Source: Pirellula sp. | GTDB lineage: Bacteria; Planctomycetota; Planctomycetia; Pirellulales; PNKZ01 | NCBI GenBank assembly: GCA_013822735.1 | Contig: PNKZ01000008.1 | Location: forward strand, 62,001 to 126,000 | DNA: 64,000 nucleotides | Reading direction: 5' to 3' | In this document: piece after piece, positions 1-64,000 of the stretch | Layout: every line of letters begins with the position of its first letter | Position numbering within the stretch: the first letter of the stretch is position 1 | The notes under the pieces: generated by a model | The model's input: only the letters and a program-made list of their open reading frames with translations | What the model was told of the DNA's origin: nothing | Databases searched by the model: none | Translations under genes and position numbers: made by a program

Positions 1-1520
1 AGGCTGATCATGTGCCCGAAGGTCGGGGAGAGGTTATCGAAGAACCGCTGGAACGCCTCACGTGGAATGCCTTCCATATCGATGGTGAAGAGCGGCGCAG
101 GCAACCCGAGAAACATTTGCTCGCGGCAGAGTGCGGCATTTTCGTTCGACTCGACGGCGTTGCAATGCACGCGAAGCGACGGATGCGCATCGAGAAACCG
201 CGCGAGAATCTCGGTGTTGACGCACTTGGCGAGCATCCGGAGCTCGAGCGTATGCAAACCTTGCAGCACTTCAAACGCCGCGTCGGCGTTCAGGAACGCT
301 CCCTTCACATAGTAGACGTTCCAAAACAACGTCTCATTCCACGAGACTGCGCCTGCGGTATCCCCCTTGGGTAGAAACATATCCTCGTTGCGACCGATGA
401 CGACGCCGGCAATGACCGAACCGGTGCCGGAGAGGTCTTTCGTGTAGCTGTGGATCACAAAATCCGGCCGTTCCGTCGGCTCGGCGCGCTGCAACGGGCG
501 AAACAAAAACGGCGTGCCGACCGTGGCATCGAGCAAAACGCGCAGCCCACGCTCGTGTGCGGCGCGACAGATGCCCGGAACGTCGAGCACGTAGCCGTGC
601 GGATTGCAGGGGCTCTCAAGATACACGTACGCTTTTCGGCCGGCCGCGAGACGATCGCCATATTGCGCACGCGCCCGATCGTAAGCGGCGAGGAATTCGT
701 CCACGCCGTAGCCGTCGAAGCTGACGACGCCGATGTCGAGGTTTGAACTCTTAGCGTACCAATCGTGGATGAGTTGGTGCGCACCGCCGTAAATGTGCCG
801 GCTGGTGATGAGCACGTCGTCGCGGCCCAGCACGTGGGCCAACACGCCGTCGATGGCCGCCATGCCCGAATTGAAATTCCAAGCGAAGTACTGATCCGTG
901 TAGGGGCCGGCTTCGAGATCGACGATGTGATTCGCCAAGGCGATCGATGTGGGATTTAGCAGCCGCGAATAGATCTCGAGCAGCACCTCTTTGCCTTGGA
1001 ACGCATCTTCGATCCATTCGGCGCAAGCGTAGATGTACGTCGCCGTGCGGGCGATGACCGGCGTGGCGCTGAACAGGGCCGTAACGTTGTCGAAGACGGG
1101 GTAGGGGCCCTTGGCCGCGGTGGTCGCCGAGCCGTACTGCAATTGCTGATAGCTGCGACGCGTCGGATTCTGCAACGTGTCGAGCAGCTTGGCGAGTTGG
1201 AACGAAAGGAACTTCTTGGCGTTGAAGTAGGCGATGCGATCACTTGGGTCGAGCTCGCCGATGGTCTCCATCGTCACGCGCCAAAGCCGTTCGACGTCGG
1301 CCTCGCATTCATAAAGCCTACGGGCAACGGCAGCCAGCGCCGTGCCGTAGTCGCTCGCGGGCTCGATGCCGAAGTGGGCGAGTTGTTCGGCGACCAAGCC
1401 CGGAACGTCGCGGGCGGTGGTCGTCTTGCGACGGGGCGATAGCTTTCGCATGCCGGCCCACGCCGAATGGTGCTCACCGAGTGAATCGTCGTTGCTTGCG
1501 TTGCGTCCTTGATCGCCCAT
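1..1520 (-). CDS. PLP-dependent transferase, Cys/Met metabolism family (3' end outside window)
   Basis: An open frame starts at the ATG at 1520 and runs off the left edge with no stop, giving at least 506 residues. The central part reads as a fold-type I PLP enzyme of the cystathionine gamma-synthase/lyase type: a substrate-side loop FAWNFNSGMAAIDGVLAHVL, then YLESPCNPHGYVLDVPGICR (the ESPTNP region of the family), LLDATVGTP (the PLP-contacting Asp), and HSYTKDLSGTGS with the candidate Schiff-base lysine. A roughly 190-residue N-terminal extension precedes the catalytic domain, longer than in classical trans-sulfuration enzymes. The likely chemistry is beta- or gamma-elimination/replacement on a sulfur amino acid, but the substrate cannot be told from sequence. 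It is transcribed divergently from the gene at 1856. The family call is firm; the exact reaction is not. Confidence 0.8.
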   Translation of the reverse strand, partial: MGDQGRNASNDDSLGEHHSAWAGMRKLSPRRKTTTARDVPGLVAEQLAHFGIEPASDYGTALAAVARRLYECEADVERLWRVTMETIGELDPSDRIAYFNAKKFLSFQLAKLLDTLQNPTRRSYQQLQYGSATTAAKGPYPVFDNVTALFSATPVIARTATYIYACAEWIEDAFQGKEVLLEIYSRLLNPTSIALANHIVDLEAGPYTDQYFAWNFNSGMAAIDGVLAHVLGRDDVLITSRHIYGGAHQLIHDWYAKSSNLDIGVVSFDGYGVDEFLAAYDRARAQYGDRLAAGRKAYVYLESPCNPHGYVLDVPGICRAAHERGLRVLLDATVGTPFLFRPLQRAEPTERPDFVIHSYTKDLSGTGSVIAGVVIGRNEDMFLPKGDTAGAVSWNETLFWNVYYVKGAFLNADAAFEVLQGLHTLELRMLAKCVNTEILARFLDAHPSLRVHCNAVESNENAALCREQMFLGLPAPLFTIDMEGIPREAFQRFFDNLSPTFGHMIS

Positions 1521-1855
1521 CTTGCCGGCACCTCCTGCAAAGCAAGCTGTCGACGGCGGGCGCCGCACAGCTCGCGCTGAACGTTTCGTGACTTCGATCT
1601 ACAATTTCCGTCTTACAATCGGCACGTCTTCGCCGGTTTGCTCATGTTCCGTAACCGGCACGACCGAAATATTCTATCCGTCGGGACCTCCTCGGCGCTT
1701 GCGCGCCCGGGCGGTTCGCGAAGTTTCCCCGTTTCGCTGCGGTTTTGATTGAAATGTCCGTCGGTTTGAGACACTTTCCCGCCCCGTGTCGCGAGCAATC
1801 GCTCGTGCACCGTGAGGCGGATTTGCGAAGACCAACTGCTTCGAGGAGTCGCTCC
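1521..1855. other. Intergenic region between divergent genes
   Basis: This gene-free stretch must carry the promoters of both flanking genes. The plus-strand frame open from 1745 is only an upstream extension of the next gene: a GAGGAG ribosome-binding site and a signal peptide both point to the ATG at 1856. I see no clear sigma-70 box pair, hairpin or repeat. Confidence 0.5.
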
Positions 1856-3781
1856 ATGTCCCCCGCTTTGCGTTTGCGTCCGTTCGGCAAGAAACTCATT
1901 CTCGGTTGTGCGGCCGCCGCGCTGCAAGCGATGTTGTCCGGCGACGCTTGGGCCCAATCGCCGACGGCCGAGCAAGCCCTGCAACTGATGCCGGTGCAGA
2001 AGGACGTCGAATTCGATCGTCCCACGAAGGAAGAAATCGCCAAGTGCACGATCAAGGTCGAAAAGGAAGGGGCCGTCTCGGGTTGGGTCGTCTTTGATCC
2101 GGCCGGGCAAACCATTCGCCGCTTCACCGACACCAACGGCGACAACACGGTCGACCAATGGAGCTACTTCAGTGAAGGGCTCGAAGTCTATCGCGACGTC
2201 GACTCGAACGCCAACGGCAAGGCCGACCAGTTCCGCTGGCTCAACACCGGCGGCACGCGCTGGGCGCTCGACACGAACGAAGACGGCAAAGTCGACGCCT
2301 GGAAGATGATGTCGGCCGAGGAACTGAGCGCCGAGGCGATCGCGGCGATCTCCATGAAGGACGAAGCCCGCTTCGCGCGTCTCTTGGCGACGTCCGAAGA
2401 ATTAAAGTCGCTCGGCTTGGGCGAAACGCAATTGAAAGACCTGGGCGAAAAGGTCGCCTCGGCTCCCAAGCGATTCAGCGGCAAACTGGCCGACGTGGAG
2501 ACGGTAACGCGCGGCAGCGCACGCTGGCTCAACTTCAGCGGCACGCGTCCCTATACGATTCCGGCCGGCACCGGCGGCTCGACGAAAGATATCACCGTCT
2601 ATGAGAACATCGTCACGATGTTTGAAAACGACGGGAAAAACGGGCAATTTCAGATCGGCACGATGATCAAGGTCGGCGACAACTGGCGCTTGATCGACAT
2701 GCCGGAACTGCTCGGCGCCGACGCAAACCAAGTGGCCGGCGGTTACTTCACCGACAAGGCGCGTACGCTGCCTGCGATTTCTGAACGTAACCCCGACGGC
2801 CCCGGAGGTTCGGAGTTAGCGACCGAAGTAGGGAAGATCGACGCGAAGATTCCCGAAGCTAAGACAGCCGAGGCGGTCACAGCGTTGAAGAAGGAACGGA
2901 TCGATTTGATCGAAAGCAAACTCGCTAAGCTCGATGCCGGCGACAAGATGCAATGGACACGGCAGTTCATCGACTCGTGCAGCGAAGCGGCCGAATCGCG
3001 CACCTATCCGGAAGCCATCACCCGGCTCAAGGATTTCGAGAAGAAACTCGCGGCGGACGGCGCCGACAAGGACCTCGTCGCTTATGCACGTTTCCGCGGC
3101 ATGACGACCGACTACATGATTGCTCAAAGTGCGCCGGGGACTGACCCGACGAAGATGCAAGCTGCGTGGCTAGAAAGCCTACGCGCGTTTGTGAAAGACT
3201 TCCCGACTTCGAGCGAAGCCCCGGAGGCGTTGTTGCAACTTGCGATCGACGCGGAGTTCTCCGGCAAGGAGCAAGAGGCCAAGGAACTCTACACGCAAAT
3301 CGTCACGCAATTCCCGAGCGCTCATTCCGCCACGACCGCCAAGGGGGCGGTGACGCGGATCGATTGCGTCGGCAAGGTGCTGCCGCTTACGGGCAAGACG
3401 ATCACCGGCGAGAAATTCGATCTCACGGCCTATCGCGGCAAGACGGTGCTCCTGCACTACTGGGCCACGAATAGCCCGGTGGCCCTGACGGACTTGGCCG
3501 CCTTGAAAGACATTCAAGCAAAGTACGCTCGGGAAAACGTCGTGGTCGTCGGCATCAGCCTCGACGACAAGGCGGAAACCTTGGCCGCGTACCTCAAGCA
3601 AAGCCGGCTGCCGTGGGTCAACTTGCACGAAGAGGGGGGCATGCAAGGGCGCCTCGCTTCGCAGATGGGCATTCTGATCGTGCCGACGATCATGCTCGTC
3701 GACAAGGACGGCAAGGTGGTCCATCGCGGCTTGCACATCACGGAAGTCGATCGCGAAGTCGGCACGCTCGTGCGAAAGTAA
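1856..3781 (+). CDS. Secreted thioredoxin-fold protein with Ca-loop-like repeats and no CXXC
   Basis: 641 residues from the ATG at 1856, preceded by GAGGAG. Residues 1-34 form a signal peptide ending AWAQ, so the protein is exported. At about residues 92-101, 114-124 and 139-147 lie three Asp/Asn-rich loops (DTNGDNTVDQW, DVDSNANGKADQF, DTNEDGKVDAW) resembling EF-hand or thrombospondin type-3 calcium loops. A helical middle region with TPR-like stretches follows. The last ~140 residues are a TlpA/redoxin-type thioredoxin fold with the typical GKTVLLHYWAT strand and the cis-proline motif IVPTIMLVDKDGKVV. The active-site position reads WATNSPVALTD, where redox-active members have WCxxC, so both catalytic cysteines are absent. 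The domain is therefore probably a non-redox binding module. A strong terminator follows the stop. Confidence 0.8.
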   Translation: MSPALRLRPFGKKLILGCAAAALQAMLSGDAWAQSPTAEQALQLMPVQKDVEFDRPTKEEIAKCTIKVEKEGAVSGWVVFDPAGQTIRRFTDTNGDNTVDQWSYFSEGLEVYRDVDSNANGKADQFRWLNTGGTRWALDTNEDGKVDAWKMMSAEELSAEAIAAISMKDEARFARLLATSEELKSLGLGETQLKDLGEKVASAPKRFSGKLADVETVTRGSARWLNFSGTRPYTIPAGTGGSTKDITVYENIVTMFENDGKNGQFQIGTMIKVGDNWRLIDMPELLGADANQVAGGYFTDKARTLPAISERNPDGPGGSELATEVGKIDAKIPEAKTAEAVTALKKERIDLIESKLAKLDAGDKMQWTRQFIDSCSEAAESRTYPEAITRLKDFEKKLAADGADKDLVAYARFRGMTTDYMIAQSAPGTDPTKMQAAWLESLRAFVKDFPTSSEAPEALLQLAIDAEFSGKEQEAKELYTQIVTQFPSAHSATTAKGAVTRIDCVGKVLPLTGKTITGEKFDLTAYRGKTVLLHYWATNSPVALTDLAALKDIQAKYARENVVVVGISLDDKAETLAAYLKQSRLPWVNLHEEGGMQGRLASQMGILIVPTIMLVDKDGKVVHRGLHITEVDREVGTLVRK

Positions 3782-3816
3782 CTCTCGAGCCTTGCTGAAC
3801 CGTGAATGACGCTCAT

Positions 3817-3854
3817 GCCGGCACGCGACGATCCCTGTCGCGTGCCGGCTTTTT
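3817..3854 (+). terminator. Rho-independent terminator
   Basis: A perfect 13-bp stem (GCCGGCACGCGAC at 3817-3829 pairing with 3837-3849), a 7-nt loop and a following TTTTT. It lies 36 bp after the stop of the thioredoxin-fold gene and should end that transcript. Confidence 0.9.
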
Positions 3855-4002
3855 GCTGCGCGGCGCGGCGGTTTGCCACAATTGGGCCGCTGCCGGCCTG
3901 AAGCATTTCTGAATCGACCTGCCTGCGAGAACCGAATACGTGTATAAGTTCGCCGCCGCTTATAAGCGCACGCTGTTGCGCGCCATTAGGTTCCCTTGAT
4001 CG

Positions 4003-4272
4003 ATGCAAATCTTCTCTCCCAACTCCGTGAGAGTTTGCCTCGTCATCTTGCAGATTCTCGCCGTGGCGGGGGTCTGGATGATGCGAGTGGGCGAGCGCAC
4101 GTCGATGGCCCATTCGCTTCGCGGCTTCTTCATTCTCAGCATGCTGTTGCTGAGCATCGTTACGGTCTTGTCGCTGATCACCGTGCCCGGCTCCGGCATG
4201 AGCTCGGGCATCGTGCTGGCAGTGATTACCGTGCTGGCGGTCATCGATTGCCGAAACACGGCGCGTCGTTAG
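4003..4272 (+). CDS. Small hydrophobic membrane protein
   Basis: 89 residues with about three hydrophobic segments (near 9-27, 40-60 and 66-84), separated by a short charged loop RVGERTSMAHS and ending in a basic tail NTARR. That predicts a small integral membrane protein. No recognisable domain. There is no convincing Shine-Dalgarno sequence before the ATG. It stands alone between the upstream terminator and the BON-domain gene. It is called because its hydrophobic pattern is coherent and its codon use resembles the neighbours; the function is unknown. Confidence 0.55.
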   Translation: MQIFSPNSVRVCLVILQILAVAGVWMMRVGERTSMAHSLRGFFILSMLLLSIVTVLSLITVPGSGMSSGIVLAVITVLAVIDCRNTARR

Positions 4273-4572
4273 TCGTTCGCAAATCTGCGACGACGCGCCC
4301 CGCATTCGTTGCCGGCAGTCAAATCCGTCAAAATCGAAAAAAAGCCTACCTTCGATTCCGTTGCCGGCCGAAACCTATACGTAGGTGGTAGCGATAGGCG
4401 GACGTTCTCCGTCGGACTTTCGCCGCCGCCGAGCAGGCCAACAGCAAGGATGCTGCACAGTTCGACGTTTCCGGCCCGTAACGGAACGAAACGCTTCGCC
4501 GCAAGTGCGAAGCCGTTCGTCAGTCGCTGTGAGCGAGCGAAATACGTCTTAGTCCATGGAAGGGGGATTTCG

Positions 4573-5394
4573 ATGACGCGACGGTTCTTTTTCGGTTCGG
4601 TGATGCTTGCCATCGCCGCTCTGATGCCGACCTGGGCGCTGGGTTCCGATCAGGAGACCGCGCAAGGTATCGCCGACGCCATCCGCCAAAGCGGAAGGTT
4701 GAAGGATTACAGCATCGGTGTGAAGTATGAAGACGGCACGGCGACCCTGATGGGGCGCGTCGCCAACGATCAACAATCGCAAACCGCCGTGGAAATGGCG
4801 GAAAAGCTCCCGGGCGTCACGGCCGTCGTGAACAACCTGGAAGTGAAAGCGACGGCGAAGAAAGATTTCGCCGTCGAACCGACGGCCCACACCAACGGCT
4901 CGGCCCGTCGTACGACGAGCCGTGACGATCTGGCCTTCGGCGGTACGAACGTCGTAGCTCCGGCGCCTGTCGCGCAACCTGCGATGCAGCAAGCCGCTCC
5001 GGCCGGCCGCCCCGTTTCCTACAACGCGGGCATCGGTCATCACCATGGTCGTGCCGCCAATGCCGGCGGATACGCCTCGGGTGAAGTCATGAGCTCGTCG
5101 GGCTACAACACCGGCGCTCCGATCCCCGTCGGCGCCTCGACGCAAGGTGGCGGTCAACGCGTCGCCTACGATCAGCCGAACATGCCGTGCTACGCTTGGC
5201 CGAGCTATGCGGCTCATCCGAACTACGGTGCCGTGTCCTATCCGACGCAGTACTCCGCTTCGGCTTGGCCGTACATCGGTCCGTTCTATCCGTACCCGCA
5301 AGTTCCGCTCGGCTGGCGGAAGGTGACGATGGAATGGAAAGACGGCTGGTGGTGGCTCGACTTCAACGACACCTGCCGGCACTTCCGTCGGTAA
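4573..5394 (+). CDS. BON-domain envelope protein
   Basis: 273 residues from the ATG at 4573, which has an AAGGGGG ribosome-binding site; the frame is open further upstream (from 4309) but only this start yields a signal peptide. Residues 1-24 are the signal. Residues ~25-95 form a BON domain: QGIADAIRQSGRLKDYSIGV, then the strand pair ending GTATLMGRVAND, then VEMAEKLPGVTAVVNNLEV. BON domains occur in periplasmic proteins that bind membranes or other envelope parts. The middle is low-complexity and rich in Ala, Pro, Gly and His. The C-terminus is aromatic (WPYIGPFYPYPQVPLGW, then MEWKDGWWWLDFNDTC), which suggests surface or outer-membrane attachment. A terminator follows at 5450. Confidence 0.8.
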   Translation: MTRRFFFGSVMLAIAALMPTWALGSDQETAQGIADAIRQSGRLKDYSIGVKYEDGTATLMGRVANDQQSQTAVEMAEKLPGVTAVVNNLEVKATAKKDFAVEPTAHTNGSARRTTSRDDLAFGGTNVVAPAPVAQPAMQQAAPAGRPVSYNAGIGHHHGRAANAGGYASGEVMSSSGYNTGAPIPVGASTQGGGQRVAYDQPNMPCYAWPSYAAHPNYGAVSYPTQYSASAWPYIGPFYPYPQVPLGWRKVTMEWKDGWWWLDFNDTCRHFRR

Positions 5395-5449
5395 GCATCG
5401 TCGGGCGTAGTCGACTCCCGCCCGACGGTTCGGCTGTGAAACCTGCTCA

Positions 5450-5486
5450 AACCCTTGCGATGCTCACGCGTCGCAAGGGTTTTTTC
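5450..5486 (+). terminator. Rho-independent terminator
   Basis: An 11-bp perfect stem (AACCCTTGCGA at 5450-5460 with 5471-5481), a 10-nt loop and a T-run. It ends the BON-domain transcript. A shorter dyad (TCGGGCG/CGCCCGA, about 5401-5423) lies just before it. The remaining ~230 bp before the next gene show nothing else clear. Confidence 0.85.
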
Positions 5487-5718
5487 GTTTGCGGATTGCA
5501 ACAACCGCATTCGTCGCCGGCGATGTCGACGCCGGCAGACCCAACAATCCGATTTGCCGGAATGCGCGCAAAAATCCGCAAGTTCGTCACAGATTCTCAC
5601 GATAACTACTTTCGGATCGGCGAAAGCTTCCGGCGCTCGGCTCGTAGTTGCGAGCACGTCGCCAACTTTAACCCCTCGCTCTCGCCGAGCCCTCGAACTT
5701 GCAAAGGGAATTCTCACG

Positions 5719-6309
5719 ATGAAGAAGACCTCGTCCCTCTTCGCCATCTGCTTGGCCGCGCTGGGCATCGCAGGCTCGACGGGCTGCATGTTTCCGCTCA
5801 ACACCGCCACCATGCCTTCGCTGGTGTTGCCGTGGCCGGTGCCGGTCTCGCCGTATCACCAAGACCGCATGGAAGACGCCTACTGGAACAAGGAACGGTA
5901 CGAACGCGTACCGATTCTCGGACCGGTGACCTCCGGCGGCGTGCCGAAGGCTCTCGATCCGCCGACGCCCGACGAAGTGATGCGGGGCCTCGAGAAGGCC
6001 AACAGCGTCGAAGGGGGCGTGCCGATGTTGTGGGAACGTCAACGCAACAACGTCCGGATGATCATCGAGCCAATCGCCGACTACATCGATCCGCCGCGCG
6101 TCTATCCGATGATCGGCCCGGCCCAGCTGCACCACGCTCACTACAAGTGCACGATCTACTATTCGGAAGTCACGCGAGTCGGCTGGCCGATCCCGTACAC
6201 GACGACCGATGAAGATTCACGGGAAGTCATCTACATCGACCATAACCACCTCCACATGGTGGGAACCGATTGCGATCCGTCGTCGGGAGCCGCTCCCCAC
6301 GCACACTAA
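5719..6309 (+). CDS. Predicted lipoprotein of unknown function
   Basis: 196 residues from the ATG at 5719, preceded by AAAGGGAA. The N-terminus MKKTSSLFAICLAALGIAGS is a lipoprotein signal peptide followed by TGC, so the acylated cysteine would be residue 23. The mature part is rich in Pro and Tyr and has no repeat or domain I can name. Notable pieces are YHQDRMEDAYWNKERYERVP and a His-rich C-terminus (YIDHNHLHMVG, then PHAH). It is probably anchored in the envelope. The frame is open upstream but that part lacks coding character. Confidence 0.65.
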   Translation: MKKTSSLFAICLAALGIAGSTGCMFPLNTATMPSLVLPWPVPVSPYHQDRMEDAYWNKERYERVPILGPVTSGGVPKALDPPTPDEVMRGLEKANSVEGGVPMLWERQRNNVRMIIEPIADYIDPPRVYPMIGPAQLHHAHYKCTIYYSEVTRVGWPIPYTTTDEDSREVIYIDHNHLHMVGTDCDPSSGAAPHAH

Positions 6310-6354
6310 CTCAAAGCCGCAGGCCGTTGGCGTCGTCTCCGCCCGAGACGCGCC

Positions 6355-8280
6355 ATGGCCGGCGGCCGGACGGTTGACATGACCGCACATCTACGAAGTA
6401 CCAAGATCGCCGCGATTCTCGTCGCGGCGATTTGCTGCGCAGACGGCGGGCTCCTCGCCGTCGAACCGCAAGCCGAAGCCGCCGCGCCCACAGCCGAAGC
6501 GACGACAAACCAAACGGCGGCCACCGCTGCCGCAAACGCCGCCGAGTTTTACCAGGCCGGCGCCGAACACTTTCGCGCCGGGCGTTGGGCCGAAGCCGTT
6601 GCGGACTTCCGCAGCCTGCTCAAGGCCGCTCCCGAGCATCCGTTGGCCGGCTCCGCACGCTTCTACTTGGCGGAATCGCTGGTTCACACCGGCGAGCACG
6701 CCGCCGCGGCCGATGCTTGGCTGGAGTTTCTCTCTACGAAGCACGAAGCCGAACTTACGCCTGCTGCGCGATTTCGGGCCGGAGAGTGTTGCTACCTAGC
6801 CGGCCGTCGCGAAGATGCACGGCGCGAACTGACGCAGTTTCTTCACGACTATCCCAGCGCTCCGACGCTCCCGCGCGTGCTGCTCTATCTCGGCAACATC
6901 GCCGCGGCCGAGGGCGAGTTCTCTGCCGCAGTCGGCTACTTCGGTCGCTCGACGGCCGAGTTCCCCGACGATGAGGCCTTTCCGCAAGCCGTGCTCGGCC
7001 ATGCTCAAGCCTTGCTGCGCGACGGCGAATTTCGGGCGGCCTGGAGCGTGATCCGCTCACTCTACGAACTTCCCGAGCCGTGCGCCGAGTTTGTCGATGT
7101 CGCTTGGATCGCTTGCGAAGCACTCGAACGATTGGGACGCGATGCCGATGCCCATGCCGCCGCTCAACGCTTCCTCGCCGAATGCGCATCCGACGATCCG
7201 CGCGTTTTCGAAGCGCTGCTACTGTCTGCCCGATTGCTCGAGCGCCTCTCCAAGCTCGAAGAAGCCGCGGCGACCTACCAAAAGCTCGTCGACACCTTCC
7301 CCGATCATCAGCGGCGTGACGTGCCGCTCTACGAACGTGCCTGGATCCTTCAGCAACTCGGTCGCGAGTCCGACGCCATCGCAATGTTCGAAACGCTGGC
7401 CAAGGATTGCCCGAAAAGTGCGTTGCGAGCCGACGCCCTTTATCGCTTGGCCGAGCACGATCTCGCGAACGACCGCGCGACGGAAGCCTCGGATCGATTG
7501 AGTGATGCTGCAGCTCATGCCGGCGAAGATTTGCTTCCGCACGTGTTGCTCCTGCAAGCGCGCACCGCGCTGACGTTGCAACAAGCCCCGGCGGCCGAAG
7601 CGGCTCTCCTGGAACTCACCACAAAGTTCCCGCAGCACGAACTCGCGCAACAAACGGGCTTCTGGTCGGCCGAAATCGCCTTCCAAGCCGGCCGCTGGGA
7701 CGATGCGGCCGACGAATTTGCCGCGATCCTGCAATCGCCCGACGCCGCCGGCGAAACCTGGTTCGCGACAGCCAAGCTTCGCCGTGTGGAAGCCCTCTGC
7801 GAAGCCGGCCGTTGGGTCGATGCCTTGGCCGCGGTGGAGGAGGCCCGTCGCAATCATCACGCCGACTACGAACTCGAATTCCTCGCCGCTCGGGCCCACA
7901 CGGCGCGGGCCGAACTGCAAGAAGCCCGCGCCTCGTACGCCCGCGTGTTGAAAGACGCTCAGGCGCGCGACACGGAAACAGCCGCGATGGCTCAGTTCCT
8001 CACGGCGGAAACCTACTTCCATCAACGCGATTACGAAGCCGCACTGCGCGAGTACCGACGCTGCGACGCCGAGCACAAGCAGCCCGCTTGGCAGGCCGCG
8101 GCAATGCTGCAAGCCGGCAAGTGCCAGGAACATCTCGGACGTTGGGCCGAGGCTCGCGGCTGCTACGAAGAGCTAATCGCCCGTTACGCGACCTCGCCGT
8201 ATGTGGCCGACGCTCGCTTGCGACGCGATGCGGTATTGAAGCAAGCCGACACCGCGGCCCCCGCGGTACAAAGGAAATAG
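6355..8280 (+). CDS. Secreted tetratricopeptide-repeat protein (YbgF-like position)
   Basis: 641 residues; an alternative start is the ATG at 6379. A short N-terminal hydrophobic segment (IAAILVAAICCADGGLLA) acts as signal peptide or anchor. From about residue 60 to the end there are many TPR-type helix pairs, e.g. AAEFYQAGAEHFRAGRWAEA, then FYLAESLVHTGEHAAAADAW, LYLGNIAAAEGEFSAAVGYF and MLQAGKCQEHLGRWAEARGC. TPR arrays scaffold protein complexes. The stop lies 3 bp before the ExbB/TolQ start, so this is the first gene of a four-gene operon. Its role next to a proton-channel pair is reminiscent of YbgF/CpoB in Tol systems, which is an inference from position and repeat type only. Confidence 0.8.
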   Translation: MAGGRTVDMTAHLRSTKIAAILVAAICCADGGLLAVEPQAEAAAPTAEATTNQTAATAAANAAEFYQAGAEHFRAGRWAEAVADFRSLLKAAPEHPLAGSARFYLAESLVHTGEHAAAADAWLEFLSTKHEAELTPAARFRAGECCYLAGRREDARRELTQFLHDYPSAPTLPRVLLYLGNIAAAEGEFSAAVGYFGRSTAEFPDDEAFPQAVLGHAQALLRDGEFRAAWSVIRSLYELPEPCAEFVDVAWIACEALERLGRDADAHAAAQRFLAECASDDPRVFEALLLSARLLERLSKLEEAAATYQKLVDTFPDHQRRDVPLYERAWILQQLGRESDAIAMFETLAKDCPKSALRADALYRLAEHDLANDRATEASDRLSDAAAHAGEDLLPHVLLLQARTALTLQQAPAAEAALLELTTKFPQHELAQQTGFWSAEIAFQAGRWDDAADEFAAILQSPDAAGETWFATAKLRRVEALCEAGRWVDALAAVEEARRNHHADYELEFLAARAHTARAELQEARASYARVLKDAQARDTETAAMAQFLTAETYFHQRDYEAALREYRRCDAEHKQPAWQAAAMLQAGKCQEHLGRWAEARGCYEELIARYATSPYVADARLRRDAVLKQADTAAPAVQRK

Positions 8281-8283
8281 AGC

Positions 8284-9156
8284 ATGTCGTTCGAAAAAGC
8301 ACCACCGGCACAACGTCGTGCTGAGCAAAGTCGACGTCGCGAGCGTCTGCGCCGTTCGGCATTTGCCGGCGTCGTCACGCTGTTGCTGGGTCTCGTCGCC
8401 ACAAGTATGGCGATGGCGCAAGGTGCGGCTCCCGTCGCCGAAGCCGCAGCCGCCGCCGCCGGCGAACAGATGCCCGAGATCCCGTCGAAAAACCTCTGGC
8501 AGATCATTTGGGCCGGCGGCGTGCTGATGCTTCCCATCGGTTTCTGCTCGGTGCTGACCAGCATTTTCATGTTCGAGCGGCTGCTCACGCTGCGCCGCGG
8601 CCGCGTGGCGCCGGGACCGTTTGTGAAACGGTTCCTGCATCAACTTCGGGAAGGTCAACTCGATCGCGACAAGGCGCTCCGCCTCTGCGAAGAGAACGGC
8701 AGTCCGGTGGCGACCGTTTTCGGCGCGGCGGTCCGCAAGTGGGGCCGTCCGGCCGTGGAAGTGGAGCAGGCCGTGCTCGATGAAGGAGAACGGACGGTCA
8801 ACTCGTTGCGGCGTTATCTGCGCGTGTTCAACGGCGTCGCCACGATCAGCCCGCTGCTGGGCCTGCTCGGCACGGTGTTCGGCATGATCCGTGCCTTCAA
8901 CGAGATTTCCAGCAGCAATGCGATGGGCCGGCCCGAGCTGCTGGCCGGCGGCATCAGCGAAGCCCTCATCACCACGGCGGCCGGCCTCACGGTCGCCATT
9001 CCGGCTTTGTCGCTCTATCTGTATTTCGTCAGCCGGGTCGACCAGCTCATCATCGAGATCGACGCCCTCGGCCAAGAACTCGTCCGCATCGTCTCGGCCG
9101 AAGGCCTCAGCGAAATGCCGACCCGCCGCCGCACCAGCAGCAAAGAAGCAGCGTAG
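8284..9156 (+). CDS. ExbB/TolQ/MotA-family proton channel
   Basis: 290 residues. A basic N-terminus and a first hydrophobic segment (about 26-46, ending AMAQ, possibly a cleaved signal) are followed by an Ala-rich linker and the three-helix ExbB/TolQ core: TM1 near 72-95 (IIWAGGVLMLPIGFCSVLT), a cytoplasmic domain, TM2 at the family hallmark TISPLLGLLGTVFGMIRAF (about 180-200) and TM3 near 225-250 (ALITTAAGLTVAIPALSLYL). With ExbD it forms a channel that uses proton-motive force to do work in the periplasm. It starts 3 bp after the TPR gene stop. Confidence 0.92.
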   Translation: MSFEKAPPAQRRAEQSRRRERLRRSAFAGVVTLLLGLVATSMAMAQGAAPVAEAAAAAAGEQMPEIPSKNLWQIIWAGGVLMLPIGFCSVLTSIFMFERLLTLRRGRVAPGPFVKRFLHQLREGQLDRDKALRLCEENGSPVATVFGAAVRKWGRPAVEVEQAVLDEGERTVNSLRRYLRVFNGVATISPLLGLLGTVFGMIRAFNEISSSNAMGRPELLAGGISEALITTAAGLTVAIPALSLYLYFVSRVDQLIIEIDALGQELVRIVSAEGLSEMPTRRRTSSKEAA

Positions 9157-9173
9157 GTTCTGCGTTGTTTCTC

Positions 9174-9203
9174 ATTCAGCATTCAGCACTCCGCATTCAG
9201 CAT
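9174..9203. repeat. ATTCAGCA-type spacer repeat
   Basis: The 55 bp between the ExbB and ExbD genes are filled by near-tandem 8-mers of the type ATTCAGCA/CTCCGCA. The same word, on the other strand, recurs at 11831-11865 after the operon. It interrupts an otherwise tightly packed operon. Confidence 0.75.
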
Positions 9204-9211
9204 TTCGTCCC

Positions 9212-9643
9212 ATGCCCCTTCGCACTCATCTCGACGAACAGCCGACGCTGAATCTCACGTCGATGATCGACGTGCTCTTTCTCCTCATCATCTTTTTCAT
9301 GGTGGGGACAAAGTTTACGGAGATGGAGCGCAAGATCGGCCTGAAGGTGCCGCAAGTGAGCGACGTCGAAGCGCTGACGGCCGCGCCGGAGAAGAAGGTC
9401 GTCAACGTGTACCGCGACGGCCAGATCGCCATGGACCGCGAGACCATCACGCTCGATGAACTGAGCCGGCGGTTGAGCACGGCCCGAGCCCAGTATGCCG
9501 ATCTCGGCGTGCTGGTACGCGGCGACGGCTCGGGCGAGTTCCAACACGTGGCCGAAGTGCTCAACGCTTGTCGCAAAGCCGGCATCAGCGAACTGGGCGT
9601 AGCCGTCACCACCGAAAAGCCTCCCTCCGCGCAAAGGCGGTGA
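9212..9643 (+). CDS. ExbD/TolR-family protein
   Basis: 143 residues from the ATG at 9212; the frame is open upstream inside the ExbB gene but only this start gives a normal ExbD. A short cytoplasmic N-terminus leads into one TM helix, TSMIDVLFLLIIFFMVGTKF, which contains the conserved proton-carrying Asp. The periplasmic domain (about 45-143) ends with the family pattern HVAEVLNACRKAGISELGVA. It is the partner of the ExbB/TolQ protein. The next gene starts 3 bp downstream. Confidence 0.92.
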   Translation: MPLRTHLDEQPTLNLTSMIDVLFLLIIFFMVGTKFTEMERKIGLKVPQVSDVEALTAAPEKKVVNVYRDGQIAMDRETITLDELSRRLSTARAQYADLGVLVRGDGSGEFQHVAEVLNACRKAGISELGVAVTTEKPPSAQRR

Positions 9644-9646
9644 GGT

Positions 9647-11542
9647 ATGGAAGCGCTCCGCGACTGGACGGCCTGGCTCTTGAGTCCGCAGACGTTATGG
9701 ATCGCACTCTGGGTCGGGCTCGGCGTCTTCACCGTCTTGCTGGTGCTGCTGATCAACACCCGGCTCGGCAAGTCGCAGCCGCTCCGCAAGTGCGCGATTC
9801 TCGCGATCTGGTTCCACCTGCTGTTGCTCATCTACGCGACGAGCATCCCGATCGTCGCTCAACGCCCCGGCGGCGGCGGCCAAGTAACGATTAACCTCGG
9901 CATGGGGGAGGTCTCGGCGCAGCGGACCGCTTCGTCCGAAAAACTGCCGCCGATCAAACTTCCGGAAACGAAACGCATGCCGAAAGCCGTCGCCGCGTTG
10001 CCCAAGTCGGCGGCGCCGCGAGCGCGCACCACGTCGCAATCGCCGGCGTTTGCCGAGGCGGCACCTCGCACCGCGTCGCAAGCGGTCGCCGCGCCGCCGA
10101 AGTCGGTATCCGCGCCTAAGCCTGCTGCGGCGGCCGTGGCGAAGCTCCAAGCACCGGCACCTTCCAAATCGGCTGCGGCCGATCGGCTGCCGCAAGTGCC
10201 GAGCCCGAGGCCGCTGACGGATCTGCCTGATCCGTTGGTGGCGATGGCGACGTCCCCTGCGGCGGCGTCCGTAACTCCGACGGCTAAGTCGCTCGACATG
10301 CGCGCCATGACGCCGATCCCCGAGCGCACGCCGGCGAACTCCGGCGTGGCCGCCAAATTGCAGCCGGCGGAGCTGCCCGTACCGCGCGTGCCGACGCATG
10401 ACGCGCAACTCCCGCTCGTGCAACCGCACACGTCGCAATTTTTGCCGCCGCAAATCTATCAACAGCGAATCGTCGCCGATCGCGAGCAGGTAGCACTCGC
10501 CCACGGCGGTTCGGCGCAAACGGAAGCCGCCGTCAACGCGGCGCTGCAATGGCTTGCCAAGAACCAAGAAGCCGATGGCCGCTGGTCGCCGCGACGCTTT
10601 GGCGCGGGCCAAGAAACGGAAGTGCTCGGGCACAATCGGGGCGGGGCGGGCGCCAATGCCGACACGGGCATCACCGGCCTGGCGATGCTGGCCTTGCTCG
10701 GAGCCGGCCACACGCACGAACGAGGCACGCATCAGAAAGCGGTCGCCGGCGGCATTCGTTATCTCATTGAAACCCAGCACCCCAACGGCAACCTCGGCGG
10801 CAACGCGGAGCCGTTTGCCTTCATGTATTGCCACGGCATGGCGACGTTGGCGCTCAGCGAGTCGTACGCGATGACGGGGGACGCCGCGCTCGAAGAACCG
10901 GTGAAGCGCGCCGTCGGCTATACGCTCGGCGCGCAAAATCGCTCGACCGGCGGCTGGCGCTATCGCCCGCAAGAGATGGGAGACCTCAGTCAACTCGGCT
11001 GGCAACTCATGGCGCTCAAAAGCGCGGAACTCGCCGGCGTCGACATCCCGACGGCCACGCGCGAGGGAATGGTACGGTTCGTACAGAGCGTGTCGTCCGG
11101 CACGAACAACGGGCTCGCCTCGTATCGCGCCGGGGAACGGGTGAGCCGGCCGATGACCGCCGAAGCACTCGTTTGCAAGCAGTTTCTCGGCATTCCCCGG
11201 CAGAATCCGGCGGGAGACGAAGCCGGGAACTTCCTGCTCGGCGAACTTCCCGGCATGGGGGAGCGCAACTACTACTACTGGTACTACGGCACGCTCGGCA
11301 TGTACCAATTGCAAGGTGATCATTGGCGACGCTGGAACGAAGCGCTCACCACGCAACTCCTGCAAAGCCAAGTCACCGCGGGAGAAGCGGCCGGCACCTG
11401 GGAACCGAACGACGTGTGGGGCGGCTACGGCGGCCGCGTCTACAGCACGGCCCTGGCCACGCTCTGCCTCGAGGTCTACTACCGCTACCTGCCGCTCTAC
11501 GTAGAAGCCGCCGCGAACGGGGCCGAAACGCAGCGGAAGTAA
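9647..11542 (+). CDS. Membrane-anchored terpene-cyclase-fold (prenyltransferase/squalene oxidase repeat) protein
   Basis: 631 residues. Two hydrophobic segments (near 13-40 and 47-66) anchor it. Residues ~70-270 are a Pro/Ala/Lys/Ser-rich linker like the periplasm-spanning part of TonB or TolA. Residues ~285-620 form an alpha-alpha barrel with prenyltransferase/squalene-cyclase-type repeats: ALQWLAKNQEADGRWSP, GGIRYLIETQHPNGNLGG, YTLGAQNRSTGGWRY and VYSTALATLCLEVYYRYLPL. The DxDD motif of squalene-hopene cyclases is not seen, so cyclase activity is doubtful; such barrels also act as binding domains. It is the last gene of the ExbB/ExbD operon and occupies the place where TonB or TolA would be expected. 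Confidence 0.82.
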   Translation: MEALRDWTAWLLSPQTLWIALWVGLGVFTVLLVLLINTRLGKSQPLRKCAILAIWFHLLLLIYATSIPIVAQRPGGGGQVTINLGMGEVSAQRTASSEKLPPIKLPETKRMPKAVAALPKSAAPRARTTSQSPAFAEAAPRTASQAVAAPPKSVSAPKPAAAAVAKLQAPAPSKSAAADRLPQVPSPRPLTDLPDPLVAMATSPAAASVTPTAKSLDMRAMTPIPERTPANSGVAAKLQPAELPVPRVPTHDAQLPLVQPHTSQFLPPQIYQQRIVADREQVALAHGGSAQTEAAVNAALQWLAKNQEADGRWSPRRFGAGQETEVLGHNRGGAGANADTGITGLAMLALLGAGHTHERGTHQKAVAGGIRYLIETQHPNGNLGGNAEPFAFMYCHGMATLALSESYAMTGDAALEEPVKRAVGYTLGAQNRSTGGWRYRPQEMGDLSQLGWQLMALKSAELAGVDIPTATREGMVRFVQSVSSGTNNGLASYRAGERVSRPMTAEALVCKQFLGIPRQNPAGDEAGNFLLGELPGMGERNYYYWYYGTLGMYQLQGDHWRRWNEALTTQLLQSQVTAGEAAGTWEPNDVWGGYGGRVYSTALATLCLEVYYRYLPLYVEAAANGAETQRK

Positions 11543-11549
11543 AGTAGCA

Positions 11550-11566
11550 GGCACACTCAGTGTGCC
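11550..11566. repeat. Small hairpin GGCACAC-TCA-GTGTGCC
   Basis: A perfect 7-bp inverted repeat with a 3-nt loop, 7 bp after the stop of the ExbB operon. It is a sibling of the hairpin at 11736. Confidence 0.7.
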
Positions 11567-11605
11567 GTCGGTCGACGACCAACGCCGCTTTCAGCTATTC
11601 GCCTC

Positions 11606-11687
11606 GGCGAGCGTCGAGCCGTAAGGCCGACGTGTGGTCGCCCTTCCCGGACACGTCGGTCTTACGGCTCGACGCTCGCCATTTTTT
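11606..11687 (+). terminator. 30-bp inverted repeat followed by T-run
   Basis: Left arm 11606-11635 and right arm 11651-11680 are complementary over 30 bp with a single G:T-type mismatch and a 15-nt loop, followed by TTTTTTT. It should terminate the ExbB operon strongly. Its length exceeds an ordinary terminator, so it may also be a small repeat element. Confidence 0.8.
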
Positions 11688-11735
11688 TGCGGCGCTGTTC
11701 GCGATAGCAGTAGCCGACGAGCCGCGCCGCCCGAC

Positions 11736-11752
11736 GGCACGCGGAGCGTGCC
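11736..11752. repeat. Small hairpin GGCACGC-GGA-GCGTGCC
   Basis: A perfect 7-bp inverted repeat with a 3-nt loop; same architecture as 11550-11566 with two base changes in each arm. Confidence 0.7.
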
Positions 11753-11793
11753 TACTAGATTGCCCTGGTTCCCTTGCAGTGCACCATCACACG

Positions 11794-11934
11794 CTAGCCC
11801 CGCTCTCGCCAGCGAGGGAACTTCAACAAATGCTGAATGCTGAGTGCTGAGTGCTGAATGCTGAACAATGAAGATCATCGCCGGTCATCACTCATAACTC
11901 TCTTCGGTCCCCTCGCTGGCGAGAGCGGGGCTAG
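11794..11934. repeat. 25-bp perfect inverted repeat pair flanking a spacer
   Basis: Arms at 11794-11818 (CTAGCCCCGCTCTCGCCAGC and on) and 11910-11934 are perfectly complementary over 25 bp and enclose 91 bp holding the TGCTGAATGCTGAG string. The layout is that of a small non-coding cassette with terminal inverted repeats. No target-site duplication is evident. Confidence 0.7.
11831..11865. repeat. TGCTGAATGCTGAG spacer repeat
   Basis: Four to five near-tandem copies of TGCTGAAT/TGCTGAGT. It is the complement of the string between the ExbB and ExbD genes (9174-9203). It sits inside the 25-bp inverted repeat pair. Confidence 0.75.
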
Positions 11935-12148
11935 TATTCTGTAGCAAAGCCCTTATCCGTTTCATCTCCCCAAGCCCCTTCTCATCTCCCTTTCTTCTCT
12001 GCGATCTTGGCGTCTCTGCGTCTTGGCGCGCACTCTGAGAAAATTCAGGCCGGCCAAAAATCGCCTGGAAATGGGGCCGGCAGTTCGAAGACAATGGCGG
12101 CGTGATTTTCTCTCAACGTTGGTCCGGAGGGTTCGTCATGTTGCCGGT

Positions 12149-12300
12149 AAATCGACGTAAGTCGTGCGCACTAAATGACTCCGTTGCGCACTTTTCGGGG
12201 TCGGTGGTGCGCGGCGGCGCGCTTAGAAACAAGGGGGCGCACTACGGGTCGGACTCAGTGCGCACGGGGGCAGTCGCGGTTCGAGGACTTACGTCGATTT
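12149..12300. repeat. AAATCGACGTAAGTC inverted repeat pair
   Basis: A 15-bp perfect inverted repeat (12149-12163 and 12286-12300) brackets about 120 bp rich in GTGCGC/GCGCAC words. The same GACGTAAGTC arm and GTGCGC words return at 56444-56625, marking a dispersed repeat family. Confidence 0.7.
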
Positions 12301-12585
12301 GCGATGCGGCGCCCCGGCGCTTTTGCCGTGAACGGCGCGGGGCGGCGTGTGCCCGATCTCTTCATGTGCGCAACCTCGCGCACAGCCGCGCATTCGGCGA
12401 ATTTCGCAACCGGTGCCGCGCGCAGCAAACGCGCACTGCGGCGCACGAAATCGCGTCTAATAGCATGCGGCGCGCAACGGTTTGCGATGGATCATCAATT
12501 GCACCCCACAACCGGCCCAAAGCCAATTCCGGTCAAAATCGTCCCGTTTGCCGTTGCCGGGGGAGTTTGGCGTCTGGGAATCCGT

Positions 12586-12613
12586 TTGACTCCCCTCTCT
12601 CGGTCAGTAAAAT
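12586..12613 (+). promoter_or_regulatory. Candidate sigma-70 promoter upstream of tatA
   Basis: TTGACT at 12586-12591 and TAAAAT at 12608-12613 with a 16-bp spacer. It lies about 255 bp before the first TatA gene. It is a match by eye only and could be chance. Confidence 0.3.
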
Positions 12614-12869
12614 CAAGGGAGTAGTGGAGTTACGGTCGTCGCCCCGGCGGCGGGTGCCGAGCTTGCTATTCCCGCCGCAGCCTCGCACGCCTGGAATGCT
12701 TGGCAGCAAAACTCTCGTCACCATAATCTGACGTAGATCGCTTCACGTTGTGGCTTCATGGTGTCGTTGTGCCATATAGCCTCGTGGTGCCGCTACTCCG
12801 TGTTGCGGAGCAATTGCCCGGTACCTTCGGTTTCCAGCATTCGTAGGTTTCTCTTCCGTCGAGTTAAAA

Positions 12870-13067
12870 ATGAGCCCGTTACTTGCCATTGGTGTCGGTC
12901 CGGTTGAATTGATCGTCGTATCACTCGTGATTCTGTTGCTCTTCGGCAACCGGCTGCCGAGCGTGATGCGTTCGATGGGCAAGGGGATTACCGAATTCAA
13001 GAAGGGCGTGGCAGGCATCGAAGACGACGCCGACAAGAACTCATCGGCGCCGAAATCGAACAGCTAG
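12870..13067 (+). CDS. tatA: Sec-independent translocase protein TatA (copy 1)
   Basis: 65 residues: an N-terminal TM helix (GPVELIVVSLVILLLF), the family motif FGNRLPSVMRSMGKGITEFKKG starting at about residue 24 (given here as FGNRLP and FKKG), and a short acidic/polar tail. TatA forms the pore that moves folded twin-arginine proteins across the inner membrane. A second TatA follows 106 bp downstream. Shorter than the second copy. One likely client in this window is the DUF1501 protein at 48867. Confidence 0.88.
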   Translation: MSPLLAIGVGPVELIVVSLVILLLFGNRLPSVMRSMGKGITEFKKGVAGIEDDADKNSSAPKSNS

Positions 13068-13173
13068 TCGCGCAATCATATTCGTGCGTTGAGCACACCG
13101 CGCCGCCCGCGCAAGCCAAGCTTTCGGACCGCGGCGCGTATCTCTGGAAATCGTGTAGGGAAGGAGCATCGCC

Positions 13174-13449
13174 ATGGGCCTCGGTCCAATGGAAATGATC
13201 GTCGTCGGCATCATCGCCATCCTGCTGTTCGGCAATCGCTTGCCGGAAGTGGCGAAATCGATCGGCAAGGGCTTCAGCGAATTTAAGAAGGGGATGCACG
13301 GCATCGAAGAAGACATTAACTCGGCCTCAAAGTCGAGTTACTCCTCGTCGTCGTACTCCGCTTCGTCGCGTCCGGCGAGGGCTATCGAAGAGCGCGAAGA
13401 AGCGACGGCCCCGAAGTTTGAACCGCCGCCGGCCGAAGGGTCGGCATAA
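13174..13449 (+). CDS. tatA: Sec-independent translocase protein TatA (copy 2)
   Basis: 91 residues with a good AAGGAG ribosome-binding site. N-terminal TM helix (MEMIVVGIIAILLF), FGNRLPEV, an amphipathic helix ending FSEFKKGMHGIEEDI, then a Ser-rich linker and an acidic, Pro-rich tail. It is closely related to the preceding gene, so the pair arose by tandem duplication. Whether one copy does the TatB job cannot be told; neither shows the longer TatB amphipathic helix. No TatC lies in the window. Confidence 0.9.
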   Translation: MGLGPMEMIVVGIIAILLFGNRLPEVAKSIGKGFSEFKKGMHGIEEDINSASKSSYSSSSYSASSRPARAIEEREEATAPKFEPPPAEGSA

Positions 13450-13494
13450 GGCGGCGAACGGTTCGCCGTACGATACTCGCCCTCTGGCGACTGT

Positions 13495-13515
13495 GCCCCC
13501 TGGCAAACAGGGGGC
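13495..13515 (+). terminator. Hairpin after tatA copy 2
   Basis: GCCCCCTG (13495-13502), GCAAA loop, CAGGGGGC (13508-13515): a perfect 8-bp GC-rich stem followed only by GTATTT. Likely a terminator, though the T-run is poor. Confidence 0.5.
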
Positions 13516-13569
13516 GTATTTCGTATAAACGGCGGTTCGGAAAGGCTGCGGCCGCGGTCGCCGGCCTGA

Positions 13570-15001
<1,432 letters not shown>

Positions 15002-15003
15002 CG

Positions 15004-15891
15004 TTACTCGGCTCCCTTCGTGGTGGTCGCGGCTTCGTTGCTGCCGTAAAGATCCGGCGCGAGTTCGGGCGAGACATAGCCCTTCGTTTCTCCGGCCTCG
15101 ACCATCGCCTCATCGAGCACGATGAACAATTCACGGAGCAAAGTAAATGCGCCCTTGCGAATCCATTTCGCTGGCAAGTCGCCCCCGGTGTAATCCTTGC
15201 ACGCCGCATCCATCCACGCGGCGGCTTGCTTCACGATGGTTGCGAAGGGTTCGGCAGAAGCCGCGGCGGCGAGTTCCGCGCGTCGCTGTTCATGACGATC
15301 GATTGGCACGGCTTCATTCGTTGGCGCCTTCGAAAGGTCAGGCACCTTAAACGTCAGCACCTCGAAACGATCTTCGCGGTTAATGCTTCGCAACACTCCA
15401 AGCGAACCAGTCGGGTCGCGACCGACAACCGGATCAACTGCAACACTCCGCTCGCCCGTCTTTCCATCGATCCGGATGATTTGGAATCCGTCGAAACGGC
15501 CGATAGCGTTCGCTGATGCGAGATCGGCGAGCGTGGCGGGGTGTTCCTTCCGCCATTTCGCGAGGCTTATTTCTTCTGGCGTCGTCAACGTGTCGCCCTT
15601 CATCCGACGAATCCGGTACATCTCTTGCCGCAGATCCACCACGGTTCCGGTGATTTCCTTCCCATCGGCCGTGCGAATGACGAACGGCAGATCAGGGAAC
15701 GCCTTACGGGCTTCGGCGTCGATGTCGGCCGGGCAATTGTCGGTCGACAATGTTAGAGATGCCGGCGGCGCGAGCGCGCCCTTCACGCTGCGGACCTTCA
15801 CGGCCGAGGGCTTGCGGGTGGTGACGGACTTTGCCGAATTGGCCGCCGACTTCGTGGAACGGCGCGCGGTGATGCTCTTCGTGGTCTTCAT
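15004..15891 (-). CDS. Element protein of unknown function, co-transcribed with integrase
   Basis: 295 residues. The first ~45 are very basic and Ser/Thr/Lys-rich (MKTTKSITARRSTKSAANSA), a disordered, nucleic-acid-binding-like tail. The middle (about 60-200) has beta-strand character with charged loops; the C-terminal ~90 residues are helical (IVKQAAAWMDAACKDYTGGD, then LLRELFIVLDEAMVEAGE). No family recognised. The stop lies immediately upstream of the integrase start, so translation is probably coupled, and a DNA-handling or integration-accessory role is possible but unproven. Confidence 0.7.
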   Translation of the reverse strand: MKTTKSITARRSTKSAANSAKSVTTRKPSAVKVRSVKGALAPPASLTLSTDNCPADIDAEARKAFPDLPFVIRTADGKEITGTVVDLRQEMYRIRRMKGDTLTTPEEISLAKWRKEHPATLADLASANAIGRFDGFQIIRIDGKTGERSVAVDPVVGRDPTGSLGVLRSINREDRFEVLTFKVPDLSKAPTNEAVPIDRHEQRRAELAAAASAEPFATIVKQAAAWMDAACKDYTGGDLPAKWIRKGAFTLLRELFIVLDEAMVEAGETKGYVSPELAPDLYGSNEAATTTKGAE

Positions 15892-16473
15892 ACGAGGGAC
15901 TCCTTAGAGCGCAACGGAGCGGAGTCGCGGAACTGTGCCGCCTCCCAACAATGCGCAAGAAAAGGGCCGTCGGCCCGATAACTGGGTTTAGAAGATGCTT
16001 CTAGCAGCACCCGCGCACGACTTGCTCCCCGCCATTGCGGATCAACGCTTGTACGCGCGCCCCAGCTACCGGGCCGTCGGCCCGTCGTGTGAAAATACGA
16101 ACGCATCAGATTGTCTCTGGCTAGAACTCGAATCGACCGAGCGGTTCTAACGCCGCTGTGATCGACACGAGAATTATCCGCGAAGTGCCCCACAGTGTCT
16201 AGAGATATGCTGGAGAGTTCAGGAGAGGTCAGGAGCGTTTTTGCCTCGCGAATCACGGCGTTGTACGATGACGAAACGACACCCCAAACACACCCCGCAA
16301 GCCATCGAGAACGCGTCAGGCTTCGCGTCTCGCATCGACCGAGCGGCGCGCGGCTGTCTCCTGACGTTTCGACGCGTCGGATTGCGCCAGCGGGCTCGCT
16401 ACGCGTTCGGCGGAACGGCTTGCGGGTGGTGATGGGAATCACTTTGCCTAACTTCACATTCGAGAGAACGAAC
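15892..16473. other. Intergenic region inside the element
   Basis: About 580 bp. It holds two copies of the self-complementary string GGGCCGTCGGCCC (15965-15977 and 16071-16083) and a small dyad AGCGG...CCGCT (16140-16157). It must contain the promoter for the leftward integrase unit and for the rightward 113-residue gene. The open frames crossing it lack start signals and protein-like composition. Confidence 0.5.
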
Positions 16474-16812
16474 ATGAGCGCGACGAATGCCCCGAGGGTT
16501 GAGGAACTTGCCGGCCGATTGGATCGCCTCGAGCGCGCGGCCCGGCGGTGGAAGTTCGCGGCCGTTGGGCTGGCGGTCGTGGTTGGTGTTGGCGTTTGCA
16601 TGGGTGCTGACGACGCTGCGACAACTCCGAAGGTGGTAAAGGCTCAGTCGTTCGTAATCGAAAACGCGGACGGCAAGCAGGTCGGGCGATTTGGCGTAGA
16701 GCGTGCGGAAGGTGAACCGGACTACGGAATCTTGATACTCGGATCGGCGGGCAATAACGCAAAGCTAAGTCTTGAACCCGGCATGCGTCCGCTCATCATT
16801 CCAGCCAACTAA
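16474..16812 (+). CDS. Small single-pass membrane protein with coiled-coil N-terminus
   Basis: 113 residues from the ATG at 16474, preceded by CGAGAG. Residues ~5-25 form a short helix (VEELAGRLDRLERAARRW), residues 27-44 a TM helix (FAAVGLAVVVGVGVCMGA), then a beta-rich tail (KAQSFVIENADGKQVGRFGV, then GILILGSAGNNAKLSL). This layout is a short coiled-coil/TM/beta pattern of unknown function. It points against the neighbours, and its stop lies 1 bp from the stop of the tape-measure-like gene. Confidence 0.6.
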   Translation: MSATNAPRVEELAGRLDRLERAARRWKFAAVGLAVVVGVGVCMGADDAATTPKVVKAQSFVIENADGKQVGRFGVERAEGEPDYGILILGSAGNNAKLSLEPGMRPLIIPAN

Positions 16813-16813
16813 A

Positions 16814-18631
16814 TCACTTCTGGGCTTGTCGCTCCATCGCACGGCCTGCGGCTTCTCGCTGCTTTACGATCGCGCCGAACTCCTCTTGGTCTTTGATTGC
16901 GGCCACAATTACGTCGGCAACTTTGATGAACTGATCTTTGAACGCCTCGCCGACCTTCTTTTGAAGTTCAACGCGTTGCTTCTCAGTGGTCTCCGCAAGC
17001 GTCTTGGCGAGTCGTTCTGCCACATCGACGCTAGTTGCTTGAGAGGCTTCGATTTTCTTGAGCGCGGCCTCAAAGGCGGTTCCCTTCGCATCGCGTCGTC
17101 CGGCCTCCACGTCCCCTTTGCGTCCAATCTCTGCGATGTCTCCGCCGAATCGTGTAAGAAACTCGCGCTCCGATCTCGATAGTTCCTCACCGCGATCTCG
17201 TTTCTGAAGCAAGCTGTTGACGCGTGCTTGTTCACCCTTGCTAGATCGTCCGAACGCAGCAAACGAGTCCACGGCCCGGCCACGCGTAAGTTCGAGTTTT
17301 GCCCGCTCGTTATGCAACTGGTCGCGGCCAAGTTCCGTGATGCGCATCATCCCGTCGATAACTTGGCGATTGGTATCCAAGGCGATGTCGCGGCGTGCGC
17401 GCGTGTCGTCGAGAAGTCTGCGGCCGTACACTTCTTGTTGCCTTGCACTCTCAACGAGCTGCCCCGCGAACCTCGCTTGCTCCGCCAAGGCTGCCGACGG
17501 GGATCTATCGACTTCGATGTCTACTTGTCCAAGTCGCTCCATTCCCCTACCGCGACTTGCTCGGCGGAAACCGGCAAGCGATTCATTGTGGATGGCATTG
17601 ACTTCACCCAACGCGAGATGTGCCTCGGCGCCACGGTCCGTCTTGCCAAACGGTTCGGCATCGCCGTAGAGATCCGTAAACATTGTGCTTCGGTTGATTG
17701 CCCGTAGACGCGAGTCGTGGACGGAAGTTTGATAGATGCCGCGATTGCGAATCCCCTCGTTGTCACGATCAATGCGTTCCAGCCCCATGCGACGATCGCG
17801 TTCGTACATGCCCTCGCCGCCCGGATTCATATACCGGCCCAGCAACGCACCTCCGCCAATCGCGACGGCGCCTAAGGTTCCAGCACCGGCTATGGCGAGC
17901 CCGGCGCGTCCAGCCGCGCCCGCTCCCATCAAGGTTCGCATGCCCTGCGCGGTGTTCATGACCGCCGTCACCCCCTGAACACCGCCTTCAATCGCAGCAA
18001 GTGTCCGAACCGCTCCTTCCATGTCAGCACCGAACGCAACGCCGAGCGCGCCTGCAGCACGCGCGGCCGCCATAAGTCCTGCCGTGGTTTGTTTGATTCC
18101 GACAATCGCCTTTGCGGACTGGCGTTCCACGGTTGCCCCCGTCAATTCAACCTCGCGCCGATAAATCTCCTCAGACCGAATGCGAGCTTCGTCGGCCGCG
18201 CGTTGATACCCGGCAATCCTCGCCCGCTGTGCTGCTTCGTTCGCTTGCTGGTTCCGGTAGAAATTGGCCCGCGTATCATTGGCATCCGCGCGCACGCCGG
18301 CGGAAGCAAGCACGTTGCCGATTACGCGCTCATGTGTAGCCGCGCGGCGATTCGCGGCCATGCGCCGCTCTAACTGGTCCTGCTTGGCAAACATCCGCTC
18401 CATGTCAGCGATTGTCTTGTCGATCTCGTTTCGCCGGGTAGTGGCCCGCTTTCGCTCCTCGCCGACAACGATGGATGTACGGCGGGATTCGACGTCCGTC
18501 GTGCTCTTGAGCATTTTCTCCTGCTCTTGAACCACAGCCTTGCTGATTGTCGCGAGGTTCTGACGGTAACGCGGATCGACTTCCAAGTTCATCTTGAAAG
18601 TAATCTCATTCGTATTGTTGCTTCGTAGCAT
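16814..18631 (-). CDS. Tape-measure-like protein
   Basis: 605 residues with a strong GGAGGAG ribosome-binding site. Long helical, Arg/Glu/Ala-rich N-terminal coiled coil (about 20-160: EKMLKSTTDVESRRTS, RNEIDKTIADMERMFAKQDQ). A hydrophobic Gly/Ala-rich stretch at about 165-265 (AGLMAAARAAGALGVAFGAD, then MGAGAAGRAGLAIAGAGTLG) follows, then another long helical region to the end. A coiled coil interrupted by hydrophobic helices is the usual layout of tail tape-measure proteins, which set tail length and help inject DNA. No adjacent tail-tube or baseplate gene was found, so a role in another, membrane-active structure is possible. Confidence 0.6.
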   Translation of the reverse strand: MLRSNNTNEITFKMNLEVDPRYRQNLATISKAVVQEQEKMLKSTTDVESRRTSIVVGEERKRATTRRNEIDKTIADMERMFAKQDQLERRMAANRRAATHERVIGNVLASAGVRADANDTRANFYRNQQANEAAQRARIAGYQRAADEARIRSEEIYRREVELTGATVERQSAKAIVGIKQTTAGLMAAARAAGALGVAFGADMEGAVRTLAAIEGGVQGVTAVMNTAQGMRTLMGAGAAGRAGLAIAGAGTLGAVAIGGGALLGRYMNPGGEGMYERDRRMGLERIDRDNEGIRNRGIYQTSVHDSRLRAINRSTMFTDLYGDAEPFGKTDRGAEAHLALGEVNAIHNESLAGFRRASRGRGMERLGQVDIEVDRSPSAALAEQARFAGQLVESARQQEVYGRRLLDDTRARRDIALDTNRQVIDGMMRITELGRDQLHNERAKLELTRGRAVDSFAAFGRSSKGEQARVNSLLQKRDRGEELSRSEREFLTRFGGDIAEIGRKGDVEAGRRDAKGTAFEAALKKIEASQATSVDVAERLAKTLAETTEKQRVELQKKVGEAFKDQFIKVADVIVAAIKDQEEFGAIVKQREAAGRAMERQAQK

Positions 18632-18668
18632 TTGGGGCTCCTCCGTGGCGTAGATTCTTGTTTCCGAT

Positions 18669-18977
18669 TTAGTTGTTTTGCGCTTCGATTGCTCGGCACT
18701 GTTCGAGATGCCATAACGCTCCGGCGTTTGTCATGTACATGAGCAACGCGGCCTGCTCACCGGTAAGAGCGAGGTTGATGGGATCTTCCGCCGTAGCGTC
18801 GGGCTTGCTGGTCATGGCCTTGCCGATATTCCACGCAAGAACAAACATCTCTCGCACAATGAAACGATCATTTTCGATGCTCTTCCCCAGTTGCTCTCCG
18901 AGTCCCCTTCGGAAGTTTTCGGCGAGCTCTTGGAATTGCGGCCACGGCGCGGTTCTGAAGATTGAGGGGTCGGTCAT
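18669..18977 (-). CDS. Small element protein, unknown
   Basis: 102 residues from the ATG at 18977; longer reading upstream is possible but lacks coding character. The sequence is mainly helical and acidic (FQELAENFRRGLGEQLGKSI, then EMFVLAWNIGKAMTSKP, ALTGEQAALLMYMTNAGALW). It sits just upstream of the tape-measure-like gene in the same direction, the place where phages carry small tail-assembly chaperones. That role is an inference from position only. Confidence 0.6.
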   Translation of the reverse strand: MTDPSIFRTAPWPQFQELAENFRRGLGEQLGKSIENDRFIVREMFVLAWNIGKAMTSKPDATAEDPINLALTGEQAALLMYMTNAGALWHLEQCRAIEAQNN

Positions 18978-19299
18978 TGCTTGGTTTCCTGCTGGTGGTT
19001 GGTTGCTAAATTCGGCGGCCGAAAGTCCCGGCCTGGGTTTCGTGGTGGAGTAAGTGGCAGGCGACGGCGTTCTCAATCTCAACCGCGTGTGCTAATCGCC
19101 ACGCACTCCCGCCAACAAGCACGGCCATTAGCCGGCGCGTCCCAGCCCGGCGCCGAGCTCGAGCTACAGCCGCGGTGGCGGTGGTCCTACGGCGCGTGTT
19201 TTTTGCTTCCGTGTCCATAGGTGACTATTCAAAGCCTGCAATTTCAGTGGTTTTGGCGTTTGTCTTGTTGCCGTACTGCAATCGGGCAAAAAATCGGGC

Positions 19300-19836
19300 T
19301 CAACTCACACCCTCGCCGGCTTCTACCGCCTCCAAATACTGCCGGCCCATTTCAGTCAGCCGGACGAACTTCGGCGAGTTCGGGCGCGGCTGAAATGTTT
19401 CGGCAAGGTCGAGAACGATCAATTGCACCTCACCACGCGTCCAAGGCTTGCTCGGATCGGCTGCGACTTCCGATTCGACCAGCGGCGCACACACGGCGGC
19501 CGCGTCGCGAATGGCTCGAAGGCGGTCAAAGTTCGGTGGAATCAATCGATAGCTGAACGGGTCGGCAGCGAACTCCTCGAACGCCCGGCGCCATCCACGG
19601 CGGAAGTCTGGGTTCATGGCCCGCGGATCGACGGCAACGAGCGCGTTGATTCTCAGTTCGAGACGATCAGCGAACTGCAACATCGGCGGCGTTGGCTTAT
19701 TGCTCATCGCGGCGGCCTTGGCCTTTAGATTCGCGAATGTTCCGGGATCAGCAGGTGCGAGCATTTGCGGCGGTCCAAAAAAGTATTCGTAAAAACTTCG
19801 AAACCGGTGGCGGTGGAATCGGCGTCGGGAATCCAT
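19300..19836 (-). CDS. Element protein of unknown function
   Basis: 178 residues with a GAGG ribosome-binding site 8 bp before the ATG. The basic N-terminus MDSRRRFHRHRFRSFYEYFF is followed by a helical region (MLQFADRLELRINALVAVDP, FRRGWRRAFEEFAADPFSYR) and an acidic C-terminus. No family recognised. It lies between the replication gene and the tape-measure-like gene on the same strand, so it is probably part of the leftward transcription unit. Confidence 0.65.
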   Translation of the reverse strand: MDSRRRFHRHRFRSFYEYFFGPPQMLAPADPGTFANLKAKAAAMSNKPTPPMLQFADRLELRINALVAVDPRAMNPDFRRGWRRAFEEFAADPFSYRLIPPNFDRLRAIRDAAAVCAPLVESEVAADPSKPWTRGEVQLIVLDLAETFQPRPNSPKFVRLTEMGRQYLEAVEAGEGVS

Positions 19837-20005
19837 CGGTCAAACCTCTATTAGCTTGCGGCATGGGCGGGGGTGGTCCGGAGCGTGGCTTCGCGCTCGC
19901 GTGTGTGTAATTTCATTCTGATCAAGTTGAGAACCATCGGTTTCAACCGAAAGCGACGCTCGCGCGTGCGTGCGCCTAATTAAGTGAGCTCGCTGTTGGT
20001 CTGGT

Positions 20006-20203
20006 TGACCGGGATAAAAATTGCTTTTCATGTTCGATGCCTTGCGGTGGTTGTCGTGGCTCATTCGTCTGGATTGACCGGGACGGGACAGAGGGACCCT
20101 TATAGGGTCCCATTCTTTCCCGGTATCCCGATCAACTTCCTGACCGGGACGAAGCGGGAAAGAATGCTGTTTTTATCCCTGTTCATCCCGCTCCATCCCG
20201 GTC
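20006..20203. repeat. TGACCGGGA iteron-like cluster, candidate replication origin
   Basis: TGACCGGGA occurs at 20006-20014, 20075-20083 and 20141-20149, with inverted forms near 20118-20124 and 20196-20203. Between them lie a dyad GGGACCC-TTATA-GGGTCCC (20093-20111) and a 12-bp perfect inverted repeat CATTCTTTCCCG (20111-20122 with 20155-20166). The cluster abuts and slightly enters the 3' end of the primase-helicase gene. Iterons beside a replication gene are typical of origins; a terminator-like or operator role is the alternative. Confidence 0.5.
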
Positions 20204-23052
20204 TCTTTTGAATTGGGGTCTTGGTACTTGAACCCGTCGTAGGTTTGCTTGCCCTTCTTGATCTCAACAATAATGGCCTCGCCGCGGCCGATTAAGGTGT
20301 CGATGGCCTCGGTAAAATACGTGGTGTTGATTCCGGTGCGGCTTCGAAGACCTTTCGCCGTTTCGCCGTCAGTGCATTTTTTGAGGGCGTTTCGAAGGGC
20401 GATTACGTGCCGATCAATCGTTCGCTGCGTCTTGTCGGCCTTCTTCTTCTCCGTCTCTTGCTCGCGTTGCTGGATTACGTCTCCGACGGTGGAAACGGTG
20501 GGCTGCCACACCCGGCCGCCTGGGTCGTGCTGCTTACCTTCGAAAACGTCTACCGCGAAGAGCCCACCATGGCCGGCGCTGCCTCCGGTGCGGAGCCAGA
20601 GTTGATGCTGGCCGATTGAAAGGTCAGATTCCTTTCGCTTTCCAAGCATGAGCCAAAAACGGGCCCACTGTCCGACGCCGGCGTGCGCTACTTCTTCAAG
20701 CTGTGGGGCGTCATATCGGCGAAGGTCGGCGGTGCGGTTTTTTCGGCAGTGGGCGGTTAGGACAATGCAACATCCTGTTGACTTGGCGATTTCGGCGTAA
20801 GGTGCGAGAGCCTTTCCCATGGCCATATCGTTTGCCGCAAACTCTGCCGAGTCTTTAATTGCCTGATAAAGCGGATCGATTACGAGCAACTGCAATGCGT
20901 CGTCACGGATGAGCTTTTCGCATTTGTAGGGGTCGCGAGGGATCGTATCGAAGAGAACGGCGCCGGAGACGTCTTGGGCTCGAAACCCCTTACTGGCACA
21001 AACCCGTTCGATCGCTTCCTTATTCGCGCCCGGCCCCGACTCGGCAGAGATAATGCCGGCCCGGACGGCGTCAGTGACGGAAAACTGATTGCAGCCAAGG
21101 AACGGCTTACCAACTGCCAAACTCGCTACCAGCTCGAACCCCATGTGCGTTTTGTGCGTTTTCTGCGGACCTGCGAGAATGCCGAACGATCCTGCCGGAA
21201 GAACTTCATCAATGAGATATTCGGTATGGAAATCGGCGTCTCCCACTTGCGGGAACGTCATGCGTCCATATGTCTCTGTTTCCGCCGACTCCGCGGCGCG
21301 CTTTTGTTCTTCGAGTTGCTCCAATAGCTTCGGAACGACGTCTTCTGCGTTGCGGCCAGCACGCAACAATCGATCTGCCTGGGCGATGATTTCGAACGCC
21401 CGTCGCCGATGCTTGTTGCTGCGAACGTCTTTTGCGAATTGCATCCACCAATCGCCGTCCCGCACAGCCCCCGCAAGCTCCGTGAGATATTCGGCACCGC
21501 CTGCCGCCTCAAGTTGCCCTGTGGACTTCAATCGCGACACGACAAGCAGTGCGTCAGCGCTTACACCCTCTGCGTACAGCTCGAGTATTTGGCGGACAAT
21601 AACCGAATGTTTCGCGTTGCCGAAATGATCGGGTGTGATGTCAATGACCGACGCTACGCGTTCAGGTCGCTGAAGTATCGATCCGAGCAAACCGCGTTCG
21701 GCTTCGTCGTTGTGCGGAATTTCCTTGCGATCAGTGGCGAGACTTGCCGCGGACTTTTGTTGCTGATCGTCGGCCGCCTCCGCGGCTTCCTGTTCGGCCG
21801 ACGGTGCCCAGGAGGTTTTACGAGCTTGGGCATCAGCCCAAGTTGCCCCCGCATTCTTCCAATCGCGAACATCGAATCCGTGTTTTGATTCGATTTCATG
21901 CGGCAAAGAGATATGAAACGTTCGAACGCCCGCGGTCGTGAGTGACTTTCCTTTTTTGCTGACGCCTGCGACTCCGGCATCGTCGCAATCCCCACAGAGA
22001 ACCAATGGAACGCCCGGCCCGGAAACAAATTCGATGTGCCACTGGTTGCATTGTTTTGCGCCGCCTGCTGTCGAAACGATTGGGTTTCGCTCTCGTGTCG
22101 TTTCATCAGGTTGCATTCCTGAGCCTGCGACCGTGTCTGTCGGACCTTCGAACCAACATATCTCGTCTATGAGATTGGCTTGCGGAGAAGTTCGGGCCTC
22201 AATGATTCGTTGCAAGTTGCCACGATGCACAAATCCGTCTGCCGGATATTGAACGCCCGGCAATCCATACGTCTTCATTTTTACGGGATCTGGCTTTCGC
22301 TCGGCGGCATTCCATACCGTAAGTGAATCGAGCGGATTACGCGTAAAGAGAACGTAGCCAATAATGGCCAAGTCAATTTCATCGGCGGAAGTGATCGACA
22401 GCAGCCGTTCGCCGAAGATCGGTAACGCGAAGACTTTCCAGCTCTGCGACCACGCTAAAACGCCGTTTCGTCTTACGCCGATGGTATGTCTTCCAAAGAC
22501 AACGCCGGCATTCAGCCAGTTGTTGGTTGCTGTGCCTTGTTTGACCGTACGGCAGAAGTGGGCCAGCAAGCGCTTTGCGCCATCATCCATCGGGAGCGGG
22601 TCAAACGTTTGGAAGTAGCCGCTTTCGGTGCTCGATTCCGTCTTAGAGACTGAGCGACCGTTTGCGTGTCCGTTGCTAGTAGAGTGGTTTTTTACTGCAA
22701 CAAGCTGAGAACCGGATTTTTCGGCGTAGTACCGTTTTGCATCTTTCCAATCGCCACCATGACGGCCTTTTTGCGCAGCAACTTCCCAAAGGTTGATTTC
22801 TTTGATCGTTGCGCCGCCCGACGAATCTCCGTACTTGCCGTTATCGCGAACATAGGCCGATGCGCCGCCTTCTTCCCTCAATAGCGAATAGCAGGATCGC
22901 TTGTGCTCACCGCTTGAAGTGAAAACCGCGCCGAGTTCCTCATACTCCGCGAATACGTCGAGTCCGGCGTAAATCTCGGCGTCGGACGGGTAATGATTGC
23001 CGTTCCGTTGCGGTTGATTTTCAAGAGGTGTTATCCGTACCATGGCTTCCAT
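20173..23052 (-). CDS. Replication protein: TOPRIM primase, DnaB-N and RepA-like helicase fusion
   Basis: 959 residues; the ATG at 23043 is an alternative start. Residues ~150-400 form a primase-like region with a TOPRIM core (ICWFEGPTDTV near 298-307 and LCGDCDDAG near 352-360). Residues ~445-560 match the DnaB N-terminal domain (HNDEAERGLLGSILQRPE, GAEYLTELAGAVRDGDWW). Residues ~610-830 are a RepA/KaiC-type ATPase with Walker A GPQKTHKTH (628-636) and Walker B LLVIDPL (722-728). A C-terminal winged-helix-like part (about 880-930) follows. It would unwind and prime the element's own DNA, and iteron-like repeats lie at its 3' end. The RepA-type ATPase combined with a DnaB-type N-domain is an unusual fusion. 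Confidence 0.8.
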   Translation of the reverse strand: MEAMVRITPLENQPQRNGNHYPSDAEIYAGLDVFAEYEELGAVFTSSGEHKRSCYSLLREEGGASAYVRDNGKYGDSSGGATIKEINLWEVAAQKGRHGGDWKDAKRYYAEKSGSQLVAVKNHSTSNGHANGRSVSKTESSTESGYFQTFDPLPMDDGAKRLLAHFCRTVKQGTATNNWLNAGVVFGRHTIGVRRNGVLAWSQSWKVFALPIFGERLLSITSADEIDLAIIGYVLFTRNPLDSLTVWNAAERKPDPVKMKTYGLPGVQYPADGFVHRGNLQRIIEARTSPQANLIDEICWFEGPTDTVAGSGMQPDETTRERNPIVSTAGGAKQCNQWHIEFVSGPGVPLVLCGDCDDAGVAGVSKKGKSLTTAGVRTFHISLPHEIESKHGFDVRDWKNAGATWADAQARKTSWAPSAEQEAAEAADDQQQKSAASLATDRKEIPHNDEAERGLLGSILQRPERVASVIDITPDHFGNAKHSVIVRQILELYAEGVSADALLVVSRLKSTGQLEAAGGAEYLTELAGAVRDGDWWMQFAKDVRSNKHRRRAFEIIAQADRLLRAGRNAEDVVPKLLEQLEEQKRAAESAETETYGRMTFPQVGDADFHTEYLIDEVLPAGSFGILAGPQKTHKTHMGFELVASLAVGKPFLGCNQFSVTDAVRAGIISAESGPGANKEAIERVCASKGFRAQDVSGAVLFDTIPRDPYKCEKLIRDDALQLLVIDPLYQAIKDSAEFAANDMAMGKALAPYAEIAKSTGCCIVLTAHCRKNRTADLRRYDAPQLEEVAHAGVGQWARFWLMLGKRKESDLSIGQHQLWLRTGGSAGHGGLFAVDVFEGKQHDPGGRVWQPTVSTVGDVIQQREQETEKKKADKTQRTIDRHVIALRNALKKCTDGETAKGLRSRTGINTTYFTEAIDTLIGRGEAIIVEIKKGKQTYDGFKYQDPNSKETGMERDEQG

Positions 23053-23084
23053 GCGGGTGAAGGTGATGCTTCATCTCAATCGTG

Positions 23085-23115
23085 ACGCCCGACGGGTTCG
23101 GTCCCTGTCGGGCGT
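23085..23115 (-). promoter_or_regulatory. Hairpin between HTH gene and replication gene
   Basis: ACGCCCGAC (23085-23093) pairs with GTCGGGCGT (23107-23115), a perfect 9-bp stem with a 13-nt loop and no T-run. It sits in the short gap before the replication gene and may be an attenuator or processing site. Confidence 0.4.
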
Positions 23116-23123
23116 TCGCGTTT

Positions 23124-23435
23124 CTACGTCACCGCATCCAATGCGGCGGACGGGGTTGTCGCGTTCGAAGCTACGGGCGCGCCCTCGCGTGATGCAAGGA
23201 ACTCCCGAATCGCTGCGACGCGCACGCGCCGTAGCCGGCCAATTGCCAAACTTGGGAGCTCGCCTGAGTCGACCAATCTTTTCGCGGTCGACGTCGACAC
23301 CGACATCAGGCGGGCGGCCTCGGCGATTTCCACGGCTTCCGGTGCGACTGGCGCCGGCGGGGCAGAGGATGCGGTGGCCGAGCGGGCGAACGGCAGGGCG
23401 TACCGCGGGCGTTGGAGGGAGGCGGCCTTATGCAC
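23124..23435 (-). CDS. Excisionase-type HTH DNA-binding protein
   Basis: 103 residues if the GTG at 23435, which overlaps the stop of the preceding 46-residue gene, is used; the frame is open to 23522. After an Ala/Pro-rich start, residues ~40-90 read VEIAEAARLMSVSTSTAKRL, VDSGELPSLAIGRLRRVRVA and IREFLASREG: the MerR-like winged helix of excisionase/HTH_17 proteins, whose second half is the typical GELPxxxxGRxRRVR. Such proteins bend DNA for excision or regulate early genes. Position directly upstream of the replication gene fits a control role. Confidence 0.72.
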   Translation of the reverse strand: MHKAASLQRPRYALPFARSATASSAPPAPVAPEAVEIAEAARLMSVSTSTAKRLVDSGELPSLAIGRLRRVRVAAIREFLASREGAPVASNATTPSAALDAVT

Positions 23436-23568
23436 TTGCCACCGCCTGTTCGTTGCGGCTGCTACCGCGCCGCTCTTTAGCCCGCTGCTCTGCCTCGCGA
23501 AGCTGTTCGAAAGCGCGGGCAAGGTTCCGATAAGCCGTCTTTTCGGCTTTCGTCAATTTGCGTTTCAT
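23428..23568 (-). CDS. Small basic helical protein
   Basis: 46 residues from the ATG at 23568, a single long helix (KLTKAEKTAYRNLARAFEQL, then REAEQRAKERRG) with many charges. Its stop overlaps the candidate GTG start of the excisionase-like gene, suggesting translational coupling. Too short for a family call. Confidence 0.45.
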   Translation of the reverse strand: MKRKLTKAEKTAYRNLARAFEQLREAEQRAKERRGSSRNEQAVASA

Positions 23569-23629
23569 CCTGCGTTCCTTCGATGGGGTCTGCGACGTCG
23601 AACATCGACGCCCTTGACCACTCAAAGGA

Positions 23630-23765
23630 TTCGGGGGATTTAGAACGCCAGTCCTCGTGGCGTGAACGCTGACGCCCAGCGAATTACGGCAAACAAAAAT
23701 CTTTGCCGATTATCTAATACCCCCGAATAAGTCTGAAAAAAGCCCCCGATTACACCCCCGAATAA
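23630..23765. promoter_or_regulatory. CCCCCGAATAA operator-like repeats
   Basis: CCCCCGAATAA at 23720-23730 and 23755-23765, CCCCCGATTA at 23743-23752, and the inverted form ATTCGGGGGAT at about 23629-23639. The four sites fill the gap upstream of the 46-residue/excisionase/replication genes, right after the regulator gene. They are good candidates for operators bound by the regulator at 23771 or the excisionase-like protein. Confidence 0.5.
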
Positions 23766-23770
23766 TGGAA

Positions 23771-24535
23771 CTAAATGGAGATGTTTTCTTGGCCACGGCT
23801 GTCGATCGGCATTCGGACAGATCGGGTTCGTTTGAAATTGGGAAGCATTCCTTTCATCTTCACGGACACCGCCTCCATTCTTTCGCGAAACGAGCTTTCA
23901 TCAATGCCGAGTTCCTTCGCTGCCAAGGTGCGATTGCCTCGATGTTTTATGTACATGCCAAGCGCTGTCTTTTGCTTTTCCGTCAGATCTTTAGGGCTTC
24001 TTGCCGGACGCCGCTTCGCAGTCGCGTTCTTATCGCCCTTTGATTTGACGGGCTGAGAGGGTTCACTCTCCTTGGGATGCTGGCAAACATTGTCGCCGAA
24101 CACGTAGGTGCCGATTAGCGCGCTGCACCTATTGAGTTCGTTGATCATCGAGCACAATGCGTCCAATTCAACGCGAAGCAAGAAACCAGGGCTTTCGTCC
24201 GCGGCAACCACTTCATTCGGAAGCAGTAAAACGTTTTTGTGGTAGGAGTCGAAGTGAATTTGTAATCTGTCGAATACTATGTCATGCAGCGCCCGAAGCC
24301 CATCATTGACTATGGGTTCGTGGAGCAACTCTGGTAGATCGGCGCCATCCAGAAGAAAGCGAAGCTTCTTCAGATCTCGCGACACAAGCTTTCTCGTCCG
24401 GAGAATATCGGCCCGCCCACCAAGATCGAGCTCAATTGCCTCTGCCTGGATGTGCTCCATCCGTTCGAGCAATTCGATCATTTGACCTAGATGCGCAGTG
24501 ATTGCGGGTAGGCTCAGAAATCGTCGACCTTCCAT
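23771..24535 (-). CDS. Putative regulator with C-terminal FIS/sigma-like helix-turn-helix
   Basis: 254 residues from the ATG at 24535; the frame is open further upstream but that part is Arg/Ala-rich and lacks a start signal. The N-terminal ~170 residues are helical with no family recognised (ITAHLGQMIELLERMEHIQA, then LRALHDIVFDRLQIHFDSYH). A basic linker (KSKGDKNATAKRRPARSPKD) leads to a C-terminal HTH: LTEKQKTALGMYIKHRGNRT, LAAKELGIDESSFRERM. The helix-turn-helix resembles FIS or sigma-70 region 4, so DNA binding is likely. It is the most upstream gene of the leftward unit, followed by the operator-like repeats, so autoregulation is plausible. Confidence 0.62.
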   Translation of the reverse strand: MEGRRFLSLPAITAHLGQMIELLERMEHIQAEAIELDLGGRADILRTRKLVSRDLKKLRFLLDGADLPELLHEPIVNDGLRALHDIVFDRLQIHFDSYHKNVLLLPNEVVAADESPGFLLRVELDALCSMINELNRCSALIGTYVFGDNVCQHPKESEPSQPVKSKGDKNATAKRRPARSPKDLTEKQKTALGMYIKHRGNRTLAAKELGIDESSFRERMEAVSVKMKGMLPNFKRTRSVRMPIDSRGQENISI

Positions 24536-24846
24536 GATGTAACCCTTTGTGAAGACGGCCGCGGGCCTCGTCGCCGTGGGGGTTACTCCATGACGACGGG
24601 CTCGCGTGCGGAAGCCGGCCAAGGCTCCTACCGATGCGGGCATTCTAACAAACCGCCCCACACACCCGCGAGCCTATTGAGAATGCGCCCGGTTGCAGTA
24701 CGGGAACAAGACGGCGCGCGAAACGCCGGTAATTGCAGGGCGTGCGGTGTCAGCGGGTGACTGCTCGCGGGAGATTCTTGCGGCCTCCCGCGCAACGTGC
24801 TTCAATATTCACCGGGAATGTCATGCCCGAATAGCGAGCCACATTC
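24536..24846. other. Divergent control region of the element
   Basis: About 310 bp between the leftward regulator gene and the rightward cassette. Promoters for both directions must lie here, but no clear box pair or repeat is visible. Confidence 0.4.
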
Positions 24847-25074
24847 ATGACCAGCAATCCCGATTTCGACCGTCCCCTGACCGCCGACGAAGCCGACAAG
24901 ATCGTGCGCATGATGTCGGACGGCAAGATGCACGTGAAGGTATTTGGCGAGCAGATCATTCTTTGTTCGAGTGATCGCGACGAGGGGCATCGGCTATTCA
25001 CGTATGAACTGACGCGACGCGGATTGATGCGGGCGGTAGTCGAGTATTTTCCCGAGCTGCCGAAAGAGCGGTAG
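24847..25074 (+). CDS. Small cassette protein, unknown
   Basis: 75 residues. A compact alpha/beta pattern with no TM segment: LTADEADKIVRMMSDGKMHV, KVFGEQIILCSSDRDEGHRL, then FTYELTRRGLMRAVVEYFPE. No family recognised. The stop lies 7 bp before the next gene, so they are co-transcribed. It opens the rightward cassette of the element, where satellites and prophages usually keep accessory genes. Confidence 0.6.
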   Translation: MTSNPDFDRPLTADEADKIVRMMSDGKMHVKVFGEQIILCSSDRDEGHRLFTYELTRRGLMRAVVEYFPELPKER

Positions 25075-25081
25075 GCGCGCC

Positions 25082-25297
25082 ATGGCGTCCGAACTGATCA
25101 TCGTGCCGCGGCTCACTCCCGCGGATCCCGAGGGCAGAAATTTTGTGGTACGAGTGTCGGATTCGACGATCGCGCTGGCGAGTTACGGCATCAACTCGTT
25201 TAAGGTGATACAGCTAGCAAACGACTTCGGAGAGATTGTGGGCTGCTTAATAACGTGGCGGCCTCCACAGCAGGCAAGTGAGCCGGACCAATCTTGA
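25082..25297 (+). CDS. Small cassette protein, unknown
   Basis: 71 residues, mostly beta-like strands (ELIIVPRLTPADPEGRNFVV, STIALASYGINSFKVIQLAN, IVGCLITWRPP). No TM segment and no domain recognised. It follows the previous gene by 7 bp. A frame of about 33 codons follows at 25352 beneath a string shared with 29982, but it is too short to call. Confidence 0.55.
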   Translation: MASELIIVPRLTPADPEGRNFVVRVSDSTIALASYGINSFKVIQLANDFGEIVGCLITWRPPQQASEPDQS

Positions 25298-25501
25298 AGC
25301 GACGGCCCGGCGTTGGTCCGGCTTGAGGGGCGGTAGCGGTCGTCGATTCTCATGGGTGTAAAAACACGATGGCATTTTTCGCGCATTGCGAGCTTTTTTT
25401 GCGCAGTACAGAAACCGCACTCCGACAGGAGTCGCCGAATGATTAACCTCTGACTAACGTAGAGAAGCACACCCGCGTCTGCGCCAGCTTGGTGATCGAG
25501 C

Positions 25502-25708
25502 ATGAATAACCCAGCGCCTCCGCCCTGCCCGAAATGCGGAAGTCCGACCGTCACCCGCATTTTCCACGAACGCGATTACTTGCTGGAACGATTAAGTCCG
25601 TTGCCGCTTCAGGCGGCGTTTAGCCAAGCGTTCCAATGCAAATGCGGACTGGCGTACACGTACACGCTCAAGATTCCGCGCGACTCCGATTCGGGGAGTG
25701 CCAGGTAG
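25502..25708 (+). CDS. Small zinc-ribbon protein
   Basis: 68 residues. CPKCGSPTVTRI near the start and QCKCGLAYTYTL near residue 50 give a CxxC...CxC pattern typical of a small zinc ribbon. The centre is a short helix. Zinc ribbons bind nucleic acid or partners; the function here is unknown. It stands 204 bp after the previous cassette gene. Confidence 0.55.
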   Translation: MNNPAPPPCPKCGSPTVTRIFHERDYLLERLSPLPLQAAFSQAFQCKCGLAYTYTLKIPRDSDSGSAR

Positions 25709-25879
25709 CACATGAAAGCGCCTGGCTTAAATAGTTGCTCCTAGCTCATTGCGCTGGGCTAGGCAATTCGATGCCCCAAAATGTTGCGGGCTTGCGGGGT
25801 CGGTGGGCGACTTTGTTCGATTCGCGGTCGGACGGCCGGTAGACTATTCGCGACACATTTCATCGCATAAGGGCGACCA

Positions 25880-26125
25880 ATGACCGTATCTAAATTCATC
25901 AACACCGTCGGCCTCGCGTGCGACATTGCAGGAGCGTATCTAATTTGGAAGTACGGGCTTCCCGATGACGTTAGTCGCCATGGCCGCAACTACCTCGTCA
26001 CCGAGCAAGTAATGGAGGAGGAAATCGCGCGAGGGCGGAAGTATGATCGAATGTCAAACATCGGTTTCATTCTTCTAGCATTGGGCTTTGGATTGCAGTT
26101 GATAAGCAATTTCGTGAACGCCTAA
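25880..26125 (+). CDS. Small two-pass membrane protein
   Basis: 81 residues with hydrophobic helices at about 6-24 (INTVGLACDIAGAYLIWKYG) and 61-78 (IGFILLALGFGLQLISNFVN) joined by a charged loop rich in Arg and Glu (VTEQVMEEEIARGRKYDRMS). Both termini would face the same side of the membrane. It ends 3 bp before the next gene, so the two are probably an operon. No family recognised. Confidence 0.6.
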   Translation: MTVSKFINTVGLACDIAGAYLIWKYGLPDDVSRHGRNYLVTEQVMEEEIARGRKYDRMSNIGFILLALGFGLQLISNFVNA

Positions 26126-26128
26126 TCA

Positions 26129-26737
26129 ATGCGATCCCTCCTCCGCACTTCCGCGATCGCCTTCCCGTTCATGCTCGCGGTAGTGGCGTTGTCTTGGTGG
26201 TGGACAACACCGTTGACGACGTCTGCCGGGCTCGAGCTCGGCGCCGCGATCAATCTCACGTCTCACGCCTCCGAAGCGACTCCCCCGGATCTTCGCTTGT
26301 CGCTGCGTCCGCCGTTGGGCTGGAAGGTGGAAGAGCACGAGCACCCGCGCGCCGATATGGTGCTTACGATCTTGCCGCCAGATGGCCTAGTCTCGCGAAC
26401 GTCCATTTCGGTCGTCATCTCCCGTGAGCCCTCACTGCTCGCCGCACCGAAACCTATCATTCCGCCTGGGGCGACAGTTCATGCCAAGCGCGAGACAATG
26501 CTCGGCGGCCAGCCAGCGGCCTTCGTGGAGGCGTTATCGATCGCTCCGAACAAAAGCTATTCGCGAACGATGTCCTGGCAAGCGACTATCGACGGCCGAC
26601 ACTTCGCGTTTGCGGGAACGGTGGCAGGAACGCCTGCGGAGTCAGCCGACGTCGATCGCCGGTTCCAGAAGTACCGGGAGACGTTTGAAGCGGTGGCCGC
26701 ATCGGTGCGGGTTGAGCCGAAGAAACTAGCGGAGTGA
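26129..26737 (+). CDS. Membrane-anchored or exported protein, possibly PsbP/DcrB-like
   Basis: 202 residues. An N-terminal hydrophobic segment (FPFMLAVVALSWWWT, about 12-26) acts as signal or anchor. The remainder alternates strands and loops: LSLRPPLGWKVEEHEHPRAD, VLTILPPDGLVSRTSISVVI, LGGQPAAFVEALSI, SWQATIDGRHFAFAGTVAGT, and ends YRETFEAVAASVRVEPKK. This order (a 'bad-fit' strand, a GxPA segment, then a final helix ending in ASxRV) recalls the PsbP/DcrB fold, but I could not confirm it. It is coupled to the preceding two-pass membrane protein. Confidence 0.6.
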   Translation: MRSLLRTSAIAFPFMLAVVALSWWWTTPLTTSAGLELGAAINLTSHASEATPPDLRLSLRPPLGWKVEEHEHPRADMVLTILPPDGLVSRTSISVVISREPSLLAAPKPIIPPGATVHAKRETMLGGQPAAFVEALSIAPNKSYSRTMSWQATIDGRHFAFAGTVAGTPAESADVDRRFQKYRETFEAVAASVRVEPKKLAE

Positions 26738-26788
26738 CAGTAGGCCGAATTGACTCCATTTTTCCCCAAGCACAACGTGAGCAACACC

Positions 26789-27343
26789 ATGACTGGTATT
26801 CAAGTGTTTTTTGCAGCAGTCGGGCTCATCACTCCGTTCGTATCGGTGATGGCTGCCCATCAAGTTGCGCAGGCACGGGAGCGGAAGCAACAACTTCTGA
26901 ACCTATTGGTGAAGACAAGCCAAGACATACGCGAGTACGTCGTAAATTCGACGGACTTGAAGGTGTGTCAGCGAGCCAACTCGCTGGCTTATGATCAGAT
27001 GAATGCCAGTAGTTCCATGACGCCTGACACTATAAAAAGCCGGATAGAAAGGTACGGAAAAACGCTGGCTGATTTACAGACGAAAATGGTGGTGTTCGGA
27101 AACGCCCACGCGAAGCTAATGGGAGATAAGCTCGCATTAGATCTATTATTGGGTGGCCGCGCTGCCCCCATTCAATCAAAGATCCGAGACTTGGTCAGCA
27201 TTGGCGATACCGCGGAGTCACACGTGAGCGACCTTCCGTCTATCCACTCCAAGATGTCCGAAATGGTGGACATGGTTGACAACGAGATAACAGAACTGTG
27301 GAAAAGCATTCGTGGCTTTAATGCGGTTGATTGGTCCGAGTGA
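26789..27343 (+). CDS. Coiled-coil protein with N-terminal membrane anchor
   Basis: 184 residues from the ATG at 26789; an earlier start at 26750 is possible. N-terminal TM helix (IQVFFAAVGLITPFVSVMAA, 4-23), then a long helical region (QARERKQQLLNLLVKTSQDI, IERYGKTLADLQTKMVVFGN, KIRDLVSIGDTAESHV) to the end. The local base composition is richer in A+T than the neighbouring genes. Function unknown. It ends the rightward cassette and faces the protease-like gene convergently. Confidence 0.6.
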   Translation: MTGIQVFFAAVGLITPFVSVMAAHQVAQARERKQQLLNLLVKTSQDIREYVVNSTDLKVCQRANSLAYDQMNASSSMTPDTIKSRIERYGKTLADLQTKMVVFGNAHAKLMGDKLALDLLLGGRAAPIQSKIRDLVSIGDTAESHVSDLPSIHSKMSEMVDMVDNEITELWKSIRGFNAVDWSE

Positions 27344-27359
27344 GCGAATTCCGCGCATG

Positions 27360-27402
27360 AAAAAGCCCGCCGCCGGCCCCCGCGTAGAAGCCGACGACGG
27401 GC
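27360..27402 (-). terminator. Rho-independent terminator of the protease unit
   Basis: Read on the minus strand: a 13-bp stem with two G:U-type pairs (arms 27390-27402 and 27365-27377), a 12-nt loop, then UUUUU from the A-run at 27360-27364. It ends the leftward transcript that includes the protease-like gene. Confidence 0.7.
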
Positions 27403-27496
27403 GAACCGGACAACGAGCCCGGGTTGTGTTATAGGCGGGCGCTATCGACCGCCACCGCCGTGCGCGTCCCTGCACACGACGGCGGCAAATGGTTGG

Positions 27497-28267
27497 TTAG
27501 GTGCGGATGGACTTAGCGAACGCCTGCGCATCCGTGGGCTTCGCGGTTTGCTCGGCCGACTCCCGCAAGCGCTTCTCACTCCGCCGTTGACGGTCTTCCG
27601 GCGAGTACGGCGCCACCTCGCGAAACGTGCCGACGAATTGCCGAGTGTCTACCGCTGGGCCGCTGGTTACGGACTCGGCAAACGACATCATCGAGTAACG
27701 CCCGACGGCCATGGATGCGGTGATGACGTCCGCGAGCGCTGACTCCCGCAACTCCGTGGACTCCGAGAAACTCCGATTCGTCGCCGGGTTGGCGACGATG
27801 TCGATCGACTTGACGACCGTGATCGTCTCCACGACTCGGCGCCCGTTACGCAAGGGCCCGTCGCCGTAGTGGTCGGGTGAAAATCCGACCTTCGAAGTTC
27901 CGTTTTCAACATCGAAAAGCACCTGCTTCGCGCGGGGATGGTCCGGGTTGTATTTGACGTCGCCGATCAGCCCCGACGGAGTGAGTCGAACGTTGACGGC
28001 CTCGCCGAATCGGTCGCCGTAGGAACGTTCTGTGCCGGGCTTCACGTGGTCGAAGTAGACCGGCGCGCCTTCGTACATCGGCAAGGCCTTTTCCAAAGCC
28101 TGCTTGGTGTACGTTCTGCCGTTGGCCGATTCCATCCCCAAGAGCTTTACGCCGCGGATGACGTTGGCCGCTCGGTCGACTTTGGCACCGCCGTTGTTCG
28201 CGGCGGTGTATTCGAGGAATCGCTCACTTTTTGCGGGAATGCTTGCGGGAAAGGTGGCTGTTGCCAT
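27497..28267 (-). CDS. Prohead-protease-like protein
   Basis: 256 residues. Residues ~36-165 read like a prohead maturation protease: IRGVKLLGMESANGRTYTKQ, ALPMYEGAPVYFDHVKPGTE, YGDRFGEAVNVRLTPSGLIG, KVGFSPDHYGDGPLRNG and TITVVKSIDIVANPATNRSF. A conserved His (YFDHV) and Ser (KVGFSPDHYG) are candidate catalytic residues. These enzymes cleave scaffold and capsid proteins during head maturation. The C-terminal ~80 residues are Ser/Glu/Arg-rich. No major capsid gene follows in the expected position; the gene ends the unit. A satellite could use it on capsids of a helper phage, which is inference. Confidence 0.62.
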   Translation of the reverse strand: MATATFPASIPAKSERFLEYTAANNGGAKVDRAANVIRGVKLLGMESANGRTYTKQALEKALPMYEGAPVYFDHVKPGTERSYGDRFGEAVNVRLTPSGLIGDVKYNPDHPRAKQVLFDVENGTSKVGFSPDHYGDGPLRNGRRVVETITVVKSIDIVANPATNRSFSESTELRESALADVITASMAVGRYSMMSFAESVTSGPAVDTRQFVGTFREVAPYSPEDRQRRSEKRLRESAEQTAKPTDAQAFAKSIRT

Positions 28268-28327
28268 TGGGTTCTCTTTTCGTGTTGTGGGTAGTGGTCG
28301 TGTTTCGTGGGTTTGAAGGTTCGCTTG

Positions 28328-28861
28328 CTAAGTAATTGCGATGCGTGCTCCAAGACTGCTGGCGGGCCCGAAGCCGACGTCTGGCATCGTGATTGCCTCG
28401 GCCGCCGGCTCGACGGGATCTTCGGGAAATGCGATCTCAGGAGATCTCTGCAGAAACGACTGAGCGCGCAAAATATTGGAAAACTCTGCGCGTTGCTCGT
28501 TTTCAATGCGGATCAGTTCCGCTTGCTCCAAGTCCATTTTGCGGTTGAACTCCGCAATTTCAGCCAAGGCTTTTTCGTGACGGACTTTTAGCTCTGCTTT
28601 GCGACGTTCGAAGTCGGGCAAAGTCTCGACGATGGATTGGTTCTCGCGCCGAGATTGTTCCAAGGCGACGTGATTCTCAAACTGTTCAAACGTTACGCCC
28701 GCGGCTTCGATCGTTGCCAAAACGTCATCCGGCTCGACTTCGTTTCCGACGATGGTGTCGTTGACCAATTTCAGATACGCGGCTCGACGTTCGTTTCGCT
28801 CCGATGCCTGAATGGCCCGGGCTTCCTCAATCTTGGCGCGGGCGGCTTCTACGTTTCCCAT
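28328..28861 (-). CDS. Helical protein upstream of the protease, scaffold-like
   Basis: 177 residues from the ATG at 28861. Almost entirely helical and charged: NVEAARAKIEEARAIQASER, FEQFENHVALEQSRREN, FERRKAELKVRHEKALAEIA, EFNRKMDLEQAELIRIENEQ, with a Pro-rich tail (FPEDPVEPAAEAITMPDVGF). The composition and the place next to a prohead-protease-like gene fit an internal scaffolding protein. This rests on context and amino-acid character only. Confidence 0.55.
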   Translation of the reverse strand: MGNVEAARAKIEEARAIQASERNERRAAYLKLVNDTIVGNEVEPDDVLATIEAAGVTFEQFENHVALEQSRRENQSIVETLPDFERRKAELKVRHEKALAEIAEFNRKMDLEQAELIRIENEQRAEFSNILRAQSFLQRSPEIAFPEDPVEPAAEAITMPDVGFGPASSLGARIAIT

Positions 28862-28922
28862 ATGTTCGGTCCTTTGCTTGCGGTGGTGGATGGTTCGATC
28901 TTCTCTCAAGGTTAGAGGCGGC

Positions 28923-29111
28923 CTATTTCAATCGCTTCACAATCCGGCCCGGCGCTTTTGGCCCGGGCCATTGCTTGGTCGAATCGCAGAAAATTGCCCA
29001 CGCTTCGTTTTCGTCGGCTGCGTAAACGGTGGAGGTTTGACCGTTAAACGTGACTTGAAATCGCGCTCGTTGGGCCTGATCTTCGTTGCTGTGAATTGTT
29101 ACCGTCTTCAT
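28923..29111 (-). CDS. Small element protein, unknown
   Basis: 62 residues, a compact beta/alpha pattern (VTIHSNEDQAQRARFQVTFN, STVYAADENEAWAIFCDST) with a basic end (GRIVKRLK). Its ATG overlaps the stop of the preceding gene (ATGA), so the two are translationally coupled. No family recognised. Confidence 0.6.
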   Translation of the reverse strand: MKTVTIHSNEDQAQRARFQVTFNGQTSTVYAADENEAWAIFCDSTKQWPGPKAPGRIVKRLK

Positions 29112-29428
29112 CCCTTCGTTCCTTCCATGGTGTCGGCCGCGGCGACATCCGGCGAAGTGCCGGTAGGAGCGTTGGCCGTGGTGGTGGTCTTCAATTGCAA
29201 CTTCCGCCAGTCCGCGATGTATCGCAGCACGCGTAGGGCGGACTGCCGGAGATTGCCGTGAATGGGCGCCTGCCGGGCAATCCGGTCACACGCCGTTTCA
29301 ATCCGGGCGACGTCGGCCGCGTTGACGGGCTCGCCCAATCGCAGCCGTCGGCCGAATAGGTCGATGTCAGCGTTGGTGACATGCCCGGGAGCAGGCCGGC
29401 GGGGTTTGCTGAATCGCCAATCCGTCAC
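29108..29428 (-). CDS. Element protein of unknown function
   Basis: 106 residues from a GTG that overlaps the TGA of the frame before it (GTGA); its own stop overlaps the next ATG. Helical, Arg-rich core: DLFGRRLRLGEPVNAADVAR, IETACDRIARQAPIHGNLRQ, SALRVLRYIADWRKLQLK. Two overlapping junctions in a row are strong support that 29425-29673, 29108-29428 and 28923-29111 are one translated unit. No family recognised. Confidence 0.65.
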   Translation of the reverse strand: MTDWRFSKPRRPAPGHVTNADIDLFGRRLRLGEPVNAADVARIETACDRIARQAPIHGNLRQSALRVLRYIADWRKLQLKTTTTANAPTGTSPDVAAADTMEGTKG

Positions 29429-29673
29429 GATTGCACCTCCGCGGGGGAAGTGCGGGCGTGGTCGGCGGCCAGGGCCCGGGCGACGGCCAGGAGTTCGCCG
29501 AGGGCCGGCGGGGGAAGGGTGGCGGCCAGGGTGGTAAGTTCGGCAAGGTCGGGGCGAGAATTGCCCGAATCACTTCCCGATTGCAGTACGATTGCAGGAT
29601 TTTCCCACGAACTTGCAATTTCCCCGCGTTCTACGCCACTAGTTGCGGTCCTGTATTGCCCACTAGAAGACAA
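29425..29673 (-). CDS. 82-codon frame at the right end; would be the integrase C-terminus in the circular form
   Basis: In the integrated state the frame begins with a weak TTG inside attR (stop codon just upstream) and encodes SSSGQYRTATSGVERGEIA, VLQSGSDSGNS and LAELTTLAATLPPPALGELL, AVARALAADHART. Its first eight residues after the start (SSSGQYRT) come from the attachment repeat and are in the same frame as the integrase reading into attL. Joined at attP, the integrase would be about 531 residues, ending here. Its stop overlaps the next gene by GTGA, supporting real translation. Whether the short form is made in the integrated state is uncertain. Confidence 0.6.
   Translation of the reverse strand: MSSSGQYRTATSGVERGEIASSWENPAIVLQSGSDSGNSRPDLAELTTLAATLPPPALGELLAVARALAADHARTSPAEVQS
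29648..29670. other. attR core
   Basis: Identical over 23 bp to 13629-13651. The host sequence to its right continues with imperfect similarity to the attL side, including the tRNA-type terminator. Confidence 0.9.
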
Positions 29674-29863
29674 CGCAAATTAACGGTTCTCCGTAAAAGC
29701 CCGCATCACTGCGGGCTTCTTTTTTGTATTGCCCGGTCCTGCCCGCGGGTCGCGGGTGCCCGATTGCCGCGCTTTCGCAAGCCTCGGGTCGCGCCCTATT
29801 TTCGGTTGAGAGGGCCACGACTCCGTCTCCGAAGGTATTCGTTCCTAGTCGGCCCTCGACCAA
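29671..29863 (-). pseudogene. Possible relic of a related integrase 3' end
   Basis: Right of attR, read on the minus strand, host DNA resembles the 3' part of the element's integrase: CGAA..AGCGC.GCAA, a 12-bp gap, TCGGGCA, then a CAGGAC/CAGGACGGG-like stretch and the terminator. The partial frame (ESAAIGHP..., QYKKEARSDAG) parallels ASAAIILQSG... and EKKKPAVTRV of the integrase. This suggests an earlier occupant of the same tRNA. The similarity was judged by eye and is short. Confidence 0.4.
29697..29726 (+). terminator. Original tRNA-Val terminator, now right of attR
   Basis: AAGCCCGC (29697-29704), 6-nt loop, GCGGGCTT (29711-29718), then CTTTTTTG. Same architecture as 13678-13708. The rest of the 337 bp up to 30008 shows no gene. 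Confidence 0.8.
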
Positions 29864-30007
29864 TCGCTTTGTAAATTAGACTTGTGTGTTCGCCTCACCG
29901 TTCCGAATCAAATCTGCCGAACCTCGTTTGTCGCTCCGACCCGCCGTCGCACCGGACAAAATGCGGCAGCGTCGGTGCGGGTTGAGGGGCGGTAGGCGGC
30001 AAGTCTC

Positions 30008-30316
30008 ATGAGTGCACCTGAATACCGCACGTTTCGTGAATTTTATCCGTTCTACCTCAGCGAGCATTCCGACCGTGCAACGAGGCGGTTGCACTTCTTG
30101 GGCACCACGTTGGTTTTAGCACTGGTTGTGACGAGTGCCGCAACTCAATTCTGGTGGCTGATCATCGCAGCCGTCGTGCAAGCCTATGCTTTCGCTTGGG
30201 TCGGCCATTTTGTCTTTGAGAAGAATAGGCCTGCAACTTTTAAACACCCCTGGTACAGCTTCCTCGGAGACTGGCGGATGTGGTTCGAGATGCTAACGGG
30301 GAAGATCCCATTCTAA
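30008..30316 (+). CDS. Mpo1-like (DUF962) membrane protein
   Basis: 102 residues: FREFYPFYLSEHSDRATRRL and HFLGTTLVLALVV near the start, then AVVQAYAFAWVGHFVFEKNR, PATFKHPWYSFLGDWRMWFE and MLTGKIPF. These are the hallmark segments of the DUF962/Mpo1 family, including the H...H/FExNRPATFxHP motif. Yeast Mpo1 is an iron-dependent dioxygenase acting on 2-hydroxy fatty acids; bacterial members are mostly uncharacterised. Two to three TM helices. It is the first host gene right of the element. Confidence 0.9.
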   Translation: MSAPEYRTFREFYPFYLSEHSDRATRRLHFLGTTLVLALVVTSAATQFWWLIIAAVVQAYAFAWVGHFVFEKNRPATFKHPWYSFLGDWRMWFEMLTGKIPF

Positions 30317-30404
30317 GTGAACAGCACAGGCGACATCTCGCAGGAAAGCCGCAACTCACAACCGCGAGCAGGTTGAGCCTGCTATTTTGCAGTCGATACC
30401 GTGC

Positions 30405-32114
30405 CTAGCCACCGGGCGTTAGCTGTGTCGCGGAATCAAGTTTCCAACTGCCATCGCCGTTCAGCTTCAATACATGCTTGTGGTACTTGCGGATATTCAG
30501 GCGATGACTCACGCTGATGAGCGTCGTCCCAGAATCGTGCAGCTGCCGATACATCGCTTCTTCATTCTCGGTATCCAAAGCGCTTGTCGCTTCGTCCAAG
30601 ATCGTATACCGCGGTTTGGAAAGGAGCACACGTGCAAAAGCCACGCGTTGCTGTTCCCCAAGCGAAAGGATTTTTCCCCAATCTGCGACGACTTCCCAGC
30701 CGCCGCATCGTTCCGGCAGATCACCAAGGTTGACGGCTTTCAATACGTCGCTCAGTTCGTCGTCGGTCGGCTCTTTATTGTCCTTGGGATAAGTCAGCTG
30801 GCCACGCAACGTACCGATGATCATGTAGGGGCGTTGGGGGAGAAATAGCATTTCGCCTAACGGCGGACGAACGATGCTGCCGCTTCCAGAATCCCACAGC
30901 CCCGCAATGGCCCGGAGCAAGGAACTCTTGCCGCCCCCGCTGGCACCGATAATCAACAGACCGTTTCCTACTTCAATCTCCAAGGAAAGATCGTTGATCA
31001 GTATTCTTCGATGGTCGGGGGTTTGCAGCGTAAGGTTTTGAATCGCGAACCGATCGGCTTCCACGGTCTCAATGACGTTCTGATTCTTCGAGTTCTCCGT
31101 CGCCGACGCTTCCAGTGCATTAGCAAACTTATCCAAGCGACTGATTCCCGCCGCAAATCGACTGATCGTTTCAAAGTTATTCACGATAACGGTCAGCGCC
31201 GAAAACATGGCCGCGAAGGCGCCGGCAGCCTGAACGACTCGCCCCACCTCGAGATCGCCGGCGAGCACCTGAGGGGCAAGAATGAGCCCCGGCAAGATTA
31301 ACGTGATGGAACTGAAGGAATACTGCAACAAATTCAAGAACAATTGCCAGTTGATGATCTTGTTATAGTTTCCGAAGGCATCGCCGAATCGGCGTTTGAT
31401 ATTGAGCTTTTCCAGCTCTTCGCCGCGATAGAACGCAATCGATTCTGCGTTTTCGCGGACGCGCACGATGCTGAATCGAAAATCGGCCTCACGCCTCAGC
31501 TGGAAAAAGTGGAGCGCTACCAACGGTCTTCCAAACAAGAATGCCGCGATCACCGTGCCGATCGCGGCGTAGGCAAATAGAAACAGAACAAGGGACCTGG
31601 AGATGGACCAAAGCACGCCGCTGAAAGCGAAAAACTGTAAACCCATTTCCACCGCAAGCAACAGATAGAATATCGACCTCAGCGTGAACGTATTGATGTC
31701 TTCCGCGATGCGTTGATCGGGATTATCGATGTCGGTATTAAAAGTGAGTTTGTAGAAAGCGTTGTTACGGAAATACGTGTCCAAGTAGTGATGCGTTAGC
31801 CACCGTCGCCAATAGATGACGAGCTTTTCTCGGACGTAGTAATAGAATGCGTAAAACGGCGCTGCCGCGGCGATAATACCGATCGTCTTGTAAATCGAGA
31901 TCCAAAAACGGTCTGAGTTCCGGGAAGCGAGTGCGGATGTGAACTCGCCGGATTGCGCGTTTAGAAGTACGGCAAAGGTGGTGGATCCGAAGAGCAGTGC
32001 AATGAGCAGAACCAACAGGCCTCGGGCGATCCATTTGTCCTGAGAAAACCAGTAGGGCTTTACCATCGCAACAAAGCGCGGCAGCACTCGGTTGTTAATT
32101 CGGAATCTAAACAC
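30405..32114 (-). CDS. ABC transporter permease/ATPase fusion, YddA/SbmA (ABCD) type
   Basis: 569 residues. N-terminal half: about six TM helices with the SbmA/BacA/YddA features (WRRWLTHHYLDTYFRNNAFY, DNPDQRIAEDINTFT, LRREADFRFSIVRVRENAES, IAFYRGEELEKLN). C-terminal half, from about 350: nucleotide-binding domain with Walker A GASGGGKSSLL, signature LSLGEQQRVAFARVL and Walker B YTILDEATSALD. Relatives carry peptides, fatty-acid CoA esters or cobalamin; the substrate is not evident. Two such half-transporters form a dimer. Convergent with the Mpo1-like gene, 88 bp apart. Confidence 0.9.
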   Translation of the reverse strand: MFRFRINNRVLPRFVAMVKPYWFSQDKWIARGLLVLLIALLFGSTTFAVLLNAQSGEFTSALASRNSDRFWISIYKTIGIIAAAAPFYAFYYYVREKLVIYWRRWLTHHYLDTYFRNNAFYKLTFNTDIDNPDQRIAEDINTFTLRSIFYLLLAVEMGLQFFAFSGVLWSISRSLVLFLFAYAAIGTVIAAFLFGRPLVALHFFQLRREADFRFSIVRVRENAESIAFYRGEELEKLNIKRRFGDAFGNYNKIINWQLFLNLLQYSFSSITLILPGLILAPQVLAGDLEVGRVVQAAGAFAAMFSALTVIVNNFETISRFAAGISRLDKFANALEASATENSKNQNVIETVEADRFAIQNLTLQTPDHRRILINDLSLEIEVGNGLLIIGASGGGKSSLLRAIAGLWDSGSGSIVRPPLGEMLFLPQRPYMIIGTLRGQLTYPKDNKEPTDDELSDVLKAVNLGDLPERCGGWEVVADWGKILSLGEQQRVAFARVLLSKPRYTILDEATSALDTENEEAMYRQLHDSGTTLISVSHRLNIRKYHKHVLKLNGDGSWKLDSATQLTPGG

Positions 32115-32743
32115 TGCTTCGCTTTCGTCACTGGCGGTTGCTGAAAATGACTAGGGCGGCATAGGACACTTCGTTCGGCACTTTGGCACGGAAGGAATTC
32201 GATGGGAGCCGTCGATCCGGTTACTTCGCAATCGGCACGCAGCGAATAAGCCACGGGAGGGCGGAATGTCGAACCGATCCTCAGTCGCATCAACATGCGG
32301 TGGGAACCCCATGCACGTGGCGTGCCAATTTCGATCCCTCTCGGGATCCGAATTGCAGTGCAGATCTCCCGTCAACGGGAGCAAGAAGTCATTATTCGTG
32401 CTGTTAGCGCCGACTCGCTAGAACACGTTTGGCTTTGGCGACGATTAGAATGGGTTCATCAACACCGGGAGTTGATTCCTCCGCCGCCGACCAAAAATGA
32501 CGATCAAGCCTTCGGATGATCTTCGCGTCGAGCGAACGAGTTTTTGATGCGCGGGTCGTTCTGCTGCCAAGTGTCCCAGCCGCCTGTCTCACAGTCGCTG
32601 AATGCCTAGCACGACAAGCATTAACACGACCGTCGTCATGGCCGTCGCGCCGTAATTCTCGACGGCTCAGGGGCATTGTTGAACTGGCCCGCATCATTGC
32701 GGGCGGTTCATTTTCGTGAGGGCCTTGATTGCGACAACTCGCC
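32115..32743. other. Intergenic region with one hairpin
   Basis: About 630 bp between two leftward genes. It holds an imperfect inverted repeat at 32681-32709 (GAACTGGCCCGC... with GCGGGCGGTTC), which follows the stop of the 353-residue gene and may terminate it. No supported gene; the minus-strand frame here (32404-33027) overlaps the next gene and has no start signal. Confidence 0.5.
32681..32709 (-). terminator. Possible terminator of the zinc-ribbon gene
   Basis: An imperfect GC-rich dyad around loop ATCATT, about 35 bp after the stop on the minus strand. There is no T-run, so the call is weak. Confidence 0.35.
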
Positions 32744-33805
32744 CTAAACCCAATGCAAGAATCGGTGATTGCATAAACGACACCGGTAGTACCGCTTGTG
32801 CAGCAATCGCCACGGCATTTCGAGGAGCCGCATCCGGCTCTGGGTAATGTCTTTAGCGCCGACGCCGCATCGATTGCATCGCGGGGCGCCGTAAAGATGC
32901 GGGCTCGGCGAGTGCATCGGAGTCTCCGCATGTTCGGCCGCGGGAGACGCTTCGGCGGCTTCTGCTCGATCCGCGGCCTCATCAGACACCTCTGGCGGGC
33001 TCTCCAACATCGCAGGAGGTTCTTCACCCGCAGCTTCCGCGGCCGCGGTTTCCGACGCCGTGTCGTTTTTTAATTCAGGCTCTTCCACGGCGGAGGGCAT
33101 CTCGACCTCGGCGACGGCGACAGTTGCCGTTTGTGCAGGTTCCTCAAAGAACCGCACTCGCGATAGTTCACAAAGTAACTCCGCCAACGAAGCGCTGCAG
33201 GACTGTACTTCGGCAACATGCCCGTCGAGCGAGTCCGGATTACTCCGAATGTCGTTCCACCACCGTGGCTCATGAAACAATCGCGGCGGATTGGGCATAT
33301 CTACGCGATCTGCGAGTTCGTACAGATGGCCGATCGATTCTTGAACAAGTTGCTCAAGCGTTTGACGGATACGTAACGAAGGGTGCTCCACACTCGCCGC
33401 CGAGAGTTCCGACGCGACTCGCAAGTAAATATCGCGAGCATACTGCGAATGTTGCCGGCGAAAATCCGTCTGCCATTGCGCGAGAATACTCTGCAAACTT
33501 GCTTCATCCGTCCATTGCGGCGGCTCGCTACCTGCAGACGCCGCGAGCTCGCCGACGTTCGCGCGAATCTTGCGCCCCTGTTCGACGAGCGAGTCAAACT
33601 TTGCGCGTAGTACATCGGAGTCCACGTTCTCGGCCCAAGCCATGGAATTCAGTAAACCTCGATACTCATCCACGGATGCGGCGAGCGCGCTCACCTCCGT
33701 TTTCAGTTGCTCACACCGCGACACGCCGTCCATCTTGCGTGACAAGACATCTGCGGCTTTCGGCGACGACGAGCGAGCAGAATCGGACTTAGTTAACGTT
33801 GCCAT
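32744..33805 (-). CDS. Unknown protein with C-terminal zinc ribbon
   Basis: 353 residues from the ATG at 33805. Residues ~20-235 are helical (CEQLKTEVSALAASVDEYRG, RKIRANVGELAASAGSE, YARDIYLRVASELSAASVEH, LEQLVQESIGHLYELADRVD). Residues ~235-310 are a disordered Glu/Ala/Pro-rich linker. The last ~45 hold CNRCGVGAKD and RYYRCRLCNHRFLHWV, two CxxC pairs forming a zinc ribbon. It could be an adaptor that binds nucleic acid or a protein partner. No family recognised. The frame extends to 33895 but the extra part lacks a ribosome-binding site. Confidence 0.65.
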   Translation of the reverse strand: MATLTKSDSARSSSPKAADVLSRKMDGVSRCEQLKTEVSALAASVDEYRGLLNSMAWAENVDSDVLRAKFDSLVEQGRKIRANVGELAASAGSEPPQWTDEASLQSILAQWQTDFRRQHSQYARDIYLRVASELSAASVEHPSLRIRQTLEQLVQESIGHLYELADRVDMPNPPRLFHEPRWWNDIRSNPDSLDGHVAEVQSCSASLAELLCELSRVRFFEEPAQTATVAVAEVEMPSAVEEPELKNDTASETAAAEAAGEEPPAMLESPPEVSDEAADRAEAAEASPAAEHAETPMHSPSPHLYGAPRCNRCGVGAKDITQSRMRLLEMPWRLLHKRYYRCRLCNHRFLHWV

Positions 33806-34401
33806 TGCTTTAACCACGATTTCAATAGGAATCGAGCTGATTATCATGCGCGGTAGACTTGCCATTTTAGTCACGCTTTCGCGTGACTTCCTCACCCCGA
33901 TCGCAATGAATTTGAATGCTTTTTTCCTTTACGCATTCGTTGCCGAACCTTGGGGGGTGTCGGAATGGAACATCCATAAATCAGTTGAGTTCGGCTAGTT
34001 TCCGTGAGGCCCGCGAGGTTACCTGCTCCGTGTTAAACCTGTCGATGCTGTGAGACCGACATTAGATCAAAGTTAAGCGAATCGGTGCCGAGGATGCTCT
34101 CGGCGACGAGCCCGCGATTCCGCGTTTTTCGCCGCGAATGCCAAGTTCACCGTGTCATCGTCGAGTAGCCGAACCTGTAGCCGATTAAGAAGTGCGATTG
34201 TTTGCGTTCGCCCAATTGGCATTGCGCGTTCGCTTCGCGCGAAACGCCGCGGTGCCAAGTTCTCTACATTCGCAGTCGTCGGCTCCCCTTCGATTGCATA
34301 ATACTTCCGCTTATAACTGACAGCCCGACAGGCGCGCCGATTGCACTTGCTTCGGCGACCGCAACGAAACCAGACTCCATGAACGAACCATCGAGCAAGG
34401 C
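33806..34401. other. Intergenic region between divergent genes
   Basis: About 600 bp between the zinc-ribbon gene (left) and the MscS channel gene (right). Both promoters should lie here. No dyad, repeat or convincing short gene was seen. Confidence 0.5.
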
Positions 34402-35517
34402 ATGAACTTCGAATGGCTTGAGCGGGCGGCGACAAGCGTTGGGCTCGATCGACAATTCTTCGGCAACCCGGCCTACATTTGGCTCCTCGGGCTCGCTTTC
34501 TTCGTCGTGCTCTTCGTTGCGTTTTACGCGCTATCGGTCGTCATCGAACGTCGCGCCCGCGTTCGCGGCGACACGGCGCAGGGAGACTGGCCACAACTGA
34601 TTGAGAAGCTGGCGCGTGCAACCAAGGCTTGGTTTCTCTTTCTACTTGCAGCCCACCTTGCGGCGCAGTCGTTCGATTTTCCAGTGCGCGGCGAAGCGAA
34701 TCTGCGCATGCTTACGAAGATCGCCTTCGTCGTCCAAGGGGCGCTTTGGATGAACGTCGCTCTGCGATTCTTCACCACGCGCTGGATGAGCGCCCGCATC
34801 AAGACCGATCCGGGCAGCGTTATGCTGATGTCGGTCATGACGTTCGTCGGCAAGGCGGCGCTTTGGACCATCGTTGTTCTGCTGATGTTGGAAAACATCG
34901 GCGTCCAGGTGACGGCGCTGGTGACGGGGCTCGGCATCGGCGGCGTAGCCGTCGCCTTGGCGGCGCAAAACGTGCTCGGCGATCTCTTCGCGTCGCTCTC
35001 GATCGTCGTCGACAAGCCGTTCTTGCTCGGCGACTCGATAGCCGTCGAAAACGAATCGGGCGTCGTGGAACAAATCGGCCTGAAGACCACCCGGATTCGG
35101 GCCCTCTCGGGCGAACAGGTGGTGTTTCCCAACGCCAACTTGTTGCAAAGCCGCATCCACAACAATACGCGTCAGTTGGAGCGTCGAGTGGTGATTCAAT
35201 TCACCATCGCCGCCGACACTCCGACCGCGAAGATTACCGCACTTCAACAGTGGCTCAAGCAAAACATTTCCGGTCGACAGAAACTGCGCCTCGATCGGGT
35301 CCATCTCGACACGCTCACGGATGCAGGACTGAAGTTCGAGGCCGTTTACTTCGTCACCGTGCCGGACTACGGCTTGCACATGGACCTGAAGCAGGCGATC
35401 TACCTTGAATTGCTCGACTACCTTGCGGCCGAAGGCATCGCGCTCCCCAAACCGACGGTAACGCTGCAGGCCTCGGGCAGCGCCGGTCCGCCGCTCCCCG
35501 CAACGCCGAAGAAATAA
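34402..35517 (+). CDS. mscS: MscS-family mechanosensitive channel
   Basis: 371 residues. About five TM helices; the pore-lining helix and beta domain follow the family: LVTGLGIGGVAVALAAQNVL, GDLFASLSIVVDKPFLLGDS, then VEQIGLKTTRIRALSGEQVV and FPNANLLQSRIHNNTR. C-terminal alpha/beta domain to the end. MscS channels open on membrane tension and release solutes on hypo-osmotic shock. N-terminus longer than E. coli MscS (286 residues) because of extra TM helices. It starts 88 bp upstream of the POT transporter gene in the same direction, but function links are not obvious. Confidence 0.92.
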   Translation: MNFEWLERAATSVGLDRQFFGNPAYIWLLGLAFFVVLFVAFYALSVVIERRARVRGDTAQGDWPQLIEKLARATKAWFLFLLAAHLAAQSFDFPVRGEANLRMLTKIAFVVQGALWMNVALRFFTTRWMSARIKTDPGSVMLMSVMTFVGKAALWTIVVLLMLENIGVQVTALVTGLGIGGVAVALAAQNVLGDLFASLSIVVDKPFLLGDSIAVENESGVVEQIGLKTTRIRALSGEQVVFPNANLLQSRIHNNTRQLERRVVIQFTIAADTPTAKITALQQWLKQNISGRQKLRLDRVHLDTLTDAGLKFEAVYFVTVPDYGLHMDLKQAIYLELLDYLAAEGIALPKPTVTLQASGSAGPPLPATPKK

Positions 35518-35604
35518 CCGGCGCTTGCGTTGGCCGCCCAACATCGATTCCGCTACACTTGGCGACGCACAGTTCCCGCCGCCAACGCCTGAGAAATCGG
35601 CTCT

Positions 35605-37005
35605 ATGAGCGCACCTAGCGACCCCACCTATCGCACGTCGCCCGAACTCCGTAGCGACATGCCGCCCGGCATCCCCTACATCGTCGGCAACGAAGCCGCC
35701 GAGCGGTTCAGCTTCTATGGCATGAAAGCCATTCTCGTCGTCTTCATGACGGAATACCTGCGGAACTCCCAAGGCGAATTGGCGCCGATGGGCAAGATCG
35801 AAGCGAACAAGTATTTTCACTTGTTCGAATCATCCGCCTATGCGTTTCCCGTACTTGGCGCGCTCCTCGCCGACGCGCTTTGGGGCAAGTACCGTACGAT
35901 CATCGTGCTTTCGATCGTCTATTGCTTCGGGCACTTCGCACTCGCCGTGGATGAAACGCGACTCGGCCTGCTTCTTGGTCTGACGCTTATCGCTATTGGA
36001 ACCGGGGGAATCAAGCCTTGCGTCTCGGCTCACGTCGGTGATCAATTCAGCGAGCAGAACAAGCACCTCATCGAGCGCGTCTTCGGTTGGTTTTACTTTT
36101 CCATCAACTTCGGGTCGTTCTTCTCCACCCTACTCATTCCGGCGATCCTGGGACGGCGCGGAGTATTCGAACAAATCTCTCCCGAGCATGCCCCCGCCTA
36201 TGCGTTCGGCGTTCCCGGCGTGCTGATGTTTATCGCTACCATCGTATTCTGGCGCGGACGCAACAAGTATGCCCACATTCCGCCCGGCGGTGCGAAATTC
36301 ATTGACGAGACTTTCGGCCCCGATGGGCTTAAAACGGTGCTACGGCTGGCGCCGCTCTACTTCTTTGTGCTGTTCTTCTGGGCGCTTTACGACCAGACCG
36401 GCTCCGCGTGGGTGCAGCAAGCGAAGGAATTGAATTGCAATATCCTCGGCATGGACTTACTCCCCGCGCAGATCCAAGCGGTCAACCCGCTTTTGATCAT
36501 GATCTATATTCCGCTGTTTAGCTTCGTCATCTACCCGGCGATGGGGAAGTATTTCACGCTGACGCCGCTTCGAAAAATTGGCATCGGCATGGCACTCACA
36601 GCGGCCGCCTTCGGCATCTCTTGGTTCATTGAAGGGCTGATCGCCGCCACGCCTGAGGGAAGTCCGGCGCCGTCCGCGTGGTGGCAGGTCTTGGCCTACG
36701 TCGTCATCACGGCCGGTGAAGTCATGGTGTCGATTACCAGTTTGGAATACTCGTACACGCAAGCGCCCAATCGCATGAAGTCGCTCGTAATGTCGTGCTA
36801 CTTGCTTACCGTATCGCTCGGCAACGTACTCACCGCCGGCTTTAATTCCTTGATCGAAAACGAGGACGGCAGCAGCCGCATTGAAGGGACGACGTATTAC
36901 GCCTTCTTTACCATGCTGATGGTCAGCGTGACTCTCGCCTATGCCTTTGCATCGCGGTCTTTCCGCGAGCAGACGTACATTCAGGGATCGGAAGCTACTC
37001 ACTAA
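35605..37005 (+). CDS. POT-family proton-dependent oligopeptide transporter
   Basis: 466 residues with about 12 TM helices. The N-terminal hallmark is present: IVGNEAAERFSFYGMKAILV (the ExxERFxYYG motif, with Phe for one Tyr). Further family segments: ALIAIGTGGIKPCVSAHVGD read as IAIGTGGIKPCVSAHVGDQF, and FYFSINFGSFFSTLLIP. The C-terminal half has the usual TM pattern ending near residue 455. POT proteins import di- and tripeptides with protons. It lies convergent with the D-aminoacylase gene, 15 bp apart, which could process peptide-derived D-amino acids. Confidence 0.9.
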   Translation: MSAPSDPTYRTSPELRSDMPPGIPYIVGNEAAERFSFYGMKAILVVFMTEYLRNSQGELAPMGKIEANKYFHLFESSAYAFPVLGALLADALWGKYRTIIVLSIVYCFGHFALAVDETRLGLLLGLTLIAIGTGGIKPCVSAHVGDQFSEQNKHLIERVFGWFYFSINFGSFFSTLLIPAILGRRGVFEQISPEHAPAYAFGVPGVLMFIATIVFWRGRNKYAHIPPGGAKFIDETFGPDGLKTVLRLAPLYFFVLFFWALYDQTGSAWVQQAKELNCNILGMDLLPAQIQAVNPLLIMIYIPLFSFVIYPAMGKYFTLTPLRKIGIGMALTAAAFGISWFIEGLIAATPEGSPAPSAWWQVLAYVVITAGEVMVSITSLEYSYTQAPNRMKSLVMSCYLLTVSLGNVLTAGFNSLIENEDGSSRIEGTTYYAFFTMLMVSVTLAYAFASRSFREQTYIQGSEATH

Positions 37006-37020
37006 ACCTGGCGTCGCTCG

Positions 37021-38610
37021 CTACTTTGCCGCGGCACTTTTGCGCCGCAGCGCTTTGCCGGCCAAGGCGCCGGTGGGGGTCCCGTCGAAGACGGCGGGAA
37101 CGCCGTTGACGAACACGAAGCGCACCCCTTGCGAGTATTCGTACGGCTTGTCATACGTCGCCCGGTCTGTAATCGTCTTCGGATCGAAAACCACGACATC
37201 GGCCGCGAGCTCCGGCTTTAAGTAGCCGCGATCCTGAAGCCCAAGAATATCCGCGGGGAGGCCTGAGGCGCTGCGCACCGCTTGCTCGAGCGATACCACC
37301 CCTTCCTTCACGGCATACAAGCCGAGCTTGCGCGTGAACGTTCCGAAGCTCCGTGGATGCGGCTGGTCGCCGTCCGGGATTTTTGCGCTGCCGTCGGACG
37401 CCGTGGCAACCCACGGCAGCATCATGGCAATGCGGACGTCGTCTTCGTTCATGCCGAAGTTCACGACGCGCGCTCCGCCATTCTGTTCCATCTCCAGCAC
37501 GATATCGGCCGGCTCGCGTTTCTCCATGGATGCAATCTCTTCAACGCTCTTACCGACCCAATCCCGGCGAGTCTCGTAGCCCGCGATCTGCACACGCACC
37601 TTGCCGGTCAGTTCCTTTTCGACGCTCTGGCGAATCTTAGCGCGTTGCTCGGGATCGCGCAAGCGCTCGCCCAGGGCTTTGCGACCGCCGGCTCGACACC
37701 ACGCCGGTAACAGCGTCGCCTCTAAACTGGTCGACGACGCCGTGTAAGGGTATTGATCGGCAGTCACGCGCCTGCCTGCCGCTCGCTCTTTCTCAATGAG
37801 CTCCGCGGCAATATGCAAACTTCCCCAAGCGTTGCGCCCGCTCGCCTTAAAATGCGACACATGCACCGGCAAGCCGCCGTCGCGGCCGATGCGGAGCGCC
37901 TCTTCGACGGCCGTGAGCAGTTCGACTCCTTCGTTGCGAATGTGGCTCGCATAAATTCCGCCGTGCCGGCCGACGACTTTTGCGACGGCGACGATCTCTT
38001 CCGTCTTCGAATAGGTGCCCGGCACGTAAATCAATCCGGTCGACATCCCCCACGCGCCGTCAAGCATCGATTGCTCGGCGAGCCGTTCCATTTCGGCCAA
38101 TTCCGACGACGTTGGCTCACGAGCTTCCTTCCCCATCGCCTTGTCGCGCAAGTCACCGTGCGGCAGCAAGTGCAACACGTTGGTTCCCGCCCCGGCGGAG
38201 TCGATCTTAGCAAGGTACTCGGCGACGTCGACCGGCCCGAAGCCGCAGTTGCCGGTGACGATCGAGCTGCAGCCTTGCGTGAGGTAATTGACGTTCGCAC
38301 GCGTCGCCGGCGACACGATGGGACTGTCGCTGTGATTGTGCAGATCGATAAAGCCTGGCGCGACGGCCAAGCCCCGGCAATCGATCGTCTGATCGACGCG
38401 CCCGACCTGGAACTTACCGACGGCGGCGATCTTGCCGTTGCGCAGGGCGACGTCGCCCGTAAACGGCGCCGCGCCGGATCCGTCGTAGATGGTCGCTCCT
38501 TGCAGGAGGACGTCGACCCGCAACGGCTCAGTCGGTTCCGCAGCCGGGGCAGGGGAGCAAGCGAGCGCGAAGCAAAGCGGCCCGCACAGCAGCGCACGGA
38601 AAGCAGGCAT
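37021..38610 (-). CDS. Exported N-acyl-D-amino-acid deacylase (D-aminoacylase)
   Basis: 529 residues from the ATG at 38610; the longer frame upstream lacks coding character. Signal peptide at 1-23 (ALLCGPLCFALACSPAPAAE). Amidohydrolase-superfamily fold: IDLHNHSDSPI (HxH metal site), SSIVTGNCGFGPVD, GIYASHIRNEG, LPVHVSHFKASG and ADQYPYTASSTSLE are the D-aminoacylase signature segments. It hydrolyses N-acyl-D-amino acids, probably in the periplasm. Located between the POT peptide transporter (convergent) and the type VII-like ATPase gene (41 bp upstream, same strand). Confidence 0.92.
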   Translation of the reverse strand: MPAFRALLCGPLCFALACSPAPAAEPTEPLRVDVLLQGATIYDGSGAAPFTGDVALRNGKIAAVGKFQVGRVDQTIDCRGLAVAPGFIDLHNHSDSPIVSPATRANVNYLTQGCSSIVTGNCGFGPVDVAEYLAKIDSAGAGTNVLHLLPHGDLRDKAMGKEAREPTSSELAEMERLAEQSMLDGAWGMSTGLIYVPGTYSKTEEIVAVAKVVGRHGGIYASHIRNEGVELLTAVEEALRIGRDGGLPVHVSHFKASGRNAWGSLHIAAELIEKERAAGRRVTADQYPYTASSTSLEATLLPAWCRAGGRKALGERLRDPEQRAKIRQSVEKELTGKVRVQIAGYETRRDWVGKSVEEIASMEKREPADIVLEMEQNGGARVVNFGMNEDDVRIAMMLPWVATASDGSAKIPDGDQPHPRSFGTFTRKLGLYAVKEGVVSLEQAVRSASGLPADILGLQDRGYLKPELAADVVVFDPKTITDRATYDKPYEYSQGVRFVFVNGVPAVFDGTPTGALAGKALRRKSAAAK

Positions 38611-38651
38611 ATGTTCCCCGTTCAGTCGATGGAGAGAGAAGCGGCGGCAAA

Positions 38652-41600
38652 CTACTTCGCAACGGCCGGCGCGCTTTCGCGCTTCGCCGCCAACATGGCG
38701 CCAATCTTCTTCAACCACGCTTCGTCGGGCAAGCTGTAGGGTCGGAATTTTTCCAACCGTCCTTGTTCTTCGCTATAGAGCAAGGCCCGATTCGGTCCGA
38801 GCCGACTCGCCAACGGAGAGTCGATCAAGTTGCTCGAGTCGTTCTGGCTCATCTGGAAGAGAATGCGCACCTCGAACTCGCGCATCGCCGAACGTTCGAA
38901 CGTGCGCTGGAAGTTATTCAGCGAGTCACTCCAAATGATCACATGAATGCCGAGTGCCGGCCCCTCGCGGACAATGGTCAGCAGTTGCTTGCTCGGGTTG
39001 GCCTTCTCTTCCGTCCGGCTGAAGCTGAAATCATCTTCCGCCTTACGGAGGTCGCGGAAGCGTTGGAGATCGTGGACGACGAGATAAATCTCCGCGGTGC
39101 CGGCGGCGCCTTCGGTTTGACGACGTGCAAGTTCTTCGGCAATTTCCCCGACGAAACGTCCCGCTTCGCGTACGCCGCCGGCCTGGAACGGATGCGGAAA
39201 CGCCGCGGCCGCCCGTTGCCAAAAGCCGGCATGCATTGCGTCGGGGGGCGAGCCGTCGAGAACGTAGAATTTGCCGCCGCGCGCGGGATCGGCGGCGTGT
39301 TGCGCCGCCAGACTTACGAGCGCCACCGCTTCCATCGCGAGCGCAGATTCCGGCTGCTGCCCGAGGATCACCGTGTTGCTTCCACCTTGGCGGCGGAACG
39401 CCGTCGCCGTCGGGTCTTTGATGGCAATTGCCTCGCCGAGCCAGGCTTGCGGAGCGAGTACCACATCGGGCCATGAGGGAGCGGTCAGCACTTCCGTGAG
39501 CAAGTGATTCTTGTCGATATTCGCCGGCACGTTTCCTTCGAACACAATTTGCGGCGTCGCCGGGAGCACCTTGCGCTCGATCGCCATCGCACGAATCTTC
39601 TTGAGATAGTCTTCCCGCTTATCGTCAGTGAGCCAGACGACTTGAAACAGGTGATTCCCTTCCACGCGGCCGTTGGCATCGTTGTAAATGGCTTCGCCGG
39701 GGCGCGTGAGCAGCCGTGCCGCGGGATTGTCTTCACTGAGAATCAAATGCGAATCGGCCTCGCTACATTGCAACGCCACGCGAATGGCCATCTGCCCGAG
39801 CGTAGTGCGCGCCAAACTATAGGCGCCGCCAAGCGTTTGCGAACCGAGATGCACGTGAATGCCGAAGGCACGACCTTGGCGAACCAAGCGATCGAGCAAG
39901 AGAGACGTCTGCTGCGCGATCTTATCGTCTTCGACGAAGAACTCTTGGAATTCGTCGACCACCAGCAGGATGCGCGGCATCGGCAAGCCGGTGGCTTCAC
40001 GAAACGAATTGACGTCTTGCACGTTCAAGTCGCGGAACCGATCGCCGCGGGTCTTGAGTTCGACGTCGAGCCTCTCCAAGACGCTCAGACCGAATTCGCG
40101 CTCGCTCTCGATCGCGACAACCCGCGCGTGCGGCAATTCGTGCGTCGCATAGGTCTTGAATTCGACGCCTTTCTTGAAGTCGATGAGATATAGCTCGACT
40201 TCTTCCGGACTGTAATACAGCGCCAGATTGGTAATGAGCGCGTGCATCAACGTCGACTTGCCGGAGCCGGTCTTACCGGCGATCAGCACGTGCTGCGAGG
40301 TACCGTGGCCGAGCGTGAGATGCTGTCGCTTCGTGGCCCCCGCGCGTCCCAGCGGCACGTCAATCCCCGGGCCGCTCTGCTTGCTCCACCACTGGCCGTC
40401 GCGCGGGGCGATGAATTCAAACGGAACCTCGACGCGGCTCCCTTCCTTGGCGCGCTCGCCGACCTTCTGCAACAGCTGCGTGAATCGTTCTTGCGACGGC
40501 GGGGCATCGAGCATCAGCGGGCAATGTTCCCATTCCCCTTCTTTGCAGACGAATTGCTGATCTTTCCAAACCAGCTTGACGGCATTCTGCTCCAAATCGG
40601 AAAGGCTGAAGCCGTGCGGCAAGCGTTGTTTCATGTCGACGCTGATCAGCGAATACACGCCGCACCGCGCGCCGCTGGAGACAATCGACATCAGGTGCCG
40701 TGCGGCACTATCGGTGAAGTTAAACGGGAAATTGGCGACGACTAAGATGCGATACGGCTCGGCGACCTCGCCCGCGTGGCGATTGTAATCCTCGATCGTG
40801 TCGAACTCGTTACGTAGATACTTCTGAATCACGTTGGCCATGTGCGACGTGATGTCGGCCAAGCGCTGCTCGATAAATTGCGGCTCCGTCCAAATACGGC
40901 TGCCGACGAGCTTCTCATCGAAATCGGCCAAGTGCATGAAGCCGGCGAAGTTCTGGCCGAGCCCGACCGGATCGATGATCGTAAAGCGCACCTTGCCGGC
41001 CGGCAGCGATGTGAGAAACCGCATCATCACGGCCTGCAATGTTTGCACCGCCTCGGCGCGCCCCGCGCCGCTCGTTTTGATAAGCATCGAGCAACGCTCG
41101 GGAAACGAGAGCATAGCCGGCAATTCGAAATGGGCCGGATTGCGGTTGCCGAGCCGATCGTTCGGCACGGCGCCGTCGGGCAGGTGCTCCAGCGCGAGAT
41201 CGAAGCGGCCGAACTGCAGCACCGGCACCACGCTTTCGCCCGGCTGCCAATCGTCCCAACTCTCGTCCATCCAGCCGGGGAACAGCCGATCACACACGCC
41301 GAGAATCTCACCGGACTCTTTCCGCAGATGCTCAATACCGGTGTGCCACTCCGTGGAAATATGCCGCCACTCTTCATCCAATTGATCATGGGCATCGACT
41401 TTGGCCTGCTCGAGCTTCTCGTCGGCAGCGGCCAGATCGCGCTCAAGTTCGGCATCCAAGTCCTTTGCGCGCTGCGGGAAGCTCACCTGCGCGAGGCGGA
41501 CCTGCTCGGCATTGCGCTCACGCAACTGCTGGAGCTTCGGCGAATACTTCGCTTCCAACTCGCCGCGCGTGCGGTCGCGCACGGCGACCGCCGCTTGTTC

Positions 41601-42590
41601 GCGCGAGGTGTAAAGAGACTCGGCTCGGGCCAAATCGTCGCGATGGCGTTTTTTAATTTCGGCCTGCATCCGCCGGCTGCGCATGAGCTCTTGCAAGAGC
41701 CAACGCTTTCGTAGCTCCTCAATCTGCGCGAGCACACCGATAAATTCTTCCTTCAGCGCCTCCACCTGCCGGCCTGCGAATTTCCAGAGCCACACACAAA
41801 GACCGACGCCGAGCAGTATGCCGACCACCGCGCCGACGCCGACCGCAATGACGTTCCACCCGGTGGCAAACCCAATCGGCAATACCAGCAGCGCCGAGGC
41901 GAGTGCGACGATCCAAAACGGCGTGATCCCGCGAAAGAGCGACGGGACGAACCGCGTTCGCAAGGTGACGACGAGATTCTCGGCTTGTTGCGCAAGATCG
42001 GTCCATTGCTTGGCGGGGTCTTCCAACAACGGGCCCGGAGTCGGCTCTGCGTCGTCCGTCGGCGTCGCTTCGTCTTCCACGGCCGGTCGCGTCGCCGGTC
42101 GGCGGAGATCGACCAACCACTCGTAAAACACGCGCTCGATCTCGGCCACGCGCTCTTGCCGTTGCTTGACCTGCTTCTGGCGCTCCTTCAATTCGCGCCG
42201 CGGCAGATGCTTCTTGGCATCGAAGACCGTATTGCCTTCCCAGCGAGCCTGATCGTGATCGTGCTTTGCGGCCCGCATTTCCATCGCGAACGCGTCGGCC
42301 GTGTCACGCAGCGCCGTTTGATACTCCCGTTCGCATTGGTCGTACTCGGCGCGGAGGCGGCCGCTCAGCGTCACTCGGATCTCGTCGATTTCGCGATCCA
42401 GCGCCGCGCGGCTTTCGCTGAAGCGCGCTTGGGCTCGGTCGCGCTCTTCTTGATGGGCGACACGATCTTCCGAAAGCCGCTTTTGGTAGCGTGCTTCCGC
42501 CTCGGCGCCCGCCGCCTTGCGACGACGGACCAGTTGCTGCAGGTCCTGCAACACTTGGTTCTGTCGGTCGATGAGTCGTGGTTCGGTCAT
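38652..42590 (-). CDS. FtsK/SpoIIIE-type secretion ATPase, EccC-like
   Basis: 1312 residues from the ATG at 42590, which has GAGG before it; the frame is open to 42734. Order: coiled coil (about 1-185), two TM helices (about 235-285: IVALASALLVLPIGFATGWN, then VGAVVGILLGVGLCVWLW), a second coiled coil (about 290-450), then three ATPase-like domains. Domain 1 (about 490-690) has a degenerate Walker A, IKTSGAGRAEAV. Domain 2 (about 735-985) has Walker A AGKTGSGKSTLM (near 775) and Walker B ILLVVDEFQEF (near 873). Domain 3 (about 1065-1290) has ILGQQPESALAM and LVVHDLQRF, again degenerate. EccC of ESX secretion also has three. Neighbouring WXG100-like genes support a secretion role. Confidence 0.85.
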   Translation of the reverse strand: MTEPRLIDRQNQVLQDLQQLVRRRKAAGAEAEARYQKRLSEDRVAHQEERDRAQARFSESRAALDREIDEIRVTLSGRLRAEYDQCEREYQTALRDTADAFAMEMRAAKHDHDQARWEGNTVFDAKKHLPRRELKERQKQVKQRQERVAEIERVFYEWLVDLRRPATRPAVEDEATPTDDAEPTPGPLLEDPAKQWTDLAQQAENLVVTLRTRFVPSLFRGITPFWIVALASALLVLPIGFATGWNVIAVGVGAVVGILLGVGLCVWLWKFAGRQVEALKEEFIGVLAQIEELRKRWLLQELMRSRRMQAEIKKRHRDDLARAESLYTSREQAAVAVRDRTRGELEAKYSPKLQQLRERNAEQVRLAQVSFPQRAKDLDAELERDLAAADEKLEQAKVDAHDQLDEEWRHISTEWHTGIEHLRKESGEILGVCDRLFPGWMDESWDDWQPGESVVPVLQFGRFDLALEHLPDGAVPNDRLGNRNPAHFELPAMLSFPERCSMLIKTSGAGRAEAVQTLQAVMMRFLTSLPAGKVRFTIIDPVGLGQNFAGFMHLADFDEKLVGSRIWTEPQFIEQRLADITSHMANVIQKYLRNEFDTIEDYNRHAGEVAEPYRILVVANFPFNFTDSAARHLMSIVSSGARCGVYSLISVDMKQRLPHGFSLSDLEQNAVKLVWKDQQFVCKEGEWEHCPLMLDAPPSQERFTQLLQKVGERAKEGSRVEVPFEFIAPRDGQWWSKQSGPGIDVPLGRAGATKRQHLTLGHGTSQHVLIAGKTGSGKSTLMHALITNLALYYSPEEVELYLIDFKKGVEFKTYATHELPHARVVAIESEREFGLSVLERLDVELKTRGDRFRDLNVQDVNSFREATGLPMPRILLVVDEFQEFFVEDDKIAQQTSLLLDRLVRQGRAFGIHVHLGSQTLGGAYSLARTTLGQMAIRVALQCSEADSHLILSEDNPAARLLTRPGEAIYNDANGRVEGNHLFQVVWLTDDKREDYLKKIRAMAIERKVLPATPQIVFEGNVPANIDKNHLLTEVLTAPSWPDVVLAPQAWLGEAIAIKDPTATAFRRQGGSNTVILGQQPESALAMEAVALVSLAAQHAADPARGGKFYVLDGSPPDAMHAGFWQRAAAAFPHPFQAGGVREAGRFVGEIAEELARRQTEGAAGTAEIYLVVHDLQRFRDLRKAEDDFSFSRTEEKANPSKQLLTIVREGPALGIHVIIWSDSLNNFQRTFERSAMREFEVRILFQMSQNDSSNLIDSPLASRLGPNRALLYSEEQGRLEKFRPYSLPDEAWLKKIGAMLAAKRESAPAVAK

Positions 42591-42782
42591 TCCGGCCTCG
42601 GAAGGTTTCGTGATGCGGCGGGCGTCGGCGGCAGCGAGCGTGCCGTAGATGAAACGTCGCTCATGCAGCCAAAGTTTCGCGAACTGCGGAAATACCTCGA
42701 TCTGCGTGCTGCCGAAGGTCTGCTCGGCATCCATCGGCTTATAACATTACTATCTCGCGACGGCGTCAGCCCCGTGCGGGCA

Positions 42783-43016
42783 TTATTCGCTTTCGGGTGA
42801 GCACGCGTCGTAGGCCTTCATGAGCACCAGAGCCAAGCGATCCATGGCCTTGAGCGCCGTTTGCGTGGGCCCCTCGAGCGGTTCGATATGTGTTTCGAAG
42901 AACCGATTCGAAACGTCGTCGTTCCAGATCTGCCCCGCCTCTTCCCAGCGTTGGTGAAGATCTTGGAACGCGTGTTTCAAACCACCGACGATCGGTGAGA
43001 GGTCTCCTTGTTTCAT
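42783..43016 (-). CDS. 77-residue helical protein, type VII cluster
   Basis: 77 residues; the ATG overlaps the stop of the upstream gene (ATGA). Predicted helix-turn-helix hairpin: VGGLKHAFQDLHQRWEEAGQ, IWNDDVSNRFFETHIEPLEG, LKAMDRLALVLMKAYDA. The W...WND..S..F pattern at the centre resembles the turn region of WXG100 proteins, so it may be a second small substrate or a partner. The ATPase gene follows after a 192-bp gap with no obvious gene or hairpin. Confidence 0.7.
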   Translation of the reverse strand: MKQGDLSPIVGGLKHAFQDLHQRWEEAGQIWNDDVSNRFFETHIEPLEGPTQTALKAMDRLALVLMKAYDACSPESE

Positions 43017-43645
43017 TCCGTTCCTTCCGTGTCTTGCGGTGCGGGTTTCGCAAACTCCTCGAATACTGCGGGAGGCGCGACTACTGCAGGCTTCGCGGCG
43101 GGCGTCGACGACGCAGCACCGGACGCCATCCCGCTCGACACGCCTGACGATGGTCCGCCGGGAGTCGCAATGGCGAGATACGACTCCAGCGTTTCGACCA
43201 TCCGGTCCAGCGCGCCAAGCGCCCTCGGTACTCCGGAATCCAACACATTGGCCAGTTGTTGCGACGGGCCGCGGTACTCGCTCACCTCCTGCTCCACGGT
43301 GAGATACCACTGCTTGACATCTTTCAATTTTGCTTCCGCGTGCTCCAGTTTCGCTTGCGCGCGACGTACCATCAAAATCTCTTCGGAATCCGCGGCGACG
43401 TTCCCGAAAGTCGCGGTGATTCGTTTGCGGTGCAGAGCGGTCTTCGCCTCGTTGAGTTTTTCTTCGCGGCGACGAATCTCTCCCTTCCAAAACCCGACTT
43501 GGTCTTTCTCCAGCCAATCGAGCATTCGGCGGATTTCGAGATCGACGGCGATGATTGCATTGCGGCCGGAGTCGCCGAACTTGGCGTACGCCGAGCGAAC
43601 GTCTTGAAAAACGTCGAGCGACCCGACGCGTGCTTGGGAATCCAT
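43013..43645 (-). CDS. Coiled-coil protein of the type VII cluster
   Basis: 210 residues starting 9 bp after the WXG100-like gene. Residues 1-140 are helical (VRSAYAKFGDSGRNAIIAVD, VGFWKGEIRRREEKLNEAKT, VRRAQAKLEHAEAKLKDVKQ, WYLTVEQEVSEYRGPSQQLA), and residues ~165-210 are a Pro/Ala/Ser-rich tail. It has no TM helix. The fold resembles long helical hairpin substrates or chaperones such as LXG or PE/PPE-like helical proteins in layout only. Tightly packed between two small helical proteins, so it is part of one operon. Confidence 0.75.
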   Translation of the reverse strand: MDSQARVGSLDVFQDVRSAYAKFGDSGRNAIIAVDLEIRRMLDWLEKDQVGFWKGEIRRREEKLNEAKTALHRKRITATFGNVAADSEEILMVRRAQAKLEHAEAKLKDVKQWYLTVEQEVSEYRGPSQQLANVLDSGVPRALGALDRMVETLESYLAIATPGGPSSGVSSGMASGAASSTPAAKPAVVAPPAVFEEFAKPAPQDTEGTE

Positions 43646-43654
43646 ACCCGGGCT

Positions 43655-43927
43655 CTAGCGTTGTTGCAGATATTCTTCGACGCGTTCGGCCTTCCGCAGC
43701 AGAAACGGCACATGCTGGCTCGACGCTTCGAGAAAGCGCCCGACCACTTGCATCGTCTGCTCAAACTCTTGCATGAACTTCTCATGCTCTTGATCACGCC
43801 ACGTTTGCCCGAGGCTTCCCATTTGGGCGCGCAGCAAGGTCGATTGCGATTGGAGTTCGCTGCAAAACACCTTGAGATTGTTGGCAAACCGGCGTAGATC
43901 GGCCGGATTGACGATGGCTTGCGACAT
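43655..43927 (-). CDS. WXG100-like protein
   Basis: 90 residues from the ATG at 43927: two helices joined by a turn with GSLGQTWRDQEHEKFMQEFE, where W43 sits in the WxG/WxD position and the following F is at the conserved spacing. The first helix (PADLRRFANNLKVFCSELQS) and last (FLLRKAERVEEYLQQR) complete the helical hairpin. Length and pattern match type VII secretion substrates of the ESAT-6/WXG100 superfamily. It is the first gene of the cluster leading to the ATPase. The usual YxxxD/E export signal is weak at the C-terminus (RVEEYLQQR). Confidence 0.78.
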   Translation of the reverse strand: MSQAIVNPADLRRFANNLKVFCSELQSQSTLLRAQMGSLGQTWRDQEHEKFMQEFEQTMQVVGRFLEASSQHVPFLLRKAERVEEYLQQR

Positions 43928-44163
43928 AGTTTTGCCCTGCGGAATGACGATTGCGACCGGACTTCCCCGGCGGCGAACACGCGAATCGCCGATCCGAACC
44001 GTTTCAAGGTTGTTCGCGAGGCGATCCCTGCTTGTATCGTAGCTTATTGGCGAAAAAATCAAAAAGCTTTTCCACAGCAACACTTACGACGACCGTAAGG
44101 GGCGATGACGGGCAGCACGGACTGGGGATGCGCCGCCCGATAAGGCGCGCCGTGAGCGGCCGC

Positions 44164-44613
44164 TTACGACGCTCCGCCTCCCTTCAGCTGGAAATAGTAA
44201 CGCTGAACAGCAGCGACGCAGGAGCGCCCGGTCGGCGAACATTCGGCGCAACGGGCCTCGGACGACTTCGAGCGCTCGACGATCGCACGAACGCGCCGAA
44301 CGCCCCCTTCCGCGACGTCGCTACGCACGTCGTCCGCCGTGAGTCCGAAGCAACTGCAGAGGGGCGCATCAGAGTCTTTGGGCCAAACCGGCCCCTTCAG
44401 GGCCGAGGCTTCGACAAACCGCTCAAAGTCGTCGAAGTATGCCACGTCGCAACGGGGAAAGTCGCAGAAATAGGCCGTTTTCGCGACGTCGGAGAGACGT
44501 TCGGGAGGGATCATCGCGTTCAGCGTTTGCTCCGGAACCGCAGTCCCGGGAGTGCCGCACTTGGGACAACGCGCCTCGGCGGCGTCCGGCTCACGTACAA
44601 ACGCTTTATTCAT
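44164..44613 (-). CDS. Putative iron-sulfur/zinc metallochaperone, CopZ-like
   Basis: 149 residues from the ATG at 44613. N-terminal part: C16-x2-C19 and C50-x4-C55, a likely mononuclear zinc site. C-terminal part: C86-x-C88 and C122-x2-C125 with C132, matching a BFD-type [2Fe-2S] domain (LCSCFGLTADDVRSDV, SEARCAECSPTGRSC). The N-terminal zinc site plus [2Fe-2S] layout is that of the N-terminal domain of Archaeoglobus CopZ, without the C-terminal copper-binding HMA domain. It probably handles metal or electrons in the cytoplasm. Upstream of the histidine kinase gene and divergent from it. Confidence 0.75.
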   Translation of the reverse strand: MNKAFVREPDAAEARCPKCGTPGTAVPEQTLNAMIPPERLSDVAKTAYFCDFPRCDVAYFDDFERFVEASALKGPVWPKDSDAPLCSCFGLTADDVRSDVAEGGVRRVRAIVERSKSSEARCAECSPTGRSCVAAVQRYYFQLKGGGAS

Positions 44614-44814
44614 GTGGGGACCACCTTCGAGACGCTCGCAACGGCAACTCACAAATCGCTCCGGCGACGGACGCCGATAATCGATGGCGCACTACAATCG
44701 GCGAATAACCTATCGCAATCCGTTTCACGAAGTGAACTGAGTTCAACAGAGTTGTGAATTCATTTTCCTCCAAGCCACTCTACAAGAGGGTGCGGAGGTC
44801 AAACTTTATGGTAC

Positions 44815-44820
44815 TATAAT
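44815..44820 (+). promoter_or_regulatory. Candidate -10 box TATAAT upstream of kinase gene
   Basis: A perfect TATAAT about 78 bp before the GTG start of the kinase gene. No TTGACA-like box sits at the usual distance, so it is only a candidate. Confidence 0.3.
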
Positions 44821-44897
44821 GGGGGATGCGACGATGGCGGTAGAAGAGTCCCCCCGATCGCGAGTGCGTACTAGGCACGCTCTTGTGAAGGCTCCTG

Positions 44898-46193
44898 GTG
44901 CACTTGTTCCGAACGTCGTTATCCGTTCACCGGGAAATAAGACACTTTGACTTCATGGTCGGGTCACCAATGAACGAGATCGCAACCCCCGACACGCGAA
45001 GCGGTGCGGAAGGCGGAGCGTCCGCCATTCGTGCCGGCGGAATGCAGGGAGCGGCCTGCGAGCGGACCCCACCGAGTATCGGGGAGGGGGTGGATATACA
45101 CCGAACTCCCGTCGCAGACGGGCGCAATGCAAAACTCCTACAAACAATTGTCGACAGTCTCTCCGACGGACTCGTCGCAGTCGACCTCGAAGGACACTTC
45201 ATTCAATTCAATCCTTCGGGTGCCGCGATCCTCGGACAAGGAGCAACCGACGCTCCCGCGGAAAAGTGGCCTAAACAGTACGGGTTGTATCTCGCCGATA
45301 TGGCAACGCCGTTTCCCCACGAAGAACTGCCGCTCTTGAAAGCACTGCGCGGAATCAAGTCGCGCGACGTCGAAATGTACATGCGCTCCGACGAACAAGC
45401 GGAGGGGCGTTGGCTCAAGGTTACCGGAGCTCCCGTGCAAGACGAACGGGGTGAAATCACCGGCGGCGTCGTCCTGTTTCGCGATGAAACGGAGACGAAG
45501 CTCGCGCAGCAAGCCCTGGAAGCCGAGCGCCAATATTTGCGGCATCTGATTCGTCGGCAGGACCGCGACCGGCAACTCACTTCGTACGATCTTCACGACG
45601 GCGTCGTGCAACTAGTCACCGGCGCGTTGCTCCACCTCGAGGCCTATCGCAACAAGCACTCCCACCCAGACCAAGCCGGGGACGAGACCATCGCAACGGT
45701 CACCCATTTGCTGCGCGACGCACTCGACGAATCGCGCCGACTCATCGGCGGCCTACAGCCGACGGCCCTCGATGAGCACGGCGTCATCGGCGCCATTGAA
45801 TACCTGATCTCGCAACACGTCGAGCAACACGGCCTGCAGATCGACTTCACGCACGATTTAGGCGACGTGCGTTTGCCGTCGATCGTCGAGGCCACGGTAT
45901 TTCGCATTGTGCAGGAAGCTCTGCACAACGTCGTCCGACATGCCGAAACGCGGCGCGCCGCCGTGACGATCCGCCGCCGCGACGGAGAGATTATTCTGAC
46001 GATCCGCGACTGGGGATGCGGCTTCCGCCTCGAAGAGCGAAATCGCCGCCGCTATGGCCTGCGCGGCATGCAAGAGCGTTCCCGACTCCTCAACGGCACG
46101 GTTCGAATCGAAAGCGGTCCGGGACGGGGTACTCTGATCGAAGTGAACCTGCCGACCGATTCCACGCAAAATGATGCGGAAGAGAGCGAGTGA
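44898..46193 (+). CDS. NarL-type sensor histidine kinase with PAS domain
   Basis: 431 residues from the GTG at 44898, which has GAAGG 6 bp upstream; ATGs at 44955 and 44970 are alternatives. PAS domain at about 75-190 (SLSDGLVAVDLEGHFIQFNP). Dimerisation/phospho-acceptor helix with the HisKA_3-like YDLHDGVVQLVTGALLHLEA (His near 238). HATPase region: VFRIVQEALHNVVRHAETRR and DWGCGFR, YGLRGMQERSRLLNGTVRIE. No TM segment, so it is cytoplasmic. Its stop overlaps the response regulator start. Confidence 0.9.
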   Translation: MHLFRTSLSVHREIRHFDFMVGSPMNEIATPDTRSGAEGGASAIRAGGMQGAACERTPPSIGEGVDIHRTPVADGRNAKLLQTIVDSLSDGLVAVDLEGHFIQFNPSGAAILGQGATDAPAEKWPKQYGLYLADMATPFPHEELPLLKALRGIKSRDVEMYMRSDEQAEGRWLKVTGAPVQDERGEITGGVVLFRDETETKLAQQALEAERQYLRHLIRRQDRDRQLTSYDLHDGVVQLVTGALLHLEAYRNKHSHPDQAGDETIATVTHLLRDALDESRRLIGGLQPTALDEHGVIGAIEYLISQHVEQHGLQIDFTHDLGDVRLPSIVEATVFRIVQEALHNVVRHAETRRAAVTIRRRDGEIILTIRDWGCGFRLEERNRRRYGLRGMQERSRLLNGTVRIESGPGRGTLIEVNLPTDSTQNDAEESE

Positions 46194-46825
46194 TGAGCAT
46201 CAAGATAATCATTGCCGACGACCACGAAGTCGTACGGCTAGGAATCAAAAGCCTGCTGGTCGGCGGCGATATCACCGTCGTCGGTGAAGCATCTAACGGC
46301 GAACAAACGCTGGCGGCGGCGAAGACGCTGCAGCCCGACGTGATTCTGCTCGATGTTCGCATGCCCGACCTCGACGGACTGACGACGCTCAGTCGGCTGC
46401 GCATGGAAGACTCGCGCGTCAAAATCCTCATGCTCTCGACCTACGACAATCCCACGTATGTCGCTCGCGCCGTCGCATTAGGCGCCAACGGCTACATCTT
46501 AAAATCGACTTCGCGCGACGAACTGCTCGCGGCTATCCGCAAGGCCGCGTCCGGCGAAGATGCGTGGACGCGCGACGAATTACGTCGCGTGACCGGCGCT
46601 CTGGCGACGCCCCGCATGTCGGGCGAAATGGAAGTTCCGTTGACGCAGCGTGAATCGGAAGTGCTCCGTCAACTAGCTCACGGCCTCACGAACAAAGAGA
46701 TCGGCCAGTCGCTGGGCATTAGCTACGAGACGGTGAAAGAACACGTCCAGCACATCCTGCGGAAGATCGGCGTTAACGACCGCACTCAAGCGGCAGTTTG
46801 GGCCGTACGCAAGAACCTCGTCTAA
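46190..46825 (+). CDS. LuxR/NarL-family response regulator
   Basis: 211 residues (ATG at 46193 overlaps the kinase TGA; a GTG at 46190 is also possible). Receiver domain: IIADDHEVVRLGI, phospho-acceptor Asp in VILLDVRMPDLDGLTTL and Lys in YILKSTSRDE. LuxR HTH at the C-terminus: LTQRESEVLRQLAHGLTNKE, IGQSLGISYETVKEHVQHIL, RKIGVNDRTQAAVWAVR. It is the cognate partner of the upstream PAS kinase. Targets are unknown; the adjacent enolase-superfamily gene is not obviously linked. Confidence 0.93.
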   Translation: MMSIKIIIADDHEVVRLGIKSLLVGGDITVVGEASNGEQTLAAAKTLQPDVILLDVRMPDLDGLTTLSRLRMEDSRVKILMLSTYDNPTYVARAVALGANGYILKSTSRDELLAAIRKAASGEDAWTRDELRRVTGALATPRMSGEMEVPLTQRESEVLRQLAHGLTNKEIGQSLGISYETVKEHVQHILRKIGVNDRTQAAVWAVRKNLV

Positions 46826-46988
46826 GCGAGCGGCGAACTTTCTCTCAGCGCCGCTTCGCCGAAGTCTTCGAAGGTCGCGATGGTCGCCCGCAATTGGGCG
46901 GTTTCGTCGCATCGCCCGGCGGAGTAAAATGCCTCGCGTCCGGAGTGAGTTTTGCACCGGACGATTCTTCGCATCATGGGAGTACGCC

Positions 46989-48356
46989 GTGTCGTCCGCC
47001 GCAAAGCCTACCGATATTCGCATTCTTTCCGCGGAAACGAAGCTCGAGCGATTCGCTTACCGCTCTCCCATTAAATTCGGCGGACGCGTCGTAACCGATG
47101 TGACGTTGCTGCACGCCTTCATTGAAGTCGAAACGCGCGACGGGCGTCGCGGCCGCGGTTGCGGTTCGATGCCGATGGGCAACGTTTGGGCGTGGCCATG
47201 CAAGCTGGCTGCTCCCGACACGGAAAAGGCGTTGATGACGTTCGGCGAGCGATTTGCCCGCGAAGCGGCGGCGTACAAGGGCTGCGCCCATCCCTTGGAT
47301 ATCACGCACGACTTGGCCCCGACACATGGCGACATCGCCGCCACAGTCGTACGCGAAATGAATCTCGGCGAAGCGATGCCTCGGCTGGCGCAAATGGTCG
47401 CGGCCAGCCCCGTCGAAGCCGCTCTGCACGACGCGCAGGGGGTCGCTCTCGGACAAAACTCGTACAACTTACTCGGTCCGGAGTTCGTCTCGCGCGACTT
47501 GGCGCACTATCTCACTCCCGACTTTGCCGGCGAGTATCTCGATCGCTATACGCTTCGCGAGCCCAAGGCCCGTATGCCGCTCTATCACTTGGTCGGCGCG
47601 CTCGATCCTTTGTCCGACGCCGACGTCGTGCAACGGCTCGACGACGGACTTCCCAATTCGCTCCCCGAGTGGATCGCCTACAACGGGCTGACGCACCTCA
47701 AGATCAAGCTCAACGGTGACGATCTGAAGTGGGACGTTGATCGTGTCGTCGAAGTCGAACGCGTTTCAGCGCCGGCCCAAGCGGCCCGCGGTTGCAAGCA
47801 ATGGCACTATTCGCTCGACTTCAATGAGAAGTGCGCCAATGTTCAGTACATTCTCGATTTTCTCGCCCTCGTCAAGGAACGCTCGCCGATTGCTTTTGAT
47901 CGGGTGCACTACATCGAACAGCCGACGCATCGCGACCTGAAGGCGCATCCGGAAAACAAGATGCACGCGGCCGCAAAGATCAAGCCTGTCGTGATCGACG
48001 AATCGCTGGTGGACCTTGAGAGCCTATTGCTCTGCCGCGAGCTCGGGTATTCCGGCGTCGCCCTTAAGGCTTGCAAAGGCCACACCGAGGCGCTCTTCAT
48101 GGGTGCCGCGGCGCAGAAGTACGGCATGTTCCTCTGCGTGCAGGATCTCTCGTGCCCCGGCGCATCCTTCTTGCACTCGGCCAGCTTGTCGGCCCGTATC
48201 CCGACAGTCGAAGCCATCGAAGGCAACAGTCGCCAATACTGCCCGAAGGCCAACGACGGCTGGCGTGAGCGGTATCCCACGATGTTCAAGATCACCGACG
48301 GCACGGTCGGCACCGCTTGCTTGAACGGCCCCGGCCTTGGTTACCAATGGTCGTAA
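46989..48356 (+). CDS. Enolase-superfamily enzyme (mandelate racemase/muconate lactonizing-like)
   Basis: 455 residues from the GTG at 46989, chosen because GGGAG lies 6 bp before it; an ATG at 46929 is an alternative. The fold's C-terminal barrel carries a KxK motif (THLKIKLNGD), then metal-ligand candidates in YSLDFNEKC (Asp), HYIEQPTHRD (Glu) and VVIDESLVD (Asp/Glu), and GVALKACKGHTEA. The N-terminal capping domain is at about 15-160. These enzymes abstract a proton next to a carboxylate; many act on sugar acids or dipeptides. The particular substrate is not evident. Confidence 0.85.
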   Translation: MSSAAKPTDIRILSAETKLERFAYRSPIKFGGRVVTDVTLLHAFIEVETRDGRRGRGCGSMPMGNVWAWPCKLAAPDTEKALMTFGERFAREAAAYKGCAHPLDITHDLAPTHGDIAATVVREMNLGEAMPRLAQMVAASPVEAALHDAQGVALGQNSYNLLGPEFVSRDLAHYLTPDFAGEYLDRYTLREPKARMPLYHLVGALDPLSDADVVQRLDDGLPNSLPEWIAYNGLTHLKIKLNGDDLKWDVDRVVEVERVSAPAQAARGCKQWHYSLDFNEKCANVQYILDFLALVKERSPIAFDRVHYIEQPTHRDLKAHPENKMHAAAKIKPVVIDESLVDLESLLLCRELGYSGVALKACKGHTEALFMGAAAQKYGMFLCVQDLSCPGASFLHSASLSARIPTVEAIEGNSRQYCPKANDGWRERYPTMFKITDGTVGTACLNGPGLGYQWS

Positions 48357-48428
48357 CGGCATTCTGATTCCGAGGCGAGCCGGGAGCGTAAGCAACCCGG
48401 TGTTCCGACCGCGCTCCTGAGCGATCGC

Positions 48429-48833
48429 ATGACTCCCCCCAGCGACAAGCCCGCAACCGACGACCCTCGCATCTACTTCGCCGCCGAGCGCACGCTCTTG
48501 GCGTGGGTTCGCACGGGGCTGGCGATGATGGGCTTCGGCTTCGTCGTGGCCCGCTTCGGTTTGTTTCTTCGCGAAATCGCGGCGGCACGCGGACTTCCTG
48601 CGGCGCATCACGTCGGGTTGTCGCTGTGGTTCGGCGTGGCGCTGCTGTTGCTCGGCGTGGGCGTCACGCTGCTATCGGCCTTCGGCTATTGGCGCACCAT
48701 CGAACGACTCGATCGAGGCGAACCGTTGCGATTCAAAAAGCTCTCGCTGAGCGTCGTTGCCGCGTTGGGGCTCGCAGTGCTGGGCCTCGCCATGGCGCTC
48801 TATTTGGCGTTTGGACTGAACTCCCCGCAGTAG
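48429..48833 (+). CDS. DUF202 (YidH-like) membrane protein
   Basis: 134 residues. The family opener is present: DPRIYFAAERTLLAWVRTGL (AxERTxLAWxRT). Three TM helices follow (about 28-48, 66-86 and 105-127). DUF202 proteins are small inner-membrane proteins of poorly known role. It begins 72 bp after the enolase-superfamily gene. Confidence 0.9.
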   Translation: MTPPSDKPATDDPRIYFAAERTLLAWVRTGLAMMGFGFVVARFGLFLREIAAARGLPAAHHVGLSLWFGVALLLLGVGVTLLSAFGYWRTIERLDRGEPLRFKKLSLSVVAALGLAVLGLAMALYLAFGLNSPQ

Positions 48834-48866
48834 CGTCACAAAGTCGACAATATCCGTCACGGCGGG

Positions 48867-50282
48867 TTACAAAAGGTCGGGAATCGCGGGCAATTCGGCC
48901 GTTTGCAATAGGTCCGGCGGCATGCCCGGAACTAAGCGCAGCCGGCCGACGTCGAAGGCCGCGTTCATGATCGTGCCGACGACGTTGCCCTGCGTCACCG
49001 GTTCGCTCAGGGCCTCGCCGCCGTCGCGCGTCGACTGTCCGTAGACCCGGCCGCGCGGCATCCCGCCGCCGGCGAACATCAGCGCGCCAAGGTTCCCCCA
49101 GTGATCGCGACCGCCGCGCTTGTTGATGCGAGGCGTCCGGCCAATTTCACCACAGCAAACCAGCAGCACGCGATCGCTTAGGCCGCGTTCCTCCAGGTCG
49201 TCGAGAAATACGCTCACGGCGTGGTCGAACGGTAGCCCGGCGTAGTCCATGTTTTCGGCGATGCCGGCGTTATTAACGTCGGCATGGCTATCCCAGACGA
49301 AGTCGGTGCTCACCGTGACGAAGCCGACCCCCGCCTCGACCAAGCGGCGCGTCAACAACATCAGTTTGCCGAGGCTGCGGGCATGATCCACGTAGCGTTG
49401 GTAGTTATTCCATTTCTTATCGATGCGGTCGGCCGGCATTCGCGGTTGCGTGTCGTATCGCTCCAGCGATCGCGGATCCTCTTTCGAAAGGTCAAACGCG
49501 TCGGCCGAGCCGTTGAGAATCACGCGGAACGCTTGTTCTTGGAATGCGTCCATCCCCGCGAGCGAGCCTTGCGAATCGATCGAACGTTTGATGCCATCGA
49601 GGCTCGCCAACAAGCTGCGGCGATCGTTCAATCGTTCGAGCGGCAGCGAAAGGCGCATCGCTTCTTGCAGCGGTCCGCCGGTGCCGGGCACGAAGGGAGA
49701 ATAGCCAGCGCCCAATGCGCCCGAATCGTCGAAGCGGCCGAACTTCGCTTCAGGCTTCCCCGATTTACGCTCGACGGAGCGAGGATTGGCCCAAACGCTG
49801 GTCGGCAATCCTGTGGTCGCGCAAGTCGTGCCTGCGACTCGCGAGTAGATCGCGCCCAAGCTAGTTTGCTTGGTCGCCGTGCTGACGACCGGCTTGATAT
49901 CGTGCTGAGCGTTGCCCGGGACATACGAGCGAACGATCGTGAGCCGGTCCGCGCGCTCAGCGAGTTTCGAGAACGTCGGACCAAACGTCAGGCCGGGCAC
50001 ACGCGTGGCGACCTCCCCGGTGATGCTGCGAATCTCGGCCGGAGCATCCATCTTCGGGTCGAACGATTCAATCTGGCTCGGGCCTCCTGACATATGCAAG
50101 AAAACGATGGACCGATTGCGCACGATGTCCGACATGCCGCGTTTGCCCGAAGCGGCGGCGGCCACGCGAACGAGATCGGCTTGCGACAGAGCGGCGAGTC
50201 CGCAACCGGCGATGCCGAGCGAACCGATGCGGAGAAAGTCGCGGCGGGCAAACCGGCGCGAAGATGTACCCACGGTGAGCAT
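48867..50282 (-). CDS. DUF1501 protein with twin-arginine signal
   Basis: 471 residues. TAT signal at 1-45 (SSRRFARRDFLRIGSLGIAG, then CGLAALSQADLVRVAAAA). Then the DUF1501 hallmarks: IVFLHMSGGPSQIESFDPKM, RADRLTIVRSYVPGNAQHDI, LPTSVWANPRSVE and LLVCCGEIGRTPRINKRGGR, DHWGNLGALMFAGGG. DUF1501 proteins of planctomycetes belong to the alkaline-phosphatase/sulfatase-like fold and are often paired with DUF1553/DUF1800-type proteins; none is adjacent here. Twin-arginine export would use the TatA proteins encoded at 12870 and 13174. Confidence 0.92.
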   Translation of the reverse strand: MLTVGTSSRRFARRDFLRIGSLGIAGCGLAALSQADLVRVAAAASGKRGMSDIVRNRSIVFLHMSGGPSQIESFDPKMDAPAEIRSITGEVATRVPGLTFGPTFSKLAERADRLTIVRSYVPGNAQHDIKPVVSTATKQTSLGAIYSRVAGTTCATTGLPTSVWANPRSVERKSGKPEAKFGRFDDSGALGAGYSPFVPGTGGPLQEAMRLSLPLERLNDRRSLLASLDGIKRSIDSQGSLAGMDAFQEQAFRVILNGSADAFDLSKEDPRSLERYDTQPRMPADRIDKKWNNYQRYVDHARSLGKLMLLTRRLVEAGVGFVTVSTDFVWDSHADVNNAGIAENMDYAGLPFDHAVSVFLDDLEERGLSDRVLLVCCGEIGRTPRINKRGGRDHWGNLGALMFAGGGMPRGRVYGQSTRDGGEALSEPVTQGNVVGTIMNAAFDVGRLRLVPGMPPDLLQTAELPAIPDLL

Positions 50283-50401
50283 GAGGGATGCTCTTCTAGT
50301 TGGGAGGCGGGGCGGACAAAACCGGGCGGGAAATCGATCGAACTCAGTTTATGCGAAGCCGCCTACAGCGTCCAGGCAATTTGTGGCCGGCGGCGGGCGA
50401 C

Positions 50402-51769
50402 TCATGTGCGACGATTCACGACGAGCACGCGAACATCGCAGACATTGGTGTGCGTCGGCCCCGTTTGCAACAAAGCACCATACGGCTGAAAGAAGTGGTA
50501 GGCATCGTTGCGACGCAGCGCCTCGGCCACATCATCGGGCCGATCGGCAAACAACTGCATTAGCTTGGCATCGGCCACGGCGCCTGCCGCATCCGTTGGG
50601 CCGTCTTCGCCGTCGGTTCCACCGGAAAGAATCACGACATCGTCTTGAATGCCAAGTTCCAAGCATCGCTGCATCGCGGCGAGTACCAACTGCTGATTGC
50701 GCCCACCCTTGCCGCGGATCGATTCTTCGGCGAGCCGCACCGTCGGCTCCCCGCCGGAAATCAAGCAGTCGGGTCCTTCCTTATTGAGCATCCGCGCGGC
50801 CATGTCGGCCAGATGTCGGCCTAAATCCTCTGCCGTACCTTCGGGGGCCGTCGCGGAAATCATCGCGTGCGAATAGCCCAGTCGCTCCGCAACGACGCCC
50901 GCCGCATCTACGGCGACGGCGTTATTCCCGATCACGAGATTAGTGACTTCACATTCAACGGCGGCATGCGGCTGGGGGGAGGCGATCAAGTTTTCTAAGA
51001 CGCGTACAACCGGCCGAAGATTCTCGTGGGCTCCGGCATCGAAGCGGCGGAGCACTTCCAATGCTTCGGCGGGGCCGGTTGTTGTCGGCACAGTGGGCCC
51101 CGAGGAAATTACGTCGAGCGGATCGCCCAGAACATCGCTGATGATCAAAGCGATGAGCCGCTTGGAACGGCAGGCCCTCGCAAGGCCGCCTCCCTTGATA
51201 CGGCTCAAAGCTTTGCGAACCGTGTTGAGTTCGGTAATGTTCGCCCCGGCGGCGCTGAGAAACCTGGTCACGGCTTGCTTATCGGCAAGCGTCACGCCAT
51301 CGACCGGAGCGGGTAAGAGGGCGCTGCCGCCGCCCGAGATCAGGCAGATCACCAAGTCGTCGGGGGCAGCCGTGGAGACCAACTTGAGAATATGCTCGGA
51401 ACCTTCAATCCCTTCCATTGTCGGTTCGTTGCGTCCGGCAGGGCGTGCCCCGTGCAGATGGATATAAGGGAGCGAACGAACGCAATCCGCCGGGACATTG
51501 ATCCAACCGGTAAGTTGCTTCGCTTCAGCGAGTTCGGGGCCGAGGGCTTCGACGACTCCAGCTGCCATTCCCGCTCCGGCCTTGCCGCACCCGACGACGA
51601 TGATGCGTCCCAGCTTCACAAGGTCGAAGGACTCTTCGCCAACTTGCAAATGGTCATCGACGACCGTAAGCGCTTCGCTGACCAATCGGCTGGAGTCGAC
51701 CGCCGCTACTCCGGCCTGCCAAATCTCACAAGCGTCGTGCAAAAGTTGATCGTTGGAGCGGTCGGGCAT
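50402..51769 (-). CDS. Glycerate 2-kinase (MOFRL/DUF4147 type)
   Basis: 455 residues. N-terminal DUF4147 domain: VVGCGKAGAGMAAGVVEAL, ISGGGSALLPAPVDGVTLAD, ALSRIKGGGLAR and ISDVLGDPLDVISSGPT. C-terminal MOFRL domain: PDCLISGGEPTVRL, GRNQQLVLAAMQR and SGGTDGEDGPTDAAGAVADA. The enzyme phosphorylates D-glycerate to 2-phosphoglycerate with ATP, feeding lower glycolysis. It lies downstream on the same strand from the small gap before the OmpR-type system; no clear operon partner. Confidence 0.93.
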   Translation of the reverse strand: MPDRSNDQLLHDACEIWQAGVAAVDSSRLVSEALTVVDDHLQVGEESFDLVKLGRIIVVGCGKAGAGMAAGVVEALGPELAEAKQLTGWINVPADCVRSLPYIHLHGARPAGRNEPTMEGIEGSEHILKLVSTAAPDDLVICLISGGGSALLPAPVDGVTLADKQAVTRFLSAAGANITELNTVRKALSRIKGGGLARACRSKRLIALIISDVLGDPLDVISSGPTVPTTTGPAEALEVLRRFDAGAHENLRPVVRVLENLIASPQPHAAVECEVTNLVIGNNAVAVDAAGVVAERLGYSHAMISATAPEGTAEDLGRHLADMAARMLNKEGPDCLISGGEPTVRLAEESIRGKGGRNQQLVLAAMQRCLELGIQDDVVILSGGTDGEDGPTDAAGAVADAKLMQLFADRPDDVAEALRRNDAYHFFQPYGALLQTGPTHTNVCDVRVLVVNRRT

Positions 51770-52242
51770 GATGTGGATTGCGGTGAGTTCAAGGCAGGGG
51801 GAAGTGCGAAGCCTTCGAAGGTATCAAAGCGGGGCAGCCGACGACAGATACGCGATATTTACCGCCCGCGACGCCGACGAATGGTCGTTTCGACGACATG
51901 CGAATCCGAATGACGGCAGAACCGAAGTCGCATCGAAATCGAATACAAGCCCTCAAAACCGGCGCAACCGTATATTTACCGGGAAGTTAGAGCCGCGGCG
52001 CTACTCGCTCCGACAACTTCGGTACAGGACGAGCATTCTTGGTTATTTCGTCGGAGCTTCCCAACTGTTTCGCTGGAAAACCTCGCCCGGAGCCGGATGT
52101 CATGACCCAGATCGCCACCTTGATCTCAATCGGCCTCGTAGTAGAAGTTCTATTCGTAATCGACGTCCTGGTTCAGCGGTCGCGCGCTGGACGCTAGGCC
52201 CTCCCAGAAATCGTCGACGGCCATCGACAATCGTCGTGTCGA
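51770..52242. other. Intergenic region with one possible small gene
   Basis: About 470 bp between the glycerate kinase start and the histidine kinase stop, both leftward genes. It should hold the kinase gene's promoter. Only the 31-codon frame at 52102 stands out; no strong terminator is visible. Confidence 0.5.
52102..52197 (+). CDS. Possible 31-residue single-pass membrane peptide
   Basis: MTQIATLISIGLVVEVLFVI and then DVLVQRSRAGR: one hydrophobic helix with an Asp near its end and a basic tail. GGAG lies about 10 bp before the ATG. A small membrane peptide is plausible, but in GC-rich DNA such a frame could be chance. Confidence 0.35.
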   Translation: MTQIATLISIGLVVEVLFVIDVLVQRSRAGR

Positions 52243-53688
52243 TTAGGCACCGACATGGGCCAGTCGGCCGTTGGCATCCGGTTTTTGTGCCGGAGGTAGG
52301 GATACGATAAACGTGGTCCCTTTGCCGATTTCGCTCTCGACCTCGATGGTGCCGCCGTGCGCTTGCACGATGGCGCGGGAAATCGCCAGCCCTAGACCGC
52401 TCCCGCGCAACCGCCCCTCGCGCTCGCGACTCTTATCGCCGCGATAGAACCGATCGAATACGTGCGGCAAGTCGTGCTTAGGGATGCCGCAGCCGCAATC
52501 CGCGATCTTCATTTGTGCGCCGCCGTCCGGCAAGATTCGAACGTCGACCCGAACGGCCCCGCCCGCTTCCGTGAACTTGACGGCGTTGTCTAAGAGGTTG
52601 TTGATCACCTGACGCAACCTGGCCGAATCACCGGACACTTTGATCGCCCCTTCGACCGTCGCTTCGAGCGCTACACCCCGTTCTTCCGCGACGCCTCGAA
52701 ACATTTCGACCGACGCTTCCGCGAGCTTGTCGAGTCGCAACGACTCGACATGCCGCAAGACGTGCCCGGCTCCGCTCTCGGCCAGAATCAGCAATTGATT
52801 CACCAACGTCGTTAGCTGCGCACACTCGTCGGCAACCGTTTCCAGCAGACTTTGATACTCGTCAGTCGTACGCGGAGCTCCGAGCGCCACTTCCACCGAA
52901 CTGCGAATAGCGGCCAACGGCGAGCGAAGTTCGTGAGCGGCGTTGGCGACGAACTCCCGTTTGCTTTGCAAGTATTCGCCGATCTGATCCAGGAAATTAT
53001 TGATCGTGCCGGAAAGTTGATCCAGTTCGTCGCCGGTGCCGCGAATCGGCAATCGATCGGAAAGTTGCGTCGGCCGCAATCGAGAGGCGGTATAGATGAT
53101 ATTCGTCAACGGCTGAATGGCGCTTCCGGCCACCCAATAGCCGCCTAGCGGCGCCAGAATGATGACGAGCACGCCGGCGACCGTCATGACGCGCATGCGT
53201 TTCCACACGGCGGCGTTGATTTGCTCCTGCGAGGCGCCGACGCGCACCAGAAAGCGAGGCACCCCGTCGCCGATAACGTAACGCTGCGCGACGCGAAACA
53301 CGCCGACCTGCCGTAGCGGAAACACTCCCTCTTCATCGTGCGGCCGATGTTCGGCGTCGACCGGCGGAGCTTCTTTACTGGCCCAACTCAGCCGGCCGTC
53401 CGGCTCGATGAGCTGCAAGAAAAGCCGCTCATGCGTGTGCGTATCCGCCTTGCGCGCCAACATCTCTTCAACGCGCCGACGATCTTGGTACAGCTGCGCG
53501 ACGGCCTGTGCCGTTTCCTTCGCATCTTCCAGCAATCGCTCGTCCGTTTCTTGCACAATCGTGTAGCGAGAGCCCTCGTACACGACCAGCAATGCCACGA
53601 CGACCAGCCCGGCGAAGACGCCGCCGTACCAAAACGCCAAGCGGACGCGCAGGTAGTACGACGCGGCCTTAATTCGCGCGAACAGCAT
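52243..53688 (-). CDS. Membrane sensor histidine kinase (HAMP, HisKA)
   Basis: 481 residues. TM1 at about 16-38 (VRLAFWYGGVFAGLVVVALL), a periplasmic domain (40-160), TM2 at about 165-188, HAMP linker (ASRLRPTQLSDRLPIRGTGD), then HisKA EFVANAAHELRSPLAAIRSS (His near 250) and HATPase NNLLDNAVKFTEAGGAVRVD, DCGCGIPKHDLPHVFDRFYR, GSGLGLAISRAIVQAHGGTI. The layout matches heavy-metal or envelope-stress sensors of the CusS type. Its start overlaps the stop of the regulator gene by 20 bp. Confidence 0.92.
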   Translation of the reverse strand: MLFARIKAASYYLRVRLAFWYGGVFAGLVVVALLVVYEGSRYTIVQETDERLLEDAKETAQAVAQLYQDRRRVEEMLARKADTHTHERLFLQLIEPDGRLSWASKEAPPVDAEHRPHDEEGVFPLRQVGVFRVAQRYVIGDGVPRFLVRVGASQEQINAAVWKRMRVMTVAGVLVIILAPLGGYWVAGSAIQPLTNIIYTASRLRPTQLSDRLPIRGTGDELDQLSGTINNFLDQIGEYLQSKREFVANAAHELRSPLAAIRSSVEVALGAPRTTDEYQSLLETVADECAQLTTLVNQLLILAESGAGHVLRHVESLRLDKLAEASVEMFRGVAEERGVALEATVEGAIKVSGDSARLRQVINNLLDNAVKFTEAGGAVRVDVRILPDGGAQMKIADCGCGIPKHDLPHVFDRFYRGDKSREREGRLRGSGLGLAISRAIVQAHGGTIEVESEIGKGTTFIVSLPPAQKPDANGRLAHVGA

Positions 53689-54349
53689 AGCCTCGTCCCC
53701 GTACGGTGTCGATCAGCGGTTGCGGCGTAATCTTTTCCAACTTGTTCCGCAGCCGATTGACGTGCACTTCGATGACGTTCGTGGCGCCCTCCCAATCCGA
53801 TTTCCACAAGTGCTCGCAAAGCATTTTGCGCGTGACCACTTGCCCTGCGTGCCGCATCAGCATTTCCAGCAGGCTGAATTCGGTCGGCGAGAGATCCACT
53901 TCTTTACTGCCGGCGGTAACGCGGCGATTCGTAAGATCGAGTTGCAGCACGCCGGCCTGCAACATCGGCGCGGGACGCGAGCTCGCGCGGCGGCACACCG
54001 CTTCGATGCGCGCCAGCAATTCCGGCAACGCGAACGGCTTCACCAGATAGTCGTCGGCCCCTGCGTTCAGGCCCGCAACGCGCTCTTCCACGCTGCCGAG
54101 CGCGGTCAGCAAAATCGCGGGAGTTCGAATGCCGCGCCCGCGAAGGTCGCGCAGCACGTCGAGTCCGCTAATGCCGGGCAGCAAGATGTCGAGCACGATG
54201 GCGTCGTGTTGTTGACTTCCGGCTCCGGCCAGCCCGTCATCGCCGTTTTTAACCCATTCGCAATCGTGTCCGGCTTCGGCCAACCCCTGTCGTAGCGACT
54301 TTCCGATAACGGGATCATCCTCCACCACGAGCAAATTCAAGCGTGTCAT
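53669..54349 (-). CDS. OmpR/PhoB-family response regulator
   Basis: 226 residues from the ATG at 54349. Receiver: LLVVEDDPVIGKSLRQGLAE, phospho-acceptor in AIVLDILLPGISGLDV, Lys in DYLVKPFALPELLARIE. C-terminal winged helix: DLSPTEFSLLEMLMRHAGQV, VTRKMLCEHLWKSDWEGATN, VIEVHVNRLRNKLEKI and LIDTVRGRGYAVRAN. It is paired with the overlapping HAMP kinase. The pattern of this pair (CusRS/PhoPQ-like) suggests envelope or metal response. Confidence 0.95.
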   Translation of the reverse strand: MTRLNLLVVEDDPVIGKSLRQGLAEAGHDCEWVKNGDDGLAGAGSQQHDAIVLDILLPGISGLDVLRDLRGRGIRTPAILLTALGSVEERVAGLNAGADDYLVKPFALPELLARIEAVCRRASSRPAPMLQAGVLQLDLTNRRVTAGSKEVDLSPTEFSLLEMLMRHAGQVVTRKMLCEHLWKSDWEGATNVIEVHVNRLRNKLEKITPQPLIDTVRGRGYAVRAN

Positions 54350-54797
54350 GTTGTTCGTTCCAGTTTTCAAACTGCAAGATTGCGGAGGTAGTGAATCGGC
54401 AAACGAGCGAATTTACCGTCGTGCGAAGAATCGCGGGTGATCGCACAAGACATTCTATCGGTGTCGCACTTTCTTGGAAAATCGGGCCTGCACCGTGGTC
54501 TGCGCTCGACGGAACTCGCTCCCTACCGGGAAACACGACGATTTCTACGCTCGATCTCCTCCGTCGGGTCATCGCGCCGCCCAATGCTTACGAGGAAGTG
54601 ATGAAAATTGACGAATCCTTTCTGACGCATGGCCCTGAACCTGACTTAATGGTTTGTAACGCATTCGGCCCTAAACTCACTGACACAACTCGAGATACCA
54701 TCTACAGATCGCGCCCTGAATTTCGGCAAGGGCCCGGTAGACTCCCCTCACGCGGGCGTTCTGCACTAAGTTCCGCCTACGCAAAGGATCTTCCGTA
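54350..54797. other. Intergenic region between divergent regulator and SulP gene
   Basis: About 450 bp that must hold the promoters of the leftward two-component operon and the rightward SulP gene. No repeat or clear dyad. The plus-strand frame from 54343 is not supported. Confidence 0.5.
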
Positions 54798-56441
54798 ATG
54801 GCGATCGTCCAGGAAGGGTCTTCTCCAGAAATGACCTCGGTAACTCCCGACGTCACGGAAGCACCTCGCAGCAGACTACCGACCTTTGGCGACAGCATCG
54901 TTGCCGATATCACGGCCGGTTTTCTCGTCTTTCTGATCGCCTTGCCGTTGTGCTTGGGGATCGCTTCCGCCAGCGGTTTTCCCCCGGTGGCCGGCATCAT
55001 CACGGCCATCGTCGGCGGTTTGCTGGCGGGCTTTTTCAGCAACTCCGAACTGACGATCAAAGGCCCCGCCGCAGGCATGATTGCCATTGTCGTCGGCGCC
55101 ATGGGCGACTTCGGCTATGTCCCGCTCACGCCCGGTCTCCAATCGGACCAGGTGGCGGCCATCACTGCCGGAAACCTCCAAGCGTATCAGTATGTCCTGG
55201 CCATCGCCGTCGCCGCCGGCGTGATTCAAATCCTGTTCGGAATGTTCAAGGCCGGCGTGCTCGGTGAATTCTTTCCATTGGCTCCGGTGCATGGTCTCCT
55301 CGCCTCCATCGGGTTGATCATCATCGCCAAACAGTTTCCGCTCGTGCTCGGTGCTCCGGCGCCCAAGGGCGGCCCGCTTGCATGCTACGCACAAATTCCC
55401 GCTGCGTTTGCCGGCATCAATGCGAGCGTCGCCACGGTCGGTCTGATTAGCTTGGCGATCATGTTTCTCTACCCCTATGCAAAGGCGCGAATCAAAGCCC
55501 TCGGCAAGATTCCGGCGCAGCTCATCGTCTTGATTGTGGCGATTCCTCTCGGACAGGCGCTGCATCTAAACGAGAAGCAACTGATTAGCCTGCCGGATCG
55601 GATCCAAGACGTTTTCGCATTCCCCGACTATTCCCGGATCGTCAGCTCCACGGCGCTCAAGTGGATCATCATGTTCTCGCTGGTCGGAACGCTGGAATCG
55701 ATGCTCTCTGCCAAGGCAATCGACCTACTCGACCCTTGGAAGCGTAAGACCAGCATGAATCGCGACGTGCTCGGCGTGGGCGTGGCGAATACCGTGGCGG
55801 CACTCATCGGCGGCCTGCCGATGATCTCCGAAATCTTGCGCAGCTCGGCGAATATTTCCAACGGCGCTCGCACGCGTGTTTCGAACACCGCGCACGGGCT
55901 CTTTCTTTTGCTGGCGCTGCTGTTTCTCGTTCCGCTCGTGAAGCTGATTCCGATCGCCGCGCTCGGCGCGATGCTCGTATTCGCCGGATTCCGGCTGGCC
56001 TCGCCCAAGGAATTCGTCCACATGTGGCGTTCCGGCAAGGGGCAATTTCTGGCGTTTATGCTCACGATCGGCGTGATCATGATCGCCGGCGATTTGTTGG
56101 AAGGGATCTTTGCCGGAGTCGCCGCCGAGTTGCTGTTGAACGTGTTTGCCGGAGCCTCGTTGGCGACGCTGTTCAAGCCTAACCTCGAGCTTCATTCGGA
56201 GCGAAATCGGGTTCACATGAAGGTCCACAGCGCGCTGACTTTCACGAATTGGATTCCGTTCCTGCGCACCTTCCGACGTGCCGACGACGGCGGGCGGAAA
56301 GACTTCGTAGTGGACCTGACGAACGCGCACCCCATCGATCGCACGGCCCGCGACAAGCTCGCGATGCTGCAGTCGGAATTTGCCGGCGAGGGTCGCGAAC
56401 TGGAATTGGTCGGCTTCACGGCCGCCGACCATCACGGCTAA
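54798..56441 (+). CDS. SulP-family anion transporter 1
   Basis: 547 residues with an AAGGA ribosome-binding site. About 10-12 TM helices. SulP signatures: FLVFLIALPLCLGIASASGF, PPVAGIITAIVGGLLAGFFS, TIKGPAAGMIAIVVGAMGDF and NTVAALIGGLPMISEILRSS, ANISNGARTRVSNTAHG. The last ~90 residues form a shortened STAS-like domain (VDLTNAHPIDRTARDKLAML). SulP proteins carry sulfate, bicarbonate or other anions; the substrate is not evident. It is convergent with a second SulP gene across a palindrome array. Confidence 0.9.
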   Translation: MAIVQEGSSPEMTSVTPDVTEAPRSRLPTFGDSIVADITAGFLVFLIALPLCLGIASASGFPPVAGIITAIVGGLLAGFFSNSELTIKGPAAGMIAIVVGAMGDFGYVPLTPGLQSDQVAAITAGNLQAYQYVLAIAVAAGVIQILFGMFKAGVLGEFFPLAPVHGLLASIGLIIIAKQFPLVLGAPAPKGGPLACYAQIPAAFAGINASVATVGLISLAIMFLYPYAKARIKALGKIPAQLIVLIVAIPLGQALHLNEKQLISLPDRIQDVFAFPDYSRIVSSTALKWIIMFSLVGTLESMLSAKAIDLLDPWKRKTSMNRDVLGVGVANTVAALIGGLPMISEILRSSANISNGARTRVSNTAHGLFLLLALLFLVPLVKLIPIAALGAMLVFAGFRLASPKEFVHMWRSGKGQFLAFMLTIGVIMIAGDLLEGIFAGVAAELLLNVFAGASLATLFKPNLELHSERNRVHMKVHSALTFTNWIPFLRTFRRADDGGRKDFVVDLTNAHPIDRTARDKLAMLQSEFAGEGRELELVGFTAADHHG

Positions 56442-56443
56442 CG

Positions 56444-56625
56444 GACGTAAGTCGTTCGTGCGCCGCGCGACTTACGTCGATTCTCGTTTTACCCGTGCGC
56501 AGATAACTCGAGTTATCTGCGCACCCCTTGTGGGTTTTGGGGTTGTGCGCAGATAGATGGAGTTATCTGCGCAGGGCGCTGTTGAGCATCGACGTAAGTA
56601 CCCTCAAGTGCGCGACGCTTACGTC
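56444..56625. repeat. Array of palindromes between the SulP genes
   Basis: Four dyads in series: GACGTAAGTC/GACTTACGTC (56444-56453 and 56469-56478); a perfect 30-bp palindrome of GTGCGCAGATAACTC at 56495-56524; TGCGCAGATA/TATCTGCGCA (56546-56573); and GACGTAAG/CTTACGTC (56591-56598 and 56618-56625). The outer pairs are alike and the inner pairs are alike, so the array is itself symmetric. The remaining ~200 bp to 56836 carry no gene. Confidence 0.8.
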
Positions 56626-56836
56626 AATGTATTCCGCCGCTCCATGGCGGAAAAGCGTGTTCTGAACGCAGGACGATGGCCGGCGTGCACGGCGGCGCAA
56701 CGCCCGTTTCCACCACGGAGCGGCGGACTACAAATTGCCAAAGATCATCCGGCAACGTAGCAAAACGGAGGGGCAATCTCCAGGCGATTCTTGGCCGGCC
56801 CCGAGCACTCAATTAGAAGCGACGGCATTCCACGGC

Positions 56837-58744
56837 TCACACCATACCGCACGTTTCGCGCAAGCGATTCCAATCGACGATCAACTCACCCCCTTGCGCT
56901 TCGTGTCGTTTGCTCCAATTGCAAAACAGCTCGTAACAGGCGTGATCGATCTCCGTCAATTCTTCGACGTGCACGTACAGGACGATGCCGCTAGGCACCT
57001 CTTCCAGCCGGTCGGCGAGCATCGGCAACTTGAGAAATACGGCTGCGCCGCGCATGCGCAAATCCGCGCCGCGTTCGTCGGGGCGTTTCTCATAGGAAAC
57101 GTCCAACTTGGCAAAGCGAAGCAAGAGCCGCAGCGATGAGACGATAATTCCCAAAACGACCCCGGACAGCAGATCGACGAATACGACCCCGACCACGGTC
57201 GCGACGTAAACTAAAAGCTCGCTGCGACCATACTTCGCCATCTCCTTCGCGACGCCGAAATTCATGAGCTTGTAGCCGGTAAGCACGAGAATCGCCGCGA
57301 GCGAGGCGGTCGGTATCAGTTGCAGGACGGGGGTCAAGAACGTGACGAACAAGAGCAACCATACGCCGTGCATCACGGTCGACCAACGGGTTCGCCCGCC
57401 GGCTTGAATGTTGGCGGCGCTACGCACAATCACGCCGGTCATCGGAAGCCCGCCGAGCCAACCGCAAAGTGCATTACCGATGCCTTGCGCAAATAGCTCC
57501 CGGTCGTATTGCGTACGGGCTCCGGAATGCATTTGGTCGACGGCGGCGGCGCAAAGCAACGTTTCCGCACTGGCGACCACGGCAATCGTGATTACCGCGG
57601 TTGCCAGCGCGAATGGGTCGAGTTCCGCCGCGACTTTAGGCGAGACGATTTGCAACTCGTTCCAAAAGTCGTGCGGCACGTCGACATACACGACGGGCAG
57701 CGCGAATAAGAAACAGAGGCCGACGGCCGCGATGATCGCAAACAATTGCGGCGGGACGCGCCGCAGCGGATTCGTCCGCAAGGAACCCCAAGCGAGAATC
57801 ACGCCGAGCGTCGCCAACGCGACCTTTCCGGCAAGATCGGGGCGGCGCAGACTATCGGCTAACTGCTCCAATTGATCGGCCGCCGCTCGAATCGTTTCGC
57901 GCGCTTTGTTCCAATCGGCGGCGCGCAATTGATCGCCTGCGGTGCTCGCCGAAACGATTGCATCGTCGAGCGTTTCCGAAAACGGCCGCTCTGCATCCGC
58001 CTGTTGGCCGAGCGGCGCCCACTCTCGTTGCTGAATGCGTTTGCCCAACTCTTCCAAAGCTCGCACGACGGCTTCCTGCCGCCCGACCAACACAACATCC
58101 GCGCGCGGCGGCTGTTTCTCCGGAGCGGCCTCTTCTTCGACCAACTGCGCAATCGCCGCTTGCTCCGCCGACAGACGTAGCGACTCTTCAAATACGGCGG
58201 CCTGAAAACGCCGTTCCTCTTGGTCGCCCGCCGGCGGAAATGCCAAGCCTTTGGCGAGCGTGTACGGAATCGCTAACAGGTTTTCCCGGCCGCTCTTTTT
58301 CGACGGCTCATCGAACATTACGTGGAATTGACTCGCGAAGATCAGAATGCCGATGCCGGAAAGCATTCCTTGCACCACGGCGGGAGACACGGCCCGAAAC
58401 CATCGCCCGAGATGCAATGTGCCGGCGACCATTTGGAAGATGCCCGCGCCCAGAATCGCGAGACCAAGCATCTCATAGCCATGACGTTCGACGATGGCGA
58501 AGACAATGACCGTCAGTCCGGCGGCGGGGCCGCTGACCTGAAGGGAAGCGCCTCCCAACAACCCGACGACGATGCCGCCGACAATCCCCGTGATGAGACC
58601 GGATGCGACCGGCATCCCGGACGCGACGGCAATTCCCATGCACAACGGTAGCGCAACGAGAAACACGACGAAAGACGGCAGCAAGTCGTGCCGGAAGTTC
58701 GTCCACTGCGACGGGTCGGCGGCAGATGGGCCGTCGGTCCTCAT
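56837..58744 (-). CDS. SulP-family anion transporter 2 with a large inserted domain
   Basis: 635 residues from the ATG at 58744. N-terminal SulP core: FLVALPLCMGIAVASGMPVA, LQVSGPAAGLTVIVFAIVER and VVQGMLSGIGILIFASQFHV. Residues ~168-302 are a hydrophilic, helical insertion (EEESLRLSAEQAAIAQLVEE-like, FSETLDDAIVSASTAGDQLR, ETIRAAADQLEQLADSLRRP) between TM segments where relatives have a short loop. The TM core resumes with LATLGVILAWGS and the C-terminus is a STAS domain (VLYVHVEELTEIDHACYELF). The insertion may be a regulatory or binding module. The substrate is unknown. Confidence 0.88.
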   Translation of the reverse strand: MRTDGPSAADPSQWTNFRHDLLPSFVVFLVALPLCMGIAVASGMPVASGLITGIVGGIVVGLLGGASLQVSGPAAGLTVIVFAIVERHGYEMLGLAILGAGIFQMVAGTLHLGRWFRAVSPAVVQGMLSGIGILIFASQFHVMFDEPSKKSGRENLLAIPYTLAKGLAFPPAGDQEERRFQAAVFEESLRLSAEQAAIAQLVEEEAAPEKQPPRADVVLVGRQEAVVRALEELGKRIQQREWAPLGQQADAERPFSETLDDAIVSASTAGDQLRAADWNKARETIRAAADQLEQLADSLRRPDLAGKVALATLGVILAWGSLRTNPLRRVPPQLFAIIAAVGLCFLFALPVVYVDVPHDFWNELQIVSPKVAAELDPFALATAVITIAVVASAETLLCAAAVDQMHSGARTQYDRELFAQGIGNALCGWLGGLPMTGVIVRSAANIQAGGRTRWSTVMHGVWLLLFVTFLTPVLQLIPTASLAAILVLTGYKLMNFGVAKEMAKYGRSELLVYVATVVGVVFVDLLSGVVLGIIVSSLRLLLRFAKLDVSYEKRPDERGADLRMRGAAVFLKLPMLADRLEEVPSGIVLYVHVEELTEIDHACYELFCNWSKRHEAQGGELIVDWNRLRETCGMV

Positions 58745-58945
58745 GGAAATTCGCTCGGGAAGACTGCGAAACAATCAGGCCCGAAAGCGAGTGCAGGAAG
58801 CCGATTTGCTCGCCCGAACGTCTTCCGCGGCCGCAACATAACAATACTGCAATGAATGTTACAGTATCGTCATGTTCGTAGCCAGGGCGTACCTAGTCGA
58901 GTTCGGCCGCAAAGCGTCGCACATTGAATCGGCAATCGACCCGAA

Positions 58946-60295
58946 TTAACGGATGAGGAAATTGCCCTGCTGTGTCGTCGGAACGTGATTCCCGGCTGTC
59001 GGCCGGCCGGATCGTCCGTCGGTCGCGGCCGCAGCGTTCTGTTGCGCGATCCGCATCTGTTCCATCGGCGACGCGTTCGAGGGTTGGAGATACTGCGGTT
59101 GTGCCATGTTCGGATACTGAAAGCCGCCGTTAGGCGCGATCGACGACATGGTCCCAGGCTGAACAGGGTTGCCGGGCGATTGGACGGGAACGGATTGCAC
59201 GGGAACCGATTGCGGGTTCACACTTCCCGGTGCGCCGCCGCTGAACGGTAGGGGAGTTTGGACGGGAGCTCCTTCGAAACGCGTGGTGCCCGCCGTCGTT
59301 GCGGCGTTCGCCGCTTGCGCGATCTGCTGCGATTGCGCCGGTGTACGCCTCGCGGCCGAGTAAACCTCGATCAGCCGACGCGGAGGATTCGCGGGCATTT
59401 GCGCGGAAGTCTGCTGGACACTCCCCGGAGCGGCTTGGAAGCCCCCGGCCGGCACGACGTTGGGATCGTTCCCATAGGGAGCGCCTTGCTGCGGCGCCTC
59501 GGCGTTGGCCGGAACGACCTGTTGGCCCGGTGTTGCGGGAACCTGTCCTTGCGCGGCGAAGTAATCTTGTCGCCGCTGCATCGCCTGCGTTACCTGAATC
59601 AATGCCTCGGCAGCCGGCCTCATTTCAGGATTTGCGGATAGTGCGCGGCTGAAATGGTGCTGAGCCCGCTCGAGCTCTCCACATGCCGCACAGAGGAAGC
59701 CGATGTTCTGCTCCGCCTCGGCCTCGGAATTGCCGCGCCGGAACAAATCGTAAGCCTCGTCGATCCGCCCTTGCTCACCCACGACCATCGCCAAGTTGTT
59801 CAACGCGGCCCGATGTTGAGGATCGATCGCCAGCGTTTGCCGCATCGACTGTTCGGCTTCCGGCATCTTGTTTTGCAGGTAGAAGCAGAAGCCGATGTCG
59901 TTCCAAAGATCCGGCGTCGGCGTGCTGTATTGCAAAGCCTGCTGGTAGAGTTGGTGAGCTTCGTCGTACTTGGTCTGTTGCGCGGCAATCACTCCGAGCC
60001 GATGATAGCAATCGCGGCTCTTGGGCTCTTCCTTGAGAATCTCGCGATACATTGCTTCGGCGCCTGCAAAGTCTTTGCGCCGTTCCATGATCCGCGCTTC
60101 GGCGTACTGCTTATTCAGGCGATCTTGGCGCGCCTTCCCCGTTACGTGGTCCTTCACCGTCGTGCCGGCCGTGCGAACATCGTTCCAGTCCGGAATGAGG
60201 GAGCAACCGACGGACGACAACATCGAACCGCCGAGGAGCATGGCGACGGCCCAGCGCCGCCCTGTTTTGCAACCGGCCGCGGTATTCCACTTCAT
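58946..60295 (-). CDS. TPR lipoprotein, TadD-like
   Basis: 449 residues. Lipoprotein signal ending SSVGC (Cys near 31). Residues ~65-250 contain TPR units: YAEARIMERRKDFAGAEAMY, YHRLGVIAAQQTKYDEAHQL, LWNDIGFCFYLQNKMPEAEQ, ALNNLAMVVGEQGRIDEAYD. The C-terminal ~200 residues are Pro/Gln/Ala-rich and low-complexity. TadD in Tad pilus systems is a TPR lipoprotein that helps assemble the secretin. Position downstream of the secretin and a second lipoprotein fits. Family assignment is by pattern and context. Confidence 0.78.
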   Translation of the reverse strand: MKWNTAAGCKTGRRWAVAMLLGGSMLSSVGCSLIPDWNDVRTAGTTVKDHVTGKARQDRLNKQYAEARIMERRKDFAGAEAMYREILKEEPKSRDCYHRLGVIAAQQTKYDEAHQLYQQALQYSTPTPDLWNDIGFCFYLQNKMPEAEQSMRQTLAIDPQHRAALNNLAMVVGEQGRIDEAYDLFRRGNSEAEAEQNIGFLCAACGELERAQHHFSRALSANPEMRPAAEALIQVTQAMQRRQDYFAAQGQVPATPGQQVVPANAEAPQQGAPYGNDPNVVPAGGFQAAPGSVQQTSAQMPANPPRRLIEVYSAARRTPAQSQQIAQAANAATTAGTTRFEGAPVQTPLPFSGGAPGSVNPQSVPVQSVPVQSPGNPVQPGTMSSIAPNGGFQYPNMAQPQYLQPSNASPMEQMRIAQQNAAAATDGRSGRPTAGNHVPTTQQGNFLIR

Positions 60296-60487
60296 AGACG
60301 CACCCTTTGTCCGACGTTGGGGAAGAAGGCCCTTTGCTTCGGGCTCATGTGTTCGCGCGCTGCAAGCCGTTGAAAGCGTAAACGACGCAGCGTCTCGGAG
60401 GCCGTGGCTTCCGAGACGCTCGTACGTCAGGTTGTGGGATAACGATTGATATCGGAATGTCCGTCAGGTCGATTGTCGAACCGAAGC

Positions 60488-61096
60488 TTAGGAACCGAAG
60501 CCGCCGGCACCGAAACCGCCGCCGAAGCCGCCGCCAAAACCGCCGAAACTGCCGCCCGCGCCGCCGAGGCCGTTGCCTTGGCCGTAGGTAAAGCTGCGTG
60601 CGTAGGCCCGCTCGGCTTCAAGGTCTTCCTGTCCGCGAACCATCGACGGCGCGACGACGACGCGCTGTTCGGCATCCTGAACGTTCATACTCAGGAGCGC
60701 CTGCACAATCACGGCGCGACGTTGCATATCGAGCGCTGCGTTCGGGTGAACGGGGTATTTGTATTCCGAGGATTCCAGCTTGCTCGTTACGCTCCGTTCG
60801 ACGACCACCGGATAGTTTTGGCCGGCATGCAAACGTCCGGCGATTTGCTTGAGATGGTCTTCGCCCGCCCAGTTGAGGCGTGGTTGGTTGTAGACGAATT
60901 CGTGTTGGTAGAGCACAAACTTGCCCGGCTCCGCGTTCTCGGCCTGGGCAATCCAAATCGGATCGCTGAGCGTACCTTGCGGCGCGGGCGGAACGCCGCC
61001 AAGGCCCCACCACCCGCAACCGCCGGCGGCGGCCAGCAGAAGTGCCGGAAGCAGGAGTGCGTGAATCGTGCTGCGTCGTGCGCTGATCGTCTTCAT
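60488..61096 (-). CDS. Lipoprotein of the pilus cluster, possibly CpaD/RcpB-like
   Basis: 202 residues. Lipoprotein signal (HALLLPALLLAAAGGC, Cys near 27). The centre has FVLYQHEFVYNQPRLNWAGE, DHLKQIAGRLHAGQNYPVVV and LDMQRRAVIVQALLSMNVQD, resembling the OmpA-like/CpaD-type pattern of a strand, a long helix and R...A.V...L. The last ~35 residues are a Gly/Phe repeat (GGFGGGFGGGFG). It lies between the secretin and the TPR lipoprotein on the same strand. It may be the outer-membrane partner of the secretin; the assignment is tentative. Confidence 0.6.
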   Translation of the reverse strand: MKTISARRSTIHALLLPALLLAAAGGCGWWGLGGVPPAPQGTLSDPIWIAQAENAEPGKFVLYQHEFVYNQPRLNWAGEDHLKQIAGRLHAGQNYPVVVERSVTSKLESSEYKYPVHPNAALDMQRRAVIVQALLSMNVQDAEQRVVVAPSMVRGQEDLEAERAYARSFTYGQGNGLGGAGGSFGGFGGGFGGGFGAGGFGS

Positions 61097-61226
61097 GGGT
61101 CAAAGTCCTTTTCGACCGAAAGCGGCGAGAGTCGGGCTCGCCGCGGTTCGAATCTTCGTTCGTTGTCTCTAAGTTCCTACCGTCCTCGCACTTTGCATCC
61201 GTATTACCGGCGTCGCTCGGCTCCGG

Positions 61227-63074
61227 CTAATTCGAGAAGCCCACGGGTCCCTGCATGTAGTAGCCGGTGCTTTGCGCGTAGCCCGAAGTACCCTTCCAGC
61301 TCCACAACGCCGCGCGACGAGCGTCAAACGCGCTCCATTGATAGACCGGCCATACCGTGCTGCGATGATGCAGGTCGGAGCGGCCTTCGTAGCGCCCGAA
61401 GAGGAAGAAGTCGATGTCGTCCGGCTCCGTGACTTCCATGCCCGGCAACACCATCGGCACTTGTTCCGGCTCGAGCGGGTGCACCAGTTCCGGGCTCACG
61501 AGGATGACCAGTTCCGTTTCATCACGCTGGACCGAACGCCTGCTGAAGAGCAAGTCGACGACCGGGATGTCGCCGAGCCACGGTACGCGGACCTTTGAGC
61601 TGTCTTGCTTGTCTTGAATTAACCCGGCGATCGCGAGCCATTGCCCCTCGCGAAGGTTGACTTGCGTGGACGCGCTTTCCACATCCAAACCCGGCACGCC
61701 GTTGACCGTGGCATCCTGGCTGATGGAACTGACGGTCGGCGACACCTGCAGGCGGATATGATCCTTATCGAGCACGGTGGGGGTGAACTGCAACTGCGTA
61801 CCGAACCCTTGGAATTGCGTGGCGTTTCCGGCGATACCGTTGATGCCGAAGACCGTAGGCACGGCGAACTGTCCGCCCGAGATGAAGTAGGCGGGATACC
61901 CACTGATGGTCACGAGGTTGGGTTCGGCCAAGATCTTCGTGGTGCGGTTGCTGCTTAAGGCGCTGAGCGTGAGCTGCACGTCGGTCGAGTTGAGCACGGC
62001 CTGATACGCTCCGGCCACGTTCAAGTTCGTCGTGACGCTGAAGTCGCCGGCTTGGGCGGAAAATTGCGAGCCGATGGTTCGTAAGGCGCCACGCGTTAAG
62101 CGAGCGATGCGAACCTTGAGAAGCACTTGATGCTCGCCAGGCACTTCCAGCATGCTGATGACTTCCGAGGCGGCCCAATCGTTGGCGCCAAAGCCGGCCA
62201 GACGCGCTCCTCGCCCTCGTCCACCGAGCCCAAGGCCGCCGCCGCCGCCAAATCCGCCGCCAAATCCGTAACTGCCGGGCCCGAGCAATCCGCCGTTCTG
62301 GTCGATCGACTCGCCGCGGACGATGTTCATAATCGCCGTGGCTTCTTGAGCGTCACGAGCTTGGCCCCGAACGACGAGCTTGTCGGCGACCGTGATCAAC
62401 TGCACATGGCTATTCGGAAACAGCTCATTGATCCGTTTCGCGAGTTCGCCGTATTGGGTGCGAAGCACGTCTTCTTCCGTGAGGTCCGGGTGAACCTTCA
62501 CGAGATAGCGAATGTTCGGATGCAACGGAGTCTTGCCCGGAGCGGGCTGCGCGTCGCCGAACCAGAGCGTCACGGTCGTTTCACCGACCTGACGACCGAT
62601 GAGTTCGAACTCATTCGGCGAAAAGTTTACCGTCTCGACGACCCCCGGTTCCGCGATCGAGACGCGCACCACCGGAAGTTTCGTCGTGATGAGCTTCGAA
62701 CGATGTTGAATCAGGTCGAGCCGGATGTCAGGCTCTTGCACGGATGCGATATTCGTGTCGAAGCGTTCTCGCACGGCCGGCTGCATATCTTCCGGACGTT
62801 GCGGCAGGTTGCGATACTTCACGGCATCGGGCTGCGACGCCGGATCGTAATCTGTCGACGCCGAAATGTAGCCTTCAGGCACGTTCGGTGCTTGCTCGGC
62901 CGGCCGTGGCCAGTTGTACGTGGGCACGCCGACTCCCGGCACGCCGACGCCCGGCATTTGCGCTTCTGCGGCTGTTGTGAAGCCGAGCGCCGCCACCAGC
63001 CCATAGCAAGTCGCTCGCCGCAACAAAGCCGCAGGCTTTGACCGAAGCGATTGACTCCACTTGAAAACGCTCAT
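61227..63074 (-). CDS. Tad pilus secretin, CpaC/RcpA type
   Basis: 615 residues with a signal peptide (about 1-38, ending AEAQ). N-terminal part contains the pilus/BON-type N domain (LPVVRVSIAEPGVVETVNFS and ELIGRQVGETTVTLWFGD). A Gly-rich linker (GSYGFGGGFGGGGGLGLGG) precedes the secretin domain: VLLKVRIARLTRGALRTIGS, TTKILAEPNLVTISGYPAYF, ISGGQFAVPTVFG and VNLREGQWLAIAGLIQDKQD, VPWLGDIPVVDLLFSRRSVQ, ETELVILVSPELVHPLEP. The last ~70 residues are an extra aromatic tail. It forms the outer-membrane pore for the Flp pilus. Confidence 0.93.
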   Translation of the reverse strand: MSVFKWSQSLRSKPAALLRRATCYGLVAALGFTTAAEAQMPGVGVPGVGVPTYNWPRPAEQAPNVPEGYISASTDYDPASQPDAVKYRNLPQRPEDMQPAVRERFDTNIASVQEPDIRLDLIQHRSKLITTKLPVVRVSIAEPGVVETVNFSPNEFELIGRQVGETTVTLWFGDAQPAPGKTPLHPNIRYLVKVHPDLTEEDVLRTQYGELAKRINELFPNSHVQLITVADKLVVRGQARDAQEATAIMNIVRGESIDQNGGLLGPGSYGFGGGFGGGGGLGLGGRGRGARLAGFGANDWAASEVISMLEVPGEHQVLLKVRIARLTRGALRTIGSQFSAQAGDFSVTTNLNVAGAYQAVLNSTDVQLTLSALSSNRTTKILAEPNLVTISGYPAYFISGGQFAVPTVFGINGIAGNATQFQGFGTQLQFTPTVLDKDHIRLQVSPTVSSISQDATVNGVPGLDVESASTQVNLREGQWLAIAGLIQDKQDSSKVRVPWLGDIPVVDLLFSRRSVQRDETELVILVSPELVHPLEPEQVPMVLPGMEVTEPDDIDFFLFGRYEGRSDLHHRSTVWPVYQWSAFDARRAALWSWKGTSGYAQSTGYYMQGPVGFSN

Positions 63075-63564
63075 GAATCCACCGCTGTGTTTGTTAAAAA
63101 AACACGTCAGAACGATCGCGCCGACAGGCCGGATTCGGCTTGCCCCAATTGCTTCACCACACGCTCTCCTTAAAGTGAGAGCAAAGCGAAGAATCGGCGC
63201 AAGCCCGATATTCCGTCTCGGGTATCACTAGTTTCGACACGGACTGATTGGAAATTGAAGGGGATTTGACGGCGGGGCCTGATTTCACGACCGCAACAGC
63301 CGGCACACCCATGCCGATTAATCCGTTTGGGCTAGGGCGTTAATTGCCCACTGTCGCGGATTGCCGCAGATTCGCCGCATTTCCATCATGTTTCTTCCCT
63401 CCGCATTCGCAGGCCGCCGCCAATGCGCGCATTGCCTACATCTCCCTACGGCGATTCAATAGGAGCGGCCTGCGAATCTTGCGATTCGCAGGCCGTCGTG
63501 CTTCGTTCTGATTACGTTGGTTCGTTTGCCGTCGGTGAGGCATTACCACCGATGGCCTCGCAGG
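63075..63564. other. Intergenic region between pilin and secretin genes
   Basis: About 490 bp. It holds the 13-bp hairpin at 63466-63495 and a second copy of its ATTCGCAGGCC arm near 63404-63414. No gene is seen; a CpaB or prepilin-peptidase gene, usually found here in Tad clusters, is missing. Confidence 0.6.
63466..63495 (-). terminator. 13-bp hairpin downstream of the pilin gene
   Basis: CGGCCTGCGAATC (63466-63478) pairs perfectly with 63483-63495 around the loop TTGC. It lies about 70 bp after the pilin stop. No T-run follows on the minus strand, so it may act as a transcript stabiliser or partial attenuator that lets pilin exceed secretin. Confidence 0.5.
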
Positions 63565-63894
63565 CTACTGTCCTTCGCCGCCCGACCAAGCCGCGACGTT
63601 CACGCACTTCGATTGGCTGCCGGAATCCGAGCCGTTGTCGCAGAAATCGGTCTGATCTTGAAAATGCCCGCCGCCGGACGAGGCGGCATGCCCGGTCGTG
63701 CCGCTATAGCAATACGATTGGTTGATGTTGGCAAAGGCCTGACCGACGTCGGCGAGTTCGGTCACGACGCTGTCACGAACGCTCTTTAAGCCGACGATGA
63801 CGCCGAGCACAAGGATCGTCGCAGCCAGCATGATTTCCGCGGAAACCACGGCGCCACATTCTTCGTTCCACAAGCGGATAATGGTCGCCTTCAT
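63565..63894 (-). CDS. Flp/type IVb pilin-like protein
   Basis: 109 residues from the ATG at 63894 with GGGGAG 8 bp upstream. A short basic leader is followed by ECGAVVSAEIMLAATILVLG, VIVGLKSVRDSVVTELADVG: cleavage after Gly14 would give a mature start with Glu at about +6 and one long hydrophobic helix, as in Flp pilins. The C-terminal half is Gly/Ser-rich with four Cys in two close pairs (YCYSG, DFCDNG, KCVNV region), much longer than canonical Flp pilins (about 55 residues). Upstream of the secretin gene on the same strand. The last 106 bp of the window hold its leader region only. Confidence 0.75.
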   Translation of the reverse strand: MKATIIRLWNEECGAVVSAEIMLAATILVLGVIVGLKSVRDSVVTELADVGQAFANINQSYCYSGTTGHAASSGGGHFQDQTDFCDNGSDSGSQSKCVNVAAWSGGEGQ

Positions 63895-64000
63895 CTCAGC
63901 GTCTCCCCGTTCATTAGTGATGTTGTAAACACGGGGTCGTTCGCTCGGTGTCTCTCACGCACCGCTCGTCCCGTAGTGATGGAACTACAACGCACTGCTT

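What the first reader, a model, noticed from the sequence alone, without database searches (positions are those of the whole stretch)
38652..43927. Compact type VII secretion-like cluster in a planctomycete
WXG100-like protein, coiled-coil protein and a second small helical protein in one overlapping operon lead to a 1312-residue FtsK/SpoIIIE ATPase with its own coiled coils and two TM helices. No EccB, EccD, EccE or mycosin-like gene is nearby, so a minimal system with an ATPase/channel fusion is possible.
Basis: partly seen in the sequence, partly recalled or inferred. Interest (0 to 1): 0.65.

Follow-up and report, generated by a model that had tools for sequence, protein, structure and literature searches.

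The report
Toxin-free type VII-like secretion cassette
A planctomycete, a bacterium with two membranes, carries four genes that look like the stripped-down core of the 'type VII' protein exporter known from tuberculosis and staph bacteria; the set is kept in one copy by most species of its class and has no toxin beside it, so it is probably a housekeeping exporter, though nobody has shown that it secretes anything.

Summary
Four minus-strand genes encode a WXG100 protein (43655-43927), a coiled-coil protein P2 (43013-43645), a small helical protein P3 (42783-43016) and a 1312-residue ATPase (38652-42590). P3 is itself WXG100-like. The ATPase has coiled coils, two TM helices and three tandem FtsK-fold domains; only the middle one keeps its Walker motifs. 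The closest solved structures to its model are T7SS EccC/EssC, ahead of FtsK.

Neither refutation condition is met. In 48 of 55 planctomycete loci the order WXG-P2-P3-ATPase is identical. Across 294 genomes of the phylum the WXG and ATPase genes co-occur almost perfectly (Fisher p 2e-43), even where they lie megabases apart. The ATPase is outside the clade of canonical FtsK.

The kind is not new: Zhang et al. 2012 noted 'solo WXG' genes with a three-domain ATPase, only the middle one active, in Planctomycetes and other Gram-negatives. New here are the fixed four-gene set, its single-copy and mostly vertical inheritance (WXG100 in 69% of sampled genomes of the class), and the absence of toxins, although a plasmid relative carries a nuclease toxin and immunity gene in the P2 position. 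'ATPase/channel fusion' is unsupported: EccC also has two TM helices. Secretion is inferred, not shown.

The parts
43655..43927 (-). WXG100-family protein, 90 aa, W-R-D motif, conserved C-terminus KAERVEEYLQQR
   Evidence: PF06013 E 1.2e-7 above cut-off; 90 aa ungapped in all 25 homologues, 52-98% identity; only WXG100 above cut-off in the genome
43013..43645 (-). P2: elongated two-helix hairpin (residues 9-79 and 87-159) with disordered C-terminal tail; proposed substrate, spacer or adaptor
   Evidence: AlphaFold2 with 69 homologues, pLDDT 91-99 in the helices; conserved next to WXG; one copy in the genome
42783..43016 (-). P3: 77-aa small helical protein with W-x-D motif; second WXG100-like subunit
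   Evidence: P3 profile finds 21 of 25 WXG proteins at E<0.01 against 0 of 1000 shuffled; 5 homologues hit Pfam WXG100 weakly, best E 2e-4
38652..42590 (-). EccC/EssC-like ATPase, 1312 aa: coiled coil, two TM helices (about 218-265), coiled coil, degenerate D1, active D2 (GKTGSGKS, VVDEF), degenerate D3. ORF is open to 42734.
   Evidence: FtsK_SpoIIIE E 1.2e-31; Walker motifs; TM segments; AF2 core pLDDT 90, best PDB match EccC 4nh0

Best explanation
A minimal type VII secretion-like export cassette of the planctomycete inner membrane, used for a conserved cellular role and not for toxin delivery. [quoted passage not shown] a WXG100 protein with a nearly invariant C-terminal helix; a second WXG100-like protein (P3); and a long helical hairpin with a disordered tail (P2). 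Inferred: the ATPase forms a ring in the inner membrane; the WXG100/P3 pair, by its C-terminal helix, docks on the degenerate D3 as EsxB docks on EccC; docking permits ATP turnover in D2; and the WXG100/P3/P2 complex, or P2 alone, is pushed out of the cytoplasm. P2 occupies the gene position that holds a toxin and its immunity gene in a plasmid relative, so P2 is probably the exported substrate, or the carrier of one, with no toxin attached.
For: Foldseek: the ATPase model's eight best PDB hits are all T7SS EccC/EssC (4nh0, E 2.4e-32, 959 alignment columns over the three-ATPase region); FtsK motors start at rank 9. NCBIfam: EssC 108 bits, EccCa 100, EccCb 91, DNA translocase FtsK 18. Canonical FtsK of the same genomes forms a separate supported clade, 100/99. 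Gene order WXG-P2-P3-ATPase in 48 of 55 loci with at least 2.6 kb upstream; no other gene family is conserved in the flanks. Phylum sample: WXG in 39 genomes, ATPase in 38, both in 37 besides the window's own, Fisher 2e-43; P2 in 36, 34 shared with the ATPase. Co-retention without linkage in complete genomes: G063 WXG at 2.50 Mb, P2 at 4.30, ATPase at 5.92; G144 0.71, 2.66, 0.23. Helicobacter plasmid relative: WXG-like, WHH nuclease, SUKH immunity, 77-aa gene, ATPase. Mostly vertical: ATPase and FtsK distances correlate, Mantel r 0.73, p 2e-4.
Against: No secretion data. No EccB, YukC or YukD homologue and no outer-membrane component seen, so how a substrate would cross two membranes is unknown. 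The WXG100 C-terminus has Y-x-x-x-R instead of the canonical YxxxD/E. P2 homology to the plasmid toxins is weak: Rhodococcus E 4e-4, Caballeronia and Helicobacter not detectable. The D2 tree does not place the family with EccC/EssC with confidence; it is only outside canonical FtsK. Two WXG-bearing genomes lack a detected ATPase (G307, G315; both incomplete).
Confidence: 0.72

Rival explanations
1. A polymorphic-toxin delivery or anti-toxin system whose toxin genes are scattered or lost: the cassette is the trafficking part of the plasmid-type conflict systems, and P2 is a disarmed effector or immunity carrier.
For: Plasmid relatives place a toxin (WHH/colicin-type nuclease) and a SUKH immunity gene between WXG and ATPase; five Phycisphaerales-type P2 proteins end in an Imm33-like domain (PF24719, E down to 1e-14).
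Against: No toxin or immunity family recurs in 54 flanks; one WXG100 and one P2 in the genome, so no orphan effectors of that type; single-copy, mostly vertical inheritance across a class is unlike conflict loci.
Confidence: 0.15
2. An intracellular or membrane scaffold in which the WXG100 proteins regulate an FtsK-type motor that does not export protein, for example one moving DNA or remodelling the envelope.
For: FtsK/HerA-type motor core; D2 scores against FtsK and EccC sequences are comparable; no other secretion parts found.
Against: No FtsK alpha/gamma or 4-TM domain hits; NCBIfam scores far better for EssC/EccC than for FtsK; whole three-domain architecture matches EccC; the genome has its own canonical FtsK.
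Confidence: 0.11
3. A mobile T7SS variant spread horizontally (the suggestion of Zhang et al. 2012). This concerns inheritance and could be true beside any of the functions above.
For: Distant relatives sit on plasmids of Rhodococcus, Deinococcus, Caballeronia and Helicobacter; patchy presence in some planctomycete families; flanking genes differ.
Against: In planctomycetes the ATPase tree recovers every sampled family with two or more members, distances follow canonical FtsK (Mantel r 0.73; 0.55 with one genome per family), no mobility genes recur in flanks, none found in viral contigs.
Confidence: 0.08

Closest known systems
[quoted passage not shown] 2012, PMC3482391, Table 1 footnote 6)
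   Same: Same taxa (planctomycetes named), solo WXG, three ATPase domains, only the middle one active: this is the same family in outline.
   Different: The footnote calls them mobile versions of T7SS; in planctomycetes they are mostly vertical, single-copy and come with two further conserved small genes (P2, P3), which the passages read do not mention.
T7SSa/T7SSb (ESX, Ess/Yuk)
   Same: WXG100 protein plus membrane ATPase with three tandem FtsK-fold domains; EccC/EssC are the nearest solved structures.
   Different: No EccB, YukC or YukD found genome-wide; coiled coils in place of FHA/DUF parts; only D2 intact (in EccC, D1 is the main active domain, from established knowledge); diderm host; no toxin or PE/PPE genes.
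T7SSc-T7SSj of Gram-positive bacteria (PMC11217815, 2024)
   Same: Variant systems built on WXG100 and ATPase plus subtype-specific parts; small WXG100-like partners.
   Different: Those have kinases, phosphatases, FHA, vWA or ubiquitin-like parts; none is conserved here. The Caballeronia plasmid relative (vWA, PP2C, kinase) resembles T7SSc in its accessory genes.
LXG effectors with Lap partners (T7SSb, reviewed in PMC10765036)
   Same: A helical targeting protein accompanied by two small WXG100-like proteins.
   Different: P2 has no toxin domain and no significant sequence match to LXG or Lap families (YwqH-like E 0.07 only).

Membership tests
Type VII secretion system | WXG100 family protein | tested here: met
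   PF06013 above cut-off; all 25 homologues match
Type VII secretion system | Membrane FtsK/SpoIIIE-type ATPase with EccC/EssC architecture (three tandem ATPase domains, two TM helices) | tested here: met
   AF2 core plus Foldseek, top hits EccC/EssC; TM segments; below the NCBIfam equivalog cut-offs for EccC/EssC, so not an orthologue in that sense
Type VII secretion system | Subtype parts EccB/EccD/EccE/MycP or EsaA/EssA/EssB/EsaB (define T7SSa and T7SSb) | tested here: not met
   PF05108, PF10140 and PF08817 absent from the genome at E<=1; the other parts were not searched genome-wide. It therefore belongs to neither T7SSa nor T7SSb
Type VII secretion system | C-terminal secretion signal YxxxD/E | tested here: not met
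   Conserved C-terminus is EEYLxQR, Y-x-x-x-R
Type VII secretion system | ATP-dependent secretion of the WXG100 protein | not testable with these tools
   needs an experiment
Solo WXG + three-domain ATPase (Zhang 2012) | Single WXG100 gene linked to a three-domain ATPase with only the middle domain active | tested here: met
   Walker A intact in D2 of all 61 aligned homologues, no GK[ST] seen at the D1 or D3 equivalents shown; one WXG100 in the genome
Solo WXG + three-domain ATPase (Zhang 2012) | Mobile | tested here: not met
   Mostly vertical in planctomycetes; plasmid relatives exist elsewhere
FtsK DNA translocase | Groups with canonical FtsK; FtsK alpha, gamma and 4-TM domains | tested here: not met
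   Separate clade; no FtsK gamma, alpha or 4-TM Pfam hits; canonical FtsK is another gene, on contig C24

The most novel reading that the evidence does not exclude
A housekeeping type VII secretion system in diderm bacteria: the smallest T7SS core known (motor, WXG100/P3 pair, P2), kept as a single copy by most Planctomycetia, exporting the long-hairpin protein P2 for a cell-envelope role and not for warfare or virulence; plasmid relatives would be the armed version of the same machine.
Probability: 0.45. Interest if true: 0.8.

Novelty: new variant of a known kind. Interest (0 to 1): 0.58.

Why it matters
T7SS is taught as a Gram-positive and mycobacterial machine; a 2023 review says WXG100 proteins with an FtsK-type partner in some Gram-negatives remain functionally unconfirmed (PMC10765036). 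A four-gene set, fixed across a large class of diderm bacteria that includes cultured species, makes that question testable. If it exports, it defines what the T7SS core needs, and shows that one ATP-hydrolysing domain, in the middle position, suffices. It also suggests that T7SS can be a conserved cellular system and not only a weapon.

Tried and rejected
Structure search with P2: no significant PDB match (best E 0.06, generic coiled coils). Profile comparison of WXG100 against P2: no significant relation. hhalign of WXG100 against P3 alone was inconclusive (24% probability); the single-pass HMM test with shuffled controls settled it. First iterative profile run mixed P3 and WXG through shadow ORFs and was discarded for trimmed sets. 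First distance correlation with FtsK gave r 0.12; two of the 'FtsK' rows were wrong-frame ORFs (mean identity 18-20%); without them r 0.73. Viral contigs: no relatives.

Full report
Anatomy. On the minus strand lie, in order of transcription, a WXG100 gene (43655-43927), P2 (43013-43645), P3 (42783-43016) and the ATPase (38652-42590, ORF open to 42734). The WXG100 protein passes the Pfam cut-off and is the only one in the genome that does. P3 has no Pfam hit itself, but a profile of its family finds 21 of 25 WXG100 proteins at E<0.01 and none of 1000 shuffled sequences; the reverse search finds 5 of 25 and none of 1000. Both share a W-x-D turn. P2 is predicted with high confidence as a hairpin of two helices of 71 and 73 residues followed by a disordered tail.

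ATPase. Two hydrophobic segments near residues 218-265 are conserved and are flanked by charged, helical, coiled-coil-like stretches (read from the sequence). The core model (pLDDT 90) contains three ATPase-like domains. Only D2 has Walker A and B motifs; all 61 aligned homologues keep GKS there, and the D1 and D3 equivalents that were printed lack it. Foldseek's eight best PDB matches are EccC or EssC, the first covering the whole three-ATPase region; FtsK motors come next. Family models agree: EssC and EccC about 91-108 bits, FtsK 18. In a D2 tree canonical FtsK, including the genome's own, is a separate well supported clade; the planctomycete family joins a Rhodococcus plasmid protein (89/88), and its relation to EccC/EssC is unresolved.

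Conservation. Among 40 relatives, most from the same order, about 28 carry the ATPase. Of the 27 loci compared, window included, 25 carry WXG100, P2 and P3 in the same order before the ATPase; one of the other two is cut short by its contig. Of 80 further planctomycete loci, 55 have enough upstream sequence and 48 of these show the full set in the same order; four lack all three nearby and three lack one or two. Of six genomes whose ATPase has no WXG gene beside it (one on a short contig), five hold the WXG gene elsewhere. In the phylum sample, 39 genomes have WXG, 38 the ATPase and 37 both besides the window's own (Fisher 2e-43); P2 follows (36 genomes, 34 with the ATPase). In single-contig genomes the genes may be millions of bases apart and still all be kept. 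This argues for joint function more strongly than synteny does. In the class, 136 of 198 genomes have a WXG100 above the Pfam cut-off, almost always exactly one; of 14 control genomes only Bacillus subtilis does.

Inheritance and surroundings. The ATPase tree recovers all sampled families with two or more members and its distances follow canonical FtsK. No other gene family recurs in the flanks; Ser/Thr kinases occur in 11 of 54 loci at scattered positions. No EccB, YukC or YukD homologue is in the genome.

Armed relatives. Plasmid relatives place other genes where P2 stands. A Helicobacter plasmid from a cat isolate has a WXG-like protein, a protein ending in a WHH/colicin-type nuclease, a SMI1/KNR4 immunity protein, a 77-aa gene and the ATPase. 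A Caballeronia plasmid has WXG100, a 436-aa and a 113-aa protein, a 76-aa gene and the ATPase, followed by CARF, vWA, PP2C and kinase genes. A Rhodococcus plasmid has the ATPase, a P2-like 314-aa protein with an extra C-terminal part (E 4e-4 in a search that included 3499 other ORFs), a 73-aa and an 87-aa WXG-like protein. In five Phycisphaerales-type loci P2 itself carries a C-terminal Imm33-like domain. I infer that the P2 position is the cargo position, and that in most planctomycetes it holds no toxin.

Known or new. Zhang et al. 2012 (PMC3482391) recorded solo WXG genes with a three-domain ATPase whose middle domain alone is active, in planctomycetes and other Gram-negatives, and called them mobile. 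A 2023 review (PMC10765036) says such pairs are unconfirmed as secretion systems. The 2024 survey of T7SS variants covers Gram-positives (PMC11217815). Within the open-access library searched, nothing describes the four-gene set, its near-core status in Planctomycetia or the P2 family; Sutcliffe 2011, a likely source, was not readable here. So this is a new variant of a known kind.

Limits. Export, complex formation and docking are inferred. Crossing of the outer membrane is unexplained. P2 homology to plasmid effectors is weak for Rhodococcus and undetectable for Caballeronia and Helicobacter.

Noticed in passing
window 13570-29000: A tRNA-Val (13570-13644) overlaps the end of a tyrosine-recombinase-like gene (13589-15001, -), followed by a primase/DnaB-like and a capsid-protease-like gene: looks like an integrated element. 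Judged by eye from ORFs.
   Followed up: no
L179 (Caballeronia sp. SBC2 plasmid pSBC2-5): A WXG100-ATPase cluster in a betaproteobacterium with vWA, PP2C, Ser/Thr kinase and a CARF (DUF1887) protein, the accessory set of Gram-positive T7SSc plus a CARF protein.
   Followed up: partly
L180 (Helicobacter sp. NHP19-012 plasmid): A WXG-like gene, WHH-nuclease toxin, SUKH immunity gene, 77-aa gene and three-domain ATPase in a campylobacterote: a candidate armed diderm T7SS.
   Followed up: partly
L103, L122, L127, L142, L154 (P2 genes): P2 proteins of Phycisphaerales type carry a C-terminal Imm33-like domain (PF24719), an immunity-type domain with no toxin gene seen nearby.
   Followed up: partly
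L212 (G457:C249): Tandem WXG100 genes of actinobacterial look in a planctomycete bin; probably a contaminant contig.
   Followed up: partly
G063, G144, G126, G175, G231: The WXG100, P2 and ATPase genes lie at separate places (different contigs or megabases apart) yet are all kept; how their expression is coordinated is open.
   Followed up: partly
L148 10761-12308; G115: A second, partial ATPase copy in the L148 locus and two ATPase genes in G115: occasional duplication.
   Followed up: no
window 54798-56441 and 56837-58774: Two SulP-like transporters on opposite strands close to each other, judged by eye from the ORFs.
   Followed up: no
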